Origin: an uncultured bacterium | GTDB taxonomy: Bacteria; Verrucomicrobiota; Verrucomicrobiia; CAIQCK01 | Assembly (NCBI GenBank): GCA_903870275.1 | Contig: CAIQCK010000013.1 | Location: 34,232-98,231, forward strand | DNA: 64,000 nt | Direction of reading: 5' to 3' | Shown: positions 1 through 64,000 of the stretch, in pieces | Numbering within the stretch: position 1 is the stretch's first letter | How the letters are laid out: each line of letters begins with the position of its first letter | The notes under the pieces: model-generated | Told to the model about the DNA's origin: nothing | The model's database searches: none | What the model saw: only the letters and a program-made list of their open reading frames with translations | Program-made: the position numbers and the translations under genes

Positions 1-2
1 TC

Positions 3-2465
3 GCGTGGACCGTGCCCGGCTGGCCGATGCACCAGATCCTCGACTGGCCGGAGCAAACGCCGGAACGCAAACGGCGCGTCGAACAGGCGCTCAAGGACGG
101 CCGGTTCGTCGTTCACGCGCTGCCGTTTTCGACGCACACCGAGATGTATGAGCCTGAAGATATCGTGCGCGGCCTCGGCCACTCGTCGCGCGTGATGCGG
201 TCGTTGGGCCTGCCGTTGTCGCGCGACGCGAAGATGACCGATGTGCCGTGCCACACGTGGATCATGCCAACGCTGTTGCGCCACGCGGGCGTGGAGTTCC
301 TGCACATCGGCTGCAACTCCGCGTGCAGTTCGCCGCGCGTGCCGGCGCTGTTCTGGTGGGAAGGCCCCGACGGTTCGCGGCTGTTGACGTATTACAGCGC
401 GGGCGGCTACGGCAGCGGATTGACGCCGCCGACCGGTTGGCCTTACAAGACCTGGCTCGCGCTCATCCACACCGGCGACAACCACGGCCCGCCCACGCCC
501 GGCGAGGTCAAGAAGCTGCTCGACCAGGCGGCGAAACAATTGCCCGGCGTGAAGGTCCGCATCGGCCGGCTCTCGGATTTCGCCGACGCCATCCTCGCCG
601 AAAAAGCGAAACTGCCGGTCGTGCGCGGCGACATGCCGGACACGTGGATTCACGGCCCGATGTGCGATCCCGCCGGCGCGAAGCTCGCGCGCAACACCCG
701 TCCCGCCATCGCCGCGTGCGAGGCGCTCGCCGCGCAACTCGACGCGTGGGGCGTCCAGAGGCCCGGCACCGCCGCGATCATCGCCGCCGCCTACGAGAAA
801 AGCCTGCTCTACAGCGAGCACACCTGGGGCGGCGCGCTCTATTGGATCACGCCTTACGGCAAGGACACGAAATGGGGCTACGGCGATGTCTGGAAGGCCG
901 AGCGCGCCGCGGGCCGTTTCCGGCGGCTTGAAGATTCGTGGGCCGAACACACCGCTTACATCGAGGCCGCGCGCGATCTCGCCATGCCGGCGCTGGAGAA
1001 AAACCTGCAAGCCCTCGCGCAAAACGTGGGCGCCGACGGTAAACGTTTCGTCGTTTACAATCCGCTCCCGTGGAAACGCGACGGCGTCGTGTCGGTGAAG
1101 AGCGACGCGGCCTTCGCCGCAGTGAAGCCAACCGACGGCGTCGATGCGTTACCGGTCGAATCGCGCGGCGGCGAACTGCGCTTCGTGGCGCGCGACGTTC
1201 CGGCGATGGGCTATCGCACCTACGTCTCCGTCAAAGCCGAACTGCCCCCTTCGCGGCTGGCTGGCGACGCGAAGAGCGCGACCATCGAAAGCCCGTTCTT
1301 CAAAGCCGTGCTCGACCCGGCGCACGGCGCGATCCGCTCGCTCACCGACAAGCGCACGGGCCGCGAACTGGTGGACGCCAACGCCCCACATGGTTTCGGC
1401 CAGTATCTCTACGAGCGGTTCGACGCCAACAACACGGCTGATTTCGTCAACAGCTATCTCAAGATCAAAGCGACCTGGGCCGCCAGCGAACTCGGCAAGC
1501 CCAACCTTCCGCCCGCCACCGAAGCGCCCTACCGCGCCGCGTCGCCGGCCAATTGCACGCTCAGCGTCGAGAGCACGCCGGTGTCCATCACCGCGACGAT
1601 GCGCGCCGCCGCCGGCCCGAACCTGCCGCACGCCGTCACCACGCGGCTCATTCTCTACGCCGACGAGCCGTTCGCGGATCTCGAAGTCACCCTCCACGAC
1701 AAGGCCGCCGACCCGTGGCCCGAGGCGGGCTGGATTTGCCTGCCGTTCAAGGTGGAGTCGCCGCGGTTCCGGCTCGGCCGGCCCGGTTCGATCATTGACC
1801 CGGCGCGCGACATCATCGCCGGCGCAAACCACAACCTCTTTTCCATCAACACCGGCATCACCGTCACCGACCCGCGCGGCCGCCGCGTCGGTGTCTGCGC
1901 GCTCGACAATCCGCTCGCAAGCCTCGACACGCCGGGCTGCTGGAAATATTCGCCCGATTTCGTGCCACGGCGGCCGGTGGTTTACTTCAATCTGTTCAAC
2001 AACCAGTGGACGACCAACTTCCGGTATTGGAACGAAGGCACGTGGACCTCGCGCGTCCGGTTGTGGACGAACGATCGCGCCAACGCCGAACGCGCGCTCA
2101 TCACGCCGTCGCTGGAGGCGCGCTATCCGCTGCTCGCCGCCGTGGCCGATGGTCCCGCCGGCAAACTGCCGACGGCACGGAGCGGATTGGAGTTGTCGCG
2201 CAAGGGCGTGCTTGTGACGGCGTTCGGAGCAAACCCCGACGGCGCAGGCACGGTGTTGCGGCTCTGGGAATACGCCGGCGGTTCCGGCCAGTGCCGCGTC
2301 CAATTGCCGGCGGGCATGAACGCGACGAGCGTCCAACCGGTGGATTTGCGCGGCTGTCCGGCGGGCAAACCCATCGCGATCAAACAGGGCGCGTTTGCCG
2401 CCGACCTGAAAGCATTTGCGCCCACGAGCTTCGTGATTGTAGCCTCGGAAAAGAAACAACTATGA
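3..2465 (+). CDS. GH38-like alpha-mannosidase family protein, 5'-truncated
   Basis: The frame is open from the first complete codon (position 3) with no convincing start, so the gene begins upstream of the window; about 820 residues are visible. The visible part begins inside a glycoside hydrolase 38-type catalytic domain: a HALPFSTHTE stretch, then residues around FLHIGCNSACSSPR and PALFWWEGPDG, which resemble the substrate-binding part of bacterial GH38 and GH38-like (DUF5054-type) proteins. The second half is the beta-sandwich expected after the catalytic domain. The likely role is hydrolysis of mannose-type or related glycosidic bonds; the substrate is unknown. Any signal peptide lies outside the window. 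The stop overlaps the next start (ATGA), so the gene is co-translated with a beta-propeller protein, which suggests joint polysaccharide degradation. The family call is by motif memory, not alignment. Confidence 0.75.
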   Translation, partial: AWTVPGWPMHQILDWPEQTPERKRRVEQALKDGRFVVHALPFSTHTEMYEPEDIVRGLGHSSRVMRSLGLPLSRDAKMTDVPCHTWIMPTLLRHAGVEFLHIGCNSACSSPRVPALFWWEGPDGSRLLTYYSAGGYGSGLTPPTGWPYKTWLALIHTGDNHGPPTPGEVKKLLDQAAKQLPGVKVRIGRLSDFADAILAEKAKLPVVRGDMPDTWIHGPMCDPAGAKLARNTRPAIAACEALAAQLDAWGVQRPGTAAIIAAAYEKSLLYSEHTWGGALYWITPYGKDTKWGYGDVWKAERAAGRFRRLEDSWAEHTAYIEAARDLAMPALEKNLQALAQNVGADGKRFVVYNPLPWKRDGVVSVKSDAAFAAVKPTDGVDALPVESRGGELRFVARDVPAMGYRTYVSVKAELPPSRLAGDAKSATIESPFFKAVLDPAHGAIRSLTDKRTGRELVDANAPHGFGQYLYERFDANNTADFVNSYLKIKATWAASELGKPNLPPATEAPYRAASPANCTLSVESTPVSITATMRAAAGPNLPHAVTTRLILYADEPFADLEVTLHDKAADPWPEAGWICLPFKVESPRFRLGRPGSIIDPARDIIAGANHNLFSINTGITVTDPRGRRVGVCALDNPLASLDTPGCWKYSPDFVPRRPVVYFNLFNNQWTTNFRYWNEGTWTSRVRLWTNDRANAERALITPSLEARYPLLAAVADGPAGKLPTARSGLELSRKGVLVTAFGANPDGAGTVLRLWEYAGGSGQCRVQLPAGMNATSVQPVDLRGCPAGKPIAIKQGAFAADLKAFAPTSFVIVASEKKQL

Positions 2466-3709
2466 AAAAACTTCTGCTCCTTCCGCTCCTTGCCGCAGCC
2501 GTGGTCGCCTCGGAGGACTGGCCGCAATTCCGCGGGCCGGCGGGCGACGGGCATTCGGACGCGACCGGATTGCCGCTGACCTGGAGCGAAACGGAGAACG
2601 TGCGCTGGAAGACGGCCATTCCGGGCGAAGGCTGGTCGTCGCCGGTGGTGCTCGGCCGGCAGGTCTGGATGACGACGGCGATCGAGGACGGCCGCTCGCT
2701 GCGCGCGATCTGCGTGGACCGCGATACGGGCAAGATTTTGCATGACGTGGAAGTGTTCCACGTCGAGCAGCCGCCGCCGAAAAATACCGCGAACAGTCAC
2801 GCGTCACCATCGCCGGTGGTCGAACCGGGGCGCGTCTATGTCTGTTTCGGCACCAGCGGCAGCGCGTGCCTCGACACGGCGACGGCGAAGGTAATCTGGA
2901 AGAATACGGAACTGACGATCAGCCACAAGGAGGGGGCGGGCAGCTCGCCGATCCTTCACGGCGGTCTCTTCATCCTCTGCTGCGATGGGACGGACGTGCA
3001 ATACATGGTGGCGCTCGACAAAAACACCGGTCGCATCGTGTGGAAGACCCAGCGCAGCGCAGCGGCGATCCTGGAGGGCAAGCGGCCCGATCTCCGCAAA
3101 GCGTTTTGCACGCCGCAAGTGATCCACGCCGCCGGCAAGGAACAACTCATCAGTGTCGGCGCGTTTCGGGCCTACGCCTACGAGCCGAAGACCGGCAAGG
3201 AAATCTGGTTTTGCAACCTGCCCGGTTTCTCCAATGTGCCGCGGCCCGTCTTCGGCCACGGGCTGGTGTATGTCGGCACCGGATTTATGAAACCGGAACT
3301 CTGGGCAATCCGGCCGGACGGGACGGGCGACGTGACGCCAACGCACGCGGCGTGGAAGGTGTCCAAAATGGCGTCGTTGAAACCGTCGCTGCTGCTCGTC
3401 GGTGACGAACTTTACATGTTGAACGACGGCAGCGGAACATTGACGTGCCTCGACGCGAAGGGCGGAGAGCCGGTGTGGCAGGAAAAAATTGGCGGCAGCT
3501 ATTCGGCGTCGCCGGTGGCCGCGGACGGGCGGATTTATTTCTTCAACGAGAAAGGCCAGGCGACAGTGATCAAACCGGGCAGGACGTTCGAGCGGCTCGC
3601 GACGAGCCAGCTCGACGCCGGTTGCATGGCCACGCCGGCGGTCACAGGCCGGGCGCTGATCGTGCGCACGAAGACGCACCTGTATCGGATCGAGAATACG
3701 GCGAAATAA
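2462..3709 (+). CDS. Exported PQQ-type beta-propeller repeat protein
   Basis: A 415-residue protein with an N-terminal signal peptide (MKKLLLLPLLAAAVVAS) followed directly by DWPQFRGPAGDG, the hallmark opening of PQQ-like/BamB-like beta-propellers abundant in Planctomycetes and Verrucomicrobia. Repeated blade motifs with W-x-T/K turns and AxD/LDxxTG elements (ALDKNTGRIVWKT, CLDAKGGEPVWQ) run along the whole length. It probably folds into an eight-bladed propeller in the periplasm or outside the cell. No enzymatic residues are recognisable and the role is unknown. I start it at the ATG overlapping the mannosidase stop, because the longer open frame upstream is out-of-register shadow and only this start gives a signal peptide. 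A clear paralogue lies on the minus strand at 8115-9437. Confidence 0.85.
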   Translation: MKKLLLLPLLAAAVVASEDWPQFRGPAGDGHSDATGLPLTWSETENVRWKTAIPGEGWSSPVVLGRQVWMTTAIEDGRSLRAICVDRDTGKILHDVEVFHVEQPPPKNTANSHASPSPVVEPGRVYVCFGTSGSACLDTATAKVIWKNTELTISHKEGAGSSPILHGGLFILCCDGTDVQYMVALDKNTGRIVWKTQRSAAAILEGKRPDLRKAFCTPQVIHAAGKEQLISVGAFRAYAYEPKTGKEIWFCNLPGFSNVPRPVFGHGLVYVGTGFMKPELWAIRPDGTGDVTPTHAAWKVSKMASLKPSLLLVGDELYMLNDGSGTLTCLDAKGGEPVWQEKIGGSYSASPVAADGRIYFFNEKGQATVIKPGRTFERLATSQLDAGCMATPAVTGRALIVRTKTHLYRIENTAK

Positions 3710-3717
3710 ACCGGAAA

Positions 3718-3787
3718 GCCGAAGTTGACTGTAGCACCGGCATCCTTGCCGGCTCGGCTTCGTTTTTCGGGACAAACCGCGCTGCGG
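3718..3787. repeat. Palindromic interspersed repeat, copy 1
   Basis: About 70 bp, roughly 80 % identical by eye to 4452-4520. The core is a hairpin: CGAAG...CTTCG outer arms around GCCGGC-type inner arms with ATCCTT between them. A run of five T follows the outer stem, so this copy may also end transcription of the beta-propeller gene just upstream. Confidence 0.7.
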
Positions 3788-3837
3788 CGCAGGTTGATTT
3801 TTCGCATCTTGGCGGACGGGCTCCAAGTGGGTAAACT

Positions 3838-4395
3838 ATGGGCATGTCATTTCAGATTCGCATTTTGATCACAGCGGTGGTGGTGACGGTCCTGCTCGGC
3901 GGAGCGTTGGCGTTGCGCTGGATGGCGTCTCCACGCCTGCCGGCCGCGCCCGCGCCAGTGATGTCGACGAACCTCAAGGTCAAGCTCCCGCGCTGCGAAG
4001 TCGGCGCGGAAGGAACCACGGCGGTGGTCAAAGTCTACGTGCAAGTGCGCAACGACGGCGTTGCGCCATCGCGGCTGGGGCCGGGATCGTTCTGGCTGCT
4101 TGACGCGGACGGCGTTCCGCATCTGGATCGTTACGCGGCGGAGAAACCATACGCGCCGCCGCTGGCGTTGAAGCCGGGCCAGACGGGACCGGAAATGGAA
4201 CTGAAATTTGTCCTGCCGCCCAACCTCCTCGCGCACAAGCTGGTGTTATTGATCGGCGAAGCGCCCAGGGGACAAGTTGTCGGCAGCCCGCCGCCGAGTC
4301 AGGGAATTCGCGTGCCGGTGAAGGAAGACGGCCCGCCCAAAGGGCCGTTCAACGAAGGCGAATGGAAGACGTTCGTTGGCACGCGCTGGCGGTGA
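3838..4395 (+). CDS. Membrane-anchored hypothetical protein, Ig-like/DUF4352-like
   Basis: A 185-residue protein. Residues 7-27 form one hydrophobic segment (signal anchor), and the rest would lie outside the membrane. The body reads like an Ig-like domain of the DUF4352/TRF2-telobox type (VVKVYVQVRNDGVAPSRLG, FWLLDADGVPHLD), suggesting a beta-sandwich. No catalytic motif is seen and I do not recognise a specific family. ATG at 3838 or 3844 could be the start; both give the same membrane segment. It stands alone between two copies of the palindromic repeat. Confidence 0.6.
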   Translation: MGMSFQIRILITAVVVTVLLGGALALRWMASPRLPAAPAPVMSTNLKVKLPRCEVGAEGTTAVVKVYVQVRNDGVAPSRLGPGSFWLLDADGVPHLDRYAAEKPYAPPLALKPGQTGPEMELKFVLPPNLLAHKLVLLIGEAPRGQVVGSPPPSQGIRVPVKEDGPPKGPFNEGEWKTFVGTRWR

Positions 4396-4451
4396 ACTTC
4401 GAGGGCGGCAACACGCTGGCGCTCATGACGGAAAGAACGATGCACTCAAAA

Positions 4452-4520
4452 GCTGAAGTTGCCCGTAGCGCCGGCATCCTTGCCGGCACGACTTCGGTTT
4501 TCGGGATGAACCTGTTGCGA
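4452..4520. repeat. Palindromic interspersed repeat, copy 2
   Basis: The second copy of the element at 3718-3787. Arms GAAGT...ACTTC enclose GCCGGC-ATCCTT-GCCGGC. Its right edge contains the ATG of the small lipoprotein gene at 4506, where copy 1 reads ACA instead of ATG. Confidence 0.7.
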
Positions 4521-4637
4521 TGTTTGCTGATGACGGTTGGATTGGCCGTGCTGACCGGGTGTTGGACGGCGGACAAGAACGATACGACCTACAACACAAA
4601 ACAGATCCTGATCCGCGACACGCGCCCGAACAACTAA
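4506..4637 (+). CDS. Small predicted lipoprotein (43 aa)
   Basis: The peptide MNLLRCLLMTVGLAVLTGC carries a textbook lipobox (L-T-G-C, Cys 19) after a short charged and hydrophobic leader. It is followed by only 24 polar residues, so the mature product would be a tiny lipid-anchored peptide, in the size class of entericidin-like lipoproteins. The ATG lies within the end of repeat copy 2, and a weak GGG precedes it. The longer open frame (from 4362) would bury the leader in the middle of a protein, so I use the internal start. No function can be assigned. Confidence 0.5.
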   Translation: MNLLRCLLMTVGLAVLTGCWTADKNDTTYNTKQILIRDTRPNN

Positions 4638-4657
4638 CTCGCCGCCCGCCGCGAGCG

Positions 4658-5188
4658 TCAGCCCTTTCCCATCTGCTCGCCAAACTTCTGCAGCACCTTG
4701 AGGAAGCCGGGCGAGAATTGTCCCGGCTCCGTCTCGATCATCCGCAACACTTCCGCCAGCGTGAAGAACCGGCCCGACTCGATCTCGCGCGGATTGGGCT
4801 GCGGCGGCGCGTCGGTCTGCCAGGTATAGAACGTGACGTGTTCCCAGCCGGTCTCGGCGCAGGCGGGAAATTTGAACAAGCGCGTGAGGGCGGCGCCGGC
4901 TTCGAGGCCGAGTTCCTCGCGCAGCTCGCGCCGGGCGCAGGTGTCGGCGTCCTCGCCCGCGTCCTGGTGGCCGGAGGCGGAAGAATCGTAGCAACCGGGA
5001 TGCCTGTCCTTCGTCTGCGAGCGTTTCTGGAGATAAAGCCCGCCGGCGGAGTTGAACACAAAGATGTGCACGGCGCGGTGCATGAGGCCGCGGCGGTGAA
5101 CCTCGCCGCGCGTCGCCTGGCCGATCACTTCGTCGCTGGCGTTGACGACATCGAAAAGTTCCTGCTGGTTGTCGGTGGTCATGGTCAT
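4658..5188 (-). CDS. Nudix hydrolase, isopentenyl-diphosphate-isomerase-like subgroup
   Basis: A 176-residue protein with an intact Nudix box: G-x5-E-x7-R-E-L-R-E-E-L-G-L, seen as GHQDAGED...RRELREELGL at about residues 72-95. The N-terminal ELFDVVNASDEVIGQA and HRRGLMHRAVHIFVFN resemble the YfcD/Idi-like branch, which hydrolyses nucleoside-diphosphate-linked compounds. It lies 10 bp downstream of rsmA on the same strand, so the two are probably co-transcribed. ATGs at 5188 and 5182 are both possible starts; neither has a strong ribosome binding site. Confidence 0.85.
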   Translation of the reverse strand: MTMTTDNQQELFDVVNASDEVIGQATRGEVHRRGLMHRAVHIFVFNSAGGLYLQKRSQTKDRHPGCYDSSASGHQDAGEDADTCARRELREELGLEAGAALTRLFKFPACAETGWEHVTFYTWQTDAPPQPNPREIESGRFFTLAEVLRMIETEPGQFSPGFLKVLQKFGEQMGKG

Positions 5189-5198
5189 TGGGGGACAA

Positions 5199-6092
5199 TC
5201 ACGTTTGCTTCGGTTCCGCCGGCGCGGGCGCGACCAGCTCGCGCGTCAGCAGCAACCACTGGGCCAGGCTCAATTCCTCGCCGCGCGCGGTCGCCGACGC
5301 GCCGACGCGTGTCAGCGCCGCTTCCAACCCGCCGGCCGTAACCGCGAGGCTGGTCCCGGATTTCGGCAGCAGGCCGCGCAACATTTTCCGGCGATGGCCA
5401 AAACCGGCACGCACCAGTTCCCTGAACGGCGCTTCGAGAGCCGGCTCCAGCAACGGATGCGGCGCCAGCCGCAGCGAGACGACGGCGGACTCGACGGCCG
5501 GCGGCGGCATGAAACAACGCGGCGAAATGATGTGTTCGCGGCGCACCTCGTAGAAAAGCTGCGTGAACAACGTCAGCGCGCCGTAATCCTTGGTGCGCGG
5601 CTGCGCCGTGAGCCGGTCGGCCACTTCCCGCTGCACGGTGAGCACCATGCGCGGCGGCCGCGCGGGTGAGTCCACGAGCCGTTGCATCAGCGGCGTGGCG
5701 ACGGCGTAGGGAAGGTTGGCGACCACCTTGAAGGAGGATTGGGGAGATGGAGGATCAGAGGGATGGAGGGATGCGATGGAACCGAAGTCGAACTCCAGCG
5801 CGTCGGCGTGAACCAGTTGCAATTTTTGCCGGCCGCCGAAGCGTTCACGGAGAAACTCGAAGAGCCGTCCGTCTTTCTCGACGGCGACGACGCGCACGTC
5901 GCGCTCCAGCAACACTGCCGTCAGCGCGCCGAGGCCGGGGCCGATTTCCAGCACAATGTCGTCAGCGTGCAGGCGGGCGGCGTCCACAATGAGATAGGCG
6001 ATGTTCCGGTCCACCAGAAAATTCTGGCCCAACGCCCGGCTCGGTTGCAGCTCCAGCTGCTTTAACGCGGCGCGTGTCTCGTTCGGTGTCAT
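5199..6092 (-). CDS. rsmA: 16S rRNA dimethyladenosine transferase RsmA (KsgA)
   Basis: A 297-residue SAM-dependent methyltransferase that would dimethylate two adjacent adenines in helix 45 of 16S rRNA. Visible motifs: ALGQNFLVDRN near the N-terminus, motif I LEIGPGLGALT, acidic motif II VVAVEKD, and motif IV NLPYAVATP. The C-terminal helical domain carries FGHRRKMLRGLL. Length matches the family. I start at the internal ATG giving MTPNETRAALKQL; the 42 upstream residues of the open frame do not look coding. The promoter probably lies in the 131-bp divergent gap shared with the LTxxQ gene. Confidence 0.95.
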   Translation of the reverse strand: MTPNETRAALKQLELQPSRALGQNFLVDRNIAYLIVDAARLHADDIVLEIGPGLGALTAVLLERDVRVVAVEKDGRLFEFLRERFGGRQKLQLVHADALEFDFGSIASLHPSDPPSPQSSFKVVANLPYAVATPLMQRLVDSPARPPRMVLTVQREVADRLTAQPRTKDYGALTLFTQLFYEVRREHIISPRCFMPPPAVESAVVSLRLAPHPLLEPALEAPFRELVRAGFGHRRKMLRGLLPKSGTSLAVTAGGLEAALTRVGASATARGEELSLAQWLLLTRELVAPAPAEPKQT

Positions 6093-6223
6093 CGGCCTAT
6101 GATTGACCAACCAGCGCCGGCGCGCAAGCCGCACGCAACTTTGCAAAACGGCCGGTGTTGGTCTTCGTGCGCACGGCAACGAGGCCGTGCGGATGGATTG
6201 AAAACAACCTGGAGACATCGTTC

Positions 6224-6655
6224 ATGAGAGCATCGGTCCTGAAAATGCTGGTTTTAGGCTGCGCAGTCGCGCTGGTCGCGCCGTCCTTCGCGTTCGGCGG
6301 AGACAAAGGGGCGGATGGCAAACGCGGATTGGGCCCCATCGAAGACGCGCTGGCCAAGGTGGAGCTCACCGACCAGCAAAAAAAGAAGGTTGAGGACTGC
6401 AAGGCGAAGTTCCGCGACTATATGCAGTCCCGCCAGGAAGAGATGAAGGCCGCGAAACAAAGCGACGATCCGACCAAAAAAAAGCAGCTTGGAAAGGCCC
6501 TTCGGGAAAAACGTCAGGACCTGATTGACGGCATCCGCGCCGTGCTCACCGACGAACAAAAGAAGACGTTTGACGAAGCAATGCCCAAAGCCGACGCGCA
6601 CGGCAAGGGCGGCGCCAAGGGGAAACCCGACGCCGGCGGCACCGTCACGCAGTAA
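6224..6655 (+). CDS. Exported LTxxQ-motif protein, Spy/CpxP-like
   Basis: A 143-residue protein with a signal peptide ending near APSFAFGG. The mature part is highly charged and helical and has two LTxxQ-type motifs (LTDQQKK and LTDEQKK), the signature of the Spy/CpxP periplasmic chaperone and sensor family. The C-terminal tail is rich in G, K and D. The start is the ATG that places the signal peptide at the N-terminus; the longer frame from 6155 begins in unrelated sequence. It is monocistronic and divergent from rsmA. The role is inferred only from the motifs. Confidence 0.75.
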   Translation: MRASVLKMLVLGCAVALVAPSFAFGGDKGADGKRGLGPIEDALAKVELTDQQKKKVEDCKAKFRDYMQSRQEEMKAAKQSDDPTKKKQLGKALREKRQDLIDGIRAVLTDEQKKTFDEAMPKADAHGKGGAKGKPDAGGTVTQ

Positions 6656-6665
6656 CGGCAGCGCA

Positions 6666-6704
6666 CCTCTCAAAGGCGCGGCCGGGTTTCAGGATGGCGG
6701 CCTT
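6666..6704 (-). pseudogene. Remnant of a PQQ beta-propeller gene
   Basis: Read on the minus strand this short piece encodes KAAILKPGRAFER, almost the same as the segment KTTILKPGRAFEV in the intact propeller gene at 8115-9437. The DNA is nearly identical (AAGGCGCGGCCGGGTTT in both, plus strand). Nothing else of a propeller gene is left around it. It looks like the decayed end of a duplicated gene. Confidence 0.45.
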
Positions 6705-6722
6705 TCTTCCGGTGGCCGCACA

Positions 6723-8081
6723 TCAAAATCCCGCGAGTTCGTGGATTTTGGAAACGATGCGCTCTTCGAGGGACGGTGCCCACGGCCCGGGGTGTGTGCG
6801 GCTGTAGATCATCGCGCCGCCGGCTTCATAGCCGCCCTCTTCGAGCACGCGGCGGCTCGGTATATAGGCGAAGACGTCGTTGCTGTAACCCGCCACCCAC
6901 ACGGCAGGACCGGCCAGTTCCTTTTTCAGGCGCAACGCGTAATCCACCACCACCTCGCCGCCGATGGCCACGAGCACGAGATCGTTGCCGAAGCGAACGA
7001 CCTGCACCGGGCACGGATAATTCGCGGGCACCTTGCCCTGATCCATCTGGTTCAGCAGCCACTTCGCATGGCCGCGCTCGTATTTGTTTTTGGAGTCGAG
7101 CAACTTCTGCAAGTCCTCGCGCGGGGGCAGGGGCGCGTAGTCGAGGGCGACTTCGCTGAAGGCCGCTCGCAACGGGCCGGCGAGCGGGCGCGGCACGGTG
7201 TCCAGCGCGGTCTCGACGGCGTCGGCGAGCGCGCGGCCGTGATGTTGCACGAAATCCGGCGTGCGGCGCGGATACGGATTCTGGTCGCCGCCGCAACCCT
7301 GCATGAAGAGCGCGACGGTTTCCGGGTGCGCCGCCTGGAGATATTCCTGCGCGTAGCCGGCGTAATCGCCGCAAAACTTGTAAAAGCTCAACGTCGTGTT
7401 GTGGCACGAGTAACCGAAGAGCAGGGCGCGCAATTGTTTTCCGTCGGGACTGGTCACGCGCAGCACCGGCACGTCGTGATCCACCGGCCCGTCGGGATTC
7501 GGCGCATTGGTGAAACCCCTGGCAGTCGGCCGGCGGCGGTTCATGGCGAAACCGCAGCGCGCGTGAAGATAATCCAGGCGCGCCGGCGCGAGTTGCTTCA
7601 GCGCGTCGCCGATGAGCTGGAAGGTCTTGTCCTCGAGCTGCCGGCCATAAGCCTCTGCCTCCTGCTGGCGTGCCACGTCGCCATCGTCGCTGTTGGCGCC
7701 GTTCAGGCGAAACTCCGGCCCGCTGTGCGTGTGCGACGCGTTCAGCAGCAGCGATTCCGGCGCGAGCTGGTAAGCCTCCCCGCAACGTTTGGCCAGCGCC
7801 TGCCGCAGCGTGCGCGGCACGCCGATGAGATCATACGTGACGATCACCAACCGCGCGCCCGCCGCGTCCTCGACCGCCAGCGCCTTCGCGAACAAATCCT
7901 GCGCGACGCCCTGCGAGGAGTTGGTGCGCGACGCGAAGCCGGCCATCCACATGCTATGCTCTGGCGTGATCTTCACAGCCGCCGCCCCGGCTTTCCAGAC
8001 GGCGTTGGTTTCCGTGGCCGCGTTCAAACCAACCGCCGATAACAGACACGCCAGCATCACCACCCGAAGGATGGGTTTCAT
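6723..8081 (-). CDS. Neutral/alkaline ceramidase-like exported hydrolase
   Basis: A 452-residue protein with a signal peptide (MKPILRVVMLACLLSAVGLNA). The family is recognised from KAGAAAVKITPE near the N-terminus, LLLNASHTHSGP, LLFGYSCHNTT and FMQGCGGDQNP, which match the zinc-binding region of neutral, non-lysosomal ceramidase-type proteins (PF04734). Planctomycetes and Verrucomicrobia carry many short relatives whose substrates are not established, so ceramide cleavage is only a family inference. The start at 8081 has a good AGGAAGG five bases upstream; GTG at 8087 is an alternative. It lies between an intact propeller gene and a propeller remnant, all on the minus strand. Confidence 0.8.
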   Translation of the reverse strand: MKPILRVVMLACLLSAVGLNAATETNAVWKAGAAAVKITPEHSMWMAGFASRTNSSQGVAQDLFAKALAVEDAAGARLVIVTYDLIGVPRTLRQALAKRCGEAYQLAPESLLLNASHTHSGPEFRLNGANSDDGDVARQQEAEAYGRQLEDKTFQLIGDALKQLAPARLDYLHARCGFAMNRRRPTARGFTNAPNPDGPVDHDVPVLRVTSPDGKQLRALLFGYSCHNTTLSFYKFCGDYAGYAQEYLQAAHPETVALFMQGCGGDQNPYPRRTPDFVQHHGRALADAVETALDTVPRPLAGPLRAAFSEVALDYAPLPPREDLQKLLDSKNKYERGHAKWLLNQMDQGKVPANYPCPVQVVRFGNDLVLVAIGGEVVVDYALRLKKELAGPAVWVAGYSNDVFAYIPSRRVLEEGGYEAGGAMIYSRTHPGPWAPSLEERIVSKIHELAGF

Positions 8082-8114
8082 AAGCACCTTCCTTTAACGA
8101 CACGTCTTTCGACG

Positions 8115-9437
8115 CTATTTTTTATCTGTCGCCGCCTCGATACGATAGAGGGCGGCTTTCGTTCGCAGAATAAGGGCCTTGCCCGAAACGGCTGGCGAGG
8201 CCATGCATCCCTTCTCGAGCGTGTTGACCGCCAGTACCTCGAAGGCGCGGCCGGGTTTGAGAATGGTGGTCTTGCCTTGCTGATTGGCAAAGTAGAGCCG
8301 CCCGTCCGCGTAAACCGGCGAGGCGGCGTAGTTGCCGGTGAGCTTGTCCTTCCAGACCTCCTTGCCCGTGGCGACTTCGAGACAGGTGATGTCGCCGCCG
8401 TCGCTGACCATGTAGAGCAGGTCGTCCACGATGATCGGCGAGGCGGTCCGCGCCACGTGTTTGTCGAACTTCCAAACCACGTGGCTGTCCGTCACATCGC
8501 CCTGACCGCCGAGGCGGACGGCCCAGAGCTCCGATGCGCCGGAACCGGTGATGAACAGGCAGCAACCGTTGGCGAAGAGCGGCCGGGGCGCGGCCGACCA
8601 AGCGATGAAATGCACCTTCCACAGCTCGCGGCCGGTGCGAGGGTCGTAGGCATACGATGCCTTCGCGCCTGGGCTGAACATCTGCGGCTGGCCGTCCACG
8701 TTGACAATGAACGGCGTGCTGTGTGCCTTGCGAAGGTCACCGTCTTTCGCAAATTTCTGAAAACCCTCCGCGTCGTTGAACTTGATCGAGCGATTGGTTT
8801 TCCAGACGGTCTTGCCGGTCTGCTTGTCGAGCGCCACCAGATACTGCAAGTCCGCGCCGTCCATCGTCAGGATCAGAAGATTCTCGAAGAAGACCAGCGA
8901 CGAGGCCGGCCCGCGATAATGGCGGCAGGGCAGGTCCTGCCGTTGCCAGAGGACCTTGCATGTCGTGGTGTCCAGGCATGCCGTGCCGTAACAGCCGAAG
9001 TGGACATAGACGCGGCCCGGCTCAATCGCCGGCGACGGCGAGGCGTAGCCGTTGACGGCGTTGCCCAGTGGTTCGGGATTGTCGCAGTGAAACAGTTTCT
9101 CGTTGAACCGGACCTTGCCGGTATTGGCGTCCACGCACATGACAAAAAAATCGTGGCCATCCTCTGTCGCCGTGGTCAGCCAGATTTGGTCGCCCAGCAC
9201 CACGGGCGTGGACCAACCGCGGTAAGGAATCTCCGTCTTCCATCGGACGTTTTCAGTCTCGCTCCATTGCAGCGGTAAGCCGGCGGGTTTGTTGTCGCCC
9301 GGTGCCGCGGCGTATCCGTTGCCCCACGGTCCACGAAACTCCGGCCAGTCCGCCCGCGCCGTTCGCAGGCCCAGCGACGACATCATCACCACCAGCAAAC
9401 CCATCAGCAACGGTCGCAAGATATTCATGCAGGTCAT
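8115..9437 (-). CDS. Exported PQQ-type beta-propeller repeat protein
   Basis: About 440 residues. The N-terminus has a hydrophobic leader ending near LGLRTARA, then DWPEFRGPWGNG. Blade motifs such as ALDKQTGKTVWKT, AYDPRTGRELW and CLEVATGKEVW recur along the length. It is paralogous to the protein at 2462-3709: both share ENVRWKT..IP, GWS.PVVLG and CMA(S/T)PAV segments in the same order. It is probably periplasmic or extracellular; the role is unknown. Starts at 9449, 9440, 9437 and 9428 are possible. I prefer 9437 because GGAG lies six bases upstream. The ceramidase-like gene follows 33 bp downstream and may be co-transcribed. Confidence 0.8.
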   Translation of the reverse strand: MTCMNILRPLLMGLLVVMMSSLGLRTARADWPEFRGPWGNGYAAAPGDNKPAGLPLQWSETENVRWKTEIPYRGWSTPVVLGDQIWLTTATEDGHDFFVMCVDANTGKVRFNEKLFHCDNPEPLGNAVNGYASPSPAIEPGRVYVHFGCYGTACLDTTTCKVLWQRQDLPCRHYRGPASSLVFFENLLILTMDGADLQYLVALDKQTGKTVWKTNRSIKFNDAEGFQKFAKDGDLRKAHSTPFIVNVDGQPQMFSPGAKASYAYDPRTGRELWKVHFIAWSAAPRPLFANGCCLFITGSGASELWAVRLGGQGDVTDSHVVWKFDKHVARTASPIIVDDLLYMVSDGGDITCLEVATGKEVWKDKLTGNYAASPVYADGRLYFANQQGKTTILKPGRAFEVLAVNTLEKGCMASPAVSGKALILRTKAALYRIEAATDKK

Positions 9438-9599
9438 CATAATCTCCATTCGACAGCATCCAGCCGGACGTTCGCGATTCTGCCGGTTGGGGTGGGATTC
9501 TTAAAGCATTTATTCGCCCATCGGGTTTGCCGGCCGTCATCGTCGCCGGCTGCTCTTGACAACGGTCACGGTCAGGCATTTCATCGCCGCTGACAAACC

Positions 9600-10583
9600 A
9601 TGAATACACCACCGCCGGACAGTCTTCCCCAGCCGCAGCGTGGTTTCAACACTTCACGCCGCGGGTTTCTCAAGACGGTCAGCGTTCTTCCCATCGCCCT
9701 GGGCGCCGCCCGGCTCGCCAGCCGAGCCACGGCCGCGCCCGCGGCGGCGGACGCGCTGCCGCAAATCCCCTTCGGCCGCTACTCGATGTCACGGCTGGTG
9801 TGCGGCGCCAACCCGTTCAACGGTGGCTCGCATCTCTCCGTGTTCGTGAACAAGGAGCTGAAGCTGTACTACACGCCGGAGCAAATCTTGAAGACCCTGC
9901 GGCGTTGCCAGGAGGTCGGCATCAATTTCTGGCAGTCCGGTGGCAAGCTCCACTGTGAGCTGTATCAGCAACTCGTCGCCGAAGGCAGCAAGATGCACTA
10001 CATCTCGCTCGGCGCCGATCCGAAGGAAATCGAGACGTATCAGAAGCGCGGTTGCGTCGCCATCGCCCATCACGGCGAGGTCACCGACCGGCTCTTCAAG
10101 CAGGGCAAACTCGACGACATCCACGACTTCCTCAAGCGCGTGCGCGACGCCGGGCTGATGGTGGGCGTCTCGACGCACATGCCCGCCGTGGTGGACGCCA
10201 TCGAGTCGAAGGGCTGGGATGTGGACTTTTTCATGTGCTGCGTCTATGAGCGCCATCGCAGCGCGGAGGATCTGCAAAAACTGCTCGGCGCGGTGCCGAT
10301 TCCCGTGGGCGAGGTTTATTTGCAAAGCGACCCGCCCCGCATGTTCAAGGTCATACAGCAAACCAAACGGACGTGCCTGGCGTTTAAGATTCTCGCCGCG
10401 GGCCGGCTGTCCGAACGCCGCGAGTGGGTCGAGAACGCTTTCAAGCAGACCTTCGCGGGGATCAAGCCGACCGACGGCGTCCTTGTGGGCATCTACGACA
10501 AATTCTCCGACCAACCCGTCGAGGATGCGGGATACGCGCGGCGTTTCGGCGCGGTTCGGGTTGATGTCGGAAACAAGAGCTGA
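9600..10583 (+). CDS. Tat-exported aldo/keto-reductase-like protein
   Basis: A 327-residue protein with a twin-arginine leader (SRRGFLKTVSVLPIALGAA) directing folded export. The rest resembles the TIM-barrel of aldo/keto-reductase-like proteins: SRLVCGANPFNGGSH at the start of the barrel, a repeating alternation of strand and helix (TLRRCQEVGINFWQSGG, YISLGADPKEIE, FFMCCVYERHRS), and a late LAFKILAAGRLSER segment. The usual AKR Asp-Tyr-Lys-His tetrad is not obvious, so it may be a sugar-binding or lyase-type barrel rather than a reductase. It stands divergent from the propeller gene, across a 150-bp gap that must hold both promoters. Confidence 0.7.
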   Translation: MNTPPPDSLPQPQRGFNTSRRGFLKTVSVLPIALGAARLASRATAAPAAADALPQIPFGRYSMSRLVCGANPFNGGSHLSVFVNKELKLYYTPEQILKTLRRCQEVGINFWQSGGKLHCELYQQLVAEGSKMHYISLGADPKEIETYQKRGCVAIAHHGEVTDRLFKQGKLDDIHDFLKRVRDAGLMVGVSTHMPAVVDAIESKGWDVDFFMCCVYERHRSAEDLQKLLGAVPIPVGEVYLQSDPPRMFKVIQQTKRTCLAFKILAAGRLSERREWVENAFKQTFAGIKPTDGVLVGIYDKFSDQPVEDAGYARRFGAVRVDVGNKS

Positions 10584-10596
10584 CGGCAACCGGCAG

Positions 10597-11754
10597 TCAC
10601 AATTCCCCGCCGCGTCTGAGCTTCTTCGCGCCGAACCTGGCTCGCACGGCGTCCGCCACCCGGTTCAGATCGTCCCGCCGGTTGGAGCCGCGATCCAACA
10701 AGTCCAGTTGTTTTGGACTCCGCAGCAGATTCTGGCCACCGACTCCAATCAGCCGCACCGGCCGCGGCTCCTTCAGTTCGCGCCGCATCAACTGAATGGC
10801 CACTTCCGCGATTTGCCCCTCGTCGTCGGTCGCCTCGGGCAGCGTCGTCCGCCGCGTCAGGGTGGTGAAATCACTCCAACGCAACTTCAACTGCACCGTG
10901 CGCGCCCGAACGCCTTCCGCGCGCAGCCGCCGGCCCACTTCGTCCGCGAGTTCCCACACGGTGCGCTCCAGCGTTTTCATCTCGCTCACGTCCTTCTCGA
11001 ACGTCGTCTCGTTGCTGATGGACTTGGCCTCGCCGTAAGGCTCCACGGGCCGGTCATCCTCGCCCAGCGCCCGCGCTTTCATCTCGTCCGCCCACACGCC
11101 GAAGCGCACCCGAAGCGTCTCGATTGGAAACCGCTGCAAGTCGCCGATGGTATGGATGCCGATCTCGTGAAACACCGGTTCCGTTTTCTTGCCGATGCCC
11201 GCGATCCGTCCGATGGGCAATGGCCGCAACAGGTCGAGCTTGTCCGCGTCCGTGATCACCATCAACCCGTCGGGCTTGCGCATGTCCGACGCCAGCTTCG
11301 CCAAGAATTTATTCAACGCGATGCCCACCGATGCCGTCAGACCGGTCGTTTCGCGAATGCGGCGCTTGATCTCCCGCGCAATTTGCTCGCCATCGCCGAA
11401 CAACCGCAGCGATGCGGTCACATCCAGATACGCCTCATCCACGCTCACCTGTTCCACCAGCGGCGTGAATTGCCGCAGGATGGCCATGACCCGTTCGCTC
11501 TCGCGGCTGTATTTGGCGTGGTCGCCACGCAAAAAAACCGCCTGCGGGCAAAGCCGATACGCCGTCCGCGACGGCATGGCCGAATGCACTCCGTACTTTC
11601 GCGCTTCGTAGCTGGCCGCCGCCACAACGCCGCGTTTGTCCGCCGGCGCGCCGACCACCACCGGCTTGCCAAGCAATTCCGGTCGGTCGCGCTGTTCCAC
11701 CGACGTGAAAAACGCGTCCATGTCCACGTGCAGGATGGTGCGGTCCGCTGGCAT
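10597..11754 (-). CDS. dinB: DNA polymerase IV (Y-family, DinB)
   Basis: A 385-residue Y-family translesion polymerase. Metal ligands are seen in HVDMDAFF (residues 9-16) and SVDEAYLDVT; YEARKYGVHSAMPS is the family's steric region. The helix-hairpin-helix region (RIAGIGKKTEPVFHEIGI) and the little-finger domain follow. The start is the ATG giving MPADRTILHVDMDAFF; about 98 further upstream codons are open but composed of low-complexity Arg-rich shadow. Just upstream are two ACAATTG heptamers about 20 bp apart, a possible operator, though I do not recognise it as a LexA box. The gene converges with the aldo/keto-reductase-like gene. Confidence 0.93.
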   Translation of the reverse strand: MPADRTILHVDMDAFFTSVEQRDRPELLGKPVVVGAPADKRGVVAAASYEARKYGVHSAMPSRTAYRLCPQAVFLRGDHAKYSRESERVMAILRQFTPLVEQVSVDEAYLDVTASLRLFGDGEQIAREIKRRIRETTGLTASVGIALNKFLAKLASDMRKPDGLMVITDADKLDLLRPLPIGRIAGIGKKTEPVFHEIGIHTIGDLQRFPIETLRVRFGVWADEMKARALGEDDRPVEPYGEAKSISNETTFEKDVSEMKTLERTVWELADEVGRRLRAEGVRARTVQLKLRWSDFTTLTRRTTLPEATDDEGQIAEVAIQLMRRELKEPRPVRLIGVGGQNLLRSPKQLDLLDRGSNRRDDLNRVADAVRARFGAKKLRRGGEL

Positions 11755-11896
11755 AGGGGCAATTGTAACGCTTGCGACGCAATTGTCACGAGCGCCCATG
11801 GACGGAATGATGTCCTCAATCCGGCAGGACGGTTTTCCCTCATGCCAGGGGCCAAGGAAAAGCACGAACGTGCCGTTCTGCTCTTTCAGAGCGGCC

Positions 11897-11949
11897 GGCG
11901 GGCGCTGTGCCCGCCCAAGGCGGCGCTCGCGGACTCGCGTGCCGCGAGC
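11897..11949. repeat. Two adjacent GC-rich perfect hairpins
   Basis: The first hairpin has a 7-bp stem GGCGGGC/GCCCGCC with a five-base loop. Nine bases later an 8-bp stem GCTCGCGG/CCGCGAGC encloses nine bases. There is no T-run, so they look more like an interspersed palindromic repeat unit than a terminator. Confidence 0.5.
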
Positions 11950-12011
11950 TGGTTGACTTCGCCGTCTTCGGCGCGCATGAAAAGCTTCAAAACGCTCAGC
12001 AACAAAAAAGC

Positions 12012-12083
12012 TTGATGGCTTTGTCAGAGATGATACAACGTCCGGCACTTTCGGACTGAACGGCCTGCGATATTCGCAGGCCG
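12012..12083 (+). promoter_or_regulatory. Candidate promoter and leader hairpin of the Hdr operon
   Basis: TTGATG at 12012 and TACAAC at 12034 with a 16-base spacer could form -35/-10 elements. Downstream, 12061-12083 is a perfect 10-bp stem CGGCCTGCGA/TCGCAGGCCG closed by a three-base loop, ending 42 bp before the first start codon. It may be a leader structure, an operator or an attenuator. There is no T-run. The promoter is a guess by eye; the hairpin is certain as sequence. Confidence 0.35.
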
Positions 12084-12125
12084 TGTGTCATATAGGAAAC
12101 GTCGTTGAGAAGTGCATAACGCGTT

Positions 12126-12899
12126 ATGAACGAGATCGAGCAGACACTCGACAAGTGCTTGATGGCCATCGGAGCGGATTGCCAGCGTTTGCTCTTCGCC
12201 TTGCAGCAAAGCCCGGAAGCGGTGTGGAACGAAATCCTGAGAATGGAATCGGCCGGCCATGCGTTCCATGAGACCTGTTCCGGTTTCCAGGACAAGTCCG
12301 CGGCGCACGAAATCATGACTCTCATCGGCGCGCTGCGCGTCCAAATGGCCAAAGACGGGCTTATGGACCGTGAAGAGCGTGCCGCGTTCCGAAAGGCTGT
12401 ATCGGCCATCAAGTCTTGCGCAAATCAGTTGCGAAACCTGTTCGGTGTAAAAAGCACTGTTAGTAATCGCCGCTTGAAGACATACGTTTTTTATTGCTCG
12501 AACCATTTGGATGCCGGCCGGCTGGCCGGTCTTGGCGAAGAAATGGGCGGAGAGACGGTCAAGACCATCGGTCTGCCTTGCTCCGGAAAAGTGGACGTGC
12601 CTTATTTGGTAAAAGCCCTGGAAACGGGTGCGGACGGAGTGGTGGTCGTGGCTTGCAAAAAATCGGAGTGCCGTCACTTCGAAGGCAGTCTGCGCGCCCA
12701 CAAACGTGTCGAGGCGGTCGAATCCCTGTTGGAGGAAATCGGATTCGGCGCGGGACGGATGGCCGTCATCGAGTGCGCCAAAGACGGGGCCGGGCAGGCC
12801 TGCAAGGAAATCAAGCAGTTCATCGAACAGGTCAGAAATCTGTCCCCAATCCAAATCCCCGGTGGCGCCGTGAACAAACAGGAACCAAGGGTCGCATGA
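12126..12899 (+). CDS. MvhD-like protein with N-terminal helical domain
   Basis: A 257-residue protein, first gene of the operon. Residues 1 to about 115 are an all-helical domain I do not recognise. Residues 118-240 match the MvhD/FlpD delta-subunit family (PF02662), which carries electrons on a 2Fe-2S cluster between HdrA and partners: YVFYCSN, LPCSGKVD, ALETGADGVVVVACKKSECRHFEGS. Compared with the canonical copy at 25352-25798, the FCCxxC segment is reduced to a single Cys, while the PC and the two Cys of the ACKKSEC segment remain. The cluster may be altered. The stop overlaps the metF start (ATGA). No clear ribosome binding site is seen before the ATG. Confidence 0.75.
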   Translation: MNEIEQTLDKCLMAIGADCQRLLFALQQSPEAVWNEILRMESAGHAFHETCSGFQDKSAAHEIMTLIGALRVQMAKDGLMDREERAAFRKAVSAIKSCANQLRNLFGVKSTVSNRRLKTYVFYCSNHLDAGRLAGLGEEMGGETVKTIGLPCSGKVDVPYLVKALETGADGVVVVACKKSECRHFEGSLRAHKRVEAVESLLEEIGFGAGRMAVIECAKDGAGQACKEIKQFIEQVRNLSPIQIPGGAVNKQEPRVA

Positions 12900-13798
12900 A
12901 ACCAGACAGCCAGCTCGCCAGACGAATTGAGGCCGGAGAGTTCATTGTCACCGCCGAGCATGCGCCGCGGACCACGGCGACCCTGTCCGCCACGGAAGCG
13001 GCCTTGAAGGCCTTGGGCGGCAAGCTCACGGCGGTCAACATGGGCGACAACCAACACGGGGTGGCCATGTCTTCCCTGGCCGCCTCGGCGGCCGCGCTCA
13101 AATCGGGCCTCGAACCGGTTCTCCAGATGGTCACTCGCGACCGCAACCGCATCGCTCTCCAATCCGATTTGCTGGGAGCCGCCAGTCTGGGGATCAAGAA
13201 TGTGCTGTGCTTGTCCGGCTACCATCAGACGCTGACCGGCTGTCCGGAGGCGATGAACGTGTTCGACGTGGATTCCACGCAGTTCATTTCGACGACCACC
13301 CGGATGGGCGAGCAGGGTTTGCTGGCTGACGGGACGAAGATTGACGGGCCGTTTGCAATGCTGGTGGGAGCGGTGGCCAATCCATTTCTGAAGCCGCTGG
13401 AACTCAATTTGATCAGACTCCAGAACAAAGTCGAGGCGGGCGCCCGATTCATTCAAACGCATCCGGTCTTTGATCTCGACACGTTCAGCCAATGGCTCGA
13501 CGCGGTTCGCCAGGCGGGTCTCACGAAGAAGGTTGCGATTCTGGCCAGCGTGTTCCCGTTGGAGAGCGCGGCGGAGGCCCAAGCGGTGCTCAAGACCCAT
13601 CCTGATTTTTACATCCCGGACGCCGTGATGGAACGGCTCCAAGCCTCCGGTAACGGCGGCGGGAAGCCGGGCTTCGCGCTCTGCGTGGAGACCATCAAGA
13701 AGTTGAAGACGATGGAGGGAGTGCGCGGGATTCATATTCTCTCCGGTGGCAAGGAAGCCGTGGTGCCGGAACTGCTTGCGGCCGCCGGGCTGGCCTGA
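12896..13798 (+). CDS. metF: Methylenetetrahydrofolate reductase, MetF-type
   Basis: A 300-residue TIM-barrel flavoprotein that interconverts 5,10-methylene- and 5-methyl-tetrahydrofolate. Family features: a Glu in VTAEHAPR at the first strand, VLQMVTRDRNRIALQSDLLGA, GIKNVLCLSG, and the folate/flavin region around VNVFDVDS-like residues (FDVDSTQF). The length suits the short MetF type that works with a separate zinc/FeS subunit MetV, and a MetV gene closes this operon. In Moorella-type acetogens MetF and MetV sit in a complex with HdrABC and MvhD and do not use NAD(P)H directly; the gene order here suggests the same arrangement. The start is fixed by overlap with the preceding stop. Confidence 0.88.
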   Translation: MKPDSQLARRIEAGEFIVTAEHAPRTTATLSATEAALKALGGKLTAVNMGDNQHGVAMSSLAASAAALKSGLEPVLQMVTRDRNRIALQSDLLGAASLGIKNVLCLSGYHQTLTGCPEAMNVFDVDSTQFISTTTRMGEQGLLADGTKIDGPFAMLVGAVANPFLKPLELNLIRLQNKVEAGARFIQTHPVFDLDTFSQWLDAVRQAGLTKKVAILASVFPLESAAEAQAVLKTHPDFYIPDAVMERLQASGNGGGKPGFALCVETIKKLKTMEGVRGIHILSGGKEAVVPELLAAAGLA

Positions 13799-13810
13799 CC
13801 GGGAAAGAGC

Positions 13811-15208
13811 ATGCCGGAGAAATATCACATCAAGACACGTCCGGTGCCGCCGCGACGCCCCCGCATCGGCAAACACGGCGTGGTGGATTGGCGGGAGGAT
13901 TGCGCCCGGTGCCACAACTGCGTGAAGAAGGCCTGCGTTTATGACCGCTACCGGCAGGAGGCGGATTACATTCGCAACCTGAGCGAAGTGGAAGCGCTGT
14001 TCTTCGACTGCATGGGGTGTTTCTCCTGTGTGCAGGATTGCACGAAGGGCCTCTTGCGCCTGGCCGTCAATCCCGTCTATGAACGCCTCGGCAACAGCTA
14101 CTGGAAACCCGACATCATCAAAACCACGTGGCTCCAGGCGGAAACCGCGAAGATCCCGGTCTCGGGCGCGGGCTACCGCGGACCGTTTTCCGGCCCGGGT
14201 TTCGATTCGATGTGGACGGACATGTCGGAGATCGTTCGTCCGACCCGCGACGGGATTCATGGCCGCGAATATATCAGCACATCGGTGGACATCGGGCGCA
14301 AGCTCCCGTATCTGGCTTTGCAGGGGGATCGGGTCATGGCCGAGTTGCCTCCCTTGGTGTCGGTCCCGATGCCGCTGATCATTGATCTCAGTTCCCCGGT
14401 CCATACGTTGCCGCAGCTCGATGCCCTGATCGAAGAGACGGCGGCGGCGACCGACTTGATTGCGATCATGGACGCCCGGCATCAGCCGGCGACAGAGAGT
14501 CATCTGCGTCATATCGCGTTCTATCTGGGGCCGGACAGTCCTCCGGTGCCGGCCGAGACGCTGCGAAAGACCAGGCTCGTGGAAATCGCAGACAGCCCTG
14601 CGGTGATCGAGCGCATCAAGGGAATCAAAACGATCCATCCCGGGATCGTGACTTCCATTCGGGTCGAGTTGACGGCAACGGGCCTCCATCGCGCTGTCGA
14701 GTTGGCTGGGATGCCGGAGGTGGAGGCGATCCACGTCATGGCGGACGCCAATGGCAACGAAATCGGCGTGCGATCGCCGCGTTTTCTGAAGGACATGCTC
14801 CGGCACCTTCACACCACCCTCATCGAGAAGGGCATCCGGGATGAGATCACACTGATTGCCGGAGGCGGGATCGCGCTGCCGGAACACATGGCCAAGGCGA
14901 TCATTTGCGGCGCAGACGTGGTGACGATGAATCTGCCGCTGATGATCGCGCTCGATTGCCATCTGTGCGAGAGCTGCAAGCCGGGCCGGGCGTGCCCCGC
15001 CAGACTGGAAACGATTGATCGCGAGTTTGGCGTGGGCCGCATGACGAATCTCATCGCGGCCTGGCATGACCAGTTGATCGAGTTGATGGGGGCCATGGGC
15101 ATGCGCGAGGCGCGCCGGCTGCGCGGCGATGTCGGCCGCGCCATGTTCTTTGAGCAACTTGAAGAGGAAACCTTCGGCAAGCTTTATGGCACCAGAACGA
15201 GGCATTAA
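13811..15208 (+). CDS. FeS/GltB2-like protein, degenerate glutamate synthase domain
   Basis: A 465-residue protein. The N-terminus binds two FeS clusters: C-x2-C-x2-C-x4-C near residue 31 and CMGCFSCVQDC near residue 67. The rest aligns in outline with the FMN-binding glutamate synthase domain (GltB2): the late strand and loop TLIAGGGIALPEHMAKAI and the cluster CHLCESCKPGRAC near residue 382 are kept. The phosphate-, FMN- and substrate-binding segments seen in the next gene (GGMSFGS, KPGLGG, DGGYGGTGA) are missing or unrecognisable. It is therefore probably a non-catalytic electron-transfer or structural partner of its neighbour. Its 3' end overlaps the next gene by 23 bp. Confidence 0.75.
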   Translation: MPEKYHIKTRPVPPRRPRIGKHGVVDWREDCARCHNCVKKACVYDRYRQEADYIRNLSEVEALFFDCMGCFSCVQDCTKGLLRLAVNPVYERLGNSYWKPDIIKTTWLQAETAKIPVSGAGYRGPFSGPGFDSMWTDMSEIVRPTRDGIHGREYISTSVDIGRKLPYLALQGDRVMAELPPLVSVPMPLIIDLSSPVHTLPQLDALIEETAAATDLIAIMDARHQPATESHLRHIAFYLGPDSPPVPAETLRKTRLVEIADSPAVIERIKGIKTIHPGIVTSIRVELTATGLHRAVELAGMPEVEAIHVMADANGNEIGVRSPRFLKDMLRHLHTTLIEKGIRDEITLIAGGGIALPEHMAKAIICGADVVTMNLPLMIALDCHLCESCKPGRACPARLETIDREFGVGRMTNLIAAWHDQLIELMGAMGMREARRLRGDVGRAMFFEQLEEETFGKLYGTRTRH

Positions 15209-16754
15209 AGAGCTGTTGCCCGGGAACACGCTGAAAACACGTGTGCCGCAGGAACACGTGGAGCGGGTCATCCGGCTGGCTCCGTCGCGCTATCGCAATG
15301 AAATCGCCAAGTATCTGGTCCATCGCAGCCAGGATTGCCGGCGTTGCGGAAAATGCGGTGAGGTTTGCACTCACCATGTTCATGTGCGCAACCCCGGCTT
15401 CAAGTATTTTGGCGAGCCGCTGCATCACTTGTGCATCGGGCCGGCCTGCGAAAAGACCGGGCATTATTGCGTAAAGCATTGTCCGCAAGGGGCGCTATCG
15501 GTCCGGGAAAGTCCGATGTATCAGGTGCTGGGCGATTATCGCTGGTCGAGCGACATGATTCTGGCGACCTGGAAAATGGCTGAGACCGGGGACGTGCCGC
15601 CGGCCGACTACGATTACGACTACGAGTGCGGCAATTCCGGCGGCGGTTTCGACCGGCTCCGGTTCAAATTTCCCAAGCGCCCGCCCGTGGCGCTGCGCGA
15701 GGACGAGATTGACACGAGCCTGCTGCTCAACAAGCGCGGCGATGGCCGGCCCAAGCTCAAGATCGATGTGCCGTGGTATGGCGGCGGCATGTCGTTCGGT
15801 TCGGTGAGCAACGTCACCCAATTGTCCAAAGCCCGAGTGGCGGTGGCGTTCAATACTTTCACCTGCACGGGCGAGGGCGGCTACATGGAGCGGATGCGGC
15901 CGTATGACGACCATGTGATTACGCAGGTGGCGACGGGCCTGTTCGGCGTGCGCGAGGAAACGATCCAGCGCGTGCCGATTGTGGAATTCAAGTATGCCCA
16001 GGGCGCCAAGCCGGGTCTGGGCGGTCACCTTCTGGGTGACAAGAACACGGTCGCGGTGGCCAGGATGAGGGAAGCGGTGCTGGGCATCTCGCTCTTCTCC
16101 CCGTTCCCCTTCCATAGCGTCTATTCCATCGAAGACCACATGAAGCACATCGACTGGATCAAGCACGTGAACCGGCGCGCGCTGATCTCGACGAAAGTTT
16201 CCACGCCCACGGATGTGGATATGGTGGCGGTGGGCAGCTACTCCGCGGGCACGCATATCGTCCACATTGACGGCGGGTATGGCGGAACGGGCGCGGCGCC
16301 GGACATCGCCAAGAAGAACATCGCCATGCCCATTGAATACGCCATTGGCAAGGTCCACCGGTTTCTCGCGGATGAAGGCGTCCGGGACAAGGTGACGTTG
16401 ATTGCCAGCGGCGGCATTCGCTCGGTCCATGACGTGGCCAAGGCCATTGCCCTGGGAGCCGACGGCGTGGTCATTGGGACCGCGGAAATGGTGGCGTTGG
16501 GCTGCGTGCGGTGCAGCCGTTGCGAGAGCGGACGCGGTTGTCCGCGCGGCATCGCCACGACCGACCCCGAGCTCGCCCAAAAGATGGAGCTTGATTGGGG
16601 CACGCAGCGGCTGATCAACCTCTACAGCGCCTGGCGCAAGGTGCTGGTTTCCATTTTGCAGCGGCTGGGCCTGCGCAGCGTCTGCGAATTGCGCGGACGC
16701 ACCGACCTTTTGATGCACTTGGATTACACGAAGGACGTGGCGACAACCACATGA
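15186..16754 (+). CDS. Ferredoxin-fused glutamate synthase FMN domain (GltB2)
   Basis: A 522-residue protein. Residues 50-105 carry two FeS motifs (CRRCGKCGEVC and a second C-x4-C-x6-C-x3-C group). From about residue 190 it is a complete glutamate synthase synthase domain: GGGMSFGSVSN, AKPGLGGHLLGDKN, the YSIED segment, and HIDGGYGGTGAAP, with FMN phosphate-binding IASGGIRS and the cluster C-VRCSRCESGRGC near residue 440. It would reduce 2-iminoglutarate to glutamate using electrons from its FeS chain. It is the archaeal-type stand-alone arrangement, with glutaminase on the next gene. The start is the ATG at 15186, inside the end of the preceding gene; the longer frame upstream is overlap. 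Confidence 0.85.
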   Translation: MAPERGIKELLPGNTLKTRVPQEHVERVIRLAPSRYRNEIAKYLVHRSQDCRRCGKCGEVCTHHVHVRNPGFKYFGEPLHHLCIGPACEKTGHYCVKHCPQGALSVRESPMYQVLGDYRWSSDMILATWKMAETGDVPPADYDYDYECGNSGGGFDRLRFKFPKRPPVALREDEIDTSLLLNKRGDGRPKLKIDVPWYGGGMSFGSVSNVTQLSKARVAVAFNTFTCTGEGGYMERMRPYDDHVITQVATGLFGVREETIQRVPIVEFKYAQGAKPGLGGHLLGDKNTVAVARMREAVLGISLFSPFPFHSVYSIEDHMKHIDWIKHVNRRALISTKVSTPTDVDMVAVGSYSAGTHIVHIDGGYGGTGAAPDIAKKNIAMPIEYAIGKVHRFLADEGVRDKVTLIASGGIRSVHDVAKAIALGADGVVIGTAEMVALGCVRCSRCESGRGCPRGIATTDPELAQKMELDWGTQRLINLYSAWRKVLVSILQRLGLRSVCELRGRTDLLMHLDYTKDVATTT

Positions 16755-19402
16755 ACGGTGAATTGATCAAACATCTGGCCGCTTCAAGAAAACGGCTGGC
16801 CGAACAGCTCAACCACGCTTCGTCTTTGAAAAAGGAAGCCGAAGAAGGTGGCTGCGGCGTGGTGGGTTTCTGTTGCAGCGAGCCGGTGCCGGGCAAGCAT
16901 ATCTACGAACCGTCCCGGCAGATGCACAATCGCGGCAACGGCAAAGGGGGCGGCATTGCCGCGGTGGGCCTGGTGCCAGAGCAGCTTGGCGTCAGCCGCG
17001 AAGTTCTCGACAGTCATTACCTGCTGCATCTGGCGTTCATTGACACCCAGGTGCGGCCCGAAATTGAGGCGCAGTTCGTCACGCCGCACTTCGACATCGC
17101 CGGAACCGGCCGGCTCGACCAGGTCGCGGACTGGAAGTCCGTGCCGGGTCTGGAGGTGTTGCCGCCGGAGGTCAGCCGCTATTTTGTGCGCGTCAAGCCG
17201 AAGGTGCTGGACGAGTTTATCGCCAAAAATCATCTGGAGGCGCTGGACCGGGGCGAGGCGGAAGACGAGTTCGTCAACCAGAACAGTTTCGCCCTGAACC
17301 AGAAATATTACGCGGCACTGGGAGAGAAACGCGCCTTCGTGCTTTCGCACGGCCGCGACCTCATGATTCTCAAGGTGGTCGGGTTCGCCGAGGCGATCGT
17401 CAAATACTACAAGATCGAGGAACTCTGCGCGCACGAGTGGATCGCCCATCAGCGTTTCCCGACCAAGGGCCGTGTCTGGCACCCCGGCGGCGCGCATCCG
17501 TTTGCGGCCATTGACATGGCGCTCGTGCATAACGGCGACTTTGCCAATTACCATTCTGTCAGCGAGTATCTCAAGCAGCGCCACATCTATCCCCAGTTCC
17601 TCACCGACACGGAAGTCTCGGCCTTGCTCTTCGATCTGCTGAGCCGGACTTATCATTATCCGCTGGAGTATATCATTGAGGCGTTGGCGCCGACCACGGA
17701 ATTGGACTTTGACCGTCTCGATCCTGAGAAGCAGAAAATTTACCGGGCGATTCAAGCCACCCACATTCACGGTTCGCCCGATGGCCCGTGGTTCTTCATC
17801 ATCGCCCGCACGCTGGCTCGCCAGAAGCAATTCCAGTTGATGGGCATCACGGACACCGCGATGCTGCGGCCGCAAGTGTTCGCGTTCTGCGACGGCGAAG
17901 TCCAGGTGGGCTTGATTTGCTCGGAGAAACAGGCCATCGACGCCACCCTCTCCAGCCTGGCCAAAGAGGACCCGCGCATCTGCCCGGTGGCCGATCGATA
18001 TTGGAATGCCCGCGGCGGCAGTTCCAACGATGGCGGGGCTTTCATTTTCAATCTGCAAAAGGACGCGGCCGGCCGGATGCGGATCACCTGCACCGACAAG
18101 TTCGGGAAAGTGGTTCCCATGCCGAAGGGAAACGAAGCTTGTGATTTCGCGCGGGAACCCCATCCCGAAGCGGAGAAAGCCGTCCAAACCTTCATCACCG
18201 AACACTTTGTTCCTGGTCAGGCGTGGTCGGTTTTCGAAGCGGTCCGCGGACAGGTGCCGGCCTGGAGTTTCGACGAACTCCGGTTCGCCTGCCGACAAAT
18301 CGCCGGGCAAGCCAAGGACCCGGCCAAGACGGCGACCGCCATCGAGGTCCTCACGCTGCTGAATGACCGAAGATATTCCACCGGCGCCAAGAAACGCAGT
18401 CATGTGCTCCAGGTCATCCACAGCGAGCTGGACCGGTTGTTCCGTCAGTTGCCCAACCTCGGCGCGCCCGAGGCCCGGCAGAGCGCCTTCCGGCTGATTG
18501 ATTTCGAGACCCGCCAGCACCTGAGGGAACCGCAAAACGGCGAAACCACCCTCGTCATTGACGCGGCCCATTTCCCGCCGGAAGGCGACGATTGCGACGC
18601 CGCCCTGCTGGTGGATGCCTACGCAAAGGGCTGGCGCCATTTCATCAGTTTCAGTTGCATCGGGCAGCGCTATCTGGGCTGCGGTCTGGGACCGGACACG
18701 GACGGCGTGACCATCGAGGTCTATGGCAGCAGCGGCGACTACCTTGCCTCCGGCATTGACGGTCTGGCGATCACTGTGCATGGCAATGCCCAGGACCAGT
18801 TGGGGCAGATCATCAAGCGGGGCAAGCTCGTCATTCATGGCGACGTGGGCCAGACCTTCATGTATGGCGCCAAGGGCGGCTCCGTCTATGTGCTGGGCAA
18901 CGCCGCCGGCAGACCTTTGATCAACTCCGTCGGACGCCCCAAGGTGGTCATCAACGGCACCTGCCTCGATTTCCTGGCCGAGTCTTTCATGGCCGGCGAT
19001 CCTCATCAGGGCGGCGGGTTCGTGATCTTGAACGGCGTCAAGTTGGACGAGGATGGAAAAATGGTCGCGCTGCCCGAGCCTTATCCCGGCAGCAACCTGT
19101 TCTCGCTGGCTTCGGGCGGAGCGATTTTTGTCCGCGACCCGCACCGCACCCTGGTCGAGGAACAGTTGAACGGCGGCAAGTTCGCCCGGCTCACGGACGC
19201 GGACTGGGAGTTGATCCTGCCGCACCTGGAAGAAAATGAGCGGCTGTTCGGCATCACCATCGAGCAACTCTTGACGGAAAAAGGGCGGAAGCGCCGGCCC
19301 GCGCAGGTGTATCGCAAGGTGATACCCGGCAGCGTCGCCGCCATCGTCGAGGATGAAACCGACGACGTGATGGCGGAAGCCGAAGCGGTGGCCGCCAAAT
19401 AG
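16751..19402 (+). CDS. Glutaminase-GXGXG fusion (GltB1-GltB3)
   Basis: An 883-residue protein. The N-terminal 34 residues look like a propeptide cleaved before Cys35 in GGCGVVGF, the nucleophile of class II glutamine amidotransferases. The remaining active-site motifs are intact: MHNRGNGKGGGI, HNGDFANY and TDTEVS. The glutaminase spans to about residue 400. A long linker follows, then from about residue 600 a GXGXG beta-helix domain (VYGSSGDYLASGI, VHGNAQDQLG, IHGDVGQTFMYGAKGG) typical of the glutamate synthase C-terminus. The central FMN domain is absent and supplied by the two preceding genes. It should release ammonia from glutamine and channel it to GltB2. The start overlaps the preceding stop. 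Confidence 0.87.
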   Translation: MNGELIKHLAASRKRLAEQLNHASSLKKEAEEGGCGVVGFCCSEPVPGKHIYEPSRQMHNRGNGKGGGIAAVGLVPEQLGVSREVLDSHYLLHLAFIDTQVRPEIEAQFVTPHFDIAGTGRLDQVADWKSVPGLEVLPPEVSRYFVRVKPKVLDEFIAKNHLEALDRGEAEDEFVNQNSFALNQKYYAALGEKRAFVLSHGRDLMILKVVGFAEAIVKYYKIEELCAHEWIAHQRFPTKGRVWHPGGAHPFAAIDMALVHNGDFANYHSVSEYLKQRHIYPQFLTDTEVSALLFDLLSRTYHYPLEYIIEALAPTTELDFDRLDPEKQKIYRAIQATHIHGSPDGPWFFIIARTLARQKQFQLMGITDTAMLRPQVFAFCDGEVQVGLICSEKQAIDATLSSLAKEDPRICPVADRYWNARGGSSNDGGAFIFNLQKDAAGRMRITCTDKFGKVVPMPKGNEACDFAREPHPEAEKAVQTFITEHFVPGQAWSVFEAVRGQVPAWSFDELRFACRQIAGQAKDPAKTATAIEVLTLLNDRRYSTGAKKRSHVLQVIHSELDRLFRQLPNLGAPEARQSAFRLIDFETRQHLREPQNGETTLVIDAAHFPPEGDDCDAALLVDAYAKGWRHFISFSCIGQRYLGCGLGPDTDGVTIEVYGSSGDYLASGIDGLAITVHGNAQDQLGQIIKRGKLVIHGDVGQTFMYGAKGGSVYVLGNAAGRPLINSVGRPKVVINGTCLDFLAESFMAGDPHQGGGFVILNGVKLDEDGKMVALPEPYPGSNLFSLASGGAIFVRDPHRTLVEEQLNGGKFARLTDADWELILPHLEENERLFGITIEQLLTEKGRKRRPAQVYRKVIPGSVAAIVEDETDDVMAEAEAVAAK

Positions 19403-19417
19403 CAAAAGGAAACCACG

Positions 19418-19984
19418 GTGATCACCATCAAGAAAAAGAAAACTGCTCCGGGCCTCAAGCACGCGGTCGAGCAGCTTTGCCACGTGGACCTGAGCGTCTG
19501 TTTCCAGTGCAAGAAGTGCTCCAGCGGCTGTGCGGTGGCCAAACTCACCAAGATCCGCCCGTCGGAGGTGATGCGGCGGCTGCATTTGGACGCCGGCCGG
19601 GAACTGTTGGAAAGCGATCTCATCTGGACCTGCGCCTCGTGTGGAACCTGTTCGGCGCGCTGCCCGATGGGGATTGATGTGGCGGCCGTCATGGACGCCT
19701 TGCGCCAACTGGCGATGGCCCGGGGAGCGTCCACGCCGGCTGGCAATGTGCCGTTGTTCAATCGGGCCTTCCTCAAGACGGTGGCCACGTTCGGCCGCAC
19801 GTATGAACTCGGCATGGTCGCCGCTTACAAACTCGGCACCGGCAAGTTGATGGCCGACACGGAGAAGTTTCCCACGATGCTCAAGAAGGGGAAGCTCGCG
19901 CTGCTGCCTCCCCGCGGGGCCGACCGGAAAACCGTGGGCCGCATTTTCAAGCACGCTCAACAACACCAAGGACCCCAGGCATGA
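19418..19984 (+). CDS. hdrC: Heterodisulfide reductase subunit C-like (HdrC)
   Basis: A 188-residue protein with two 4Fe-4S motifs, CFQCKKCSSGC (about residue 28) and CASCGTCSARC (about residue 72), followed by a helical C-terminal part, as in HdrC. It relays electrons between HdrA and HdrB. It starts at GTG 19418, preceded by AAAAGGAAA at good distance. The stop overlaps the hdrB start. No membrane segment is seen, so this is the soluble HdrC type rather than HdrE-linked. Confidence 0.9.
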   Translation: MITIKKKKTAPGLKHAVEQLCHVDLSVCFQCKKCSSGCAVAKLTKIRPSEVMRRLHLDAGRELLESDLIWTCASCGTCSARCPMGIDVAAVMDALRQLAMARGASTPAGNVPLFNRAFLKTVATFGRTYELGMVAAYKLGTGKLMADTEKFPTMLKKGKLALLPPRGADRKTVGRIFKHAQQHQGPQA

Positions 19985-20859
19985 GGTATGCGTATTTTCC
20001 AGGTTGCTCGGCGGAGTCCACCGCCCGGGACATGCACCAGTCCACGCTGGCGGTGGCGCGTGCGTTGAACCTTGAGCTGGTGGAACCCAAAGGCTGGACG
20101 TGCTGCGGCGCGACTGCCGGCCACCAGACGGACCCCTTTCTGGCTGTCTCCCTGCCCGCCGCCAATCTGGCCAAAGTCCAGGACATGAAGCTGGACATGG
20201 TGGTCAACTGCGCCGCCTGCTTCAACCGGATGAAAGTCGCCAACCACGAAATCGCGGCGGATGCGGCCGTCCGCAAGCAGGTCGGCGCGGCGTTGGATCG
20301 TGATTATGATGGCTCGGTCAAAGTCCGGCATCTGCTCGAAGTGCTCCTCGACGATGTGGGCACGAAAGCTCTCGCGCGGGCCGCCAAGAGTTCCCTGGCC
20401 GGCCTCAAGGTGGCTTGTTATTACGGATGCCTGCTGGTGCGTCCGCCCAACATTTTGAAATTTGACGACCCGGAAAATCCGACCTGCCTGGACCGGCTGG
20501 TGACCGCGCTGGGCGGCCAGAGCCTGGAATGGCCCGGCAAGGTCGAATGCTGTGGCGGCGGTTTGTCGCTCTCGCGGACCGATGTGGTGGTCAACCTCTC
20601 GGAATCAATACTCGACATGGCCGTTCAGGCCGGGGCGGACTGCATCGCGGTCAGTTGCCCCATGTGCCAGGTCAATTTGGATTTGCGGCAGCAGGACATC
20701 AACAAACAGACCGGCAAGAACTATCAAATCCCGATCATTTACATCACGCAACTGATCGGGCTTTGTCTGGGTGTTGGCCCGGACGAACTCGGCTTCGAGA
20801 AACTGATGGTGCCGGCTTCCCGCGTTCTGGAAAAGGTGACAGCAAACCCTCATGAGTAA
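19981..20859 (+). CDS. hdrB: Heterodisulfide reductase subunit B-like (HdrB)
   Basis: A 292-residue protein with two complete CCG domains: PGCSAEST...WTCCGAT...NCAAC and CYYGC...VECCGGG...SCPMC. In methanogen HdrB these Cys hold two non-cubane 4Fe-4S clusters that reduce a disulfide; in HdrB-like proteins of bacteria the substrate is often unknown. All expected Cys are present, so redox catalysis is likely. Length is normal. The last codons overlap the hdrA start by 8 bp. Confidence 0.9.
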   Translation: MRYAYFPGCSAESTARDMHQSTLAVARALNLELVEPKGWTCCGATAGHQTDPFLAVSLPAANLAKVQDMKLDMVVNCAACFNRMKVANHEIAADAAVRKQVGAALDRDYDGSVKVRHLLEVLLDDVGTKALARAAKSSLAGLKVACYYGCLLVRPPNILKFDDPENPTCLDRLVTALGGQSLEWPGKVECCGGGLSLSRTDVVVNLSESILDMAVQAGADCIAVSCPMCQVNLDLRQQDINKQTGKNYQIPIIYITQLIGLCLGVGPDELGFEKLMVPASRVLEKVTANPHE

Positions 20860-23800
20860 GTCCGACGACAAAAAGATTGGCGCAGTGCTTGTGCAGGGCG
20901 GCGGCATCGCCGGCGTGCAAGCCTCTTTGGACCTCGCCAACAGCGGGTTCAAGGTCTATCTCGTCGAGCGCGATGGGGCCATCGGCGGCATGATGGCTCA
21001 TTTGGACAAGACTTTTCCGACCGGTGATTGCGCCACCTGCATCGTCTCCCCCAAACTTGTCGAATGCGCCCGCAACCTGAATGTCAAAATCCTGACGCTG
21101 TCGGAGCTGACGGACCTGCAGGGCACGCCGGGTCATTTCGAAGCGAAGGTGAAGAGGTTCCCGCGGTATGTGGACGAGGACAAATGCACCGGTTGCAGCC
21201 AATGCACGCAAGTTTGCCCCGTGGACGTGCCGGATGAATTCAACCGTTGTCTCGGCACCCGCAAGGGCATTGCCAAACTTTACGCGCAAGCGACGCCGAA
21301 CATCTTCGGCATTCTCAAGCAGGGTCACGCGCCTTGCAAGGTGAAGTGCCCGGCCCGGGTCAACGTTCAGGGCTACGTCCAGCTCATCAAGAAGAAGGAA
21401 TATCTCAAGGCGGTGAATCTGATCCGCCAGCGCAACCCGCTTTCCGCCATTTGCGGCCGGATCTGCACGCATCCTTGCGAATCGGTCTGCACGCGCGGCA
21501 CTGCCGACGAGGCCGTCGCCATCCGGTTGTTGAAACGGTTTGCCTCCGATCAAGAGAGCGCGATGCTCGCCGCGGGCCAACTGACCCTGCCCGAGGAAAA
21601 GAAGCCCGCGCAGGACGCCAAAAAAGTGGCGGTCATCGGAGCCGGTCCCGCGGGCCTGACCGCGGCGGCGGACTTGGCGGACGCGGGTTTTGCGGTCACC
21701 GTGTATGAGTCGCAGGGCGCGGCGGGCGGCATGCTTCGCTGGGGCATTCCCGAATACCGGCTGCCGAAGAAAGTGTTGGACCACGAGGTCGAACTGATTC
21801 GCCGCAAGGGCGTCCAGTTCGTTTATAATTGCCGCGTCGGGCAGGACATTACTTTTCAGGCGCTGCGCGAGAAGAACGACGCGGTCATGATCTCCGCCGG
21901 CGCGCACAAGAGCCGCAAGCTCCGCATCGACGGCGAAGACAAGAAGGGTGTGTTGCACGGCGTCGAGTTTCTCCGCGAGGCGGCTTCCGCGCAAAAGCCG
22001 GCGGTCAAGGGCCGCGTCCTGGTCATTGGCGGCGGCAACGTCGCGGTGGATGTGGCCCGGACGGCCTTGCGCCTCGGCGCCCGGAGCGTCGAGATGGTTT
22101 CCCTCGAAGCGCGGCACGAGATGCCGGCCTACAAGGAGGAAATCGAAGCCACGCTGGCGGAGAACATCAAGATCCGCAATAGCTGGGGACCCAAACGCAT
22201 CGTGGGCAACGGTTCCGTGACCGGCCTCGAACTCAAACGCTGCACCCGTGTTTTCGACGAGCAGAAACGGTTCAGTCCCGCGTTTGACGAGAACGATTTG
22301 ACCACACTGGAAGCCGACCAGATCATCGTGGCCATCGGCCAGATGACGGACGAGCAGTTGGTCAGCCACATCCCGGTCGAGAACGCGCGCGGTTGTTTCA
22401 AGGCCGACCCGGTCACCGGGCAAACGTCCCTCGCCGGCGTGTTCGCGGGCGGCGACAATGCATCCGGCGCGGCCTCGGTCATAGACGCCGTCGCGGCGGG
22501 CAAACGCATCGCCGAATCCATCGAGCGTTATCTCAAGGGCAAGGATTTGCTGACCGACCGGTTTGAGAGCACCGTCCAGCCGATTCCGGAGGAAATGCTG
22601 CCCGCGACGGCGAAACTTGAAAAGAAGAGCCGGCCCCGGCCGCAGGAATTGGCGCCGACCGACCGGCAGGGCAACTTCGACGAGGTCGAGAAAGGCCTGA
22701 CCGAGGAACAAGCGTTGGCGGAGGCCGAGCGTTGCCTGAATTGCGCGCTTTGCTCGGAGTGCAATCGCTGCGCCGAGGCGTGCGAGCAGCACGCCATCAA
22801 CCACGCGATGCGGGAGCAGACGGTCACCCTCGACGTGGGCGCGGTCATCCTGACGCCGGGGTTCAAGGAATTTGCCGCCGGCCGAAAAGGCGAGTTTGGC
22901 TACGGCCGCTATCCGAATGTCGTCACCAGTGTGCAATTCGAGCGCATGCTCTCCGCCGCCGGCCCGTTCGAGGGTCATGTCATCCGTTTGTCGGATGGCC
23001 GGGAGGCCAAACGCATTGCGTGGATTCAATGCGTCGGCTCACGCGATGCGGCGAGCGGTCACGACTATTGCTCCTCGATCTGCTGCATGATGGCGACGAA
23101 ACAGGCGCTGGTGGCCGGCGATCACGTCACCGGGTTGGATGCGACGATTTTCTACATGGATATCCGCGCCCACGGAAAAGATTTCGACCAATACTACGAA
23201 CGGGCCAGGGCGCAGAAACACATTCACTACGTGAAGAGCATTCCTTCACGGATCGTCCAGATCCCCGGCAGTCGGGATCTGCGCGTCCAGTTTCTCGATG
23301 GCCAGGGCCAGCTTCAGCAGCGCGATTTTGACCTGGTCGTCTTGTCTGTCGGCATGGAACCGCCGGACTCCCTGACCCGGTCCGCCGCCCGTCTCGAGAT
23401 CAAGCTGAACGATTACGGTTTTTGCCGGACCGACCGGCTCGCGCCGCTGGTCACCTCCCGGCCGGGCGTGTTTGTGGGCGGGGCGTTCCAGGAACCCAAG
23501 GACATTCCCGAGACCGTGACCCAGGCCAGCGCCGCGGCATCCATGGCGATGGAGTTGCTGGCGTCCGCGCGCAACACGCTCGTCACCAAGAAGAGTTACC
23601 CGACCGAGCACGATGTCACGGATGAAGAACCGCGCGTCGGCGTCTTTGTCTGCCATTGCGGCATGAACATCGGCTCGGTGGTGAATGTGGAGCAGGTTGT
23701 GCAACGCATCGCGAAGCAACCGGGCGTGGTGCTGGCGACCCACACGATGTTCACCTGTTCCGACACGAGCCTGTCGAACATCAAGGACATGATTCGCGAA

Positions 23801-25348
23801 CATCGCCTCAACCGCATCGTGGTCGCCTCCTGCACGCCGCGAACGCACGAGCCGTTGTTCCGCGAAACATTGCGCGAGGCGGGCTTGAATCCGTATTTGT
23901 TCGAGATGGCCAACATCCGCGACCAGTGCTCGTGGGTGCATTCGACGGTGCCGCAAACGGCCACTGACAAAGCGGTGGAACTGGTCAAGATGTCCATTGC
24001 CCGGGCGCGCGAACTGTCGCCGCTGGAAGGCGGGACGCTGAAAGTGGACCAGACCGGCCTGGTCATCGGCGGCGGATTGAGCGGCATGACCGCCGCCCTC
24101 GCGCTGGCGAACCAAGGATTCCCGGTGCATCTCGTCGAGCAAACAAACCGGCTGGGCGGAACCCTGCATGACATTCATGGGACCTTCGAGCACCCGGACC
24201 TGGCCCCGTTTACCGGCGCGCTCATCCAGCAGGTGGAAACGCATCCCAACATCAAGCGGTATCTGGAAACGGAGGTTGTCGGCGTCAAAGGCCACGTCGG
24301 CAAATTCAATCTGACGCTGGGCAAGGACGGCCGGCAGACCGAGATTTCCGGCGGGACCATCATCGTGGCCACGGGCGCTCGTGAGGCCAGGACCACCGAC
24401 TTCATGTATGGCCGCACCCCGGGCGTGTTGACGCAGGTCGAGTTGGCGAAACGGCTGCATGACCGGGCATACCCGGCCAAGGGACAGACGGTGGTCATGA
24501 TCCAATGTGTCGGATCGCGAAATGACCAACATGCTTATTGCAGCCGCATCTGCTGCTCAATGGCCATCAAGAACGCCCTGGCAATCAAGAAACAGGACCC
24601 CGACGCCAGCGTTTATGTGCTCTACCGGGATGTCCGCACCTACGGTTTCCGGGAGCTGTATTACAAACAAGCGCGCGAAGCCGGCGTGGTCTTTATCCGC
24701 TACACGCCGGAAACCGCACCGCAGGTGAGCGACTCCGCCGGTTTGATGGTCGCGCTCCAAAGCCCCGACTTTCCCGAACCGATCCAGATCGAGGCCGATC
24801 ACGTGGTGCTCAGCACCGGCATGGAAGTGGACTTGAAAAACAACAAGCGTGTCTCCGACATGCTCAAAGTGCCGCTCAACGCCGACGGGTTCTATGTCGA
24901 AGCCCACATGAAACTGCGGCCGGTGGATTTCACCACCGAAGGCATTTTCCTTTGCGGGCTGGCCCATTCGCCGAAGTTCATAGACGAAAACATCTCCCAG
25001 GCGCGGGCCGCCGCCGCGCGCGCCGCCACCGTGCTTTCCAAGACGCAACTCGACGTCAGCGCCCAGGTGTCCTACGTCAACCAACAAAAATGCATTTCCT
25101 GCATGACCTGCGTCACGGTGTGCCCGTATTCCGCGCCGTTCTGCAACAAGGACGGCAAAGGCCAGATCGAAGCCGCCAAGTGCATGGGATGCGGCATTTG
25201 CGCTTCGGAGTGCCCGGCCCGTGCCATCCAACTCCATCATTTTGAGACCGACCAGTTTCTGGTCATGATCCGCCAACTGTTCGCGGGCGGGAATGGGACA
25301 TCAACAACCTGCGACAACACGGAAACGAAGGTCGTGCAAACAGCCTGA
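20852..25348 (+). CDS. hdrA: HdrA-GltD-HdrA triple fusion flavoprotein
   Basis: A 1498-residue soluble FeS flavoprotein. Residues 1-152 are the HdrA N-terminal half: FAD loop QGGGIAGVQASLDLA, DKTFPTGDCATC and ferredoxin motif CTGCSQCTQVCP. At residue 153 it switches abruptly to a GltD/NfnB-type unit: N-terminal FeS domain (CKVKCPARVNV, CGRICTHPCE), FAD loop VIGAGPAGLTAA near 257, NAD(P) loop VIGGGNVAVDVA near 390, and exit motif VFAGGDNASGAAS. From about 625 (CLNCALCSECNRCAEAC) HdrA sequence resumes (IQCVGSRD, YCSSICCM) to about 920. A second complete HdrA follows (VFVCHCGMNIGS, VIGGGLSGMTAA, IQCVGSRND) ending in two 4Fe-4S motifs (CISCMTCVTVC, CMGCGICASEC). It could take electrons from NAD(P)H and split or join them across two FAD sites; bifurcation is inference. 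Confidence 0.9.
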   Translation: MSKSDDKKIGAVLVQGGGIAGVQASLDLANSGFKVYLVERDGAIGGMMAHLDKTFPTGDCATCIVSPKLVECARNLNVKILTLSELTDLQGTPGHFEAKVKRFPRYVDEDKCTGCSQCTQVCPVDVPDEFNRCLGTRKGIAKLYAQATPNIFGILKQGHAPCKVKCPARVNVQGYVQLIKKKEYLKAVNLIRQRNPLSAICGRICTHPCESVCTRGTADEAVAIRLLKRFASDQESAMLAAGQLTLPEEKKPAQDAKKVAVIGAGPAGLTAAADLADAGFAVTVYESQGAAGGMLRWGIPEYRLPKKVLDHEVELIRRKGVQFVYNCRVGQDITFQALREKNDAVMISAGAHKSRKLRIDGEDKKGVLHGVEFLREAASAQKPAVKGRVLVIGGGNVAVDVARTALRLGARSVEMVSLEARHEMPAYKEEIEATLAENIKIRNSWGPKRIVGNGSVTGLELKRCTRVFDEQKRFSPAFDENDLTTLEADQIIVAIGQMTDEQLVSHIPVENARGCFKADPVTGQTSLAGVFAGGDNASGAASVIDAVAAGKRIAESIERYLKGKDLLTDRFESTVQPIPEEMLPATAKLEKKSRPRPQELAPTDRQGNFDEVEKGLTEEQALAEAERCLNCALCSECNRCAEACEQHAINHAMREQTVTLDVGAVILTPGFKEFAAGRKGEFGYGRYPNVVTSVQFERMLSAAGPFEGHVIRLSDGREAKRIAWIQCVGSRDAASGHDYCSSICCMMATKQALVAGDHVTGLDATIFYMDIRAHGKDFDQYYERARAQKHIHYVKSIPSRIVQIPGSRDLRVQFLDGQGQLQQRDFDLVVLSVGMEPPDSLTRSAARLEIKLNDYGFCRTDRLAPLVTSRPGVFVGGAFQEPKDIPETVTQASAAASMAMELLASARNTLVTKKSYPTEHDVTDEEPRVGVFVCHCGMNIGSVVNVEQVVQRIAKQPGVVLATHTMFTCSDTSLSNIKDMIREHRLNRIVVASCTPRTHEPLFRETLREAGLNPYLFEMANIRDQCSWVHSTVPQTATDKAVELVKMSIARARELSPLEGGTLKVDQTGLVIGGGLSGMTAALALANQGFPVHLVEQTNRLGGTLHDIHGTFEHPDLAPFTGALIQQVETHPNIKRYLETEVVGVKGHVGKFNLTLGKDGRQTEISGGTIIVATGAREARTTDFMYGRTPGVLTQVELAKRLHDRAYPAKGQTVVMIQCVGSRNDQHAYCSRICCSMAIKNALAIKKQDPDASVYVLYRDVRTYGFRELYYKQAREAGVVFIRYTPETAPQVSDSAGLMVALQSPDFPEPIQIEADHVVLSTGMEVDLKNNKRVSDMLKVPLNADGFYVEAHMKLRPVDFTTEGIFLCGLAHSPKFIDENISQARAAAARAATVLSKTQLDVSAQVSYVNQQKCISCMTCVTVCPYSAPFCNKDGKGQIEAAKCMGCGICASECPARAIQLHHFETDQFLVMIRQLFAGGNGTSTTCDNTETKVVQTA

Positions 25349-25351
25349 GCC

Positions 25352-25798
25352 ATGGAAACCGAAACCTTCCAACCCAAGATTGTGGCCTTTTGCTGTCACT
25401 ACTGCGCCTATTCCTCCGCTGACTTGGCCGGCTCGATGCGCATTCAGTATCCACCCAATGTGCGGATCATCCGCACGCCCTGCACGGGCCGGCTGGAGAC
25501 CGAGTATTTCATGAAGGCGCTGGAAACCGGCGCGGACGGCGTGCTGGTGGCGGGCTGTCTCGAAGGCGGCTGCCATTTTGTCGAAGGCAATCTGTGCGCC
25601 AGACGCCGGGTCAATTACACCCGTGACCTGTTGGTGGAAATCGGCATCGAAAAAGATCGCATCCGCATGGTCAACATTTCCGCCGCCATGGCCCGGCCCC
25701 TGGCGGATACCATTGCGGACATGGTCGAAACCGTCCGCAAACTGGGACCGAATCCAATCAAACGCAACGGCTCATCCAAATCGGAGAACCCCTCATGA
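25352..25798 (+). CDS. mvhD: MvhD/FlpD family 2Fe-2S electron carrier
   Basis: A 148-residue, full-length canonical MvhD: FCCHYCAYSSADLAG, PCTGRLE, ALETGADGVLVAGC and GGCHFVEGN all present with the family's conserved Cys. In Hdr complexes this subunit binds HdrA and brings in or takes out electrons from a partner enzyme. The gene starts three bases after the hdrA stop and overlaps metV by 4 bp, so stoichiometric production with both is expected. It is more typical than the copy that opens the operon. Confidence 0.92.
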   Translation: METETFQPKIVAFCCHYCAYSSADLAGSMRIQYPPNVRIIRTPCTGRLETEYFMKALETGADGVLVAGCLEGGCHFVEGNLCARRRVNYTRDLLVEIGIEKDRIRMVNISAAMARPLADTIADMVETVRKLGPNPIKRNGSSKSENPS

Positions 25799-26463
25799 TC
25801 GTCGCCCAAAGAAAAACCATCCCCGACCTGCTGGCCATCGTTGAAAAACACCGGAAGCTGCTCGTCCTCGGTTGCGGCACTTGCGTCACCGTCTGCCTGG
25901 CGGGCGGACAGCGCGAAGTCAGCATCATCTCGTCCGCACTGCGCATGGCGGCCAAGCTGAAAGGACTGCCCCTGGAAGTCGAAGAAGGGACCATCGAACG
26001 CCAGTGCGACAACGTCTTTCTCGAACAGGCGGCTGACACCATCAAGAACCACGATGCTGTTCTTTCCTTGGGCTGTGGCGCCGGTGTTCAAGCGCTGGCG
26101 GAGCGTTACTCCGGCAAACCGGTTTACGCCGGTCTGGACACGGCCTTCATCGGCATCCTGGAGGAACGGGGAGTCTGGGCGGAGAAATGCGCGGCCTGCG
26201 GCGCGTGCATGCTTCACCTCTACGGCGGGATTTGTCCCGTCACCCGCTGCGCCAAACACATGCTGAACGGCCCGTGCAGTGGTTCCCGTGAAGACCACTG
26301 CGAAGTAGACTCCGCGCGCCCTTGTGCCTGGCAACTTATCTACGAGCGCCTCAAGTCCATCGGACAACTGGACGAACTCAAGAAGACGAAACCACCCAAG
26401 AACTGGCGTCCGAGTCTGGCGGGCGGCTGCCGCACCATCGTCCGGGAAGATCATAGAGTTTGA
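25795..26463 (+). CDS. metV: MetV-like methylenetetrahydrofolate reductase FeS subunit
   Basis: A 222-residue protein of the methylene-tetrahydrofolate reductase C-terminal domain family (PF12225), called MetV in acetogens. The hallmark is a Cys cluster near the C-terminus, CAACGACMLHLYGGICPVTR followed by the NGPCSG segment, plus earlier Cys in LVLGCGTCVTVC and LSLGCGAG. MetV links MetF to its electron supply. With metF as gene 2 and metV as gene 10, the operon is bracketed by the two halves of one enzyme, a good sign that everything between belongs together. The start overlaps the mvhD stop. Confidence 0.88.
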   Translation: MIVAQRKTIPDLLAIVEKHRKLLVLGCGTCVTVCLAGGQREVSIISSALRMAAKLKGLPLEVEEGTIERQCDNVFLEQAADTIKNHDAVLSLGCGAGVQALAERYSGKPVYAGLDTAFIGILEERGVWAEKCAACGACMLHLYGGICPVTRCAKHMLNGPCSGSREDHCEVDSARPCAWQLIYERLKSIGQLDELKKTKPPKNWRPSLAGGCRTIVREDHRV

Positions 26464-26480
26464 TCGGCTGGCGCGAGTGC

Positions 26481-26499
26481 TGTGCGCTTCTGTTACGGT
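26481..26499 (+). repeat. 19-bp direct repeat, copy 1
   Basis: TGTGCGCTTCTGTTACGGT, identical to 29393-29411 in the same orientation. About 20 bp further downstream resembles the other copy loosely. It sits between the metV stop and the M23 gene. Confidence 0.75.
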
Positions 26500-26520
26500 G
26501 CGCGCCTAACTCATGCGAAG

Positions 26521-27258
26521 TCACCTCGCAGTGAACCCGGGGATGCGGCGCAGGGGATCCGGGAACTCGCGGCGCAGGATGGACCTCTCGCTGCGGTGCC
26601 CGTAGCCATCCAACTCGCTGAAGCGCTCAATTAAAATCTCCTGAAAGTGCGGTTCCCGGACGGCCTGAATGTGGAGATGTGGATGCCAGTTCCCGTTGTG
26701 CGGCGGACCTCCGACTTCGGCGAAAACGGTGCCGGGCGCCAGCCGGTCCCCCGGTTGAACACGCACCGCCTGAAGGTGGGCGAAGATCTGCACTATTCTC
26801 AACCGGCGCGCACTGGATGGTTTGAGGAAGACACGCGGGCCCCAGCCGCCGTCGAGGTCGGTGTCCTCATCAACCAGCATCACGAGAGAATCCTCAACCA
26901 CGGCCACGTGGGTGCCCTGCGGCACGTTAAAATCAACGCCCAAGTGCAAGAACGTGCCTTTGGCCGAGAGATATGACCCCCGCCAAAGATGCTGCCGGTC
27001 CTCGAGGTAGCCGCCATACGACCAATCCACGCCATGAGTGACATGGCATTCATGTACCATCTGCTGGCAGATGCGCGGGTCGAGCAAGGGGTTGACCGCC
27101 GGGTTCCCAAAGAGTTCCGGGTGGCGTCGCGCGAAGGCGAATTGCTCGGCATCCAGATTGACCCGCGCCAGCGTTGTGCCCGCGAGCCCTGGAAAAAGCA
27201 GGGAACCGCGCTCGTTCTTATAACGAAGCGTTGGGGTCGTGTGCGCGGATGTACTCAA
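26521..27258 (-). CDS. M23 (LytM-type) metallopeptidase-like protein
   Basis: About 245 residues. The C-terminal half has the M23/LytM zinc motifs HxxxD (HLGVD) and HxH (HPHLHIQ), with the usual Gly-rich GGPPHNGNWH segment between them. The family cuts peptide cross-bridges of peptidoglycan or related peptides. The first 110 residues are not recognised, and no signal peptide is visible. The start is unclear: TTG at 27258 gives a 41-bp overlap with the upstream gene, while ATG at 27300 would overlap by 83 bp. Co-transcribed with the anti-sigma-type gene upstream. Confidence 0.7.
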   Translation of the reverse strand: MSTSAHTTPTLRYKNERGSLLFPGLAGTTLARVNLDAEQFAFARRHPELFGNPAVNPLLDPRICQQMVHECHVTHGVDWSYGGYLEDRQHLWRGSYLSAKGTFLHLGVDFNVPQGTHVAVVEDSLVMLVDEDTDLDGGWGPRVFLKPSSARRLRIVQIFAHLQAVRVQPGDRLAPGTVFAEVGGPPHNGNWHPHLHIQAVREPHFQEILIERFSELDGYGHRSERSILRREFPDPLRRIPGFTAR

Positions 27259-28717
27259 GCAACTCCTTGGCCACGTCGGAGTAGGCCGCAATCTTCTCAT
27301 AGGCAAGATCGACGTTGTTCAAATACTGGAGGATCAGCGTGTCCCCGATCCGCGCGCAGGGCAGAATGCCGCTGAAGAAGAAACCCAGCTTTTCGAACTC
27401 CGCGGTCATGGTCTGGGTGGCGGGGTCTTCAAGGTTTAAGAACAGGTTGATGCAGGCGATTTGCTGCAGGCAGAAGCAACGCAATTGCTTGCGGACTTCG
27501 CGGACGGTGTTCTGGCCATACTGTTTGACGTAGATCTCGGCGCAGCTTTCGGAGGGGTTGACGTCGGTCAGGATTTCCGGGCCTGACTGGGGAAGCGGCG
27601 CGGGCGTGCCGGGCGGCGTGCCCCAATCCGGGGTCGCTCCCAGGTTTTTGTAGAGCTTGGCAATCATCTCGCGATGGTGTGCCGGGGCATAAAGGGTGAT
27701 CGGTTTGGGTTTGTCTATATACTTGAAAGCCAGGATGACGGTGATGCGCTGCGTTGCATCGCCGGGGATGCCTTTGAACTTCCAGGTTCGCGGGCTCGTC
27801 GCGAGCAGAATGCCGCAATCATTGATGCCGTAGCGCGCCATGGTCTTCTGCGTGAAGACGTGGTTTGCGACCGCATAGGCGTAAATGCCCGGGCACTCGC
27901 GCTTCTTGGGCGTCTGCATGAGAAACTCGTTGAGCCGGTTGAAGGCGCCCTGGCCGCGATATTCGACGTTGACGAACACGAAGGTCAGCTCCGGGATGCG
28001 GTCTTCCGGGTGCTGATACAACAGGGCTGCGTGCCCCATGAAAACGTTGTCCTTGGTGACGGCCACCGCCGAGATCATCGTGCCGCTCCGGTTAAGCTCG
28101 ACCAGGCGATCCGGGTAGTAGATGTGGTCATCGAAGAAACTGTATCCGTGTGATTTGAAGGCACACTTGGAGACCTCAATGGCTTCGTTCTCAGCCATCA
28201 GACGGACGTCATAGGCGATTTTTTCCTGAATCACTTGCGGTTCGATGGCGGCGGGGGAGGTCGGACCGTTGATCTGTCCGGCATCGGGCGCGTTCTTGAA
28301 TAATTTCAACAACCGCGTCTCCTTGCCTTCGGGGCCGAGATTGACGAACTGGACGTCGTCCATCATCTCCTTCATCAAGTGGAATCCCATGCCGGCTGCT
28401 GAACTGTCGAGGTCCAACAGTTCGGGCTTGTAGAGTGGTATGAGTTTCGGGTCGAAGGGAATTCCCTTCTCCCGGAGGACTATTTGCATGCCTTCCGCGA
28501 GGCGTTTGCAGACGATGTCAAAGGTCGGATTCTCTTCGACGTCGTAGGCGTGCTTCATCACATTGGTCGCCGCTTCTTCGACGGCAACCTCAATCTCGCT
28601 CAAAGCCGCGTCATCGAATCCGCAGCTTCGCGCCGCCTCCCGCACCACGGCCTGCGCCGTCGGCAGGCAGGAAAGCTGGTTGGGCAGGGTCAATTGAATG
28701 GTCTCATTCGCATTCAC
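27218..28717 (-). CDS. Anti-sigma-type HATPase fused to GNAT-like domain
   Basis: A 499-residue cytosolic protein. Residues 1-145 are a serine-kinase/anti-sigma-factor-type ATPase (RsbW/SpoIIAB-like HATPase_c): N-box EIEVAVEEAATNVMKHAY, then a short G-box-like AAGMGFHLMKEM. After a linker, residues 170-350 look like a GNAT-type acyltransferase (TFVFVNVEYRGQGAFNRLNEF resembles the acetyl-CoA loop), and the C-terminal 150 residues may be a second, degenerate copy. It forms a pair with the STAS gene 24 bp upstream. The probable role is a partner-switch kinase with an output domain; the acyl substrate is unknown. Confidence 0.78.
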   Translation of the reverse strand: MNANETIQLTLPNQLSCLPTAQAVVREAARSCGFDDAALSEIEVAVEEAATNVMKHAYDVEENPTFDIVCKRLAEGMQIVLREKGIPFDPKLIPLYKPELLDLDSSAAGMGFHLMKEMMDDVQFVNLGPEGKETRLLKLFKNAPDAGQINGPTSPAAIEPQVIQEKIAYDVRLMAENEAIEVSKCAFKSHGYSFFDDHIYYPDRLVELNRSGTMISAVAVTKDNVFMGHAALLYQHPEDRIPELTFVFVNVEYRGQGAFNRLNEFLMQTPKKRECPGIYAYAVANHVFTQKTMARYGINDCGILLATSPRTWKFKGIPGDATQRITVILAFKYIDKPKPITLYAPAHHREMIAKLYKNLGATPDWGTPPGTPAPLPQSGPEILTDVNPSESCAEIYVKQYGQNTVREVRKQLRCFCLQQIACINLFLNLEDPATQTMTAEFEKLGFFFSGILPCARIGDTLILQYLNNVDLAYEKIAAYSDVAKELLEYIRAHDPNASL

Positions 28718-28741
28718 GAGGGGTCCTCCAAAATGGATCAG

Positions 28742-29068
28742 CTACTTGACGGCGGCTTCGACCGAATCGAAGACGGGGAAAATGGATGCGAAGCCGGCAG
28801 CAGTGAACACCTGCTTCACGATGCCAACCAGACAACAGACGCGCAGCGAACCACCCGCCTCCTTGAGACGCTGGCCCACCACAAGCAAGGACCGAAGCCC
28901 GGCACTCGAAATATAACGGAGGGATTCCAGATCAATCACAATCAATTTCTCGCCTTCCTGGATGAGACGGTGGCACTCCTTCTCAAGATCAGGGCCGGAT
29001 TGGGCATCCATCCGGTCTTCGATTTTGATGACACATGCGACACCCGATTTGGAACAGGTCAGTTTCAT
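28742..29068 (-). CDS. STAS-domain anti-sigma factor antagonist
   Basis: A 108-residue single-domain SpoIIAA/RsbV-like protein. The core IDLESLRYISSAGLRSLL contains the conserved D and the phosphorylatable Ser before AGLR. Such proteins, when unphosphorylated, bind and neutralise an anti-sigma kinase; the HATPase fusion just downstream is the obvious partner. An AGAGGAG lies 10 bases before the ATG. No sigma factor or PP2C phosphatase is present nearby. Confidence 0.9.
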   Translation of the reverse strand: MKLTCSKSGVACVIKIEDRMDAQSGPDLEKECHRLIQEGEKLIVIDLESLRYISSAGLRSLLVVGQRLKEAGGSLRVCCLVGIVKQVFTAAGFASIFPVFDSVEAAVK

Positions 29069-29910
29069 GGCGCTTCATCTCCTCTTGTTTCTCAGTCGTG
29101 GATAGTCATGCGGGCTGGTCAATGGCTGGTGTCAGGTTTCGACGCTTCAACGCTCAAGCGGGAAAAGTGTTTGTGGCTTGTTGTCCTTGTAATCCGACTC
29201 CTCTTTCCAGGCCGCTTGACGAGTTAGTCTGCGACCGGGGTGATGCTGCCTGATGGATTGGGATTTGTCCATCCTCGGCGTGGCTGAGTTCTTGCTGACA
29301 CGGTCGTTCTGGACCCTGTTCAAGGCCGTCTGACAACCGACTTGTTCACTTAGGCAAACTCGCGCATAAAGGCGAAGCCATACATGAAATGTTGTGCGCT
29401 TCTGTTACGGTAGCACCTGTAGCTCAGCGAACCAGAGCAGGAGTTTCCCAATCAAGACAGGCCTGTTTGCCTGAGTTCTCAGTAGTCATCACCAATCAGC
29501 GACCGCTGAACAGGTTCGCTTTTTCGTCATCCCGAGTCATCAGCAGTCAGCGCAAATTTTGGTAAAAGGTTGCAAGTTTTTGCGTCGAGCACCGCCTGCC
29601 TTTCATCCGGATCCTTCTCTTGGCCCAGATTAACACATCCGTTGACTCGAAAATGCAAGGTCACATCAGCGCCAACGTTGAGACCTTGCGAAAACACAGT
29701 CGCTATGAAAAAACAAGTCGTGCCATCGGTTGTAAACCGGGTAAACCCGGAGTCGCCCAACATGAGCGTGAAAACCTTTGTCTCAACTCGCCGTGGCGTT
29801 GCGTCCCGGTGGCAAGCACATCACCGACACTGTTGCCCGCGCTGCGGCGGCCGGACTTGATGTGCTGGAGCGTGTAGTATTATTAAAATCATGGCTCTCG
29901 TCTGAAGGCG
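29069..29910. other. Gene-poor region
   Basis: About 840 bp without a supported gene. Open frames here (for example 29527-29763 minus and 29570-29860 plus) lack ribosome binding sites and recognisable protein sequence. It holds copy 2 of the 19-bp direct repeat and AT-richer stretches unlike the coding neighbourhood. Together with the adjacent Sel1 pseudogene it looks like decayed DNA. Confidence 0.5.
29393..29411 (+). repeat. 19-bp direct repeat, copy 2
   Basis: Identical to 26481-26499, same orientation, 2.9 kb apart. Together the two copies bracket the M23, HATPase-GNAT and STAS genes. Confidence 0.75.
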
Positions 29911-30215
29911 CTAGCGCGTCTTGAAGTTGTATTGCTGGATCCAATCATCCGCACGCCGCTTCCCCTCCCCAATTTGATCCGTTGTCAACGCGCCTTCCAA
30001 TGCGATTACAGTTCTCTTTGTAGTTTCAACGCATTGCCTCGCCGCCAGCAGCATCCATCTGTAACCTTCCACGACGTATTTTTAACGCATTCGCCCTTGC
30101 TGTAGCAATTGCCCAGATCGTATTGAGCATGGGCGTAATTCTGCCCGGCAGCCTTGCGATACCATTTCACTGCCGCGGTCTCGGTTGCCGCTATGGCTTC
30201 CGGTGGGCCCTCCAA
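29911..30215 (-). pseudogene. Frameshifted, 5'-truncated Sel1-repeat protein
   Basis: The first part encodes AVKWYRKAAGQNYAHAQYDL and GNCYSKGECV, a typical Sel1 repeat. It then goes out of frame. Reading one frame over gives VEGYRWMLLAARQ and, further on, ALTTDQIGEGKRRADDW, which is how many Sel1 proteins end, up to a TAG at 29911. At least one indel near 30095 therefore breaks the gene. The N-terminal part is missing: homology begins about where the neighbouring YhcH-like gene ends (30191). Confidence 0.7.
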
Positions 30216-30847
30216 TAATCCACTTTCATCTTGACCACGACTTTGTGAATCTCGTGCACGCCGTTAAAATGACACAGTGGCAAGTGCCCATGCTCGGGAA
30301 AGAAGACCACAAAATGACCCGGGTGCATTTCGATGTTTTCGAATTGCTTGGGCAACGAGTAAAACATGATGTCTTTGGCCTCGTTGTAGGGGGAACAAAC
30401 TGTTAGTTGATCGACCGGAGCGACCCCAATGATTTCCGCGCCGGCAATCAAACACTGGATGTCGATGTATTTACGGTGCGACTCGAATTGAGCGGTCTCT
30501 GGCGCCCGGGACGGTGATTTCGAGACGGTGGCAAAAACGGAATCGCCATTGATCTCATGCCTCCCCGGCGACAATGCTGCCAAGTCCGCCTTTTCCAGAA
30601 ACTCGAGACCGGCTTCCAGTCCTTCGATGCCCTTAAGGGTCCGCCACGTTTTCAGTTCTCCGGATAGGATGTTCATCTGTGTCGTCTTCGAAGCTGCCAG
30701 CAGCCCCTCACGAGACCCTGCTCCAGTCAGCCCCAATGTCGCGCCTGTGATTCCCGCCAAAAAGTTCCGCCGACTGATGACAGGCAAGGAGCACAAGGCC
30801 AAGCGGAGACTTTCTGTCTCCTGTTTCATTGCCGTATCTTTACTCAT
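30191..30847 (-). CDS. Tat-exported YhcH/YjgK/YiaL-family protein
   Basis: About 218 residues. A twin-arginine leader SRRNFLAGITGATLGLTGA is followed by a DUF386 (YhcH/YjgK/YiaL) beta-barrel: ESHRKYIDIQCLIAGAEIIG, PGHFVVFFPEHGHLP and HEIHKVVVKMKV, where the His and Glu residues form the cupin-like metal site. Members are implicated in sialic acid or sugar-acid metabolism, but normally in the cytoplasm; an exported form is unusual. Possible starts are at 30862, 30847 and 30829; I chose 30847. The 100 codons further upstream do not look coding. Confidence 0.75.
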   Translation of the reverse strand: MSKDTAMKQETESLRLALCSLPVISRRNFLAGITGATLGLTGAGSREGLLAASKTTQMNILSGELKTWRTLKGIEGLEAGLEFLEKADLAALSPGRHEINGDSVFATVSKSPSRAPETAQFESHRKYIDIQCLIAGAEIIGVAPVDQLTVCSPYNEAKDIMFYSLPKQFENIEMHPGHFVVFFPEHGHLPLCHFNGVHEIHKVVVKMKVDYWRAHRKP

Positions 30848-31152
30848 CGAGTCGTGGTCCATGTAGCCGACGTTGTCGGGCAGTTTCCTCCCGGTCATTG
30901 CAGGTGTCAATCGCTTTTGCCAGTGATGACGCCGCTCTCCTTGTTTTGGAAATTCGTTTATCCTCCAGCCATCGTGAACCGATGGCGACCATGCAACGCC
31001 TCGTTGCATGATCTCATCAAACACGCGATGGGATGAAGTTTCTATCGTATGATTTCCGCGGACGAAGCTATGGGTTGTTGCGAGTATCGTTCCCTTCTTA
31101 AAAAAACCTGACTTGCCGTGGAATAATGGAGACTGGAACATGTAATGCGAGT
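30848..31152. other. Intergenic region with paired hairpins
   Basis: 305 bp, open in one frame but without protein-like sequence. It probably carries the promoter of the YhcH-like gene; the paired hairpins at 30969-31010 are the only structure I see. Confidence 0.5.
30969..31010. promoter_or_regulatory. Two adjacent perfect inverted repeats
   Basis: CCATCG-TGAAC-CGATGG (30969-30985) is followed four bases later by CATGCAACG-CCT-CGTTGCATG (30990-31010), a perfect 9-bp stem. They lie about 120-160 bp upstream of the YhcH-like start and could be operator sites or leader hairpins. Confidence 0.4.
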
Positions 31153-31719
31153 TCATGGAGGCAATTCGATTTGCAGTTGTGCTCCAATACGCCCGGCCCA
31201 GTGTTTCATGATCCGCGCCTTCTTGAAAGGAACCTCAATCCCGAATGGAAAGGCCAGATCTTTTAATCCTGGAGTTGCGATGCCGAGAAACTGGTCCATG
31301 AACGTTTTCTCCGCTTCAGTTAGTGGAACGTTGACAACCCGCACCCTCACCGGCTTGAACTCAGGGCTATGCAAGACGGTTTGGAATAGCGATTGGATAT
31401 AGCGCCCGTCGCTTTGCTCCACAACCTCGCTGCGAACGAACACTCCAATGGTATTACAACAAATCAACTCAAATTGTCCCCAAAGTGCATCGCCCTGGCT
31501 TAGATCGGTGTTGATCGCAACCGGCAGAGGATGGTGGGATAATTCATCGGCCTCCGATTCACCGCACTCGTTAATCCGGCATATGGCACGAACAAGCCGT
31601 TTCCGGTCCACTCCCCTTTGAATCAAGACCAAGGCGAATTCCGCAGTTTTGGAAGGAGCCAGCTTCGTCTCATGTTCCTTTTGAAGTATTCCCTTGGTCT
31701 GCGTGTCGAGCCAGTTCAT
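31153..31719 (-). CDS. Conserved hypothetical protein
   Basis: A 188-residue soluble protein without signal peptide or membrane segment. The beginning MNWLDTQTKGILQK and KTAEFALVLIQRGVDRKRLV look like a helical domain, and GQFELICCNTIGVFVRSEVV like a beta-rich core. I recall similar proteins in PVC genomes but know no function. It lies 138 bp after the last gene of the MoxR module on the same strand and could be its last member or a separate unit. Confidence 0.65.
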   Translation of the reverse strand: MNWLDTQTKGILQKEHETKLAPSKTAEFALVLIQRGVDRKRLVRAICRINECGESEADELSHHPLPVAINTDLSQGDALWGQFELICCNTIGVFVRSEVVEQSDGRYIQSLFQTVLHSPEFKPVRVRVVNVPLTEAEKTFMDQFLGIATPGLKDLAFPFGIEVPFKKARIMKHWAGRIGAQLQIELPP

Positions 31720-31857
31720 TTCATTGGGCTCCCGCTGCGTCTAACACTTCTTTTCCTGATGTCGCCGATGCTGGCGGCGCCTTTTCCGGCCTTCCATCTG
31801 TATTCTCCAACCACTCGTTGTCTCCGAAGACCGGGACCGGCGTCCTGTCCTGTCTGC

Positions 31858-32529
31858 TTAGTGCGTCAATGCATACACGGCGATGTTGAGCGCCAGCCGT
31901 TGGCCGTCTTCGGGGCTGATGCCCTTGCCCCGATTGCAACTGTTGTTGGCGCTGAACGCGCAACACAGGCCCTCCTCGCACATCACGGCCACGAGGTTGC
32001 CTTGGTAAAACAAACCTTCGAGATGGATGTCCCGGCTCTCGTGCAGGCAACGCACCCGCTCGATCTTGTAGAACGTCCTGTAGATCAGATGGTCGTAGGA
32101 CAGTGGCTTGACCCGTTCGTTCGGGAAAACCCGGCTGAATTCGCGCCGCCACGCGGCCGGATACGCCGGGTTCGTGCAACAGCCCGACGAGAGCATAAAG
32201 CCGCCGTGGCTGAAATATTTTTGCAGATTCGCCAACTCCGCCTCGGTCAGCACGAAATCGTTGTGGCCGTTCATAAAGACAAATGGCGTGTCGAACAACT
32301 CCTCGCCGACCAGCTTGACCTTGCGCTCGTCCTGGATCTTGATCGTGGACGCGCGCGACACGAGCTTCAGCAAATCCTGGCCGACGCCACCGCAATCACT
32401 GCCCATGTTCCGGCCGTATTGGATGCGGCCCATGAAAAATGTCGCCAACCGGTCGTCGCTTTCCTGGCTCCAGGCAAGCCGGGCGGCCGCAGCAACGACC
32501 ATCAAAACCAAGAGTCTTCGGGGTTTCAT
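31858..32529 (-). CDS. Exported DUF4159 protein (module A)
   Basis: A 223-residue protein with signal peptide MKPRRLLVLMVVAAAARLAWS. DUF4159 features: VGEELFDTPFVFMNGHNDF, a following FSHGGFMLSSGCC, and the C-terminal ALNIAVYAL. The fold resembles class I glutamine-amidotransferase-like domains, without evident catalytic Cys-His. The protein is Cys-rich (SGCCTN, EEGLCC). The start overlaps the VWA gene stop (ATGA). It is the last member of MoxR module A and is paralogous to 48783-49478. Confidence 0.82.
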   Translation of the reverse strand: MKPRRLLVLMVVAAAARLAWSQESDDRLATFFMGRIQYGRNMGSDCGGVGQDLLKLVSRASTIKIQDERKVKLVGEELFDTPFVFMNGHNDFVLTEAELANLQKYFSHGGFMLSSGCCTNPAYPAAWRREFSRVFPNERVKPLSYDHLIYRTFYKIERVRCLHESRDIHLEGLFYQGNLVAVMCEEGLCCAFSANNSCNRGKGISPEDGQRLALNIAVYALTH

Positions 32530-34760
32530 GACAGTCCGAATCGTTTCCGCAAAATCCATTCCGCGCCGAGACAGCCGGCCGTCAGCGCCAGCATCCAGCC
32601 GTTGACACCGACGGGCCGGCGCAACACGCGGTTGCGACGAACCTGCTCAATCTTCGACCGGATCGTGTTCACCAATCCGCCGTCGTCACGGCAATCCTCA
32701 AGCTTCACCGCCAGCCCGTCACTCAGCGCGGCCCACTGGCGCAACCCTTCCATGTTCCGCGCCGTTTGCTGCAACTCCACGTTGATGTCGCGGATTTCCA
32801 GCGAACGATTGGCCACGGCGTGCTTCATCGCGTCCAGCACCGTCACCGTATAGAGGCCCTCCTTTTCTGCGCGAAACACCAGATCGACCGGCCGTGCGGG
32901 CGCGAGGTCCACGACTTGCTCGTGAACGATCGCCTTGTCGCCGCCCTCGACACGCACCAAGAATTTCCCGGCTGCCTGCGCGATGTTCTTCGGATTCGGC
33001 TGGCGTTCCAGCACGACACGGACGTCCGACCGCGGCCGCAAGTCCTGACTGATGAAGTGGATCGCCACGTCCTGCCGGCCCGATTCGCCGAGAAAACGGA
33101 ACAATTGCCGCCAGAAGCGGTCGAAATATGGCGACTCGCAATCCTTCGCCAACCGCCACCGCCAGAAGTTCTGCACGCAGATCACCGCCGACTGTCCCGC
33201 GCCGTAACGCTGCGCGGCCATCAGGATCCGCCGGCCTGCGGGCCCTTGGTCTTCCTGATGCACCGCCCAGACCTGCGCGCCCGCTTTCGCCGAATCCACG
33301 CGGCTGTAATGCGTAAACGCCGGCAACTGCGCCCACACGTCGCGGCTCGGCCGGTCGTCGCGGATTTGAAACACCGGATGCTGCAGCGCCTCATCGCTGA
33401 CCTGCAAGTGGAACGGGCGGTCCAGTCCGCGCACGCCGCGGTCCGTCGAGAACATCACCGGCAGCATTTGCTCCAGCCGGCTGCTTTGCCAGGAAGAATC
33501 GAACGTGTCCGCCCCGCCGATCATCAAGACGCCGCCGCCCAGTTCGCCACAGAATCGCACCAGCAGTTCCTGTTGTGCCGGATTCAAGTCGGCCGGCCTC
33601 AGGTTCGAAATCACCACCACGCGATACGGTGCGAGTTCCTCCAGCATCGTCGGGAAACCGCCGAGCAACTCGCCCGCGCTCTCGACGTTCTGGCGAAACA
33701 CCGACTTGCTCGACGTGCGCGTCAGGCCGGTGAGCTTGATGGCCGGATCGCCTCGCAAGGCCAGGCCGATAAACTTGTAATCCCAAGTCAGCGCACCCTG
33801 CACGTAGAGCACGCGGAGTTCCTTCTCGCTGCTGATGCGCACGGTCGTTGCGGCCTGCGTCTCCACGCACTTCAACCCCGGCACCGACGGCGGCATCAAC
33901 TGGAGCGCGTAGTTGTGGACGCCTGCATCCTTTTCGAGGACACGAAACGTCTCCTGCCAGAACCGCGATCCTTTCCCCGCGTTGACGGTCTTCGTCTGCT
34001 GGAGCCGGCCGTCGCGCAACAGCGCCAGATCGAAGGGCGGCATCGCCTCCGCATTCATCATCTCGAGTTGCGCCGTGACTGTGAACGCCGCGTTCGGCGC
34101 GGCGACCGGCGGCGCCTCGGCCCGGCGCAACATGAGCGTTTGCACGCCGCGGTCATTGCCGACGCCCACGCCGATGAACGGCACGCCCGCGTCGGCCAGC
34201 GCCGCGAATGCCCGCGCGTTGTCGGCGCTCTCGTTGGCCACGCCATCGGTGATGGCGATCACGGCCAGCGGCCTGCCCGTGACGGTTGCCAGCCCGCGGG
34301 CAATGGCGCCGCCAAGATTCGTTCGTCGGCCGTTGGGCTGGGCTGAGGCCGCCTGATTTCCCGTCGCCACTTCGGCATCTTCCGCAAACAACAACGGGTG
34401 CACGTTCAGACTCGCCGCATGCAGCGCGGGCAGCAACCGCTCGCGCGTGAAAGCCATGGCTTGCGCGTAGCGCGTTTCGCCGTTCTCCTCGAGCGACATG
34501 CTTTCGCTGCGGTCGAGCAGTAGCACGGCGGATTTCGGCGTATTCTTTGCTTCCTCGTCTTTCGCCACCCACACGGGCCGGGCAGCGAGGAACACCAACA
34601 CGAGCAGCGCAACGGCCCGGAACCCGCAAAACACCGACGCCGCGCCGCGCCCCAGTCCGCGCCCGCGCAACGATCGCCACGCGAGCACAAGCATCGCGGC
34701 CACCAGCGGCAATCCGAGCTGCCAGCCAGGCGGGAAATCGAAAAGGATGCGCGCAGTCAT
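32526..34760 (-). CDS. VWA/glutamine-amidotransferase-like membrane protein (module A)
   Basis: A 744-residue protein. Two N-terminal membrane segments (about residues 14-30 and 43-64) precede a von Willebrand A domain with an intact MIDAS (LLLDRSESMS at about 80-89). From about residue 320, a class I amidotransferase-like domain (VLYVQGALTWDYKFI, ELGGGVLMIGGADTF) follows. A final membrane segment (GWMLALTAGCLGAEWIL) ends the protein. Likely an envelope protein binding metal-dependent ligands for the MoxR/BatA system. Confidence 0.85.
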   Translation of the reverse strand: MTARILFDFPPGWQLGLPLVAAMLVLAWRSLRGRGLGRGAASVFCGFRAVALLVLVFLAARPVWVAKDEEAKNTPKSAVLLLDRSESMSLEENGETRYAQAMAFTRERLLPALHAASLNVHPLLFAEDAEVATGNQAASAQPNGRRTNLGGAIARGLATVTGRPLAVIAITDGVANESADNARAFAALADAGVPFIGVGVGNDRGVQTLMLRRAEAPPVAAPNAAFTVTAQLEMMNAEAMPPFDLALLRDGRLQQTKTVNAGKGSRFWQETFRVLEKDAGVHNYALQLMPPSVPGLKCVETQAATTVRISSEKELRVLYVQGALTWDYKFIGLALRGDPAIKLTGLTRTSSKSVFRQNVESAGELLGGFPTMLEELAPYRVVVISNLRPADLNPAQQELLVRFCGELGGGVLMIGGADTFDSSWQSSRLEQMLPVMFSTDRGVRGLDRPFHLQVSDEALQHPVFQIRDDRPSRDVWAQLPAFTHYSRVDSAKAGAQVWAVHQEDQGPAGRRILMAAQRYGAGQSAVICVQNFWRWRLAKDCESPYFDRFWRQLFRFLGESGRQDVAIHFISQDLRPRSDVRVVLERQPNPKNIAQAAGKFLVRVEGGDKAIVHEQVVDLAPARPVDLVFRAEKEGLYTVTVLDAMKHAVANRSLEIRDINVELQQTARNMEGLRQWAALSDGLAVKLEDCRDDGGLVNTIRSKIEQVRRNRVLRRPVGVNGWMLALTAGCLGAEWILRKRFGLS

Positions 34761-37318
34761 CGTTGCTCCGAGAGCTTCTTGAAATACTGTTCGATCCGGC
34801 CGCGATATGCCGGCGGCAGCCGCGACGGGTCCACGGTCGTGGTCGTTGGCTCGTCGGGTTTCTTCCGGTCCTTGTCGCTGACTTCGATCGAGAAAGTCCG
34901 CAACTCGTCCATCAACTTCTGGATTCGCAGTTCATCGAGAGGCTGGCCTTTTTCCTTCAACTCCCGCTCCAGCAATGCCACGACCTTGTCGGTGCGCTCG
35001 TTATGGCCGTGCATGCCCCAGAGGCCCGCGCTTAGGTTGCGCAACGCCTCCTCGCGCTGCTTTGCTTCGTTTCCTGGCGACAGCGGGTGGTTGTTTTGTT
35101 GGTGCTGCAACAAACTCTCCAGTTGCGACAGGCCCCGGTCCAACGCGTCCTGTTCGCCCTCCTTGAGCGCGTCCGAGTTCTGCGCTTCCTGCAACACGGG
35201 CGGCTGGCTTTCGGTGAACGCCTTGCTGACCCGGCCCAAGCCCTGTTTCGCTTCGCCGGCCCGTTGCTGTCTTGCCGCATCCTGTTTCGCGGCGGCCAGC
35301 GCGTTGAGCTTCGCATCCAGTTCCTTCTTGTTCTGGTCGCCCAACGCCTGGCCCAACTTGGGGCCGAACGCGCCGCGCATCGCTTGCTGGTCAACGATGT
35401 TCTTGAGTTGATCGAGCGTTCCCTTCGCGTCTCCGGCGTCTTTCTGGAGTTGTTGTTCGGTCATCGCATCGGGCTTCTGCTCGACCTGGCCGAACTGCTT
35501 GATCTTGTCGTCGAGCATCTTCTTGAGCTTGTATGCGTCGGCAAGCTGTTGGCCTGCCGCCTGCCGTTTCATCGCGTCGTGTAACTGCTCGAGCTTCTCC
35601 GTTGCCTCGTGCGGCCGGGCCTTCGCGTTGCGCGCGCCCTGCCTCAATCCCTCCGCAGCATGGCTGAGTGCACCCTTGCTTTCGCTCAACTCCTTTTCCA
35701 CTCCGTGCATCGCCTGCGGGTGCTGGTCGGAAAAATCCTGCAACGATTGCTTCAGTGAGTCCTCCGCCGCCGCGTGCTTGGCGTAGTCGGCCTTTTTCGA
35801 CGCCGCCGTGCGCTGGGCAATGCTCCGCTGTCGCTCGGCCGCTTGTTTCACAAACTCCTGTGCGGCCTGCGATTCGTTGCGGAACTCGGCCATCTCCTTC
35901 AACTTGTCCGCCTGTTCGGCAACGAACGGGGCCGTCTCGTCTGGCTTCGGCTTGGCAAACGCATCGGGGTGTTCCGTGACGAATTTCTGGAAGTTCTTGC
36001 GCGTGGCCACTAGTTCGGTCAGCGCGCTGCGCTCGTGGTTGGACGCTCCGGCCATGAAGTTGTCCTTGAGCGAGGTCCCCGCGCGTTCCAGCTCGTTGGC
36101 AGCCAGGGCCAGATGATTGAGCACGTCGCCAACCGGCTGGTTTTCCATCTCGCCGGCAATGCGCGCATAGAGATGCACTGCCGCCTGCTGGAGATCGAGT
36201 TCGGCCTCGGCCAGTTTCCTGCGGTCTTGATCCTGCAACTCTGCTGTCGGCTGCGGCTGCTGGATATGGCGGTGCGTCTGGCGGATGACGTGTTGCTGGC
36301 GGTTGATCAACGTGCTCAGTTCGTTCAACAACTCGTAGGATTGGCCGTGTTCGCCTCCGGGCATTTTCAGGATGTCCTCGCGAAACGGCCGCACTTCGAG
36401 GAAGTAAACCTCGGATGCGAACGAATCGGACCGTTCCGTGGCAGCCTTCGCGTAGTAAGTGAGCACATCCCAGTCGTCGAGGCGGTATTCGTCGAGGTAA
36501 ACGATCGGACGATACGCCGCGTAGCGCGGCTCGGTTGGCGCGGGCAAAACGTGCGCTTGCTCGGCCGCGCCGTTGACCGCAGAGGACCAGGCGACGTTCG
36601 TCAGCGCGGAGTTGGCCGCCGCCTCAATCTGCAACGGCACGGTGTCCACCTTCGTCACGCGCAAGTCGCGGGCGGGTTCGGTGATGCGAACCTCGCCCCA
36701 GGCCGTCTGCTGCTTGCCGGCAGCCACTTCCGGGGGTGGCAGTTCAAACGGCTCTTCCGGTTTCGGTGCGACGGCTTTGGTCAGCCTCTCGTTTTCCACC
36801 AGCCGTTCCCAGGGCACGTAGCGCTCATTGTAAAAGCAAGTGATGGCCAGCATGATGAAGAATACTGCCAGATGCGTCAGCGGCCGCGCGGACGGGAATG
36901 GCGCCCGGGCTTCCTCCGCGACGAGCACGTCATGCGCTTGTTCTTCGATGCGCCGGTAGAACGACCACACCGTATGCACGTGCCGGTTCTTTTCCAAGGC
37001 CACCAGCGTGTTCAACCGGTCCTGCAGCGTCGGCTGCACACTCTCGACGGCGCCGGCAAGCTTCCTGCGCTCCGGTGTGTTTGCGAGAACAACGAGCAAC
37101 ACCGTCGCCGCCGCGCCAAGGGAGCCAAACGCCACCAGACCGATCAGCGCCGCAACGATCATTTTCTGCACGATCCAGCCGTGCACCATCGCCACGCTGA
37201 GCAGCAACAGCAACGCGCAGGTGATCGCGCCAAGGGTCGAGGTGTGTTGCAGCCAGCGCAGCCAGCGCAGTCGCGAGACGACCCTCGCGAAACGCTGCTC
37301 GATGACGGGCAAATTCAT
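34757..37318 (-). CDS. DUF4175-like coiled-coil membrane protein (module A)
   Basis: An 853-residue protein. Membrane segments lie near residues 30-47, 55-80 and 135-150. An Ig-like middle part follows, and from about residue 440 a long charged helical region rich in Q, K, E and A (ERQRSIAQRTAASKKADYAK), predicted to be coiled coil. Similar proteins (DUF4175-type) always sit beside MoxR/BatA genes. The start is the ATG at 37318, overlapping the preceding stop; the longer frame is overlap with the upstream gene. No enzyme motif is seen. Confidence 0.78.
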   Translation of the reverse strand: MNLPVIEQRFARVVSRLRWLRWLQHTSTLGAITCALLLLLSVAMVHGWIVQKMIVAALIGLVAFGSLGAAATVLLVVLANTPERRKLAGAVESVQPTLQDRLNTLVALEKNRHVHTVWSFYRRIEEQAHDVLVAEEARAPFPSARPLTHLAVFFIMLAITCFYNERYVPWERLVENERLTKAVAPKPEEPFELPPPEVAAGKQQTAWGEVRITEPARDLRVTKVDTVPLQIEAAANSALTNVAWSSAVNGAAEQAHVLPAPTEPRYAAYRPIVYLDEYRLDDWDVLTYYAKAATERSDSFASEVYFLEVRPFREDILKMPGGEHGQSYELLNELSTLINRQQHVIRQTHRHIQQPQPTAELQDQDRRKLAEAELDLQQAAVHLYARIAGEMENQPVGDVLNHLALAANELERAGTSLKDNFMAGASNHERSALTELVATRKNFQKFVTEHPDAFAKPKPDETAPFVAEQADKLKEMAEFRNESQAAQEFVKQAAERQRSIAQRTAASKKADYAKHAAAEDSLKQSLQDFSDQHPQAMHGVEKELSESKGALSHAAEGLRQGARNAKARPHEATEKLEQLHDAMKRQAAGQQLADAYKLKKMLDDKIKQFGQVEQKPDAMTEQQLQKDAGDAKGTLDQLKNIVDQQAMRGAFGPKLGQALGDQNKKELDAKLNALAAAKQDAARQQRAGEAKQGLGRVSKAFTESQPPVLQEAQNSDALKEGEQDALDRGLSQLESLLQHQQNNHPLSPGNEAKQREEALRNLSAGLWGMHGHNERTDKVVALLERELKEKGQPLDELRIQKLMDELRTFSIEVSDKDRKKPDEPTTTTVDPSRLPPAYRGRIEQYFKKLSEQR

Positions 37319-39357
37319 GCCCGCTCCTTTCGCAAAACCAGCCACACCTGCTCGGCCATCAGCGCCATCAGTCCGGCCACCAGCATCCACCACCACAACC
37401 GCTGCTGCCAGATGCCCGACAGCGACAACCCCCTCGCCGGCACGGTTCGTGTCGCGGGCGACGCTGGCTGCGCTCCCCGAAACTGCCAGTTCTTCAGCGC
37501 ATCGGGAGATTCCACATACACAAGCTGCGATTCCTTGGGCGAAGGATTGACGCTGAGCATTTTCTCCGGCTCATGGCCGCTGTCGTAGCACAACGCGTAA
37601 AGCCCCGGCAGATCGGGCACGCGGAACTGTGCGCGCCGCCCGACGACGGGCGTCCGCACAACTTCACCGCGCTCATCGCGCAGCGCAACTTCGCGGACGG
37701 GCGGGTCGGCTGCAACATGCAACGCACACATCTCGCCCGGTTCGAAGCTCGATGGCATGTCGTCCTCGGCACGGGCGCTTTGCAGGCAAAGATCCAAGAA
37801 CGGGATGAATGTCGGATGCAGCGGCCAGTCGGTCTGCTCGCGCTCGAAGCCAAACGCGGCCACGAACAGTCTGCCGGGGCCTTTTGTTGTTTGGAAAAAC
37901 ACCGCGTCGCCCGACTGGGAAAACATCAGCGGCATCGCCGACGGGCATCGCAACCGGACGTGGCGCAGGATTTTTACCTCCGCCAGGTTACCGAAATCCG
38001 ACGCGACAAACGGATGGAAAATCGGGTGGTTTGGAAACACAAACTCGATTCGCTCCGCCGCCGCTTTTGCGCCCGACGGGGCGGGCGGCTCCGGTTCGAA
38101 ACCCAGTTCGCGCAGCGCGCCGCCGACCAGCGGCGTGATGCGGTCCACCAACAGCAGAACGCCGCGGCCATTGCTGATGTAACGCTGGACCAGTTTGCGC
38201 GCGTCGGCCGATTGGAGGTAGTTGCTCTCGATGCACAGCACATCCGCGTCACGGCCGGCGGCGAGTTCGGCGGCGACACGGGCCGGATCGAGCGAGCGGG
38301 CGGCCCACTGGCCGCGCATGACTTCCGGCGACAGCGCCAGTCGCAGATAGGGCGAGCGCGCCAGCAACGCCACTTTGCCCTCGCGCACCGGCGGCAGGGA
38401 GAAGAACACGCGATTGTCGCCCGGCAGCGCGTCGGGGTCGCCTTCGACGCTGACCTCGCCGCGCAGCCAGAGCGCGGGATCGGCCTCCCATTGCGCTTGC
38501 AGCGGCACGCTGCCGGCCGCCGGGGGCAGTTCGACAGCGCGGCTGACAATGGTCTGGCCGTTGGCGCGCAACGTGACGTTCGCGGTTTTGGCAGGACCTT
38601 GATGATTGAGTTGGACTGCGAAATTCACCACCGACTTATCGCCGAGGAAAATCCGCTGCGCGCGCGGCTCGGCCAGTGAAAGATTCGGCGCTTGCGTCGC
38701 GGCAATCGCCGGCAGTGTAACCTCCACGTTATGGAGGAACGGCGGGACGCTGGCGTTTTCGGTCCACTGGTTTTCCTGGTTGTCGCTGCAGAGCACGATG
38801 CGTTTGCGGTCGCCAAGCGAGTTCATCAGCAAGCTGTTGGCCTGTTGGAACGCCGTCAGCAGCGAGCCGCGCTGAAACGACGGTTTTAACTCGCGCAGTT
38901 TTCGAACCACGACCTCGCGGTCATCGCCAAATGACGCGATCACGCGTGGCTGCGAGGTCAGCTCGATCACCGCGACCTGAACCTCCCGGCCCGCGCCAGC
39001 AATCTCGCGAGCAATGCGATCACGGTCGCGAACGAAACCCTCGCCGGATTGATGGCTCAGGGTGTTGTCGAGCAAATAGACGCGGCTTTCGCGGATCAGC
39101 AGCGCCGCCTCGTCGCGCAGAAACGGCCACGTAAACGCGGCGACGATCAGCAGCAGCGCTGCTGCGCGCAACAGGAACAGGAGCCGTTCACGCAACTGGA
39201 GCGGGCTTTGGCGCGGCACGGGCTGATCGTCGAGGAAACGCAAAGCCGAAAAACGCAAGAGGTTGGCTGGCGGCTTCCGCCGCAGATGCAGCCAGACCGG
39301 CGCCGCCAGAGCCAGCACACCCAGCCAGAGCCACGGATTGAGAAAAGAAAGGTTCAT
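37315..39357 (-). CDS. BatA-like aerotolerance protein with VWA-type domain (module A)
   Basis: A 680-residue protein. The N-terminus FLNPWLWLGVLALAAPVWLH and LRFSALRFL are typical of the BatA N-terminal domain, with a second membrane segment at about 57-77. The VWA-like domain has DNTLS where DxSxS is expected, so the MIDAS is altered and may not bind metal normally; the paralogue at 54432 has an intact one. An amidotransferase-like region (ADVLCIESNYLQS, RGVLLLVD) follows, and a C-terminal membrane segment ends it. ATG at 39357. Confidence 0.83.
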   Translation of the reverse strand: MNLSFLNPWLWLGVLALAAPVWLHLRRKPPANLLRFSALRFLDDQPVPRQSPLQLRERLLFLLRAAALLLIVAAFTWPFLRDEAALLIRESRVYLLDNTLSHQSGEGFVRDRDRIAREIAGAGREVQVAVIELTSQPRVIASFGDDREVVVRKLRELKPSFQRGSLLTAFQQANSLLMNSLGDRKRIVLCSDNQENQWTENASVPPFLHNVEVTLPAIAATQAPNLSLAEPRAQRIFLGDKSVVNFAVQLNHQGPAKTANVTLRANGQTIVSRAVELPPAAGSVPLQAQWEADPALWLRGEVSVEGDPDALPGDNRVFFSLPPVREGKVALLARSPYLRLALSPEVMRGQWAARSLDPARVAAELAAGRDADVLCIESNYLQSADARKLVQRYISNGRGVLLLVDRITPLVGGALRELGFEPEPPAPSGAKAAAERIEFVFPNHPIFHPFVASDFGNLAEVKILRHVRLRCPSAMPLMFSQSGDAVFFQTTKGPGRLFVAAFGFEREQTDWPLHPTFIPFLDLCLQSARAEDDMPSSFEPGEMCALHVAADPPVREVALRDERGEVVRTPVVGRRAQFRVPDLPGLYALCYDSGHEPEKMLSVNPSPKESQLVYVESPDALKNWQFRGAQPASPATRTVPARGLSLSGIWQQRLWWWMLVAGLMALMAEQVWLVLRKERA

Positions 39358-39412
39358 CGGTTCAGACGCATGGCGGGAGCGGCGCCTTGCATTGCGGCAT
39401 GCGCAATGCGTT

Positions 39413-40330
39413 TCACTTGAGTCTCCTTCTTTCCGCGAGAAACATCGCCAGCGCGTGCCAGGGATCTTCGTCGGTCCGAACGACGCAGTGAGGCACTTCA
39501 AGACTCCGAAAAAGCTGCCGGTGCGACTCCATGAACGCATGGAAGCGGGCCAGATACTTCTCGCGCGCCGCCGATGGCGACACTTGCCGGCGCACGCCGG
39601 TCTCGAGGTCCTCGAACAGCAGCGGCGATGTGAACGGGAACTCGATTTCGTCACGGTCGAGCACCTGGAAGACGATGACCTCATGCCCGTGGAAACGGAG
39701 TTGTTTGAAGCCCATTTCAACCTCCTCTGCGGGCTCGATCAGGTCGGAGAACAGCAGCACGACGCTGCGCCGATGAATCAATCGCGCGCCCTCCGCGAGC
39801 AACCCGGACAGACACGCGCCCCCGGCGGGCTGGAGCTGTTCGAGGTGGCGCAACATCATGCCGAACTGCGATGGCTTCTGCGACGGCCGGATGAAATGCG
39901 GCACGCCGTCAGCGCCGCCCGGCGCGAGCAGGCCCGCCGCGTCGTTTTGTTTCAGCAGGAACCACGTCAGCGCCGCCGCCAGGATGCGCGCGCAGTCGAG
40001 TTTCGACCCCCACGCGCCACCGCCGCGATACGCCATCGAGGCGCTTGTGTCGCAGAGCACGTAGAACCGGACGTTGGTCTCGAGCGTGTAGCGTTTGATG
40101 CAGAGCCGGTCGCTGCGGGCATAGAGCCGCCAGTCGAGGTGCTTGAGGTCGTCGCCCGGCTGGTAGTCGCGATACTCGCTGAACTCGACGCTGAACCCGT
40201 GAAACGGGCTTTCGTGCTGCCCGCTAAGGAAACCCTCCATGACATAGCGCGCCTTGAAGTCGAGTCCCTCCAGCGCCGCGAGCGCCTTCGGATCGAAACG
40301 GTCCGCGAGTGATTGGCTGGTGGCGATCAT
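39413..40330 (-). CDS. DUF58 protein (module A)
   Basis: A 305-residue cytosolic DUF58 protein: GFSVEFSEYRDYQPGDDLKH and WRLYARSDRL are the family signature, with a VWA-like metal site in VLCDTSASMA. DUF58 proteins work with MoxR AAA+ ATPases. Short gaps (103 bp to moxR, 55 bp to the BatA-like gene) indicate one operon. Confidence 0.92.
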   Translation of the reverse strand: MIATSQSLADRFDPKALAALEGLDFKARYVMEGFLSGQHESPFHGFSVEFSEYRDYQPGDDLKHLDWRLYARSDRLCIKRYTLETNVRFYVLCDTSASMAYRGGGAWGSKLDCARILAAALTWFLLKQNDAAGLLAPGGADGVPHFIRPSQKPSQFGMMLRHLEQLQPAGGACLSGLLAEGARLIHRRSVVLLFSDLIEPAEEVEMGFKQLRFHGHEVIVFQVLDRDEIEFPFTSPLLFEDLETGVRRQVSPSAAREKYLARFHAFMESHRQLFRSLEVPHCVVRTDEDPWHALAMFLAERRRLK

Positions 40331-40350
40331 TGGCGAACAGTAATCATTAT

Positions 40351-40450
40351 TCAGCAGTCAGCAACCAGTGGTCAGTGATCCGTCATCAGGAAGTCGCCGC
40401 GACTGGGAACTGATTACGGATCATGACCACTGATTACTGGCTACTGGACT
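40351..40450. repeat. Imperfect inverted repeat between moxR and DUF58 genes
   Basis: About 33-bp arms with few mismatches, centred near 40400 (for example AACCAGTGGTCAGTGATCCG against ACGGATCATGACCACTGATT, plus strand). Short CAGT/ATCAG units recur within each arm. The arms could fold in mRNA between the two genes. The right arm enters the last codons of moxR. A loosely similar stretch lies near 29535. Confidence 0.55.
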
Positions 40451-41486
40451 CACGCGGCACGTCTTTTAGCACCATCGCGATGATGTCGTCCGTGCTCTTG
40501 CTCTCGGCGTCGGCCTGGAAAGTGCGGATGAGCCGATGGCGCAACACCAGCGGGGCCAGCGCCGCGACGTCCTCGCACGCAACGTTGAACCGGCCATGGC
40601 ACGCGGCGCGCGCGCGGCCGGCCAGGATCAGGAACTGGCTCGCACGCGGGCTGGCGCCCCAGCGAATCCAGCGTTTGATGTAGTCGGCCGCGCCGGGATC
40701 GTTGGGCCGGGTGGCGCGAACCACGCGCACGGCGTAGTCCACGACGTTCGGCGCGGCGGGCACTTGCGCAACGACATCGCGGTATTTCAACACCTCGTCG
40801 CGCGTGAGCGCCGGCCGCAAGCGGTCGAGCGGCGTAAACGAGTGTTGCTCGACAATCGTCCTCTCGTCGGCGAGCGATGGATAATCAATCAGCACCTCGA
40901 ACAGGAACCGGTCCAACTGCGCCTCGGGCAGCGGATAGGTGCCTTCTTGCTCGATCGGGTTTTGCGTCGCGAGCACGATGAAGGGGTCGTCGAGCTTGTG
41001 GACCTTTCCGGCAACGGTGACGGTCTTCTCCTGCATCGCCTCCAGCAATGCGGCCTGCGTCTTCGGCGGCGTGCGGTTGATTTCGTCGGCGAGCAGCACC
41101 TGCGTGAAAATCGGCCCCGGCGCGAACACAAACCGGCGATGGCCTGTGGCGGCGTCCTGCTCCAGGATCTCGGTACCCGTGATATCGGACGGCATCAGGT
41201 CGGGCGTGAACTGGATGCGCGAGAAACCCAGTTCCATCAGCCGCGAGAGCGCGTGGACCAGCAGCGTTTTGGCGAGGCCCGGCACGCCGACCAGCAGGCA
41301 GTGGCCGCGTGAAAACAACGCGTAGATCGCCGCGTCCACCGCATCGTCCTGGCCGACGACGACCTTGCGGACTTCGGTGTGAATCTGGCGGACTTTCTCA
41401 GGCAGTGATTCGAGGGTCTTGGCGGGGTCGGGGTTGATTACCGGCGGCACCACGCGCGGAATCGGAGGCGGACCTGAAAGTGTCAT
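40434..41486 (-). CDS. moxR: MoxR-family AAA+ ATPase (module A)
   Basis: A 350-residue AAA+ ATPase. Walker A is GVPGLAKT (residues 67-74), Walker B LLADEINR, sensor 1 in FIVLATQNPIEQEGTYPLPE, and the MoxR-specific AQLDRFLFEV follows. MoxR proteins act as chaperones or remodelers for VWA-containing partners encoded downstream. An AGGAG six bases upstream supports the ATG. It has a paralogue at 57312-58289. Confidence 0.95.
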   Translation of the reverse strand: MTLSGPPPIPRVVPPVINPDPAKTLESLPEKVRQIHTEVRKVVVGQDDAVDAAIYALFSRGHCLLVGVPGLAKTLLVHALSRLMELGFSRIQFTPDLMPSDITGTEILEQDAATGHRRFVFAPGPIFTQVLLADEINRTPPKTQAALLEAMQEKTVTVAGKVHKLDDPFIVLATQNPIEQEGTYPLPEAQLDRFLFEVLIDYPSLADERTIVEQHSFTPLDRLRPALTRDEVLKYRDVVAQVPAAPNVVDYAVRVVRATRPNDPGAADYIKRWIRWGASPRASQFLILAGRARAACHGRFNVACEDVAALAPLVLRHRLIRTFQADAESKSTDDIIAMVLKDVPRESSSQ

Positions 41487-41677
41487 GGCGTTCTCCTGTC
41501 AGTTGGGGCGCGAGACCACGCTGAATGTGACGCGCTCCAGTCAACCGCTACAGATAACACCCACCCCGCAGGCGGGCTAGTCAAATTCACACGCGCAGTT
41601 GCTGGCACCCGAATCACTGGCGAAAGCGGAGCAGGTTGTGCGTCCAGGCCACTGGTAGTTGCATCGCCGGCAATCAT
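41483..41677 (-). CDS. Possible small gene (64 aa), doubtful
   Basis: This frame exactly bridges the gap between the DUF3857 gene and moxR: its ATG overlaps the upstream TGA and its TGA overlaps the moxR ATG, both as ATGA. The product would be a polar 64-residue peptide (MIAGDATTSGLDAQ...) with no motif, signal or helix pattern. The double coupling may be chance; equally, translation through it could couple the two real genes. Confidence 0.22.
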   Translation of the reverse strand: MIAGDATTSGLDAQPAPLSPVIRVPATARVNLTSPPAGWVLSVAVDWSASHSAWSRAPTDRRTP

Positions 41678-44322
41678 TTCGCAACCGTTATGCTCGCGCC
41701 GCGGGCGAGCGCGTCGAGTAACGTGCGCAGTTGTTGCTGAAACGCGACGGTTTCTTCCACTGATAATTCTCCACCCGACAATTCGACGCGGAGTGTCGCG
41801 GAGAGTTGCTCATCTCCGTTGCGCGACCATGCCAGCTTCCAGCGCAACGGCGGCTGGACATTCTCGCTCGTGGCGGACGGTCCGGTGCCATGCGCGCCCG
41901 CCGGGAGCGTGAAGGTGACGGTTTCATCGAGCGTGAGCGGATAGCCCTGGTTGAGGAAGAGCGGAGTTGTCCGCCGATGCAACGCCGAATCCCACTCGCG
42001 CGGCACCCAGAACGGCGGACGCAGCAACTGCGGATTGTCCGACGCGACGCCGATGAGCTGGCCTGTGGCGCTCCAGCCGAATTCCTCATTGAGCGCCGAC
42101 GCGGGTGTGAACGTTTGCTTGTCCATCGCGAAGCTCCCGTTGGCCAGACGGAACTGCGCTGCCAGCAACGGCTGGGCGGATCGGTGCCGGCTGAGGCCAC
42201 TGGCAACGGTGCGCAATTGGTAGTCGGCAAAACCTTGCGTCGTCAGTTCGACCGAGACCGGCAGCGCGCCGGCGAGCGCGGCGCAGTTCACTTGCGCGCT
42301 TAGCCGCAGGCGATGATCGTTTGGCGCGGGACGCGGCAGGCGCGAGAGCGCGGTGGACTTGCCGTCCACCGCCAGCACGTTGCGGCCGGAATCGCCGGGC
42401 GGCAGCAGGCCGAAGCGGCACACGTCGTCGGTGGTGTCCACCCAGATCGTTTCACCGCCAAGGGTGACGCGCGAGATGGCGTGGTTGAAGGCGAACCCCG
42501 GCACGGCCGCGTGCGCCTGTGAGAACCGCGGCACGAGCACGAGGCACGCATCCACGTTGACGGCGCGCAACAGGGTGTTGAAGAGGTTGGCCTTGTCTTT
42601 GCAATCGCCGAACTGGTTTTTGAAAACATTGGCGGCGGCGTGTGGACGGAAAGAGTTTACGCCAAGGGGAATGGCGACGTAGCGCAGGCCGGTGACGTAG
42701 TCGTAGATCGCACGCACTTTCTCGCGATCGTCCCCGGCCCCGCGCGTCAGCTCGTGAGCTTTGGCGGTGATCTCCGGTCCCGTCTGGTCAGAGAGCTTGA
42801 TGATGCGCGAATACCACGCGGCGAATTCGGCCCAGTCCGGCCAGGTGGAGATAGCGACAGCCGGCGTGGCGTGCGGCGGACCGAGCGTTTCATGAACTTC
42901 GGCGGGAACGCGTTCGAAATGCCACGAGTAATCGGTGCCGTAAGCGCCCTGTTTGATCTGCGGGTCCCGTGGCGGCGCGTGGTCGAATGCGAAATAAAAC
43001 GGCGCTTTGCCGCCGACGGTGACGCGCACCGCAAGGTCGTTGACCGGCAGCTCTGACGTGATCGGGATCGAGAGCGAGATGTGCGGCAGCGGGAACGTTT
43101 TCCATTCACTGCGGTAATGCACGTGAAGCACGGCGCCGGGCGCGATCCCAGGCAGCGAGAACATCTTTCGCCGGCCGAGCTTGTAATCGCCCGGCGCGGA
43201 TCCGCCCGTCTCACGGATTTCGTCCGGGTCGAGCCGCGCCAACGTGCCATCGGGACGCAAAACCTCGCAGGCGAGGAAGGTCAGGTCCTCGTGCGGCGGC
43301 GAGAACGCGAAATCGAAATCGCCAAGGCGCTTGCCGTCGGCGGTCAGGATCTGGATGAATTCGTCGTGTTCGGCGGCGATGGCAGGGCTGCTGCCGAGCG
43401 TGTAGCTCACGTTGCGACGCAGCACGACGCCATCCGCGTCGGGGAAATCCCTTGGGTTCGTGCGCACGAGGCTTTTCCACGCCGCCGACAGTTCGGATTT
43501 GGTAGGCGCGGGCGATTCGGTTCGGGCGGGCCGGGAGGCCAGCGGGCCTTTGTTTTCGGCGGTCGTGAGAACGCGCGGCGGCTGGCCCGGCGGCCAGAGC
43601 GTCGGGTCCTCAGTGCGCGCGAGATGACGATCGGCATACCAGGCGGCCGTGGCGCGGCCGAGTTCGTCGGCGAGTGCGCTGAACGCAATACCGGGATTGG
43701 CGCGGAGCGATTTCAACACGAGGGAGGCGCCGACGGGATCATTGGAGAACGGCGTGTCGTGCTCGGAGGCGATGATGGAACGATGCGGGCCGGCAAGTTC
43801 GGCGGCGAAAGCGCCGCTGCCGCGGAAGAACAGGAGCCATTGCGATTCCGCCTGCGGCATGCGATCCGCGAATGTTTTGAAGTCCGGCGGCGTCAGCCGC
43901 GGCCCGCGCACGTGCAACACCGGCGTGGCGCCCTGCATGCCGCCGTGGCCGAACGCGACGACCAACAGGGGTCCGGTGTTGCCCGCCAGTTTCGCGCCCA
44001 ACGCGAGAAACTCCGCGCGCGTTGTGGCGCTCACCTGGACCGGGAGCTTCGCGGAGGACGGCACGGCGAACTCGCCGTCTCGCAACACAACGACGCGCCG
44101 CGGCGGGCTGGCCTGGGCTTCGAGCACTTCGAGCCACCCGCGCAACTGGTCTGAAAAAGTCCTCTCGCTCTCCACATCACCCGCGACGCCGGCAAGCAGG
44201 ATCGCCGTGGCGCCGGGAGGAACGACCGGGCGTTCGCCGGCCGCGTCGGCAACCGGCACCGCGTTCGCGGTGATGGCCGCCAACAGCAAGGCAGCACTCA
44301 GTTTTGTTGCCGACCATTTCAT
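41674..44322 (-). CDS. Exported DUF3857/transglutaminase-like protein with caspase-like N-terminus
   Basis: An 882-residue protein with a signal peptide (LLLAAITANAVPVADA). Residues 40-260 look like a caspase-type fold: VVAFGHGG carries the His position, but where the catalytic Cys is expected the sequence reads LFFRGSGAF, so it is probably inactive. Residues 290-500 are DUF3857, followed by a transglutaminase core with Cys (FGDCKDKANL), His (FNHAISRV) and Asp (IWVDTTDD) in order. The C-terminus is beta-rich. It starts immediately after the stop of the thioredoxin fusion gene (TAAATG). Likely a periplasmic cross-linking or peptidase-like protein. Confidence 0.8.
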   Translation of the reverse strand: MKWSATKLSAALLLAAITANAVPVADAAGERPVVPPGATAILLAGVAGDVESERTFSDQLRGWLEVLEAQASPPRRVVVLRDGEFAVPSSAKLPVQVSATTRAEFLALGAKLAGNTGPLLVVAFGHGGMQGATPVLHVRGPRLTPPDFKTFADRMPQAESQWLLFFRGSGAFAAELAGPHRSIIASEHDTPFSNDPVGASLVLKSLRANPGIAFSALADELGRATAAWYADRHLARTEDPTLWPPGQPPRVLTTAENKGPLASRPARTESPAPTKSELSAAWKSLVRTNPRDFPDADGVVLRRNVSYTLGSSPAIAAEHDEFIQILTADGKRLGDFDFAFSPPHEDLTFLACEVLRPDGTLARLDPDEIRETGGSAPGDYKLGRRKMFSLPGIAPGAVLHVHYRSEWKTFPLPHISLSIPITSELPVNDLAVRVTVGGKAPFYFAFDHAPPRDPQIKQGAYGTDYSWHFERVPAEVHETLGPPHATPAVAISTWPDWAEFAAWYSRIIKLSDQTGPEITAKAHELTRGAGDDREKVRAIYDYVTGLRYVAIPLGVNSFRPHAAANVFKNQFGDCKDKANLFNTLLRAVNVDACLVLVPRFSQAHAAVPGFAFNHAISRVTLGGETIWVDTTDDVCRFGLLPPGDSGRNVLAVDGKSTALSRLPRPAPNDHRLRLSAQVNCAALAGALPVSVELTTQGFADYQLRTVASGLSRHRSAQPLLAAQFRLANGSFAMDKQTFTPASALNEEFGWSATGQLIGVASDNPQLLRPPFWVPREWDSALHRRTTPLFLNQGYPLTLDETVTFTLPAGAHGTGPSATSENVQPPLRWKLAWSRNGDEQLSATLRVELSGGELSVEETVAFQQQLRTLLDALARGASITVAK

Positions 44323-47300
44323 TTAAGAGATTAATCGCTGGCCAAACACCAACAAGAGAAACATCAGACCGAACAATAGGGCAGTGCCGAATTTGACCAG
44401 CGCGGCCCGCTGCTGAAGGAAACGGGTGAAAGTTTCGCTCTGCATCCCGCCGTAGGCCAGCAGGAAAACGATTAGCAGCGGGGTGATAAAAGCCAGATTG
44501 TAAAGCAACAGATAGGCCATCGCCAGCAGGTTGCCGCTCTTGGTCATGAAGAGCAGTGTTGGAGCATAAACCTGACCCGTGCAGGCCAGTTCCAGCAACG
44601 CAACCACCAACCCGATGCCAAACGCCACCATCACAAACCGCCGGTGTCGCATGCCAGTGCGGATGATGCTGTGAATCCGCAGCTTCAGCATATCGGGCAA
44701 CTGTAATGTCATCTCCGTCATCTGGCCGCGCAAGCACAGCACGCCGTCGCGCAGGCTCAGGCCCGCGAGCACCAACGTGAAAGCCGCCATCAGCCAGTTA
44801 ACCGCCTGGCTGACCCACTGGAGCACCGATAAGCGCGTGATCACTTCCACCAGGCCCAATCCTAGCACGTAGTAGGCTAAAAACACGCCCGCGCAATAAG
44901 CGGTGCCAATCTGGGCGATCTCGCGCGAAGAGCGTTTGGCCACGCGCAGCCAGGACAGCAGGAAGATAATCGTTGCAAACGCGCACGGGTTGATGCCGTC
45001 CAGCAGCCCGGCCAGCAACACCACCCCCAGGTTGATCGTGGAAAAACGCCGGTTGATCGCGGCGTCGGCGGCCTGAAGTTCCTGCTGAGGCTGGATATAC
45101 CAACCCGACAACGGCACGGCGGCTGACCGCGCCAGCAAATGACCAAGCCGGTCAAAAACAATTTTGTCTTTCACCAAGACGCCGGCGCCGCAAAACACGG
45201 TTGGGGCAACCAGCCGCAGCTTTTCCGACACGCCGAACCGCTCGCAGAGCGCCTCGCTGTAGAGCAGGGATTTGCGCTTGTTGATATTATGTTCTTCCAC
45301 CACCAGCCGCGGAAACGATTCCTTCAGTTGTTCGATGATGCGGCTGACCCGTTCACAATCTGGACAGCCCGGCTTGCTGAAATAAACCAGTTTCAGTTCC
45401 TGGTTGGCTGGCGCGGCCATTGGCGGTTGCTTGGGGCGCAGGTAGGTGGCCTCGGTTTTGAGGGCGGGTTTCGGGATGGCTGCGCCGTCTTCTTCGCTCG
45501 CGCCGAAGTGCGCATATAGCGCACTGAGTTTGTCTTTCTCGATCTGGCTTTCGACATAGGGCAGCAGGAACGCCCAGTTTTGTCCCAGTTGTTGGTAGTC
45601 CTCGACGAGATATTCGCTGAGCCGTTCGGTGGCTGACTTTGGATCAGGCAGACTTTCAATGGCGCCCGCGAAGCTGGCCAGGCCGAACGGCTCATGGTTG
45701 ACCAGCAGACAGAAGCACGCCTCGAATCGCACCATGGGCGAAGGATCCTCCAGCAGTTGCTTCAGCGCGGTGCGCGCCTTGTCTGGTAGTGATCGGGTGC
45801 CCGCGTAGCTGATGCCGAAATAGGGGTCGCGCAGGAGCGTGGTTTCGTCCAAGTACTGGACCCAACGCTCATTCAGCCGCCCGAAAACAGCCGGGATCGC
45901 CGCCCGCACGTGCGGCGAGGGGTCTTTCAAAGCTGCTGGCAGCACTGTTTCCGTGAAATCCTCCTGCGCGCCACGGCCGCAGGCATAAACCGCAGCGCGT
46001 CGCTGCCACGGGCTTGGAGCGGCCACGAACTTGCCAATGGCCGCCAGGTCGCCGCTTTGCCAGCAGCGTGACAGGAGGATCAGCCCAAACGTCTGTAGAT
46101 TCTCATGACGGCTGACCAAAAGCGTTTCGGTCCATCGGCGCAGGGCGCGTTTGCCCTCGCCCTTGCTGCACAACTGCAGCAGCCGGCTGCTGTCGTAAAC
46201 CTCCTTGGGGCGGAGTTTCGAGTCCGGTCGCACCAGTTCGGCGAACAGCAACTCAACGCAGCGATGGTTGGCGCCACGAGCGAACAAACCGTTGATGGCG
46301 GTTTCGCGCACCTCCTGCGAGTCGTCCTGGAGCAATCGCCTGATTAACTCGACCGCCTCGTGCCGGCGCACAACATCGAGGTTCTCGGCAAGATTGTTTT
46401 TCTGATCCGTGGTCAGCTTGTCGAGTGACTTCACAATCAACGGCGCACCGCAAGTGTCGCCCAGCCGGCAAAGAAGGCACGCGGCTGTGATGGCCAGTTC
46501 CGGGTCGCGGGTGTTGTCGGCGTGTTGACGCACGGCTTGGATGATGCCGCTGAAGTCTTTCTCACCGGCTTTCGGTCCGTCCGCGAACAACGCGAACAGG
46601 TCGTCCGCGGATCGGATTGCGTTGGTGCCGGTTGATGTCTTCGTGGGCGGGCCGTCGCCAAAGGCATCGAACAAATCGTTCATCTTCTTTTGCGCCGCCG
46701 TTGGCTGCGCCGGAGGGCGGGTGTCCCCTGCGAAATCCACCTGTAGGACCTTGGGATCAAACCGCGCCAGAACCTCGGCCCGGACCCGAACGGCGTCCAT
46801 CAATGCCAGCAACGATTGGCGATCTCCCCGCTTGAGCGCTTCTAAAAACACACGGCGGGCGTCGGCATTGTCGAGCGACGATTGGGCAAGCTGGCGCAAC
46901 GCGGCAGCGCTGACATCGCGGTTGGCGTGGGCGGCGAACCTGACCAGCAGCGCCGTTGCAGCAACACTGGAACGGTCCAGGTTATCAATCACACTGACGA
47001 CCAATTCCGGTGGTTTGCCCTCCAAGGCGTTGATCGCGCTTGCCGGCAACGGCAGGTTGAGCTTGTCATACGCCTTCACCACGGCAGCCTTTTGCGCGTC
47101 ATATCGCATGAACACCTGCTCCAGTTTCGTCGCGGCCTCGCCTTTCGAGGTCTCGGCGATGGCATTGACCGCAGCGGTCCGCACGAACTCATCGGGATCG
47201 TCCAGCAACTTCTCGATATCAGCGGTGAGTGATTGCAGCTGCAGCGCGCCTACAGCCTCCAAAGCCGCCACCCGAACCCGCCAACGCGGGTCGGCAAGAC

Positions 47301-48777
47301 TCTTTTTAATCGAATCGGCTGCGGTGGCGGATTTCAGCCTGCCGATGCTCTCGAGCGCGACCACTACCAGATCTTCGTTGCTGTCATTGAGATAGGAACA
47401 CAACAGGCGCAGCCCGCGTTTGCTTGCGACCCCTCCCAGTCCGCGCAATGCCGCATAGACCACGTTCGAGTCGCTCTCGCGCTTGAGATGTTCCTCCAGG
47501 ATTGGCACGGCTTTGAGTCCGCCAGCCAGCACCAACGAATCAATCGCCGTCTCGCGCACCAGTGGCTCGTGGTCCGACAGGAAATCCCGCAGCACGGGCA
47601 ACGCCTTCGCCTTCGACGGGGCGATCTCGCGCAGAGTCTGGAGGCGGACATCGAGATTGGCGAAAACCAACCGATGCGCCAGCGTGTCGGAACTAATGGC
47701 GCCTGCCGGTGGCAACAGCAGGCTGTAGCGCATCTGGCGCAACTTGATCCGGGCCGCTTCCGGCAGAGCCGGATTCCGCGCTTGGAACTGTTCGATCTTC
47801 GTCACCACGGCCTCCCCGCCGCGTTCCAGCATTCGCATCGCCCGGCGCGACCGCTCCGGTTGGTCCGCGACCATATCCTTCAGATAGCTCTCAATCGCCT
47901 CGTCACTTAAGCCGGCTGCATCCGAAGAGGCTGCGGGCTGTTTCGTGTCACGCGCCCAGGCGTGCCATTTTTCCAACGCAGCCGCGTTGCGTTCGTGGTC
48001 CTCCAGCCACGGATCAAACCCGTAGTCGTCGCCCGCCAGCCGCTCCAGGAGTTCCAACGCGCCCAACCGCACCGCCAAGCGCGAGTCTTGAAGCAGCGCA
48101 ACCAACGGCTGGCGCGGCGTCGGCTCCATTTTCGCGATGCCCTTCATCACTTCATCGCGAACCGGATCGCTCTTCAACGCCAGCATCAATGCGGGCCACT
48201 GGTTCGGCGCAAGCTGGCCACTGTGAAACTTCTCCAGAAGCTGGGCGACCCGCGCCGTCTCCTCCTTCTCCAGTTTCCCGTCGAGCAGCGCATTGAGCAC
48301 TTTCAGCAATTCTGTTTTCGTCAAGAAACCGTTGAGCCGGAACCTCTCGCGACCATTGGCCGAGAAGAAGAGCAGCGTGGGCACGCTGCGCACCTGGTAG
48401 AGTTCGGCCGCGATCGGGTCGGCGCTGACGTCTGACTCGACGACGATGAAGTGCTTCAGCACCTCCCTGACCTTCGAGTCGGTGAGCACTTCGCGCTTGA
48501 GCCGGTCACACCAGCCGCACGTGGGCGAGTGAAACAGCGCCATCACCGGTTTGTATTCCACGGAAGCGAGCGCCAGCGCATCGTTAAGGCCGAGGCTGCC
48601 TTCGCGGGCCGAAGGCGTCACGAGGTCCACCGGAGGTTTCCAGCCGGTGATGCCCAGGGGTGCGTCGGCCTTGGGCTTCGCGGCGTTGATCGGTTGGGAG
48701 AAGCCTGCCAGCAAACACGCAGCGGACAGAATCAGGGCTGCCCGGCGCGAGGTATGGCATGTCGTCACGCGGTTCAT
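44323..48777 (-). CDS. Thioredoxin-HEAT-thioredoxin-DsbD-like fusion
   Basis: A 1484-residue exported membrane protein. A leader (TSRRAALILSAACLLAG) is followed by a thioredoxin-like domain with CGWC (residues 87-90). Residues 220-1080 are HEAT/PBS-type repeats (for example DSLVLAGGLKAVPILEEHL and DPRWRVRVAALEAVGAL). A second thioredoxin-like domain has GCPDC near residue 1137, and the C-terminal 230 residues are a CcdA/DsbD-like membrane unit: INPCAFATIIFLLSWL and ELACTGQVY carry the two Cys that pass electrons across the membrane. It should carry reducing power to envelope substrates. ATG at 48777; TTG at 48786 is an alternative. Confidence 0.85.
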   Translation of the reverse strand: MNRVTTCHTSRRAALILSAACLLAGFSQPINAAKPKADAPLGITGWKPPVDLVTPSAREGSLGLNDALALASVEYKPVMALFHSPTCGWCDRLKREVLTDSKVREVLKHFIVVESDVSADPIAAELYQVRSVPTLLFFSANGRERFRLNGFLTKTELLKVLNALLDGKLEKEETARVAQLLEKFHSGQLAPNQWPALMLALKSDPVRDEVMKGIAKMEPTPRQPLVALLQDSRLAVRLGALELLERLAGDDYGFDPWLEDHERNAAALEKWHAWARDTKQPAASSDAAGLSDEAIESYLKDMVADQPERSRRAMRMLERGGEAVVTKIEQFQARNPALPEAARIKLRQMRYSLLLPPAGAISSDTLAHRLVFANLDVRLQTLREIAPSKAKALPVLRDFLSDHEPLVRETAIDSLVLAGGLKAVPILEEHLKRESDSNVVYAALRGLGGVASKRGLRLLCSYLNDSNEDLVVVALESIGRLKSATAADSIKKSLADPRWRVRVAALEAVGALQLQSLTADIEKLLDDPDEFVRTAAVNAIAETSKGEAATKLEQVFMRYDAQKAAVVKAYDKLNLPLPASAINALEGKPPELVVSVIDNLDRSSVAATALLVRFAAHANRDVSAAALRQLAQSSLDNADARRVFLEALKRGDRQSLLALMDAVRVRAEVLARFDPKVLQVDFAGDTRPPAQPTAAQKKMNDLFDAFGDGPPTKTSTGTNAIRSADDLFALFADGPKAGEKDFSGIIQAVRQHADNTRDPELAITAACLLCRLGDTCGAPLIVKSLDKLTTDQKNNLAENLDVVRRHEAVELIRRLLQDDSQEVRETAINGLFARGANHRCVELLFAELVRPDSKLRPKEVYDSSRLLQLCSKGEGKRALRRWTETLLVSRHENLQTFGLILLSRCWQSGDLAAIGKFVAAPSPWQRRAAVYACGRGAQEDFTETVLPAALKDPSPHVRAAIPAVFGRLNERWVQYLDETTLLRDPYFGISYAGTRSLPDKARTALKQLLEDPSPMVRFEACFCLLVNHEPFGLASFAGAIESLPDPKSATERLSEYLVEDYQQLGQNWAFLLPYVESQIEKDKLSALYAHFGASEEDGAAIPKPALKTEATYLRPKQPPMAAPANQELKLVYFSKPGCPDCERVSRIIEQLKESFPRLVVEEHNINKRKSLLYSEALCERFGVSEKLRLVAPTVFCGAGVLVKDKIVFDRLGHLLARSAAVPLSGWYIQPQQELQAADAAINRRFSTINLGVVLLAGLLDGINPCAFATIIFLLSWLRVAKRSSREIAQIGTAYCAGVFLAYYVLGLGLVEVITRLSVLQWVSQAVNWLMAAFTLVLAGLSLRDGVLCLRGQMTEMTLQLPDMLKLRIHSIIRTGMRHRRFVMVAFGIGLVVALLELACTGQVYAPTLLFMTKSGNLLAMAYLLLYNLAFITPLLIVFLLAYGGMQSETFTRFLQQRAALVKFGTALLFGLMFLLLVFGQRLIS

Positions 48778-48782
48778 CGTGG

Positions 48783-49478
48783 TCAATGCAGCAAGGCGTA
48801 AACGAGGATGTTCACGTTCACTTCAAGCGAGTTGGTGATTTCGTTGCCGCCGCAACAGCAGCAGCCCTCGGTATGTGTGGTGTCATTGAGACCGTGTGGC
48901 GAATAGATCACCACGAACTTCCCGCCCATTTCCAATCCTTCCAGGTTCACGTCCGGGCTGGGGTGATGCAGCCGCAGTTCCTTGATTTCATGCACCGTGC
49001 GGAACAGCGGATGTGTGAGGGGGATCTTCCGCAGCCGTGCCCCGCTGAACACCGCCGCCAGCTCCCGGCGGAAGGCGCGGTCGAAGGCCTTGCTGGAACA
49101 ACCGGCAGAGGCGAGAACAAATCCGCCGCTCTCCAGATACCGCCGAAGGTTCTCGCGCTCTTTGGGCATGAAATGAAAGTCATCCTCGCCGGTCATCATT
49201 ACGAACGGGTAGCGGAACAACTCGTCGGAAGTCAGCTTCACACTCTTGAATCGCCGCTCCGTGGCGATGGAGGTGTCCCGCTGGACCGCGCTGAGGAACT
49301 CGTCGCTGAAACAACGCGAGGTGTGCGTGCCGGCGAAGATGAGGTTGGCGCACTGGATCACACCGTCCTTGGCCCGCGCGGACCCCGCCGGCAGCGCGAG
49401 CAGGCAGAGGATGCAAAAGAAGACGGGCGCGTGGCGAACCCGTGCCTGGGGTTTGATGATTTTCAACAGGGTGTTCAT
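48783..49478 (-). CDS. Exported DUF4159 protein (module B)
   Basis: A 231-residue protein with a signal peptide (FFCILCLLALPAGSARA). DUF4159 features: SDELFRYPFVMMTGEDDF, YLESGGFVLASAGCSS, a PHGLNDTTHTEG segment ending in four consecutive Cys, and NVNILVYAL at the end. It is paralogous to 31858-32529. The Cys cluster could bind metal or be a substrate of the thioredoxin fusion encoded just downstream. The start overlaps the preceding stop (ATGA). Confidence 0.83.
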   Translation of the reverse strand: MNTLLKIIKPQARVRHAPVFFCILCLLALPAGSARAKDGVIQCANLIFAGTHTSRCFSDEFLSAVQRDTSIATERRFKSVKLTSDELFRYPFVMMTGEDDFHFMPKERENLRRYLESGGFVLASAGCSSKAFDRAFRRELAAVFSGARLRKIPLTHPLFRTVHEIKELRLHHPSPDVNLEGLEMGGKFVVIYSPHGLNDTTHTEGCCCCGGNEITNSLEVNVNILVYALLH

Positions 49479-52234
49479 TTTTCGAAATATCGTTTCACCG
49501 CTTCGCGGTATTTTTCCGGTACCCGGTCGGGCGACAGCCGGTCGCCGGCGAGATCCTGCTTGTCAGAGGATGTCATCCGCTCGCGCGACTTGGCGTCAAT
49601 CACCGCGCGGCCGCGGCCCGCCGGTCCTGTGCCCGCAGCCGCGGAGCCGTGGCTGAGAAAACTGCGCGCTGGCCCGAACACGGGTGTGTTCAGCGGCGAA
49701 TAGCCGCTGACCGAGAAACCGTCGCCGCCATCCCCTACGCCCTCGCCCTCGCCCTGACCGACACCCTGTCCCGAACGGCACAACAGGGCCGCCAGCATTT
49801 GACGCATGGTTTTGACGAGGTTGGGATTGACCTTGAACCGCAGCCGGTTCCGGCACATCCCCCCGAAGCAATCGCCCTGCTTTTCGGTCAACGACTCCAT
49901 CTTTCCCGCGGCGAGCGCCGTGCGCTGCGACATTTTGCGACCATCCTGATTTTTGCCGGCAACGGCGGCCTCGACCATCGTTTCGGGAATTTGCAGCTCA
50001 CCGATCCGCCGGCTGAACTGGATGGCGCTTTGCTTCAGTTCGACGTAGTCGTCCTTGGCTGGCAGCGCGGCAGCATCGGCTGCCAGTGCCCTGGCCATCT
50101 CCACGAGTTGTTGCCGGATCTCGTCTTGCTGCGAGGCCAGCGGCGGCAGCGCCTCAAGGTCCGGCCGCAACTCTGATTCGAAGCGTTTGAGTTTGCGCGC
50201 AAGGTCTTGCTCGCGTTTGAGGAGCTGTTTGAAGGTGGCCGCGTGGCGCATCACCTTGCCGACCGCCACGACTTCCGCCGCGTCGGCCACTTGCTGTTCC
50301 ATGTCGCGACCGCTATCTCCGAGATCACGGAGAATCTTCTCGATGTTCCAGACCGTCACGGGATCATCCGCGCGCTGATCGGCAAGTTGACGGCCCGCCC
50401 GGGTCGTTGCCGAAGCCAGCGCTTTCATCATCGCCCCCAGCTGCTTCTCCATGTCGTAGGCGGCAAAATCATCGCTCAATTGCTGGAAGAGCCTGGCGTT
50501 TTCCGCGGCCAGTTGGCTGGCGCGTTTGAGTTGCCCGGCTATCCTGGCGGGGTCGCGGTTGGGCTGTCTGAGTTCATCGCGTAGTTGGCGCAACGCCTCC
50601 TGGAGCGCAGTGAAACGGGATTCGATCAACTGATAGCGGGCCTCGAATTCCTCCAGCGTGATCTTGGTGCGCAGCAGTTCGGCGTAATCGTCGTTGGAGA
50701 TGATCTCAATCCGCACGATCTCGGAACTGCCGATGCCCATCAGGGACGGATTGTAATCGCGGGCTTCGAGATAGGCTTCAATGACGTCGCCTTCCGTCAC
50801 GCCGAGGTTCGGCAGGTCAAGGCAGCCGTCGAACTGGTAGCTCTTTTGCGGCGACGGCAAGCTCATGTGCCGCGAGCGGTCACGGTAACCCACCATCGTT
50901 CGTACGACAGCGATTTCCTTCAATCCCAGATCGTCGCTGGCGGTTCCGATCAGTGGCACCCGCGTGCCGGCCGTGGCCAGGGCGAACGCGCTGGCGGGTT
51001 CAACGATCGCCACTTCCGGTGGCAGATCGGGGACAACCTTTTGGACAATGGTCAATGGCTCGGCGGCGGGCGTGCCTTGTATGTCGCGGATGAGCGCTTC
51101 CAGCCGCGAGTCTTCCTTCATAGTCCAGGAAAACGTCACCGTATGCAGCGCGGTCTTCTCACTGCGAACCGATTCGTCGCCTGCGCTGCTGCTGTTGGGT
51201 TTGATGGCGAGCGTGCCGCTGCTCAATGGGCGATTGCTGGTCAGCGTCAACGTTGCCCGGGAGCCGGCGAGGGAAGCGACCGGCTCGTTGCCGACGATGA
51301 ACTCCCGTTTCGGCAATCCGCTGTAAGCCGGTGGCACAATCTCGATCCGGGCCAGCGAGATTTGCGGCTGCAGCAGCACAGACAAGGACTGCCACCGGCT
51401 GCGCGCCCGTCCTGTAGCAAAACAGAACTCCACGGGTTCGATGACTTTTTCGAGTCGTTGGGCGAACCGCGTCGCGCTCTCCTGGAAACAGGCCGAGCTG
51501 TCCACCCGGCCGCCCTTGCGGGTCAGCAAGCTCACAGGCGAGCGGACGGGCTGGCCGGTGATTTCCACAGCCATCTCAATGGTGCCGCCGTAAAGCACAC
51601 TCGGCCGGACGGGCGTGACATGGAAGACATAACGGCTCCACGGCGGCACGTCACGGGTCGGAAAGAAAATGCGCGTGAGAATGACCTGGTTGGCCGAAGA
51701 AACCATGCTGAACCACGCAAGCGCCATCGCGATCTGGATAGCCAGCACCTTCAGTTGCCGCACCACCAGCGGAAAGGGAAAGCAGCGGCCGGCCGTCAAT
51801 GCCAGCTGGTCACAGCCGGCCCGGACGCTGCGCTCAATCAGAAAACTCTCCAAGCTGCCCGGCGGATGGTGGGCCGCCGCCTGAAGTTCCAACGCGCTCA
51901 GGATCGGGCGGCGGCGTTGACTCAGAAGGCGGTCGGCGTATTGGGCCAGGTCACGATTGGAATAAGCCAGTGCCTTGAGGCCCAGCCGCAAGAACACGCC
52001 CGCCAGTGTCACGAGGGCCGCCAGGTCCAGACCCAGCAAGGCTTCGGAGGGCAGGGCGAGACAGAAATCCGCCACAGCCAACGCGGCCAGAACGCACACC
52101 GCGTAGCCCGCCACGCGCAACAGCGCATGAAGCATTAGGCCTGACTGCATGACGCGCCGACGCTGGCCGAGCGTTTTCAGCAACGCGCGACGCGAATCCG
52201 CCAGCGGCGGCGCGATGGTGGCGATGGTTGTCAT
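49475..52234 (-). CDS. DUF4175-like coiled-coil membrane protein (module B)
   Basis: A 919-residue protein. Membrane segments lie near residues 32-60 and 65-85, with another about 170-190. An Ig-like middle region (DLPPEVAIVEPASAFALATA) precedes a long charged helical part (FEARYQLIESRFTALQEALR) predicted as coiled coil, and a Gly-rich tail with GQGVGQGEGEGVGDGGDG. It matches the product at 34757-37318 in architecture and operon role. The ATG at 52234 overlaps the VWA gene stop. Confidence 0.78.
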   Translation of the reverse strand: MTTIATIAPPLADSRRALLKTLGQRRRVMQSGLMLHALLRVAGYAVCVLAALAVADFCLALPSEALLGLDLAALVTLAGVFLRLGLKALAYSNRDLAQYADRLLSQRRRPILSALELQAAAHHPPGSLESFLIERSVRAGCDQLALTAGRCFPFPLVVRQLKVLAIQIAMALAWFSMVSSANQVILTRIFFPTRDVPPWSRYVFHVTPVRPSVLYGGTIEMAVEITGQPVRSPVSLLTRKGGRVDSSACFQESATRFAQRLEKVIEPVEFCFATGRARSRWQSLSVLLQPQISLARIEIVPPAYSGLPKREFIVGNEPVASLAGSRATLTLTSNRPLSSGTLAIKPNSSSAGDESVRSEKTALHTVTFSWTMKEDSRLEALIRDIQGTPAAEPLTIVQKVVPDLPPEVAIVEPASAFALATAGTRVPLIGTASDDLGLKEIAVVRTMVGYRDRSRHMSLPSPQKSYQFDGCLDLPNLGVTEGDVIEAYLEARDYNPSLMGIGSSEIVRIEIISNDDYAELLRTKITLEEFEARYQLIESRFTALQEALRQLRDELRQPNRDPARIAGQLKRASQLAAENARLFQQLSDDFAAYDMEKQLGAMMKALASATTRAGRQLADQRADDPVTVWNIEKILRDLGDSGRDMEQQVADAAEVVAVGKVMRHAATFKQLLKREQDLARKLKRFESELRPDLEALPPLASQQDEIRQQLVEMARALAADAAALPAKDDYVELKQSAIQFSRRIGELQIPETMVEAAVAGKNQDGRKMSQRTALAAGKMESLTEKQGDCFGGMCRNRLRFKVNPNLVKTMRQMLAALLCRSGQGVGQGEGEGVGDGGDGFSVSGYSPLNTPVFGPARSFLSHGSAAAGTGPAGRGRAVIDAKSRERMTSSDKQDLAGDRLSPDRVPEKYREAVKRYFEK

Positions 52235-54435
52235 ATCAATCCGTTGCGCCGGCGGATGAACCATTCACCGCCGAAGCAACATAGGATTACTGTCAGAACC
52301 AGGCCGCGATCCCAGAGCGGCTTCCACTGGGCGTTCTCGCCGCGAGCGGCCAACGGCGGCGTGGCGGCATGTTGGAAAAGCGCATTGACGTTATCGGCCG
52401 TGATGACGATCCCGCCGGTTTGCGCAGCTAGTTTCGCCATGAACTCCGCGTCCACGCTGGCATCATCGCTTTCCGCAAGGGGCGACCGGATCTGAAGCGT
52501 CTCGTAAAGCTTGAATCCCTTGCTGCCGACGCTCAACTCCACCCGGTAGGTGCCGGGTTTGCGAAGGGCAAGAATGCCTTCCCAGCGACCGGCAGCGTCA
52601 ACCGCAAGCGAGGGGACGGTTTCTTGCACGACGGTGTTGCCATCGAGCACTCGCAACAACGGTTGGAGCCTGGCAGCATCCGGCGCACGGCTGGAGACAC
52701 GGGCGATAACGGGCTGATCGGCGCGCACGACGGTGTCGCTCAGGCGCAACGAGTAATCCTGGCCTGGCAGGAATTCGGAATAGGTAACGAGCCATTGCAG
52801 CAGTTGGCTCCAAAGACCGCGGTAAAGTTTGCTGGCGCCTTCAAACGAGGGGAAGAAATCCCATTGCCACAACCCGTCGGCGTTGACTGCGACAACCAGC
52901 CCCTTGCCGTAGCGCTGGCTGAGCACAACGGGAAACCGGCGCGCCTGTTCGCCCGTGCCGCTCACACCCTCGGCCAGCACCTGCGTGAACGCTTTCAGCC
53001 GCGCGCATTCCGACGCGCGAACCAGGGCGGGAAGTTTTTCCCAGACTGGATCGTTGCGGCCCGGCAGATCGCCGCCGAACAGCCCGGTTTCCTCGCCACC
53101 AACCGTCGGCTGCCAGCGGAAAGCTCCTTCGCGCGGCGCGCCCCATTCCGCCGGTTCCAGACTTTCCAGTTCGGGCAGGCGGTTGTTGTAGGGTTTGCCA
53201 CGTGCAAAGAGGACTCCGCCGCCGCGGTCGCGCACGAACTGCGCCAGTAACTGGGTTTTCTCCGGCGTCAGGAAATACTCGACGCCCTTGCCGAAGAGGA
53301 TCACGTCGTAGCGGGCGAAATCGGCGGCCGTCTCCGGGAAAACGCCTTGCACGGCATCCCCCGGCGCGTCGTCGCCTTGCTCGATCCGGAAATACTTCGA
53401 CGCGGACAACCGATAAACGGTGGTCAACTGGAGGTGCTTCTGTTTCTGCAACAACTGCGCAATGAACTTGCTGTCCCAATACGGCATGCCCTCCGCCAGC
53501 AGCACCCTCAGCTTGCTTTCGAGCACGCAGACACCGAGGCGACAGGTGTTGTTGGCCAGCGCGGTCTCGCCGGGCCACGGGTCCACCTTGAATGTGTAGT
53601 CGCTGTAACCCAGCCGGTCCGGCACCAACTCAAACTCAACGCTGGCCGAAGGGCGTCCTCCCAATTCAACCTTCCGTTCGGCCAGGACACGTCCCTCTGC
53701 GTCCAGCAACCGGACCGTCGGAGTGACGCGGTCGAGATTGCGTTGCCGCACGATGGCCGTGAGTTTGAGCGGCTGTCCCTTGAACGCAATGAACTGCCGC
53801 CGGTCTGCGACGATTTCCAAATCGGGCAGATCCGTCTTGCTGCCGATGACGACCGGATAGACCGGTGTCTGGAGCGCACGAGCCTTGAGGGCGAACTCGT
53901 CGAGGCTGCCCGGTTCGACCTGCCGCCCGTCAGAAAGCAGGATGATGCCCGCCAGCCGGCTGCCGCCAGACTGGCCGAGTTGGAGCGCGCTGTCGCACGC
54001 GCCGAGGATGTCGGTGGTCTCGCCCGTGCTGGTGATGTCGGCCAGTTTCCGGGCCGACTCGAGAGCGCGCAGCTTGTTATCAAAAGTAAAGAGGCGGAAG
54101 CGGCGCTGTGGCTGGTCGGCCAGAAGTTGACGGACCAGCCGGCAGGTTTCACGCCAGCGAGACTGGCCGCGCACGTCGGCTGTTCCCATGCTGCGGCTGG
54201 TGTCCAGCAGCATTGCCCACTCCGTCGTCTGGGCGCGTTGCTCGATGTGCCAGCGACCCGGATTGAGGGCGATCAGAACCACGCCGCTCAGGCCGAGCAG
54301 CCGCGACGCCAGAACAAGCCAGCGGGCGCGCGCCGGACAGTCGGCTGCGGAGGTCCACGCCAGATAGCCGCTCGCTGCCAGCAACACGGTGCCGAGCAGC
54401 AGCACGTATTCGATGGGGAGCAAGGGGTCCATCAT
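52231..54435 (-). CDS. VWA/amidotransferase-like membrane protein (module B)
   Basis: A 734-residue protein. N-terminal membrane segments (about 7-28 and 39-57) precede a VWA domain with MIDAS LLDTSRSMG at about 76. A Gly-rich amidotransferase-like domain (ARYDVILFGKG, FVRDRGGGVLFARG) follows, and a C-terminal membrane segment (GLVLTVILCCFGGEW). It is paralogous to 32526-34760. In this module the VWA gene precedes the DUF4175-like gene; in module A the order is reversed. Confidence 0.85.
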   Translation of the reverse strand: MMDPLLPIEYVLLLGTVLLAASGYLAWTSAADCPARARWLVLASRLLGLSGVVLIALNPGRWHIEQRAQTTEWAMLLDTSRSMGTADVRGQSRWRETCRLVRQLLADQPQRRFRLFTFDNKLRALESARKLADITSTGETTDILGACDSALQLGQSGGSRLAGIILLSDGRQVEPGSLDEFALKARALQTPVYPVVIGSKTDLPDLEIVADRRQFIAFKGQPLKLTAIVRQRNLDRVTPTVRLLDAEGRVLAERKVELGGRPSASVEFELVPDRLGYSDYTFKVDPWPGETALANNTCRLGVCVLESKLRVLLAEGMPYWDSKFIAQLLQKQKHLQLTTVYRLSASKYFRIEQGDDAPGDAVQGVFPETAADFARYDVILFGKGVEYFLTPEKTQLLAQFVRDRGGGVLFARGKPYNNRLPELESLEPAEWGAPREGAFRWQPTVGGEETGLFGGDLPGRNDPVWEKLPALVRASECARLKAFTQVLAEGVSGTGEQARRFPVVLSQRYGKGLVVAVNADGLWQWDFFPSFEGASKLYRGLWSQLLQWLVTYSEFLPGQDYSLRLSDTVVRADQPVIARVSSRAPDAARLQPLLRVLDGNTVVQETVPSLAVDAAGRWEGILALRKPGTYRVELSVGSKGFKLYETLQIRSPLAESDDASVDAEFMAKLAAQTGGIVITADNVNALFQHAATPPLAARGENAQWKPLWDRGLVLTVILCCFGGEWFIRRRNGLI

Positions 54436-56453
54436 GCCGCCGCCTTTCTCAACACCATCGCTTCTGCCATTGCCGCCCCAATGGCCACCAGCAATAACAG
54501 CGGCCAGAGCGACACGCCCTCCCGCAAATCGCGCACAGCCTGGCCGGCTTCGAGAGCGATGGAGGCGGTTTGTGTCAGCGTGTCCGGCACTTGGAATCGC
54601 AGGTCGCTTTCCACGGTGGGGAAATTGACGAGATTGCAGCCCAACGGCTGGCCGCGATATTGCCAGCGATACACGCCCAGCCGGGTGGTGTCGAGCGCGG
54701 CAAAAATCGCGTGTTGTGGATCGGCTTGACGTTGGAGCGGCACGGCGTTTTGGCCTGTCAAGAGAGAGATGTCCTTGCTCAACACCTCGTGATCCAGCCG
54801 GCGCATCATGGCTTGGCCGGGCAACGAGTCGCGCGGCGCGGCAGGCTGGCCGGCCGAGCGGTGTTTCAGGAGCAGTTCGATGAAGAAAGGTAGAAATTCA
54901 CTCTGGCTGGCCCAGTTGCCGTGCTCGGGCTGAAGCGGGATGTTCCAGAGAAACAGATGGCCGCCGCACTTGATGTGCAGCAGCGCCGGCACGTCATCGT
55001 GATAGGCGAGAATTGGGTCGGCGCCGGCAAAGTCGGCCGCGGGGAAACTGTAGCGCGCGAACAGCACGCCACGCGTGGGATCGCCGTGTGCGCCGCCAGC
55101 GAACACCTCAAATACTGGATCGTCGAGCCGGGCGAGTTTCAGACGCCAGGCTTGTTTGGAGGGTTGCCAGACCAGCGTCGCAGCCGAAGTCTTGGAAAGG
55201 CCTGCCACCGCTTGAATGTCGGCGCACCGGGTTCGATCGCTGGGAAACCAGACTACGGTGCCTCCGGCGTGGAGGTAGTCCGCGATGCCGGCGCCGCCAT
55301 TGCCGTCCCAGCCGGACAGCAGCAGCGCGTTGAAATTGAGTTTGTCGTTTAGCTGGGCGCTGGTCAGTGTTTCCAGTTTGGCCCAACCCACAGCTTCGAG
55401 AGCCTTGCGCCAATAGGCGGCGGTCAGAGGTTCCTTGTTGAACAAACCAACGTGGAACGAGTCACGCACGTCCACGATCGCCCAACGTTCGTTGTCGAAT
55501 GGAAAAGCGTCCTCGCTCAGGGAGGCCGTCAGCACGTTTTCGCCGGAGCCGCTCAACCGGCAGCGAAACACGGCGACCGCCTTCTGCCACGGCGCAAGGC
55601 GCACTTCCTGTTCCTGGCGCAATTCGCCGGCGCGCAGGGAAACCGTCTTGAGGGTCGGCTGCGGTGAGAAGTTTTCCACCTCGCAGTAAACGGCAAACTC
55701 TTCATTCGCGAGCACGCTGGCGGGCCGGGCGTAGAGCCGGGTGAGGGCTTGATTGGGCAGATCCTCGTTGCCGATGCGGATCGTGACAAGGCGGATGGCA
55801 GAGGACACGTCGGGACGGAGACCCGACCATGAACTGCGCTGGAAATCGGAGATCACGTAAATTTCCCGCGCCACCGTGGTATCCTGGAGCAGGCTGGTCG
55901 CGAGGTCGAATCCGCCGCGCAGGTCGGCCGCTTCAAGACTGACCGTGGCTTTGCGCAGTGCGGTCTGCAGGAAGGGAATGTTGACGCCGAGGGTAGGGAA
56001 CTCCGCCCGGCTTGGCGTGCGCAACCAGATGACGTTCGCTGCGTCGGCCGCCGACAAACCGGCGAGCACCTCGGAAGCTTTGGCGCACGCGGTGGCAAAC
56101 CGCGTTTGCGATCCCTGCATCGCGGCCATTGAAGCCGAGGCGTCCACCAGCACCACGACGTGCTTGCGTTGGAGATAAGAGGCGGCGCGACCTGAGCCAA
56201 ACCACACGGGTTGTAGAAACGCGCCGATCAGGGCCGCAAACAGCACGGTGCGCAACAACAGCACCAGCCACGATTGGGGCCGTCGCAGGCGGACCGAACG
56301 GCGCACGATGCGCTCGATGAAAGCGATGGAGCTGAAGCGATAGACCGGCGGTTGCGCCCGGGCAAACAGATGCAAAACCAGCGGTGCCGCCACCAGCAGG
56401 GTCAGCGGCAGCAACGCCGGGTTGGCCAGGACAAGGTTACTCCACCAGTTCAT
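54432..56453 (-). CDS. BatA-like aerotolerance protein with VWA domain (module B)
   Basis: A 673-residue protein. The N-terminal domain has LVLANPALLPLTLLVAAPLV then VYRFSSIAFIERIV; a second membrane segment follows. The VWA MIDAS is intact (VVLVDASASMA at about 99-109). A later amidotransferase-like region contains NALLLSGWDGNGG and YLHAGGTVVWFPSD, and a C-terminal membrane segment ends it. The start at 56453 overlaps the DUF58 gene by 17 bp; the longer upstream frame overlaps that gene further and is not credible. Confidence 0.84.
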   Translation of the reverse strand: MNWWSNLVLANPALLPLTLLVAAPLVLHLFARAQPPVYRFSSIAFIERIVRRSVRLRRPQSWLVLLLRTVLFAALIGAFLQPVWFGSGRAASYLQRKHVVVLVDASASMAAMQGSQTRFATACAKASEVLAGLSAADAANVIWLRTPSRAEFPTLGVNIPFLQTALRKATVSLEAADLRGGFDLATSLLQDTTVAREIYVISDFQRSSWSGLRPDVSSAIRLVTIRIGNEDLPNQALTRLYARPASVLANEEFAVYCEVENFSPQPTLKTVSLRAGELRQEQEVRLAPWQKAVAVFRCRLSGSGENVLTASLSEDAFPFDNERWAIVDVRDSFHVGLFNKEPLTAAYWRKALEAVGWAKLETLTSAQLNDKLNFNALLLSGWDGNGGAGIADYLHAGGTVVWFPSDRTRCADIQAVAGLSKTSAATLVWQPSKQAWRLKLARLDDPVFEVFAGGAHGDPTRGVLFARYSFPAADFAGADPILAYHDDVPALLHIKCGGHLFLWNIPLQPEHGNWASQSEFLPFFIELLLKHRSAGQPAAPRDSLPGQAMMRRLDHEVLSKDISLLTGQNAVPLQRQADPQHAIFAALDTTRLGVYRWQYRGQPLGCNLVNFPTVESDLRFQVPDTLTQTASIALEAGQAVRDLREGVSLWPLLLLVAIGAAMAEAMVLRKAAA

Positions 56454-57311
56454 CGAAAAGGCTGAAGTAATGGCGATCCGTTCGAGCGACGGTGTAGGCC
56501 ACCTGCCGGCGAACCGCCAGCTCGCGCAAACCGCGGATGTGTTGTTCCATCGCGTCGGCGTAAGCGGCGCCGATGGCGCGGGTATGGGCGATGACCCGCT
56601 TGCCGGTTTCCATGTCGTCAAACCTCCGCAGGCCCAGGTTGCGCAGTTGCAGTTCTTCAGGCGCCAGAACGTGAAACAGGAAAATCCGAAACCCGCGATG
56701 CAGGTAGGGGCTTAACGCCGAGAAAATCGCCGCGCCGTCATCGAAAAAGTCCGAAAGGACCACGAGCGCGCCGCGGTGGCGCAGCAACGGGTAGGCGCGG
56801 CGCAACGCCGTGGCAAGCGAGGTGCGTTGACCGGGCTGGTTGTGCTCGAGCACCTGCAGCAGGTTGTGCAGGTGGCGCGTGGTGCTGCCGGGCGGAAAAA
56901 AGTGACGGATGCGGTCGTCGAAGAGGTTCAACGCAACGCGGTCCGTGTTGCGGGTGACCAGATAACAGAGCGCGGCGGTGAAAAACGAGGCGTATTCGAG
57001 CTTCGTCAGACCCTCGCCGAAACCCATCGAGGCGCTGCTATCGAGGAAGAGATAGCAGTCCATGCGGGTCTGTTCCTCGTAAGTGCGCAGGTAAAACCGG
57101 TCGGTCCGCGCATACACGCGCCAGTCCACCAGTTTGGGTTCGTCGCCGAAAGCGTAGGGGCGGTAGTCGCGAAACTCGGTGGAGCTTCCCCGCAAGCGGG
57201 AGCGATGGCGGCCGGCGAGGTAGCCCTCGACCAGCGCCTTCGGAGCGAACTCGAAGCTGCCGAGGTTCTTGATGTCCTCCGGGCGCAGGTATTTGAACTG
57301 CGGGGCGGGCA

Positions 57312-57312
<1 letters not shown>
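56437..57312 (-). CDS. DUF58 protein (module B)
   Basis: A 291-residue cytosolic DUF58 protein starting at GTG, which overlaps the moxR TAG by one base. Signature: GSSTEFRDYRPYAFGDEPKL then VDWRVYARTDRFYL; VWA-like metal site LFLDSSASMG. A paralogue lies at 39413-40330. Confidence 0.92.
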
Positions 57313-58289
<977 letters not shown>

Positions 58290-58325
58290 AGGCGACTCCG
58301 TTCCATAAGGCAGGGCGCTGGCCAA

Positions 58326-61298
58326 TTACTCGAACATCATCGGCGGACCATACGGCACAGCGTCCTCGTCATTTGGGTTTGCTGAGGGGATTGAACCAAT
58401 CAACATGATGGTCAGTGACTCGCAGGCGTTGAACTTGGGTGCGCAGACCGTCTCCAGCGATTTCCAGAGCGTCGTTTCCTGCGCGGCGAAGGCCTCGATA
58501 CCGCTCTGGTCGAGCTTGTCGAGCTTGTCGAGCTTGTCGCCATCGTCGCTCTTATTGCTTTTCTTGGCGGCGGACACGAGGTTGGCCGGCAGATCCACCA
58601 GCCAGGTTCCGTAGCCGTTGATGGCATGGTCGCTACCGGACGTGTGCAGGTAAGCCACCAGCAGAGCCTTGTTCAAGCCGCTCATCCCCGGCGCCTGCCC
58701 GAACACGTTCGCCATCGAGCCAGGCTTTTCCGCCCGGATTTTGATTCCTCCCAGGCTTCCAGCACGCGAAACAAGGATTTGGATCGGCTTGCCCTCCTTC
58801 AGCAACGCCTTGGATGTCTCAACCAACGTTTCGACCATCTTGCGATCGAGCGGCTTGCCTTTGAGAGCTTCCGCTTGCTGCTTTAACCCTGGCGCATCCA
58901 GCGCCACCTGCACGTCGCTGATCACATTGGCCAGGGCCGCCAGCTTGGTGTTGAGTTGCGCGTCCGCGGCCAGGATTTCGTGCAACGCCAGATATTCGTC
59001 GCTCGTCAGCGCCGCGACGCGCTGGCGAAGCGATTCGCCGCTGGCCGTGGTCAGTTCGGTCTGGATTGTCTTGCGGCGTTCGGCGGAAACATTTTTCCCG
59101 GACGGAAACTTTGGCAGGGCCGACTCCGGCTTGCCCGCCAAGCGCGCCTCAGCCCGCGTCCGGTAAACCTCATAGGCTTTGGATCCGAACTGTTGCGCCT
59201 CCTCATTCTCCTCCTGACGGTCTTCGGCGCCGGGAGCGAACAGTTGCTCGGCCGCGATGCCAGCGTACTGACCGACCGTCATCGGCTCGCCCATTGTCAT
59301 GCCCCCGAAATCCGTGATCGAACGGGTGTCGGCCAGCAGTTTGCGCCAAGCCTCGGCGTGAGCGGCCATGCTGAAGTTCGGTTTGGAGGACCGCATGATT
59401 TCCTCCATCTTGGCCCGGCTCACGCCGGAGGTGTAACGGGCTTGGTAAGCCTGGATGTAGGGTGACATGGTGACCAGTTCCAGATACTTCTGAACCAGAA
59501 AGATATCCTGAGCTTTCACCGCGGCGTTCAACAGCATGCCCAGTCTCTTCTGCGGTTCCACCTCCGCCAGTTTCCGCGCCAACGTGGTGTTATTCCTGGC
59601 CCAAGCGGCCTCCGTCCATTTCTGCTTCGCGTTGAGACTCTCCTCTATGATCGCTTCGGCGCTCTTGGAGGAAACGAGTTGTTCAAGCGCAGCCAGGGCG
59701 CGTTGCGCCTGTTGCTGCATGATTTTCTTGGTGTTGTCCGACATTCTATGGTTGGCCGACGTCACCGGCTGTAACAAATCGGGGTTGGCCTTGATACGAG
59801 CAAGGTATTTGTCAACGAATCCGCGGGCAGCCTCGCCGCGCTGCATGACATAGAGGCTGACCATGCTCACCTCTTGCACAACATCTTTGGACTCCAGGAA
59901 GTGCTTCTCGACGGCCTGTTGGTCTTCCGGCTTGCTGGATTGGGCCAGGGCTTCGATGGCTGCATGGCGATTTCCCGGGCTGCCCTGTTCGAGGAAATGG
60001 CGGGCCAGTTCCCCGTCTGTCTTGTCCTTGTATCGGCCATACCAGTCGAGCGCCTGCTGGCGGATGGTGTCGGTATCCACCTCGCTCCTGTAGCGATCCC
60101 GCGAGTCCAGCACGACGGGCTTGAGCAGTTCGCGGGCAATCTCACCGCGCGTGGCGGGCCGCGACATCGCGTCGTAGAATTCCTGGATTTTTTCCTCGTC
60201 CACGACTTCTTCTCCACGGGAACTGAAAAACGAACCGGCATACGGGAAATTTCCGCGCAGGTCCGCCGCGACCAGATAGTCGTCCTTCAACAGGGCGATC
60301 AACAAGGGGAACGCCTTCGCTTTGCGGGCCATAATCCGGCACACGGCCGACTTCTCGTCGGCCTCCCCGCGCATGCCGCTGCGCTCGCCCAGGACCCAGT
60401 TGGACGAGCTATGCATCCACATCGGATACTCGCCGACATCCGACGGCTTCATCCCGCCCAGTTCGCGCGCGAGCTTCCGGTCTTCGTCGGTGAGATCCGC
60501 GCCTTCGACCGCCGGCGGCTCCGGGGTGGCAATCCGTTTTTTCACGGCATCGGCCAGACGCTGGAACACCGGGCGGTTCCGCCAGTTCGGGATGCGCGCC
60601 AGCAACGCCTCCATCTCCTTGCCGAACTGCGCCCAGTCGGCCGACGTCTTGAAGGCGTCGAAAGCGTTTTGGTATTGGCTATCGGCCACGAGGTTGACCG
60701 CCTGTTGGATGACCTTGCGGCTGTCGCCCGCCTGTTGAAACAACCGGGCTGCGATCTGGTTCGCCTCGGCTGTCAGCCCTTTCTGGTGGAAGTAAACCGC
60801 ATACAAAAAGAGCTGGCCCCAACCGCCGGAATCGAAGTAGTAACGATCGGAATGTTTCCCGCCGACAGGCTTTTCCAGAAAACCAAGCAGTGTTTTAACA
60901 TCGGCGCTCAAGTCCGCCGGGCTCCATTGGCCGGTGCGGGCGTTTCGTTCGCGCTGCTTCAAGTCTCCAACCTCCATCGTGCGTCCGTCGGCTGTCACGA
61001 ATATGCCGCGGCCACCCGGTTTGGTTTCGAACAGCCAGGCGTTGCCTTTCAACTTCGGTCCGGCGTGTCCAAAATAGACCGACGACTGGAGTCCCGCCGA
61101 CCATTCCAGTTCCACCCATGTTGCCTTCTTGATGTCTGGCAGGCCGAGCGCGGCGAATTTCTCAAAACCTTTCGAGAAGTCCCGGACTGTTTCCGCGCCC
61201 GGCTGACTGGGCGCGCTGCCCGCTTGGGCGAAAACAGGGGAGGTGAAGTTGAGGGAAGTTCCCAATGCAGCCAACAGCAGCCAGAGAGCGATTCTCAT
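58326..61298 (-). CDS. Large exported helical-repeat hypothetical protein
   Basis: A 990-residue protein with a signal peptide (MRIALWLLLAALGTSLNFTS ending near VFAQ). Most of the rest is alpha-helical and looks like HEAT/TPR-type repeats (GSPGNRHAAIEALAQSSKPE, KYLARIKANPDLLQPVTSAN). No catalytic motif is seen. A small tandem duplication gives KLDKLDKLD near the C-terminus. It lies 36 bp upstream of module B on the same strand and may be its first gene. Function unknown. Confidence 0.75.
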   Translation of the reverse strand: MRIALWLLLAALGTSLNFTSPVFAQAGSAPSQPGAETVRDFSKGFEKFAALGLPDIKKATWVELEWSAGLQSSVYFGHAGPKLKGNAWLFETKPGGRGIFVTADGRTMEVGDLKQRERNARTGQWSPADLSADVKTLLGFLEKPVGGKHSDRYYFDSGGWGQLFLYAVYFHQKGLTAEANQIAARLFQQAGDSRKVIQQAVNLVADSQYQNAFDAFKTSADWAQFGKEMEALLARIPNWRNRPVFQRLADAVKKRIATPEPPAVEGADLTDEDRKLARELGGMKPSDVGEYPMWMHSSSNWVLGERSGMRGEADEKSAVCRIMARKAKAFPLLIALLKDDYLVAADLRGNFPYAGSFFSSRGEEVVDEEKIQEFYDAMSRPATRGEIARELLKPVVLDSRDRYRSEVDTDTIRQQALDWYGRYKDKTDGELARHFLEQGSPGNRHAAIEALAQSSKPEDQQAVEKHFLESKDVVQEVSMVSLYVMQRGEAARGFVDKYLARIKANPDLLQPVTSANHRMSDNTKKIMQQQAQRALAALEQLVSSKSAEAIIEESLNAKQKWTEAAWARNNTTLARKLAEVEPQKRLGMLLNAAVKAQDIFLVQKYLELVTMSPYIQAYQARYTSGVSRAKMEEIMRSSKPNFSMAAHAEAWRKLLADTRSITDFGGMTMGEPMTVGQYAGIAAEQLFAPGAEDRQEENEEAQQFGSKAYEVYRTRAEARLAGKPESALPKFPSGKNVSAERRKTIQTELTTASGESLRQRVAALTSDEYLALHEILAADAQLNTKLAALANVISDVQVALDAPGLKQQAEALKGKPLDRKMVETLVETSKALLKEGKPIQILVSRAGSLGGIKIRAEKPGSMANVFGQAPGMSGLNKALLVAYLHTSGSDHAINGYGTWLVDLPANLVSAAKKSNKSDDGDKLDKLDKLDQSGIEAFAAQETTLWKSLETVCAPKFNACESLTIMLIGSIPSANPNDEDAVPYGPPMMFE
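58510..58536. repeat. 9-bp tandem repeat, three units
   Basis: TCGAGCTTG occurs three times in a row (plus strand), encoding the K-L-D repeats of the overlying gene. In-frame slippage would change only the repeat number. Confidence 0.8.
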
Positions 61299-61723
61299 AA
61301 GCGTGAGTGGAATTCACGCGGAGGCTACCCCTCTGGATTGGGTTTTGCACCACAAAAAGCGGCAACCCGCACCGACTTGCACTTTCCGCGCCTGATGCAT
61401 CTTCTTCCCATGCTTGCAAAGCTGCGACACCTCCGTGCTCGCAGGCAACGCGAGCTTGCCGGGCAAAGGTCTTGGCATCGGCTTTGGTCGCGAATGTCTT
61501 GCGGACCCGTTCACCATTGGCCATGCCCAAATCAACCAAAAATCCGGCTTGCCCGTTTCGGTGAGTTCTGCGATATATCGGGAGCCATGAGCGCCATTGG
61601 GTTTCTTGCAGCTCGTGAGTTGAGCAGGCGGGTGAATCCATGGTGTGCGCCCCGTGACTGTGGTTTGGCAATCCACGGAATCGATACTGGCGCGCGGTTG
61701 AATTAATTTAAGCAAGGGCTTGC
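61299..61723. other. Intergenic region between helical-repeat gene and tRNA-Ser
   Basis: 425 bp. The middle third carries the integrase remnant listed separately. The part next to 61298 presumably holds the promoter of the helical-repeat gene. Nothing else is recognised. Confidence 0.5.
61400..61625 (-). pseudogene. Remnant of a tyrosine-recombinase N-terminus
   Basis: On the minus strand the segment reads IYRRTHRNGQAGFLVDLG, then NGERVRKTFATKADAKTFAR and QARVACEHGGVAAL. This is the pattern of the N-terminal arm-binding/SAM-like part of phage-type integrases. It loses similarity after about 70 residues, and the catalytic domain with its R, H and Y residues is absent. It lies about 100 bp from a tRNA-Ser gene, a classic integration site. 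Confidence 0.5.
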
Positions 61724-61815
61724 GGAGAGGTGCCTGAGTGGCCGAAAGGGGCGGTTTGCTAAACCGTTGTAGCCGTTAAAAGCTACCCAGGGTTCGAATC
61801 CCTGCCTCTCCGCCA
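61724..61815 (+). tRNA. tRNA-Ser (GCU anticodon), CCA encoded
   Basis: 92 bases. The acceptor stem GGAGAGG pairs with CCTCTCC, followed by discriminator G and CCA. The anticodon arm is GCGGT-TTGCTAA-ACCGT with GCT at 61758-61760. A long variable arm and the T-loop GGTTCGAATCC are typical of tRNA-Ser. It reads AGC and AGU codons. Confidence 0.96.
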
Positions 61816-62112
61816 TTTTCAGTTTCCCGACTATCGTTTCCCATGCGCAGCCAGTCCGCATCGCCGCGTCTCCCCTGAAAGACAAAACGCGGATCGGAAT
61901 TCCCGAGCTGCTTTTAGCCCTCGGACCACTAATTCCAAGTCCACGTCGAAAACTGTCTCTAAGTTGGTGTTATCTTAACCGATGATTTGAATTTTGCAAG
62001 TGTTGTTTTGGATAAGACCGCGTCCGGTAGTCCCGAGGGTTCGGCATTGCTGCCACTGTTAGCATCCGGTAAGCTGCGCTCCCAGGGTTTCCAAAAACAT
62101 CCAGGAGCAAAT

Positions 62113-64000
62113 CATGAGACTTCTGATTCGTAGCGCGGTTTTTTTCTTGTTGGCAGCGGCGCCGTCGCTGGCCCATTGGGAAGTGGACAACACCGCGCCG
62201 GAATGGTGCCAGCGCGGCACTCTGCATTGGGCGCTGGACTACAGCCGGGTGACGTCGCCCGACGTAGACCTGATGATCGCCGCGCAGCAGAATCTCGACC
62301 ACGGGGCGAGCTACGACTCGGCGGAAACGGCGGCGCATGCCGCAGCGGGAGGGCTTCACGACCTGATCTACGTCTGCTCGCGGACGTTTGTCGTGAAGGA
62401 TTATGAAAAGCATCCGGAACTGAAACAGGCCGTGGTGCGCCTCTTCGATGGCAGCGAAGTGCTCGCGTATAACAACCCCGTCCGGCGTTACGGTTGCGTG
62501 AATTGCCCGGAATGGAAGGCTTTTGTCATCGGCAAGGTTGACCAGATCAGGGCCAAGCGCTCACCCGCCGGCATCTTTTTTGACAACGAAGCATGGTTCA
62601 GCACCTGTTACTGCCCGGTGTGCCGCGAGAAGTTCCACGAATACACCCGGCGGCATTACGGCCGCGAAATGGACCTGCCCGAGCGCGTGGATCCGGCCAC
62701 CGAAGCCGGACGGGCGGCGCGGCTGTTTTTGCTGGAATCGCAGACGGCGTATCACAAGGCGCTGTTGGAGTATTGCCACCAGTGCCAACCGCGGTTGTTG
62801 TCGGTGCCGAACACATGCGGCATGGGCGCCTGGCCCATCCACGGCATCGAGGAGGGCGTGACAGACCTGCCGTTCTACGAATTGATGAGCCACCCGCCTT
62901 TTGGCGACAACCTCTACGCCTATAAGCTGGCGCTGGCGGCGGGTCACGGCCGCAACGTCGGCAACCTGATGTATCTGCCGCCCGACGTGGCCTCCGCGCG
63001 CGGCAAGCGCGTGTGGAACGAAGGCATGCACCATTTCTTCAATCCGGCGTCACCGCTCGCAAAAGAGTTTGCGCTCGCCATCGCCGAAGGCGCGGCCTGC
63101 GACGCAACCTACGTGGCCAACTACAACCTGTTCCCATCCCTGCCGATCATGGACACGAAGGACCCGTTTAACGTCAACATCCACCAGACGATGAACCGTT
63201 ACTACGATTTCCTGGTGAAACATCGCGCGCTCTACCTGAACGCCGATCAGGGGGCGGAGGTGGCGATCCTGCATTCCGTGCCAACGGACTTGTTGACCGG
63301 CGCCTATCGGCGTTGGGCGAAGATGGCCGAAAAGCTCAACCGGGCGGGCATTCCCTACGAAGTGATTGTGGAGCGCGATCTGAAACTGGAAATGTTGCGG
63401 CGCTATAAAGTGGTCGTGGCCGCCGGCGTGCGCGCCTTGGGCGAACCGGGTGCGGCGGCGTTGCTGGAATACGCGAAGAAAGGAGGGCGCGTCGTGTTGG
63501 GTAGTGAATGCGGCGTGACCGATGAACGGGGCGAACCGCAGACCAGCCGCAGTCTTCAGGAACTGCGGGGCGGCGGTGACGGCGCGGGTGCCGAAGAAGG
63601 GTTGAAGATCGGCAACGGCCGCGTCATCACCTCGACCAATGATTTGACCGCCGCAAACGGCGTGGCGTTGAAAACCCTTGTGACGCGGCTGCTGCCGACG
63701 CCGGCCGTCAGCGTGCAGAACCCAACGGGAAAACTGTCGGTCAATGTCCTGACACTGCCCGGCCAAAAACTGCGGGAGGTGCATCTGCTCAACTACGATT
63801 TCTCGTATGACAAGCCGGACAACGTGATCAGCGACGACAATCAAACATCAGAAGCGCGCAGCTATCTGGCCAGCACGGCGTGGCGAATCCGGAAAATGCT
63901 CCGGGTGCCGGACCCGGCCGCACTGGCGAAACCGACTTTGGAGATCGTTGGCTCCGTTGCGACGGCCAAGAAGCTGATCCAGCTCGTGGTCAACGTGAAC
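62113..64000 (+). CDS. Exported glycoside-hydrolase-like protein, 3'-truncated
   Basis: Open from ATG 62113 (AGGAG six bases upstream) to the window end; 629 residues are visible. A signal peptide (MRLLIRSAVFFLLAAAPSLA) is followed by what looks like a TIM-barrel resembling uncharacterised GH42/beta-galactosidase-like proteins: AGIFFDNEAWFSTCYCPVCR has an Asp-Asn-Glu at the expected position of a catalytic or substrate-binding acid, and two CxxC pairs. From about residue 390 a flavodoxin- or amidotransferase-like domain (VAILHSVPTDLL, VVVAAGVRALGEPG, GGRVVLGSECG) matches the trimerisation domain of such enzymes. The substrate is unknown and the C-terminus lies outside the window. Confidence 0.7.

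Follow-up and report, generated by a model that had tools for sequence, protein, structure and literature searches.

A split glutamate synthase encoded with an HdrABC-GltD-MvhD module and a MetF of altered folate site in an uncultured Verrucomicrobiota bacterium

Ten consecutive genes of an uncultured Verrucomicrobiota bacterium (lineage CAIQCK01) place a split glutamate synthase beside an HdrABC-GltD-MvhD module, together with MetV and a relative of MetF. We give a probability of roughly 0.55 to the reading that this synthase is driven by NADH through the module, and that the accompanying MetF likely operates without methylene-tetrahydrofolate reduction.

Organization and conservation of the operon

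The genes lie on the plus strand of contig CAIQCK010000013.1 (GCA_903870275.1), at 12126-26463 of the 64,000-nt stretch that was analyzed (the window), and are numbered g1 to g10 in Table 1. Neighboring reading frames overlap or are separated by at most 15 bases: overlaps of 4 bases join g1/g2, g4/g5, g6/g7, and g9/g10, g7 and g8 overlap by 8 bases, and gaps of 12, 15, and 3 bases follow g2, g5, and g8, respectively. At the g3/g4 junction, the ATG start at 15186 gives an overlap of 23 bases, and the TTG start at 15216 a gap of 7. The ten-gene operon that an earlier note had described, with MvhD-like and MetF genes first and MvhD and MetV last, was confirmed by the ORF calls and domain matches.

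Table 1. Genes of the operon, with positions in the window.
Gene	Product	Position	Strand	Basis
g1	MvhD-like, 257 aa, ~120-residue N-terminal extension	12126..12899	+	PF02662 90 bits; Cys pattern
g2	MetF relative, 300 aa	12896..13798	+	PF02219 94.9 bits; aligned with E. coli MetF
g3	FeS domain (8 Cys) and second glutamate-synthase-type FMN barrel, 465 aa	13811..15208	+	PF01645, C-terminal part, 50 bits
g4	FeS domain and glutamate synthase FMN domain	15186..16754	+	PF01645 301 bits; start 15186 ATG or 15216 TTG
g5	Class II glutaminase, central and GXGXG domains, 883 aa	16751..19402	+	PF01493 56 bits; PF13522 26.3 bits
g6	HdrC	19418..19984	+	TIGR03290 64 bits, under cut-off 160
g7	HdrB	19981..20859	+	TIGR03288 201 bits, under cut-off 345; PF02754
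g8	HdrL-type double HdrA, 1498 aa, GltD/NfnB module	20852..25348	+	HdrA models; PRK12771/GltA-type insert
g9	MvhD of Hdr cassette, six-Cys type	25352..25798	+	PF02662 163 bits; Cys pattern
g10	MetV, 13 conserved Cys	25795..26463	+	PF12225 123 bits

The earlier note held that the grouping would be accidental if relatives kept the glutamate synthase and Met/Hdr genes at separate loci. The genomes examined came out in favor of linkage: g2-g8 and g10 occur together at 20 distinct loci spread over several phyla, and an accidental neighborhood was rejected because the gene set recurs across phyla. A smaller core of MvhD, MetV, MetF, and glutamate synthase, with no Hdr gene nearby, is usual in a sample of Desulfobacterota, whose 44 testable loci include MvhD in 40, MetV in 33, MetF in 28, and HdrA in 5; five of the 44 have MetV without MetF, and 11 have neither. 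In six loci a GlcD-FeS oxidase replaces MvhD-MetVF, and fusions of g3 with g4 also occur in related loci.

The operon is absent from all three congeners searched, and no cultured host is named among the 120 protein matches listed. Misassembly or a binning error is unlikely, given that the flanking genes were found in congeners: one is 83-90% identical in two of the three, and the other 79-87% identical in all three (one copy with internal stops). Both flanking genes occur in two of the congeners, on separate contigs in each.

The folate site of MetF

Alignment of g2 with E. coli MetF revealed that the catalytic Glu28 is kept (as Glu21), that Tyr109 takes the place of the folate-binding Asp120, and that a His replaces Gln183, the residue that anchors the pterin in E. 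coli. The available parts of two published accounts describe Asp120 as invariant and catalytically essential (PMC9900621) and report that the E. coli D120N enzyme keeps 0.3% of kcat (PMC11094777). In flavin-free Mfr, as far as its description was available, the Asp position is not strictly conserved, and loss of this Asp is therefore no proof of lost activity.

The substitution follows the presence of Hdr genes, as scored within the fetched flank. Asp120 was lost in 31 of the 38 Hdr-linked MetF proteins (seven keep it), and kept in 40 of the 41 linked MetF proteins with no Hdr gene nearby and in all 20 from other loci; the set of 41 excludes an opposite-strand MetF (locus L070), the set of 20 excludes L184, which is the L047 locus again, and pieces shorter than 230 residues (e.g., L014, L111) were left out of the classing. 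Glu28 is kept in 37 of the 38 Hdr-linked proteins, L060 being the exception, which fits a changed activity as well as a lost one. On the g5 tree the state of the folate site changed at least four times, and 26 of 33 tree rows with the Asp lost fall in one clade. From these residues we consider the MetF of the window likely to be non-catalytic, no longer reducing methylene-tetrahydrofolate; the methylene-folate reduction that had been proposed for the operon is unlikely.

Two alternatives would leave MetF active. The first, which we regard as unlikely, is that the Hdr-linked MetF has acquired a new substrate, its Tyr/Phe/His pocket binding another C1 carrier or a different imine, with electrons still passing between MetF and the complex. 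Rows that have lost the Asp mostly carry an aromatic residue or His at position 120 (Y 18, F 5, H 3, among 33 Hdr rows with duplicates counted), five MetF positions are conserved solely in these changed rows, and Glu28 is retained; however, nothing positive points to any substrate. The second, to which we give slightly less weight, is that MetVF is an active methylene-THF reductase: it and the glutamate synthase would belong to a single bifurcating Hdr complex, and both would accept electrons from NAD(P)H. The six genes of the Hdr-type reductase are the same here as in the available accounts of Moorella and Sporomusa, Glu28 is kept, and the linkage is conserved; against this stand the replacement of both Asp120 and Gln183 in the window and the contrast in Asp loss between Hdr-linked proteins and those without Hdr (1 of 41), since input from Hdr should not release the active site of a MetVF that serves as acceptor.

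Among 101 rows, twelve of the 13 MetV cysteines are conserved at 100% (rounded) and the remaining one at 93%. A comparison of MetV with the PDB gave no useful match. These cysteines bear on a quite improbable explanation, that nitrogen and C1 genes are merely co-expressed, with no common complex. The variable cores of the Desulfobacterota loci, some without MetF and some without either Met gene, would suit such a regulatory linkage, but MetV and MvhD keep their cluster cysteines where MetF is absent or its site lost, and the g3-g4 fusions and gene overlaps also argue against it.

The glutamate synthase subunits and their nitrogen context

The glutaminase and FMN/FeS synthase domains named in the earlier note proved to be genuine glutamate synthase parts by their motifs, conservation, and predicted folds, the last of which match GltS. 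In g4, which aligns with A. brasilense GltS at 178 bits and has 172 near-invariant positions across 109 rows, we found the catalytic positions, namely the Lys pair (EFKYAQGAKPG), GGTGA, and the cluster cysteines. The FMN barrel of g3 lacks the substrate motif; Foldseek ranked IMP dehydrogenases first for its predicted fold, and glutamate synthase came first in the second alignment only, with flavocytochrome b2 3 Z units below. In g5 the GXGXG domain match is above its cut-off, and the class II glutaminase match is weak, just below the cut-off of 27 bits. The glutaminase residues Cys35, R235, N261, G262, D263, and D286 are each present in 97% or more of the 134 rows, and the nucleophile Cys35 aligns with residue 1 of GltS.

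Related loci carry further nitrogen genes: GlnA in 26 of 140, and also Amt, PII, NrpR, CarAB, and NadE. No nitrogen gene was recognized in the window's own flanks. Because glutamine synthetase, Amt, PII, and NrpR accompany related loci, we take the core as very likely to be a genuine glutamate synthase, its activity being putative. Among 28 genomes, 11 have no PF01645 match in a GltB-sized ORF; seven of these have further PF01645 proteins, and one (G222) has no PF01645 match at all outside the locus. N-methylglutamate synthase uses related subunits, and a sequence search of the PDB with g5 finds no GltB, but that the amidotransferase/FMN set makes such another product is very improbable, given the GlnA, Amt, and PII genes of related loci, the genomes without a GltB-sized ORF, and the retained GltB-type substrate and FeS positions.

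The host also encodes ACS (the one gene covered by our check for the Wood-Ljungdahl pathway), a canonical MetF, and a full-length GltB, and the operon is thus an addition in this organism. The possibility that it provides the host's only glutamate synthase was rejected, as the host has this full-length GltB. Likewise, the operon MetF is rarely a cell's only MTHFR: a linked MetF is the sole PF02219 match in just two genomes (G559, G490), and in G355 both matches lie inside the locus. ACS was found in 14 of 16 genomes whose linked MetF keeps D120 versus 11 of 24 in which it is lost (p 0.0095, uncorrected for kinship and MAG gaps).

The Hdr-GltD-MvhD module

The GltD module does sit inside HdrA, as previously noted; this HdrA, however, is a double one and not the plain HdrA first described, with a PRK12771/GltA-type insert at residues ~157-660 of g8 and a second HdrA unit from residue 928. 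Both the insert and the adjoining MvhD gene agree with HdrL and type III HdrA. The Arg-Arg of E. coli GltD is Leu-Glu in g8, and from this single motif NADH is the predicted donor. The two MvhD proteins differ in type: g9 has six cysteines, and g1 has four, like the MvhD that adjoins MetVF in loci without Hdr, which suggests that the operon is composite.

A proposed mechanism and history

The electron route, its direction, the donor, and the assembly that we propose would be as follows. NADH would reduce the GltD flavin inside HdrA; electrons would pass through the HdrA/HdrBC and MvhD clusters, and then those of MetV, before reaching g3 and g4, the FeS/FMN subunits, where 2-oxoglutarate and ammonia from the g5 glutaminase would yield glutamate. 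Originally, electrons were probably supplied by MetVF. The older form, still common in Desulfobacterota, would consist of MvhD, MetV, MetF, and glutamate synthase; its folate site is intact, and methyl-tetrahydrofolate would donate electrons to it (CH3-THF + glutamine + 2-oxoglutarate -> CH2-THF + 2 glutamate). An HdrC-HdrB-HdrL-MvhD cassette may later have been added between g5 and MetV; MetF would then have been free to lose its folate site, with MetV and MvhD retained as wiring.

More broadly, and at somewhat less than even odds, we suggest that these loci represent a new class of glutamate synthase, widespread in Wood-Ljungdahl anaerobes, that uses methyl-tetrahydrofolate electrons via MetF-MetV-MvhD, and that in the window's lineage an NADH-oxidizing Hdr-GltD cassette replaced the folate input, leaving MetF non-catalytic.

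Relation to known systems and significance

The synthase shares with GltBD and Fd-GltS the glutaminase, FMN/FeS synthase, and GXGXG domains, the conserved catalytic positions, and the predicted folds. It differs in being split into three genes, with an extra FMN-type subunit devoid of the substrate motif, and in having its GltD module within HdrA and MvhD, MetV, MetF, and HdrBC linked to it. The available parts of earlier accounts describe (i) the Hdr-type methylene-THF reductase MetVF-HdrABC-MvhD in Moorella thermoacetica and Sporomusa ovata, with pull-down contacts reported for the latter (PMC9430772); (ii) HdrA-GltD proteins, namely HdrL (PMC2702500), HdrA9-11 (PMC9012536), and type III HdrA (PMC12054007); and (iii) a proposal of F420-dependent glutamate synthases in ANME archaea (PMC9012536). 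As far as those parts go, the first has the same six subunits, encoded here in one cluster (metVF, hdrABC, mvhD), but not the glutamate synthase, the second MvhD, the GltD insert, or the loss of the folate Asp and Gln from MetF. The second group shares the GltD/NfnB insert, and MvhD adjoins in HdrL loci; here, by contrast, the HdrA is double, and the operon that holds it and HdrBC also encodes glutamate synthase. The ANME enzymes likewise join glutamate synthase subunits to a dedicated redox input protein, which is FrhB-like there and MvhD-MetVF, GlcD-FeS, or Hdr here. The earlier note knew of no described system of this composition, and our literature search found no account of a glutamate synthase-Met/Hdr linkage.

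If the proposal is correct, a main ammonium-assimilating enzyme of anaerobes would have a further electron input, and one-carbon and nitrogen metabolism would meet in a single enzyme that needs neither NADPH nor ferredoxin. Oxidation of methyl-folate with NAD+ is uphill, by ~+23 kJ/mol. The synthase would suggest an outlet for the electrons of methyl-folate oxidation in some Wood-Ljungdahl organisms. The loci would also constitute a natural experiment, in which one electron module was swapped for another and the loss of an active site remains as the trace.

Composition and conservation of the operon

Family scans assigned the ten consecutive genes of the operon (g1 to g10 in gene order) to MvhD, MetF, two FeS/FMN glutamate-synthase-type proteins, a glutaminase/GXGXG protein, HdrC, HdrB, HdrA with a GltD insert, a second MvhD and MetV, with most NCBIfam matches, including those of HdrB, HdrC and HdrA, scoring under the curated cut-offs. 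The 1498-residue g8 protein is a double HdrA, in which the GltD-type match spans about residues 157-660 and the HdrA2 match starts anew at residue 928. Both Hdr-type methylene-THF reductases (PMC9430772, PMC5736913, PMC7325909) and HdrA-GltD fusions (PMC2702500, PMC12054007, PMC9012536) are already known; no description of a glutamate synthase joined to MetVF (MetV plus MetF) or Hdr was found in searches of open-access papers, a scope outside which most subscription papers fall. The inverted repeat preceding g1 may act as an operator or a terminator, and two alike runs elsewhere in the window look like duplicated clusters.

Features of the window and of the related locus L082
Feature	Coordinates	Strand	Content
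Ten-gene operon	12126-26463	+	ten ORFs with overlaps or gaps of at most 15 bases
Inverted repeat ACGGCCTGCGA..TCGCAGGCCGT	12060-12084		between a divergent DinB-like gene and g1
First run	32526-41486	-	MoxR-like ATPase, DUF58-like and von Willebrand-like genes (assigned by visual inspection)
Second run	49475-58325	-	as the first run (named by eye)
Second split glutamate synthase set, L082	from 12700		immediately after the first set; cluster c27 protein (L038 member without Pfam match), GltB2-like, GltD/HdrA-like

Scanning named genomes with g5 yielded 451 stretches encoding a relative, the best 80 of which were retained as a sample biased towards the window. Mapping the ten proteins onto these loci (L-numbers) recovered this set, its order unchanged or rotated, under the labels Verrucomicrobia, Planctomycetes, Chloroflexi, Deltaproteobacteria, Ignavibacteriae and Armatimonadota. 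The grouping of Met/Hdr with glutamate synthase genes, which the earlier note had described as one operon, is conserved, g2 to g8 plus g10 occurring in 20 distinct loci; the ten-gene set is a conserved system. Among the 52 of the best 80 loci with at least 6 kb upstream, MvhD was found in 49, MetF in 43, MetV in 34 (an undercount where contigs end) and HdrA in 28.

A less biased sample was the phylum of genome G337, termed Desulfobacterota after two members so named via other loci, where 70 of 247 genomes had a g5 match at 1e-60 or better. Seven matches at 32-33% identity were excluded and seven more left out (five cut by contig ends, two near a contig start); the 56 loci analysed, less 10 whose upstream flank was short and 2 that duplicated named loci, gave 44 testable ones. 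These carried MvhD in 40 cases, MetV in 33, MetF in 28, any Hdr gene in 7 and HdrA in 5, with MetV and MetF both absent from 11, and the most frequent form was MvhD-MetV-MetF-g3-g4-g5 without Hdr.

In 5 of 46 Desulfobacterota loci (counted before duplicate removal) g3 and g4 are fused, and fusions of about 970-1000 residues are seen at L143, L156, L159, L162, L163, L165 and L168; such fusion suggests that these two FMN-type subunits touch. At L008, from a Verrucomicrobia MAG of the host's class, and at L170, more than 2 kb separates g4 from g5, and residues 1-64 of g5 are encoded a second time upstream of it. An additional family of 520-600 aa, whose L050 member matched no NCBIfam model at the threshold applied, is encoded near L031, L050, L061, L082 and L149 and, by eye, looks like a third FMN-type relative.

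Loss of the MetF folate site

In E. coli MetF, the Asp120Asn mutant retains 0.3% of kcat, Km rises more than 250-fold in Gln183 mutants (PMC11094777), and the folate Asp is termed invariant and catalytically essential (PMC9900621). When aligned to E. coli MetF, all 20 comparison proteins, chosen from other stretches of the same genomes, each with a MetV match in its stretch (L184 excluded), had Glu28, Asp120 and Gln183. Asp120 was kept in 40 of the 41 MetF linked to a g5-type glutamate synthase without Hdr, the sole exception being L029, whose locus stops at g5 and is placed in the Hdr clade. It was lost from 31 of the 38 MetF rows whose locus also has an Hdr gene (window excluded); Glu28 was retained in 37 of the 38. 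Window MetF has E, Y and H at 28, 120 and 183, and an acidic residue lies within three positions of 120 in only 4 of 35 rows lacking Asp120 (window, L029 and duplicates included). The seven Hdr-linked rows retaining it are from L051, L057, L071 (two rows), L082, L113 and L152, the Hdr assignment of L082 resting on a 777-residue HdrA/GltD-like ORF from its second glutamate synthase set. The loss required 5 changes on the g5 tree (at least 4 counting well-supported branches), a number as low as which arose in 0 of 500 shuffles, and 26 of 33 rows with the loss fall in one clade.

In contrast to MetF, MetV conserves twelve Cys at 100% (rounded) and one at 93% of 101 rows, other loci and duplicates included. 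MetV is present without MetF in five loci. At L144, L147, L150, L155 and L157, MvhD and MetV without MetF adjoin the glutamate synthase, with glnA upstream, and MetV may be an electron carrier on its own.

Host lineage and origin of the operon

Of 48 genomes with g5, 31, the 7.1-Mb host genome among them, have ACS, a Wood-Ljungdahl gene. With 8 genomes without a classed MetF excluded, it was present in 14 of 16 with an Asp120-keeping MetF versus 11 of 24 with an Asp120-lost one (p 0.0095, kinship and MAG gaps uncorrected). In a Verrucomicrobiota sample of 288 genomes, ACS occurred in 19 and g5 at above 50% identity in 4, two genomes being common to both. The operon was probably acquired horizontally, because it is absent from all three genomes of the host's genus searched, its flanking genes occur in congeners, and the rows nearest to the window on the g5 tree, Verrucomicrobiota L008-L010, lie next to Planctomycetota.

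Electron donors

The g1 MvhD has four Cys, as does MvhD beside MetVF at loci without Hdr; g9 has two extra, found in about two thirds of g9-type MvhD from Hdr loci and in at most 20% without Hdr. Given these differing types, the ten genes look like a composite of an older MvhD-MetF-g3-g4-g5...MetV set and an inserted HdrC-HdrB-HdrL-MvhD cassette.

All electron routes are those we infer. The GltD insert of g8 has Leu-Glu at the position of the E. coli GltD Arg-Arg, which is kept in 7 of 30 GltD-insert rows (L013, L022, L025, L042, L050, L111, L167). We take Leu-Glu to denote NADH preference; NADH as donor is a prediction. Methyl-THF to glutamate would amount to about -15 kJ/mol excluding glutamine hydrolysis, as estimated from redox potentials.

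At L062, L069, L124, L127, L129 and L139, a GlcD-type FAD protein with an FeS domain (612-635 aa), directly upstream of g3, replaces MvhD-MetVF; the L069 protein was scanned, and the other five are 58-62% identical to it. By family it would be another electron donor, making these loci candidates for a 2-hydroxyacid-driven glutamate synthase.

For the window, the MvhD-MetVF donor set would have come first and the Hdr cassette later as a new donor. That the folate site is lost with Hdr while MetV and MvhD remain intact is consistent with MetVF having been the electron donor before, the MetF site being lost because the new donor would render the old one dispensable.
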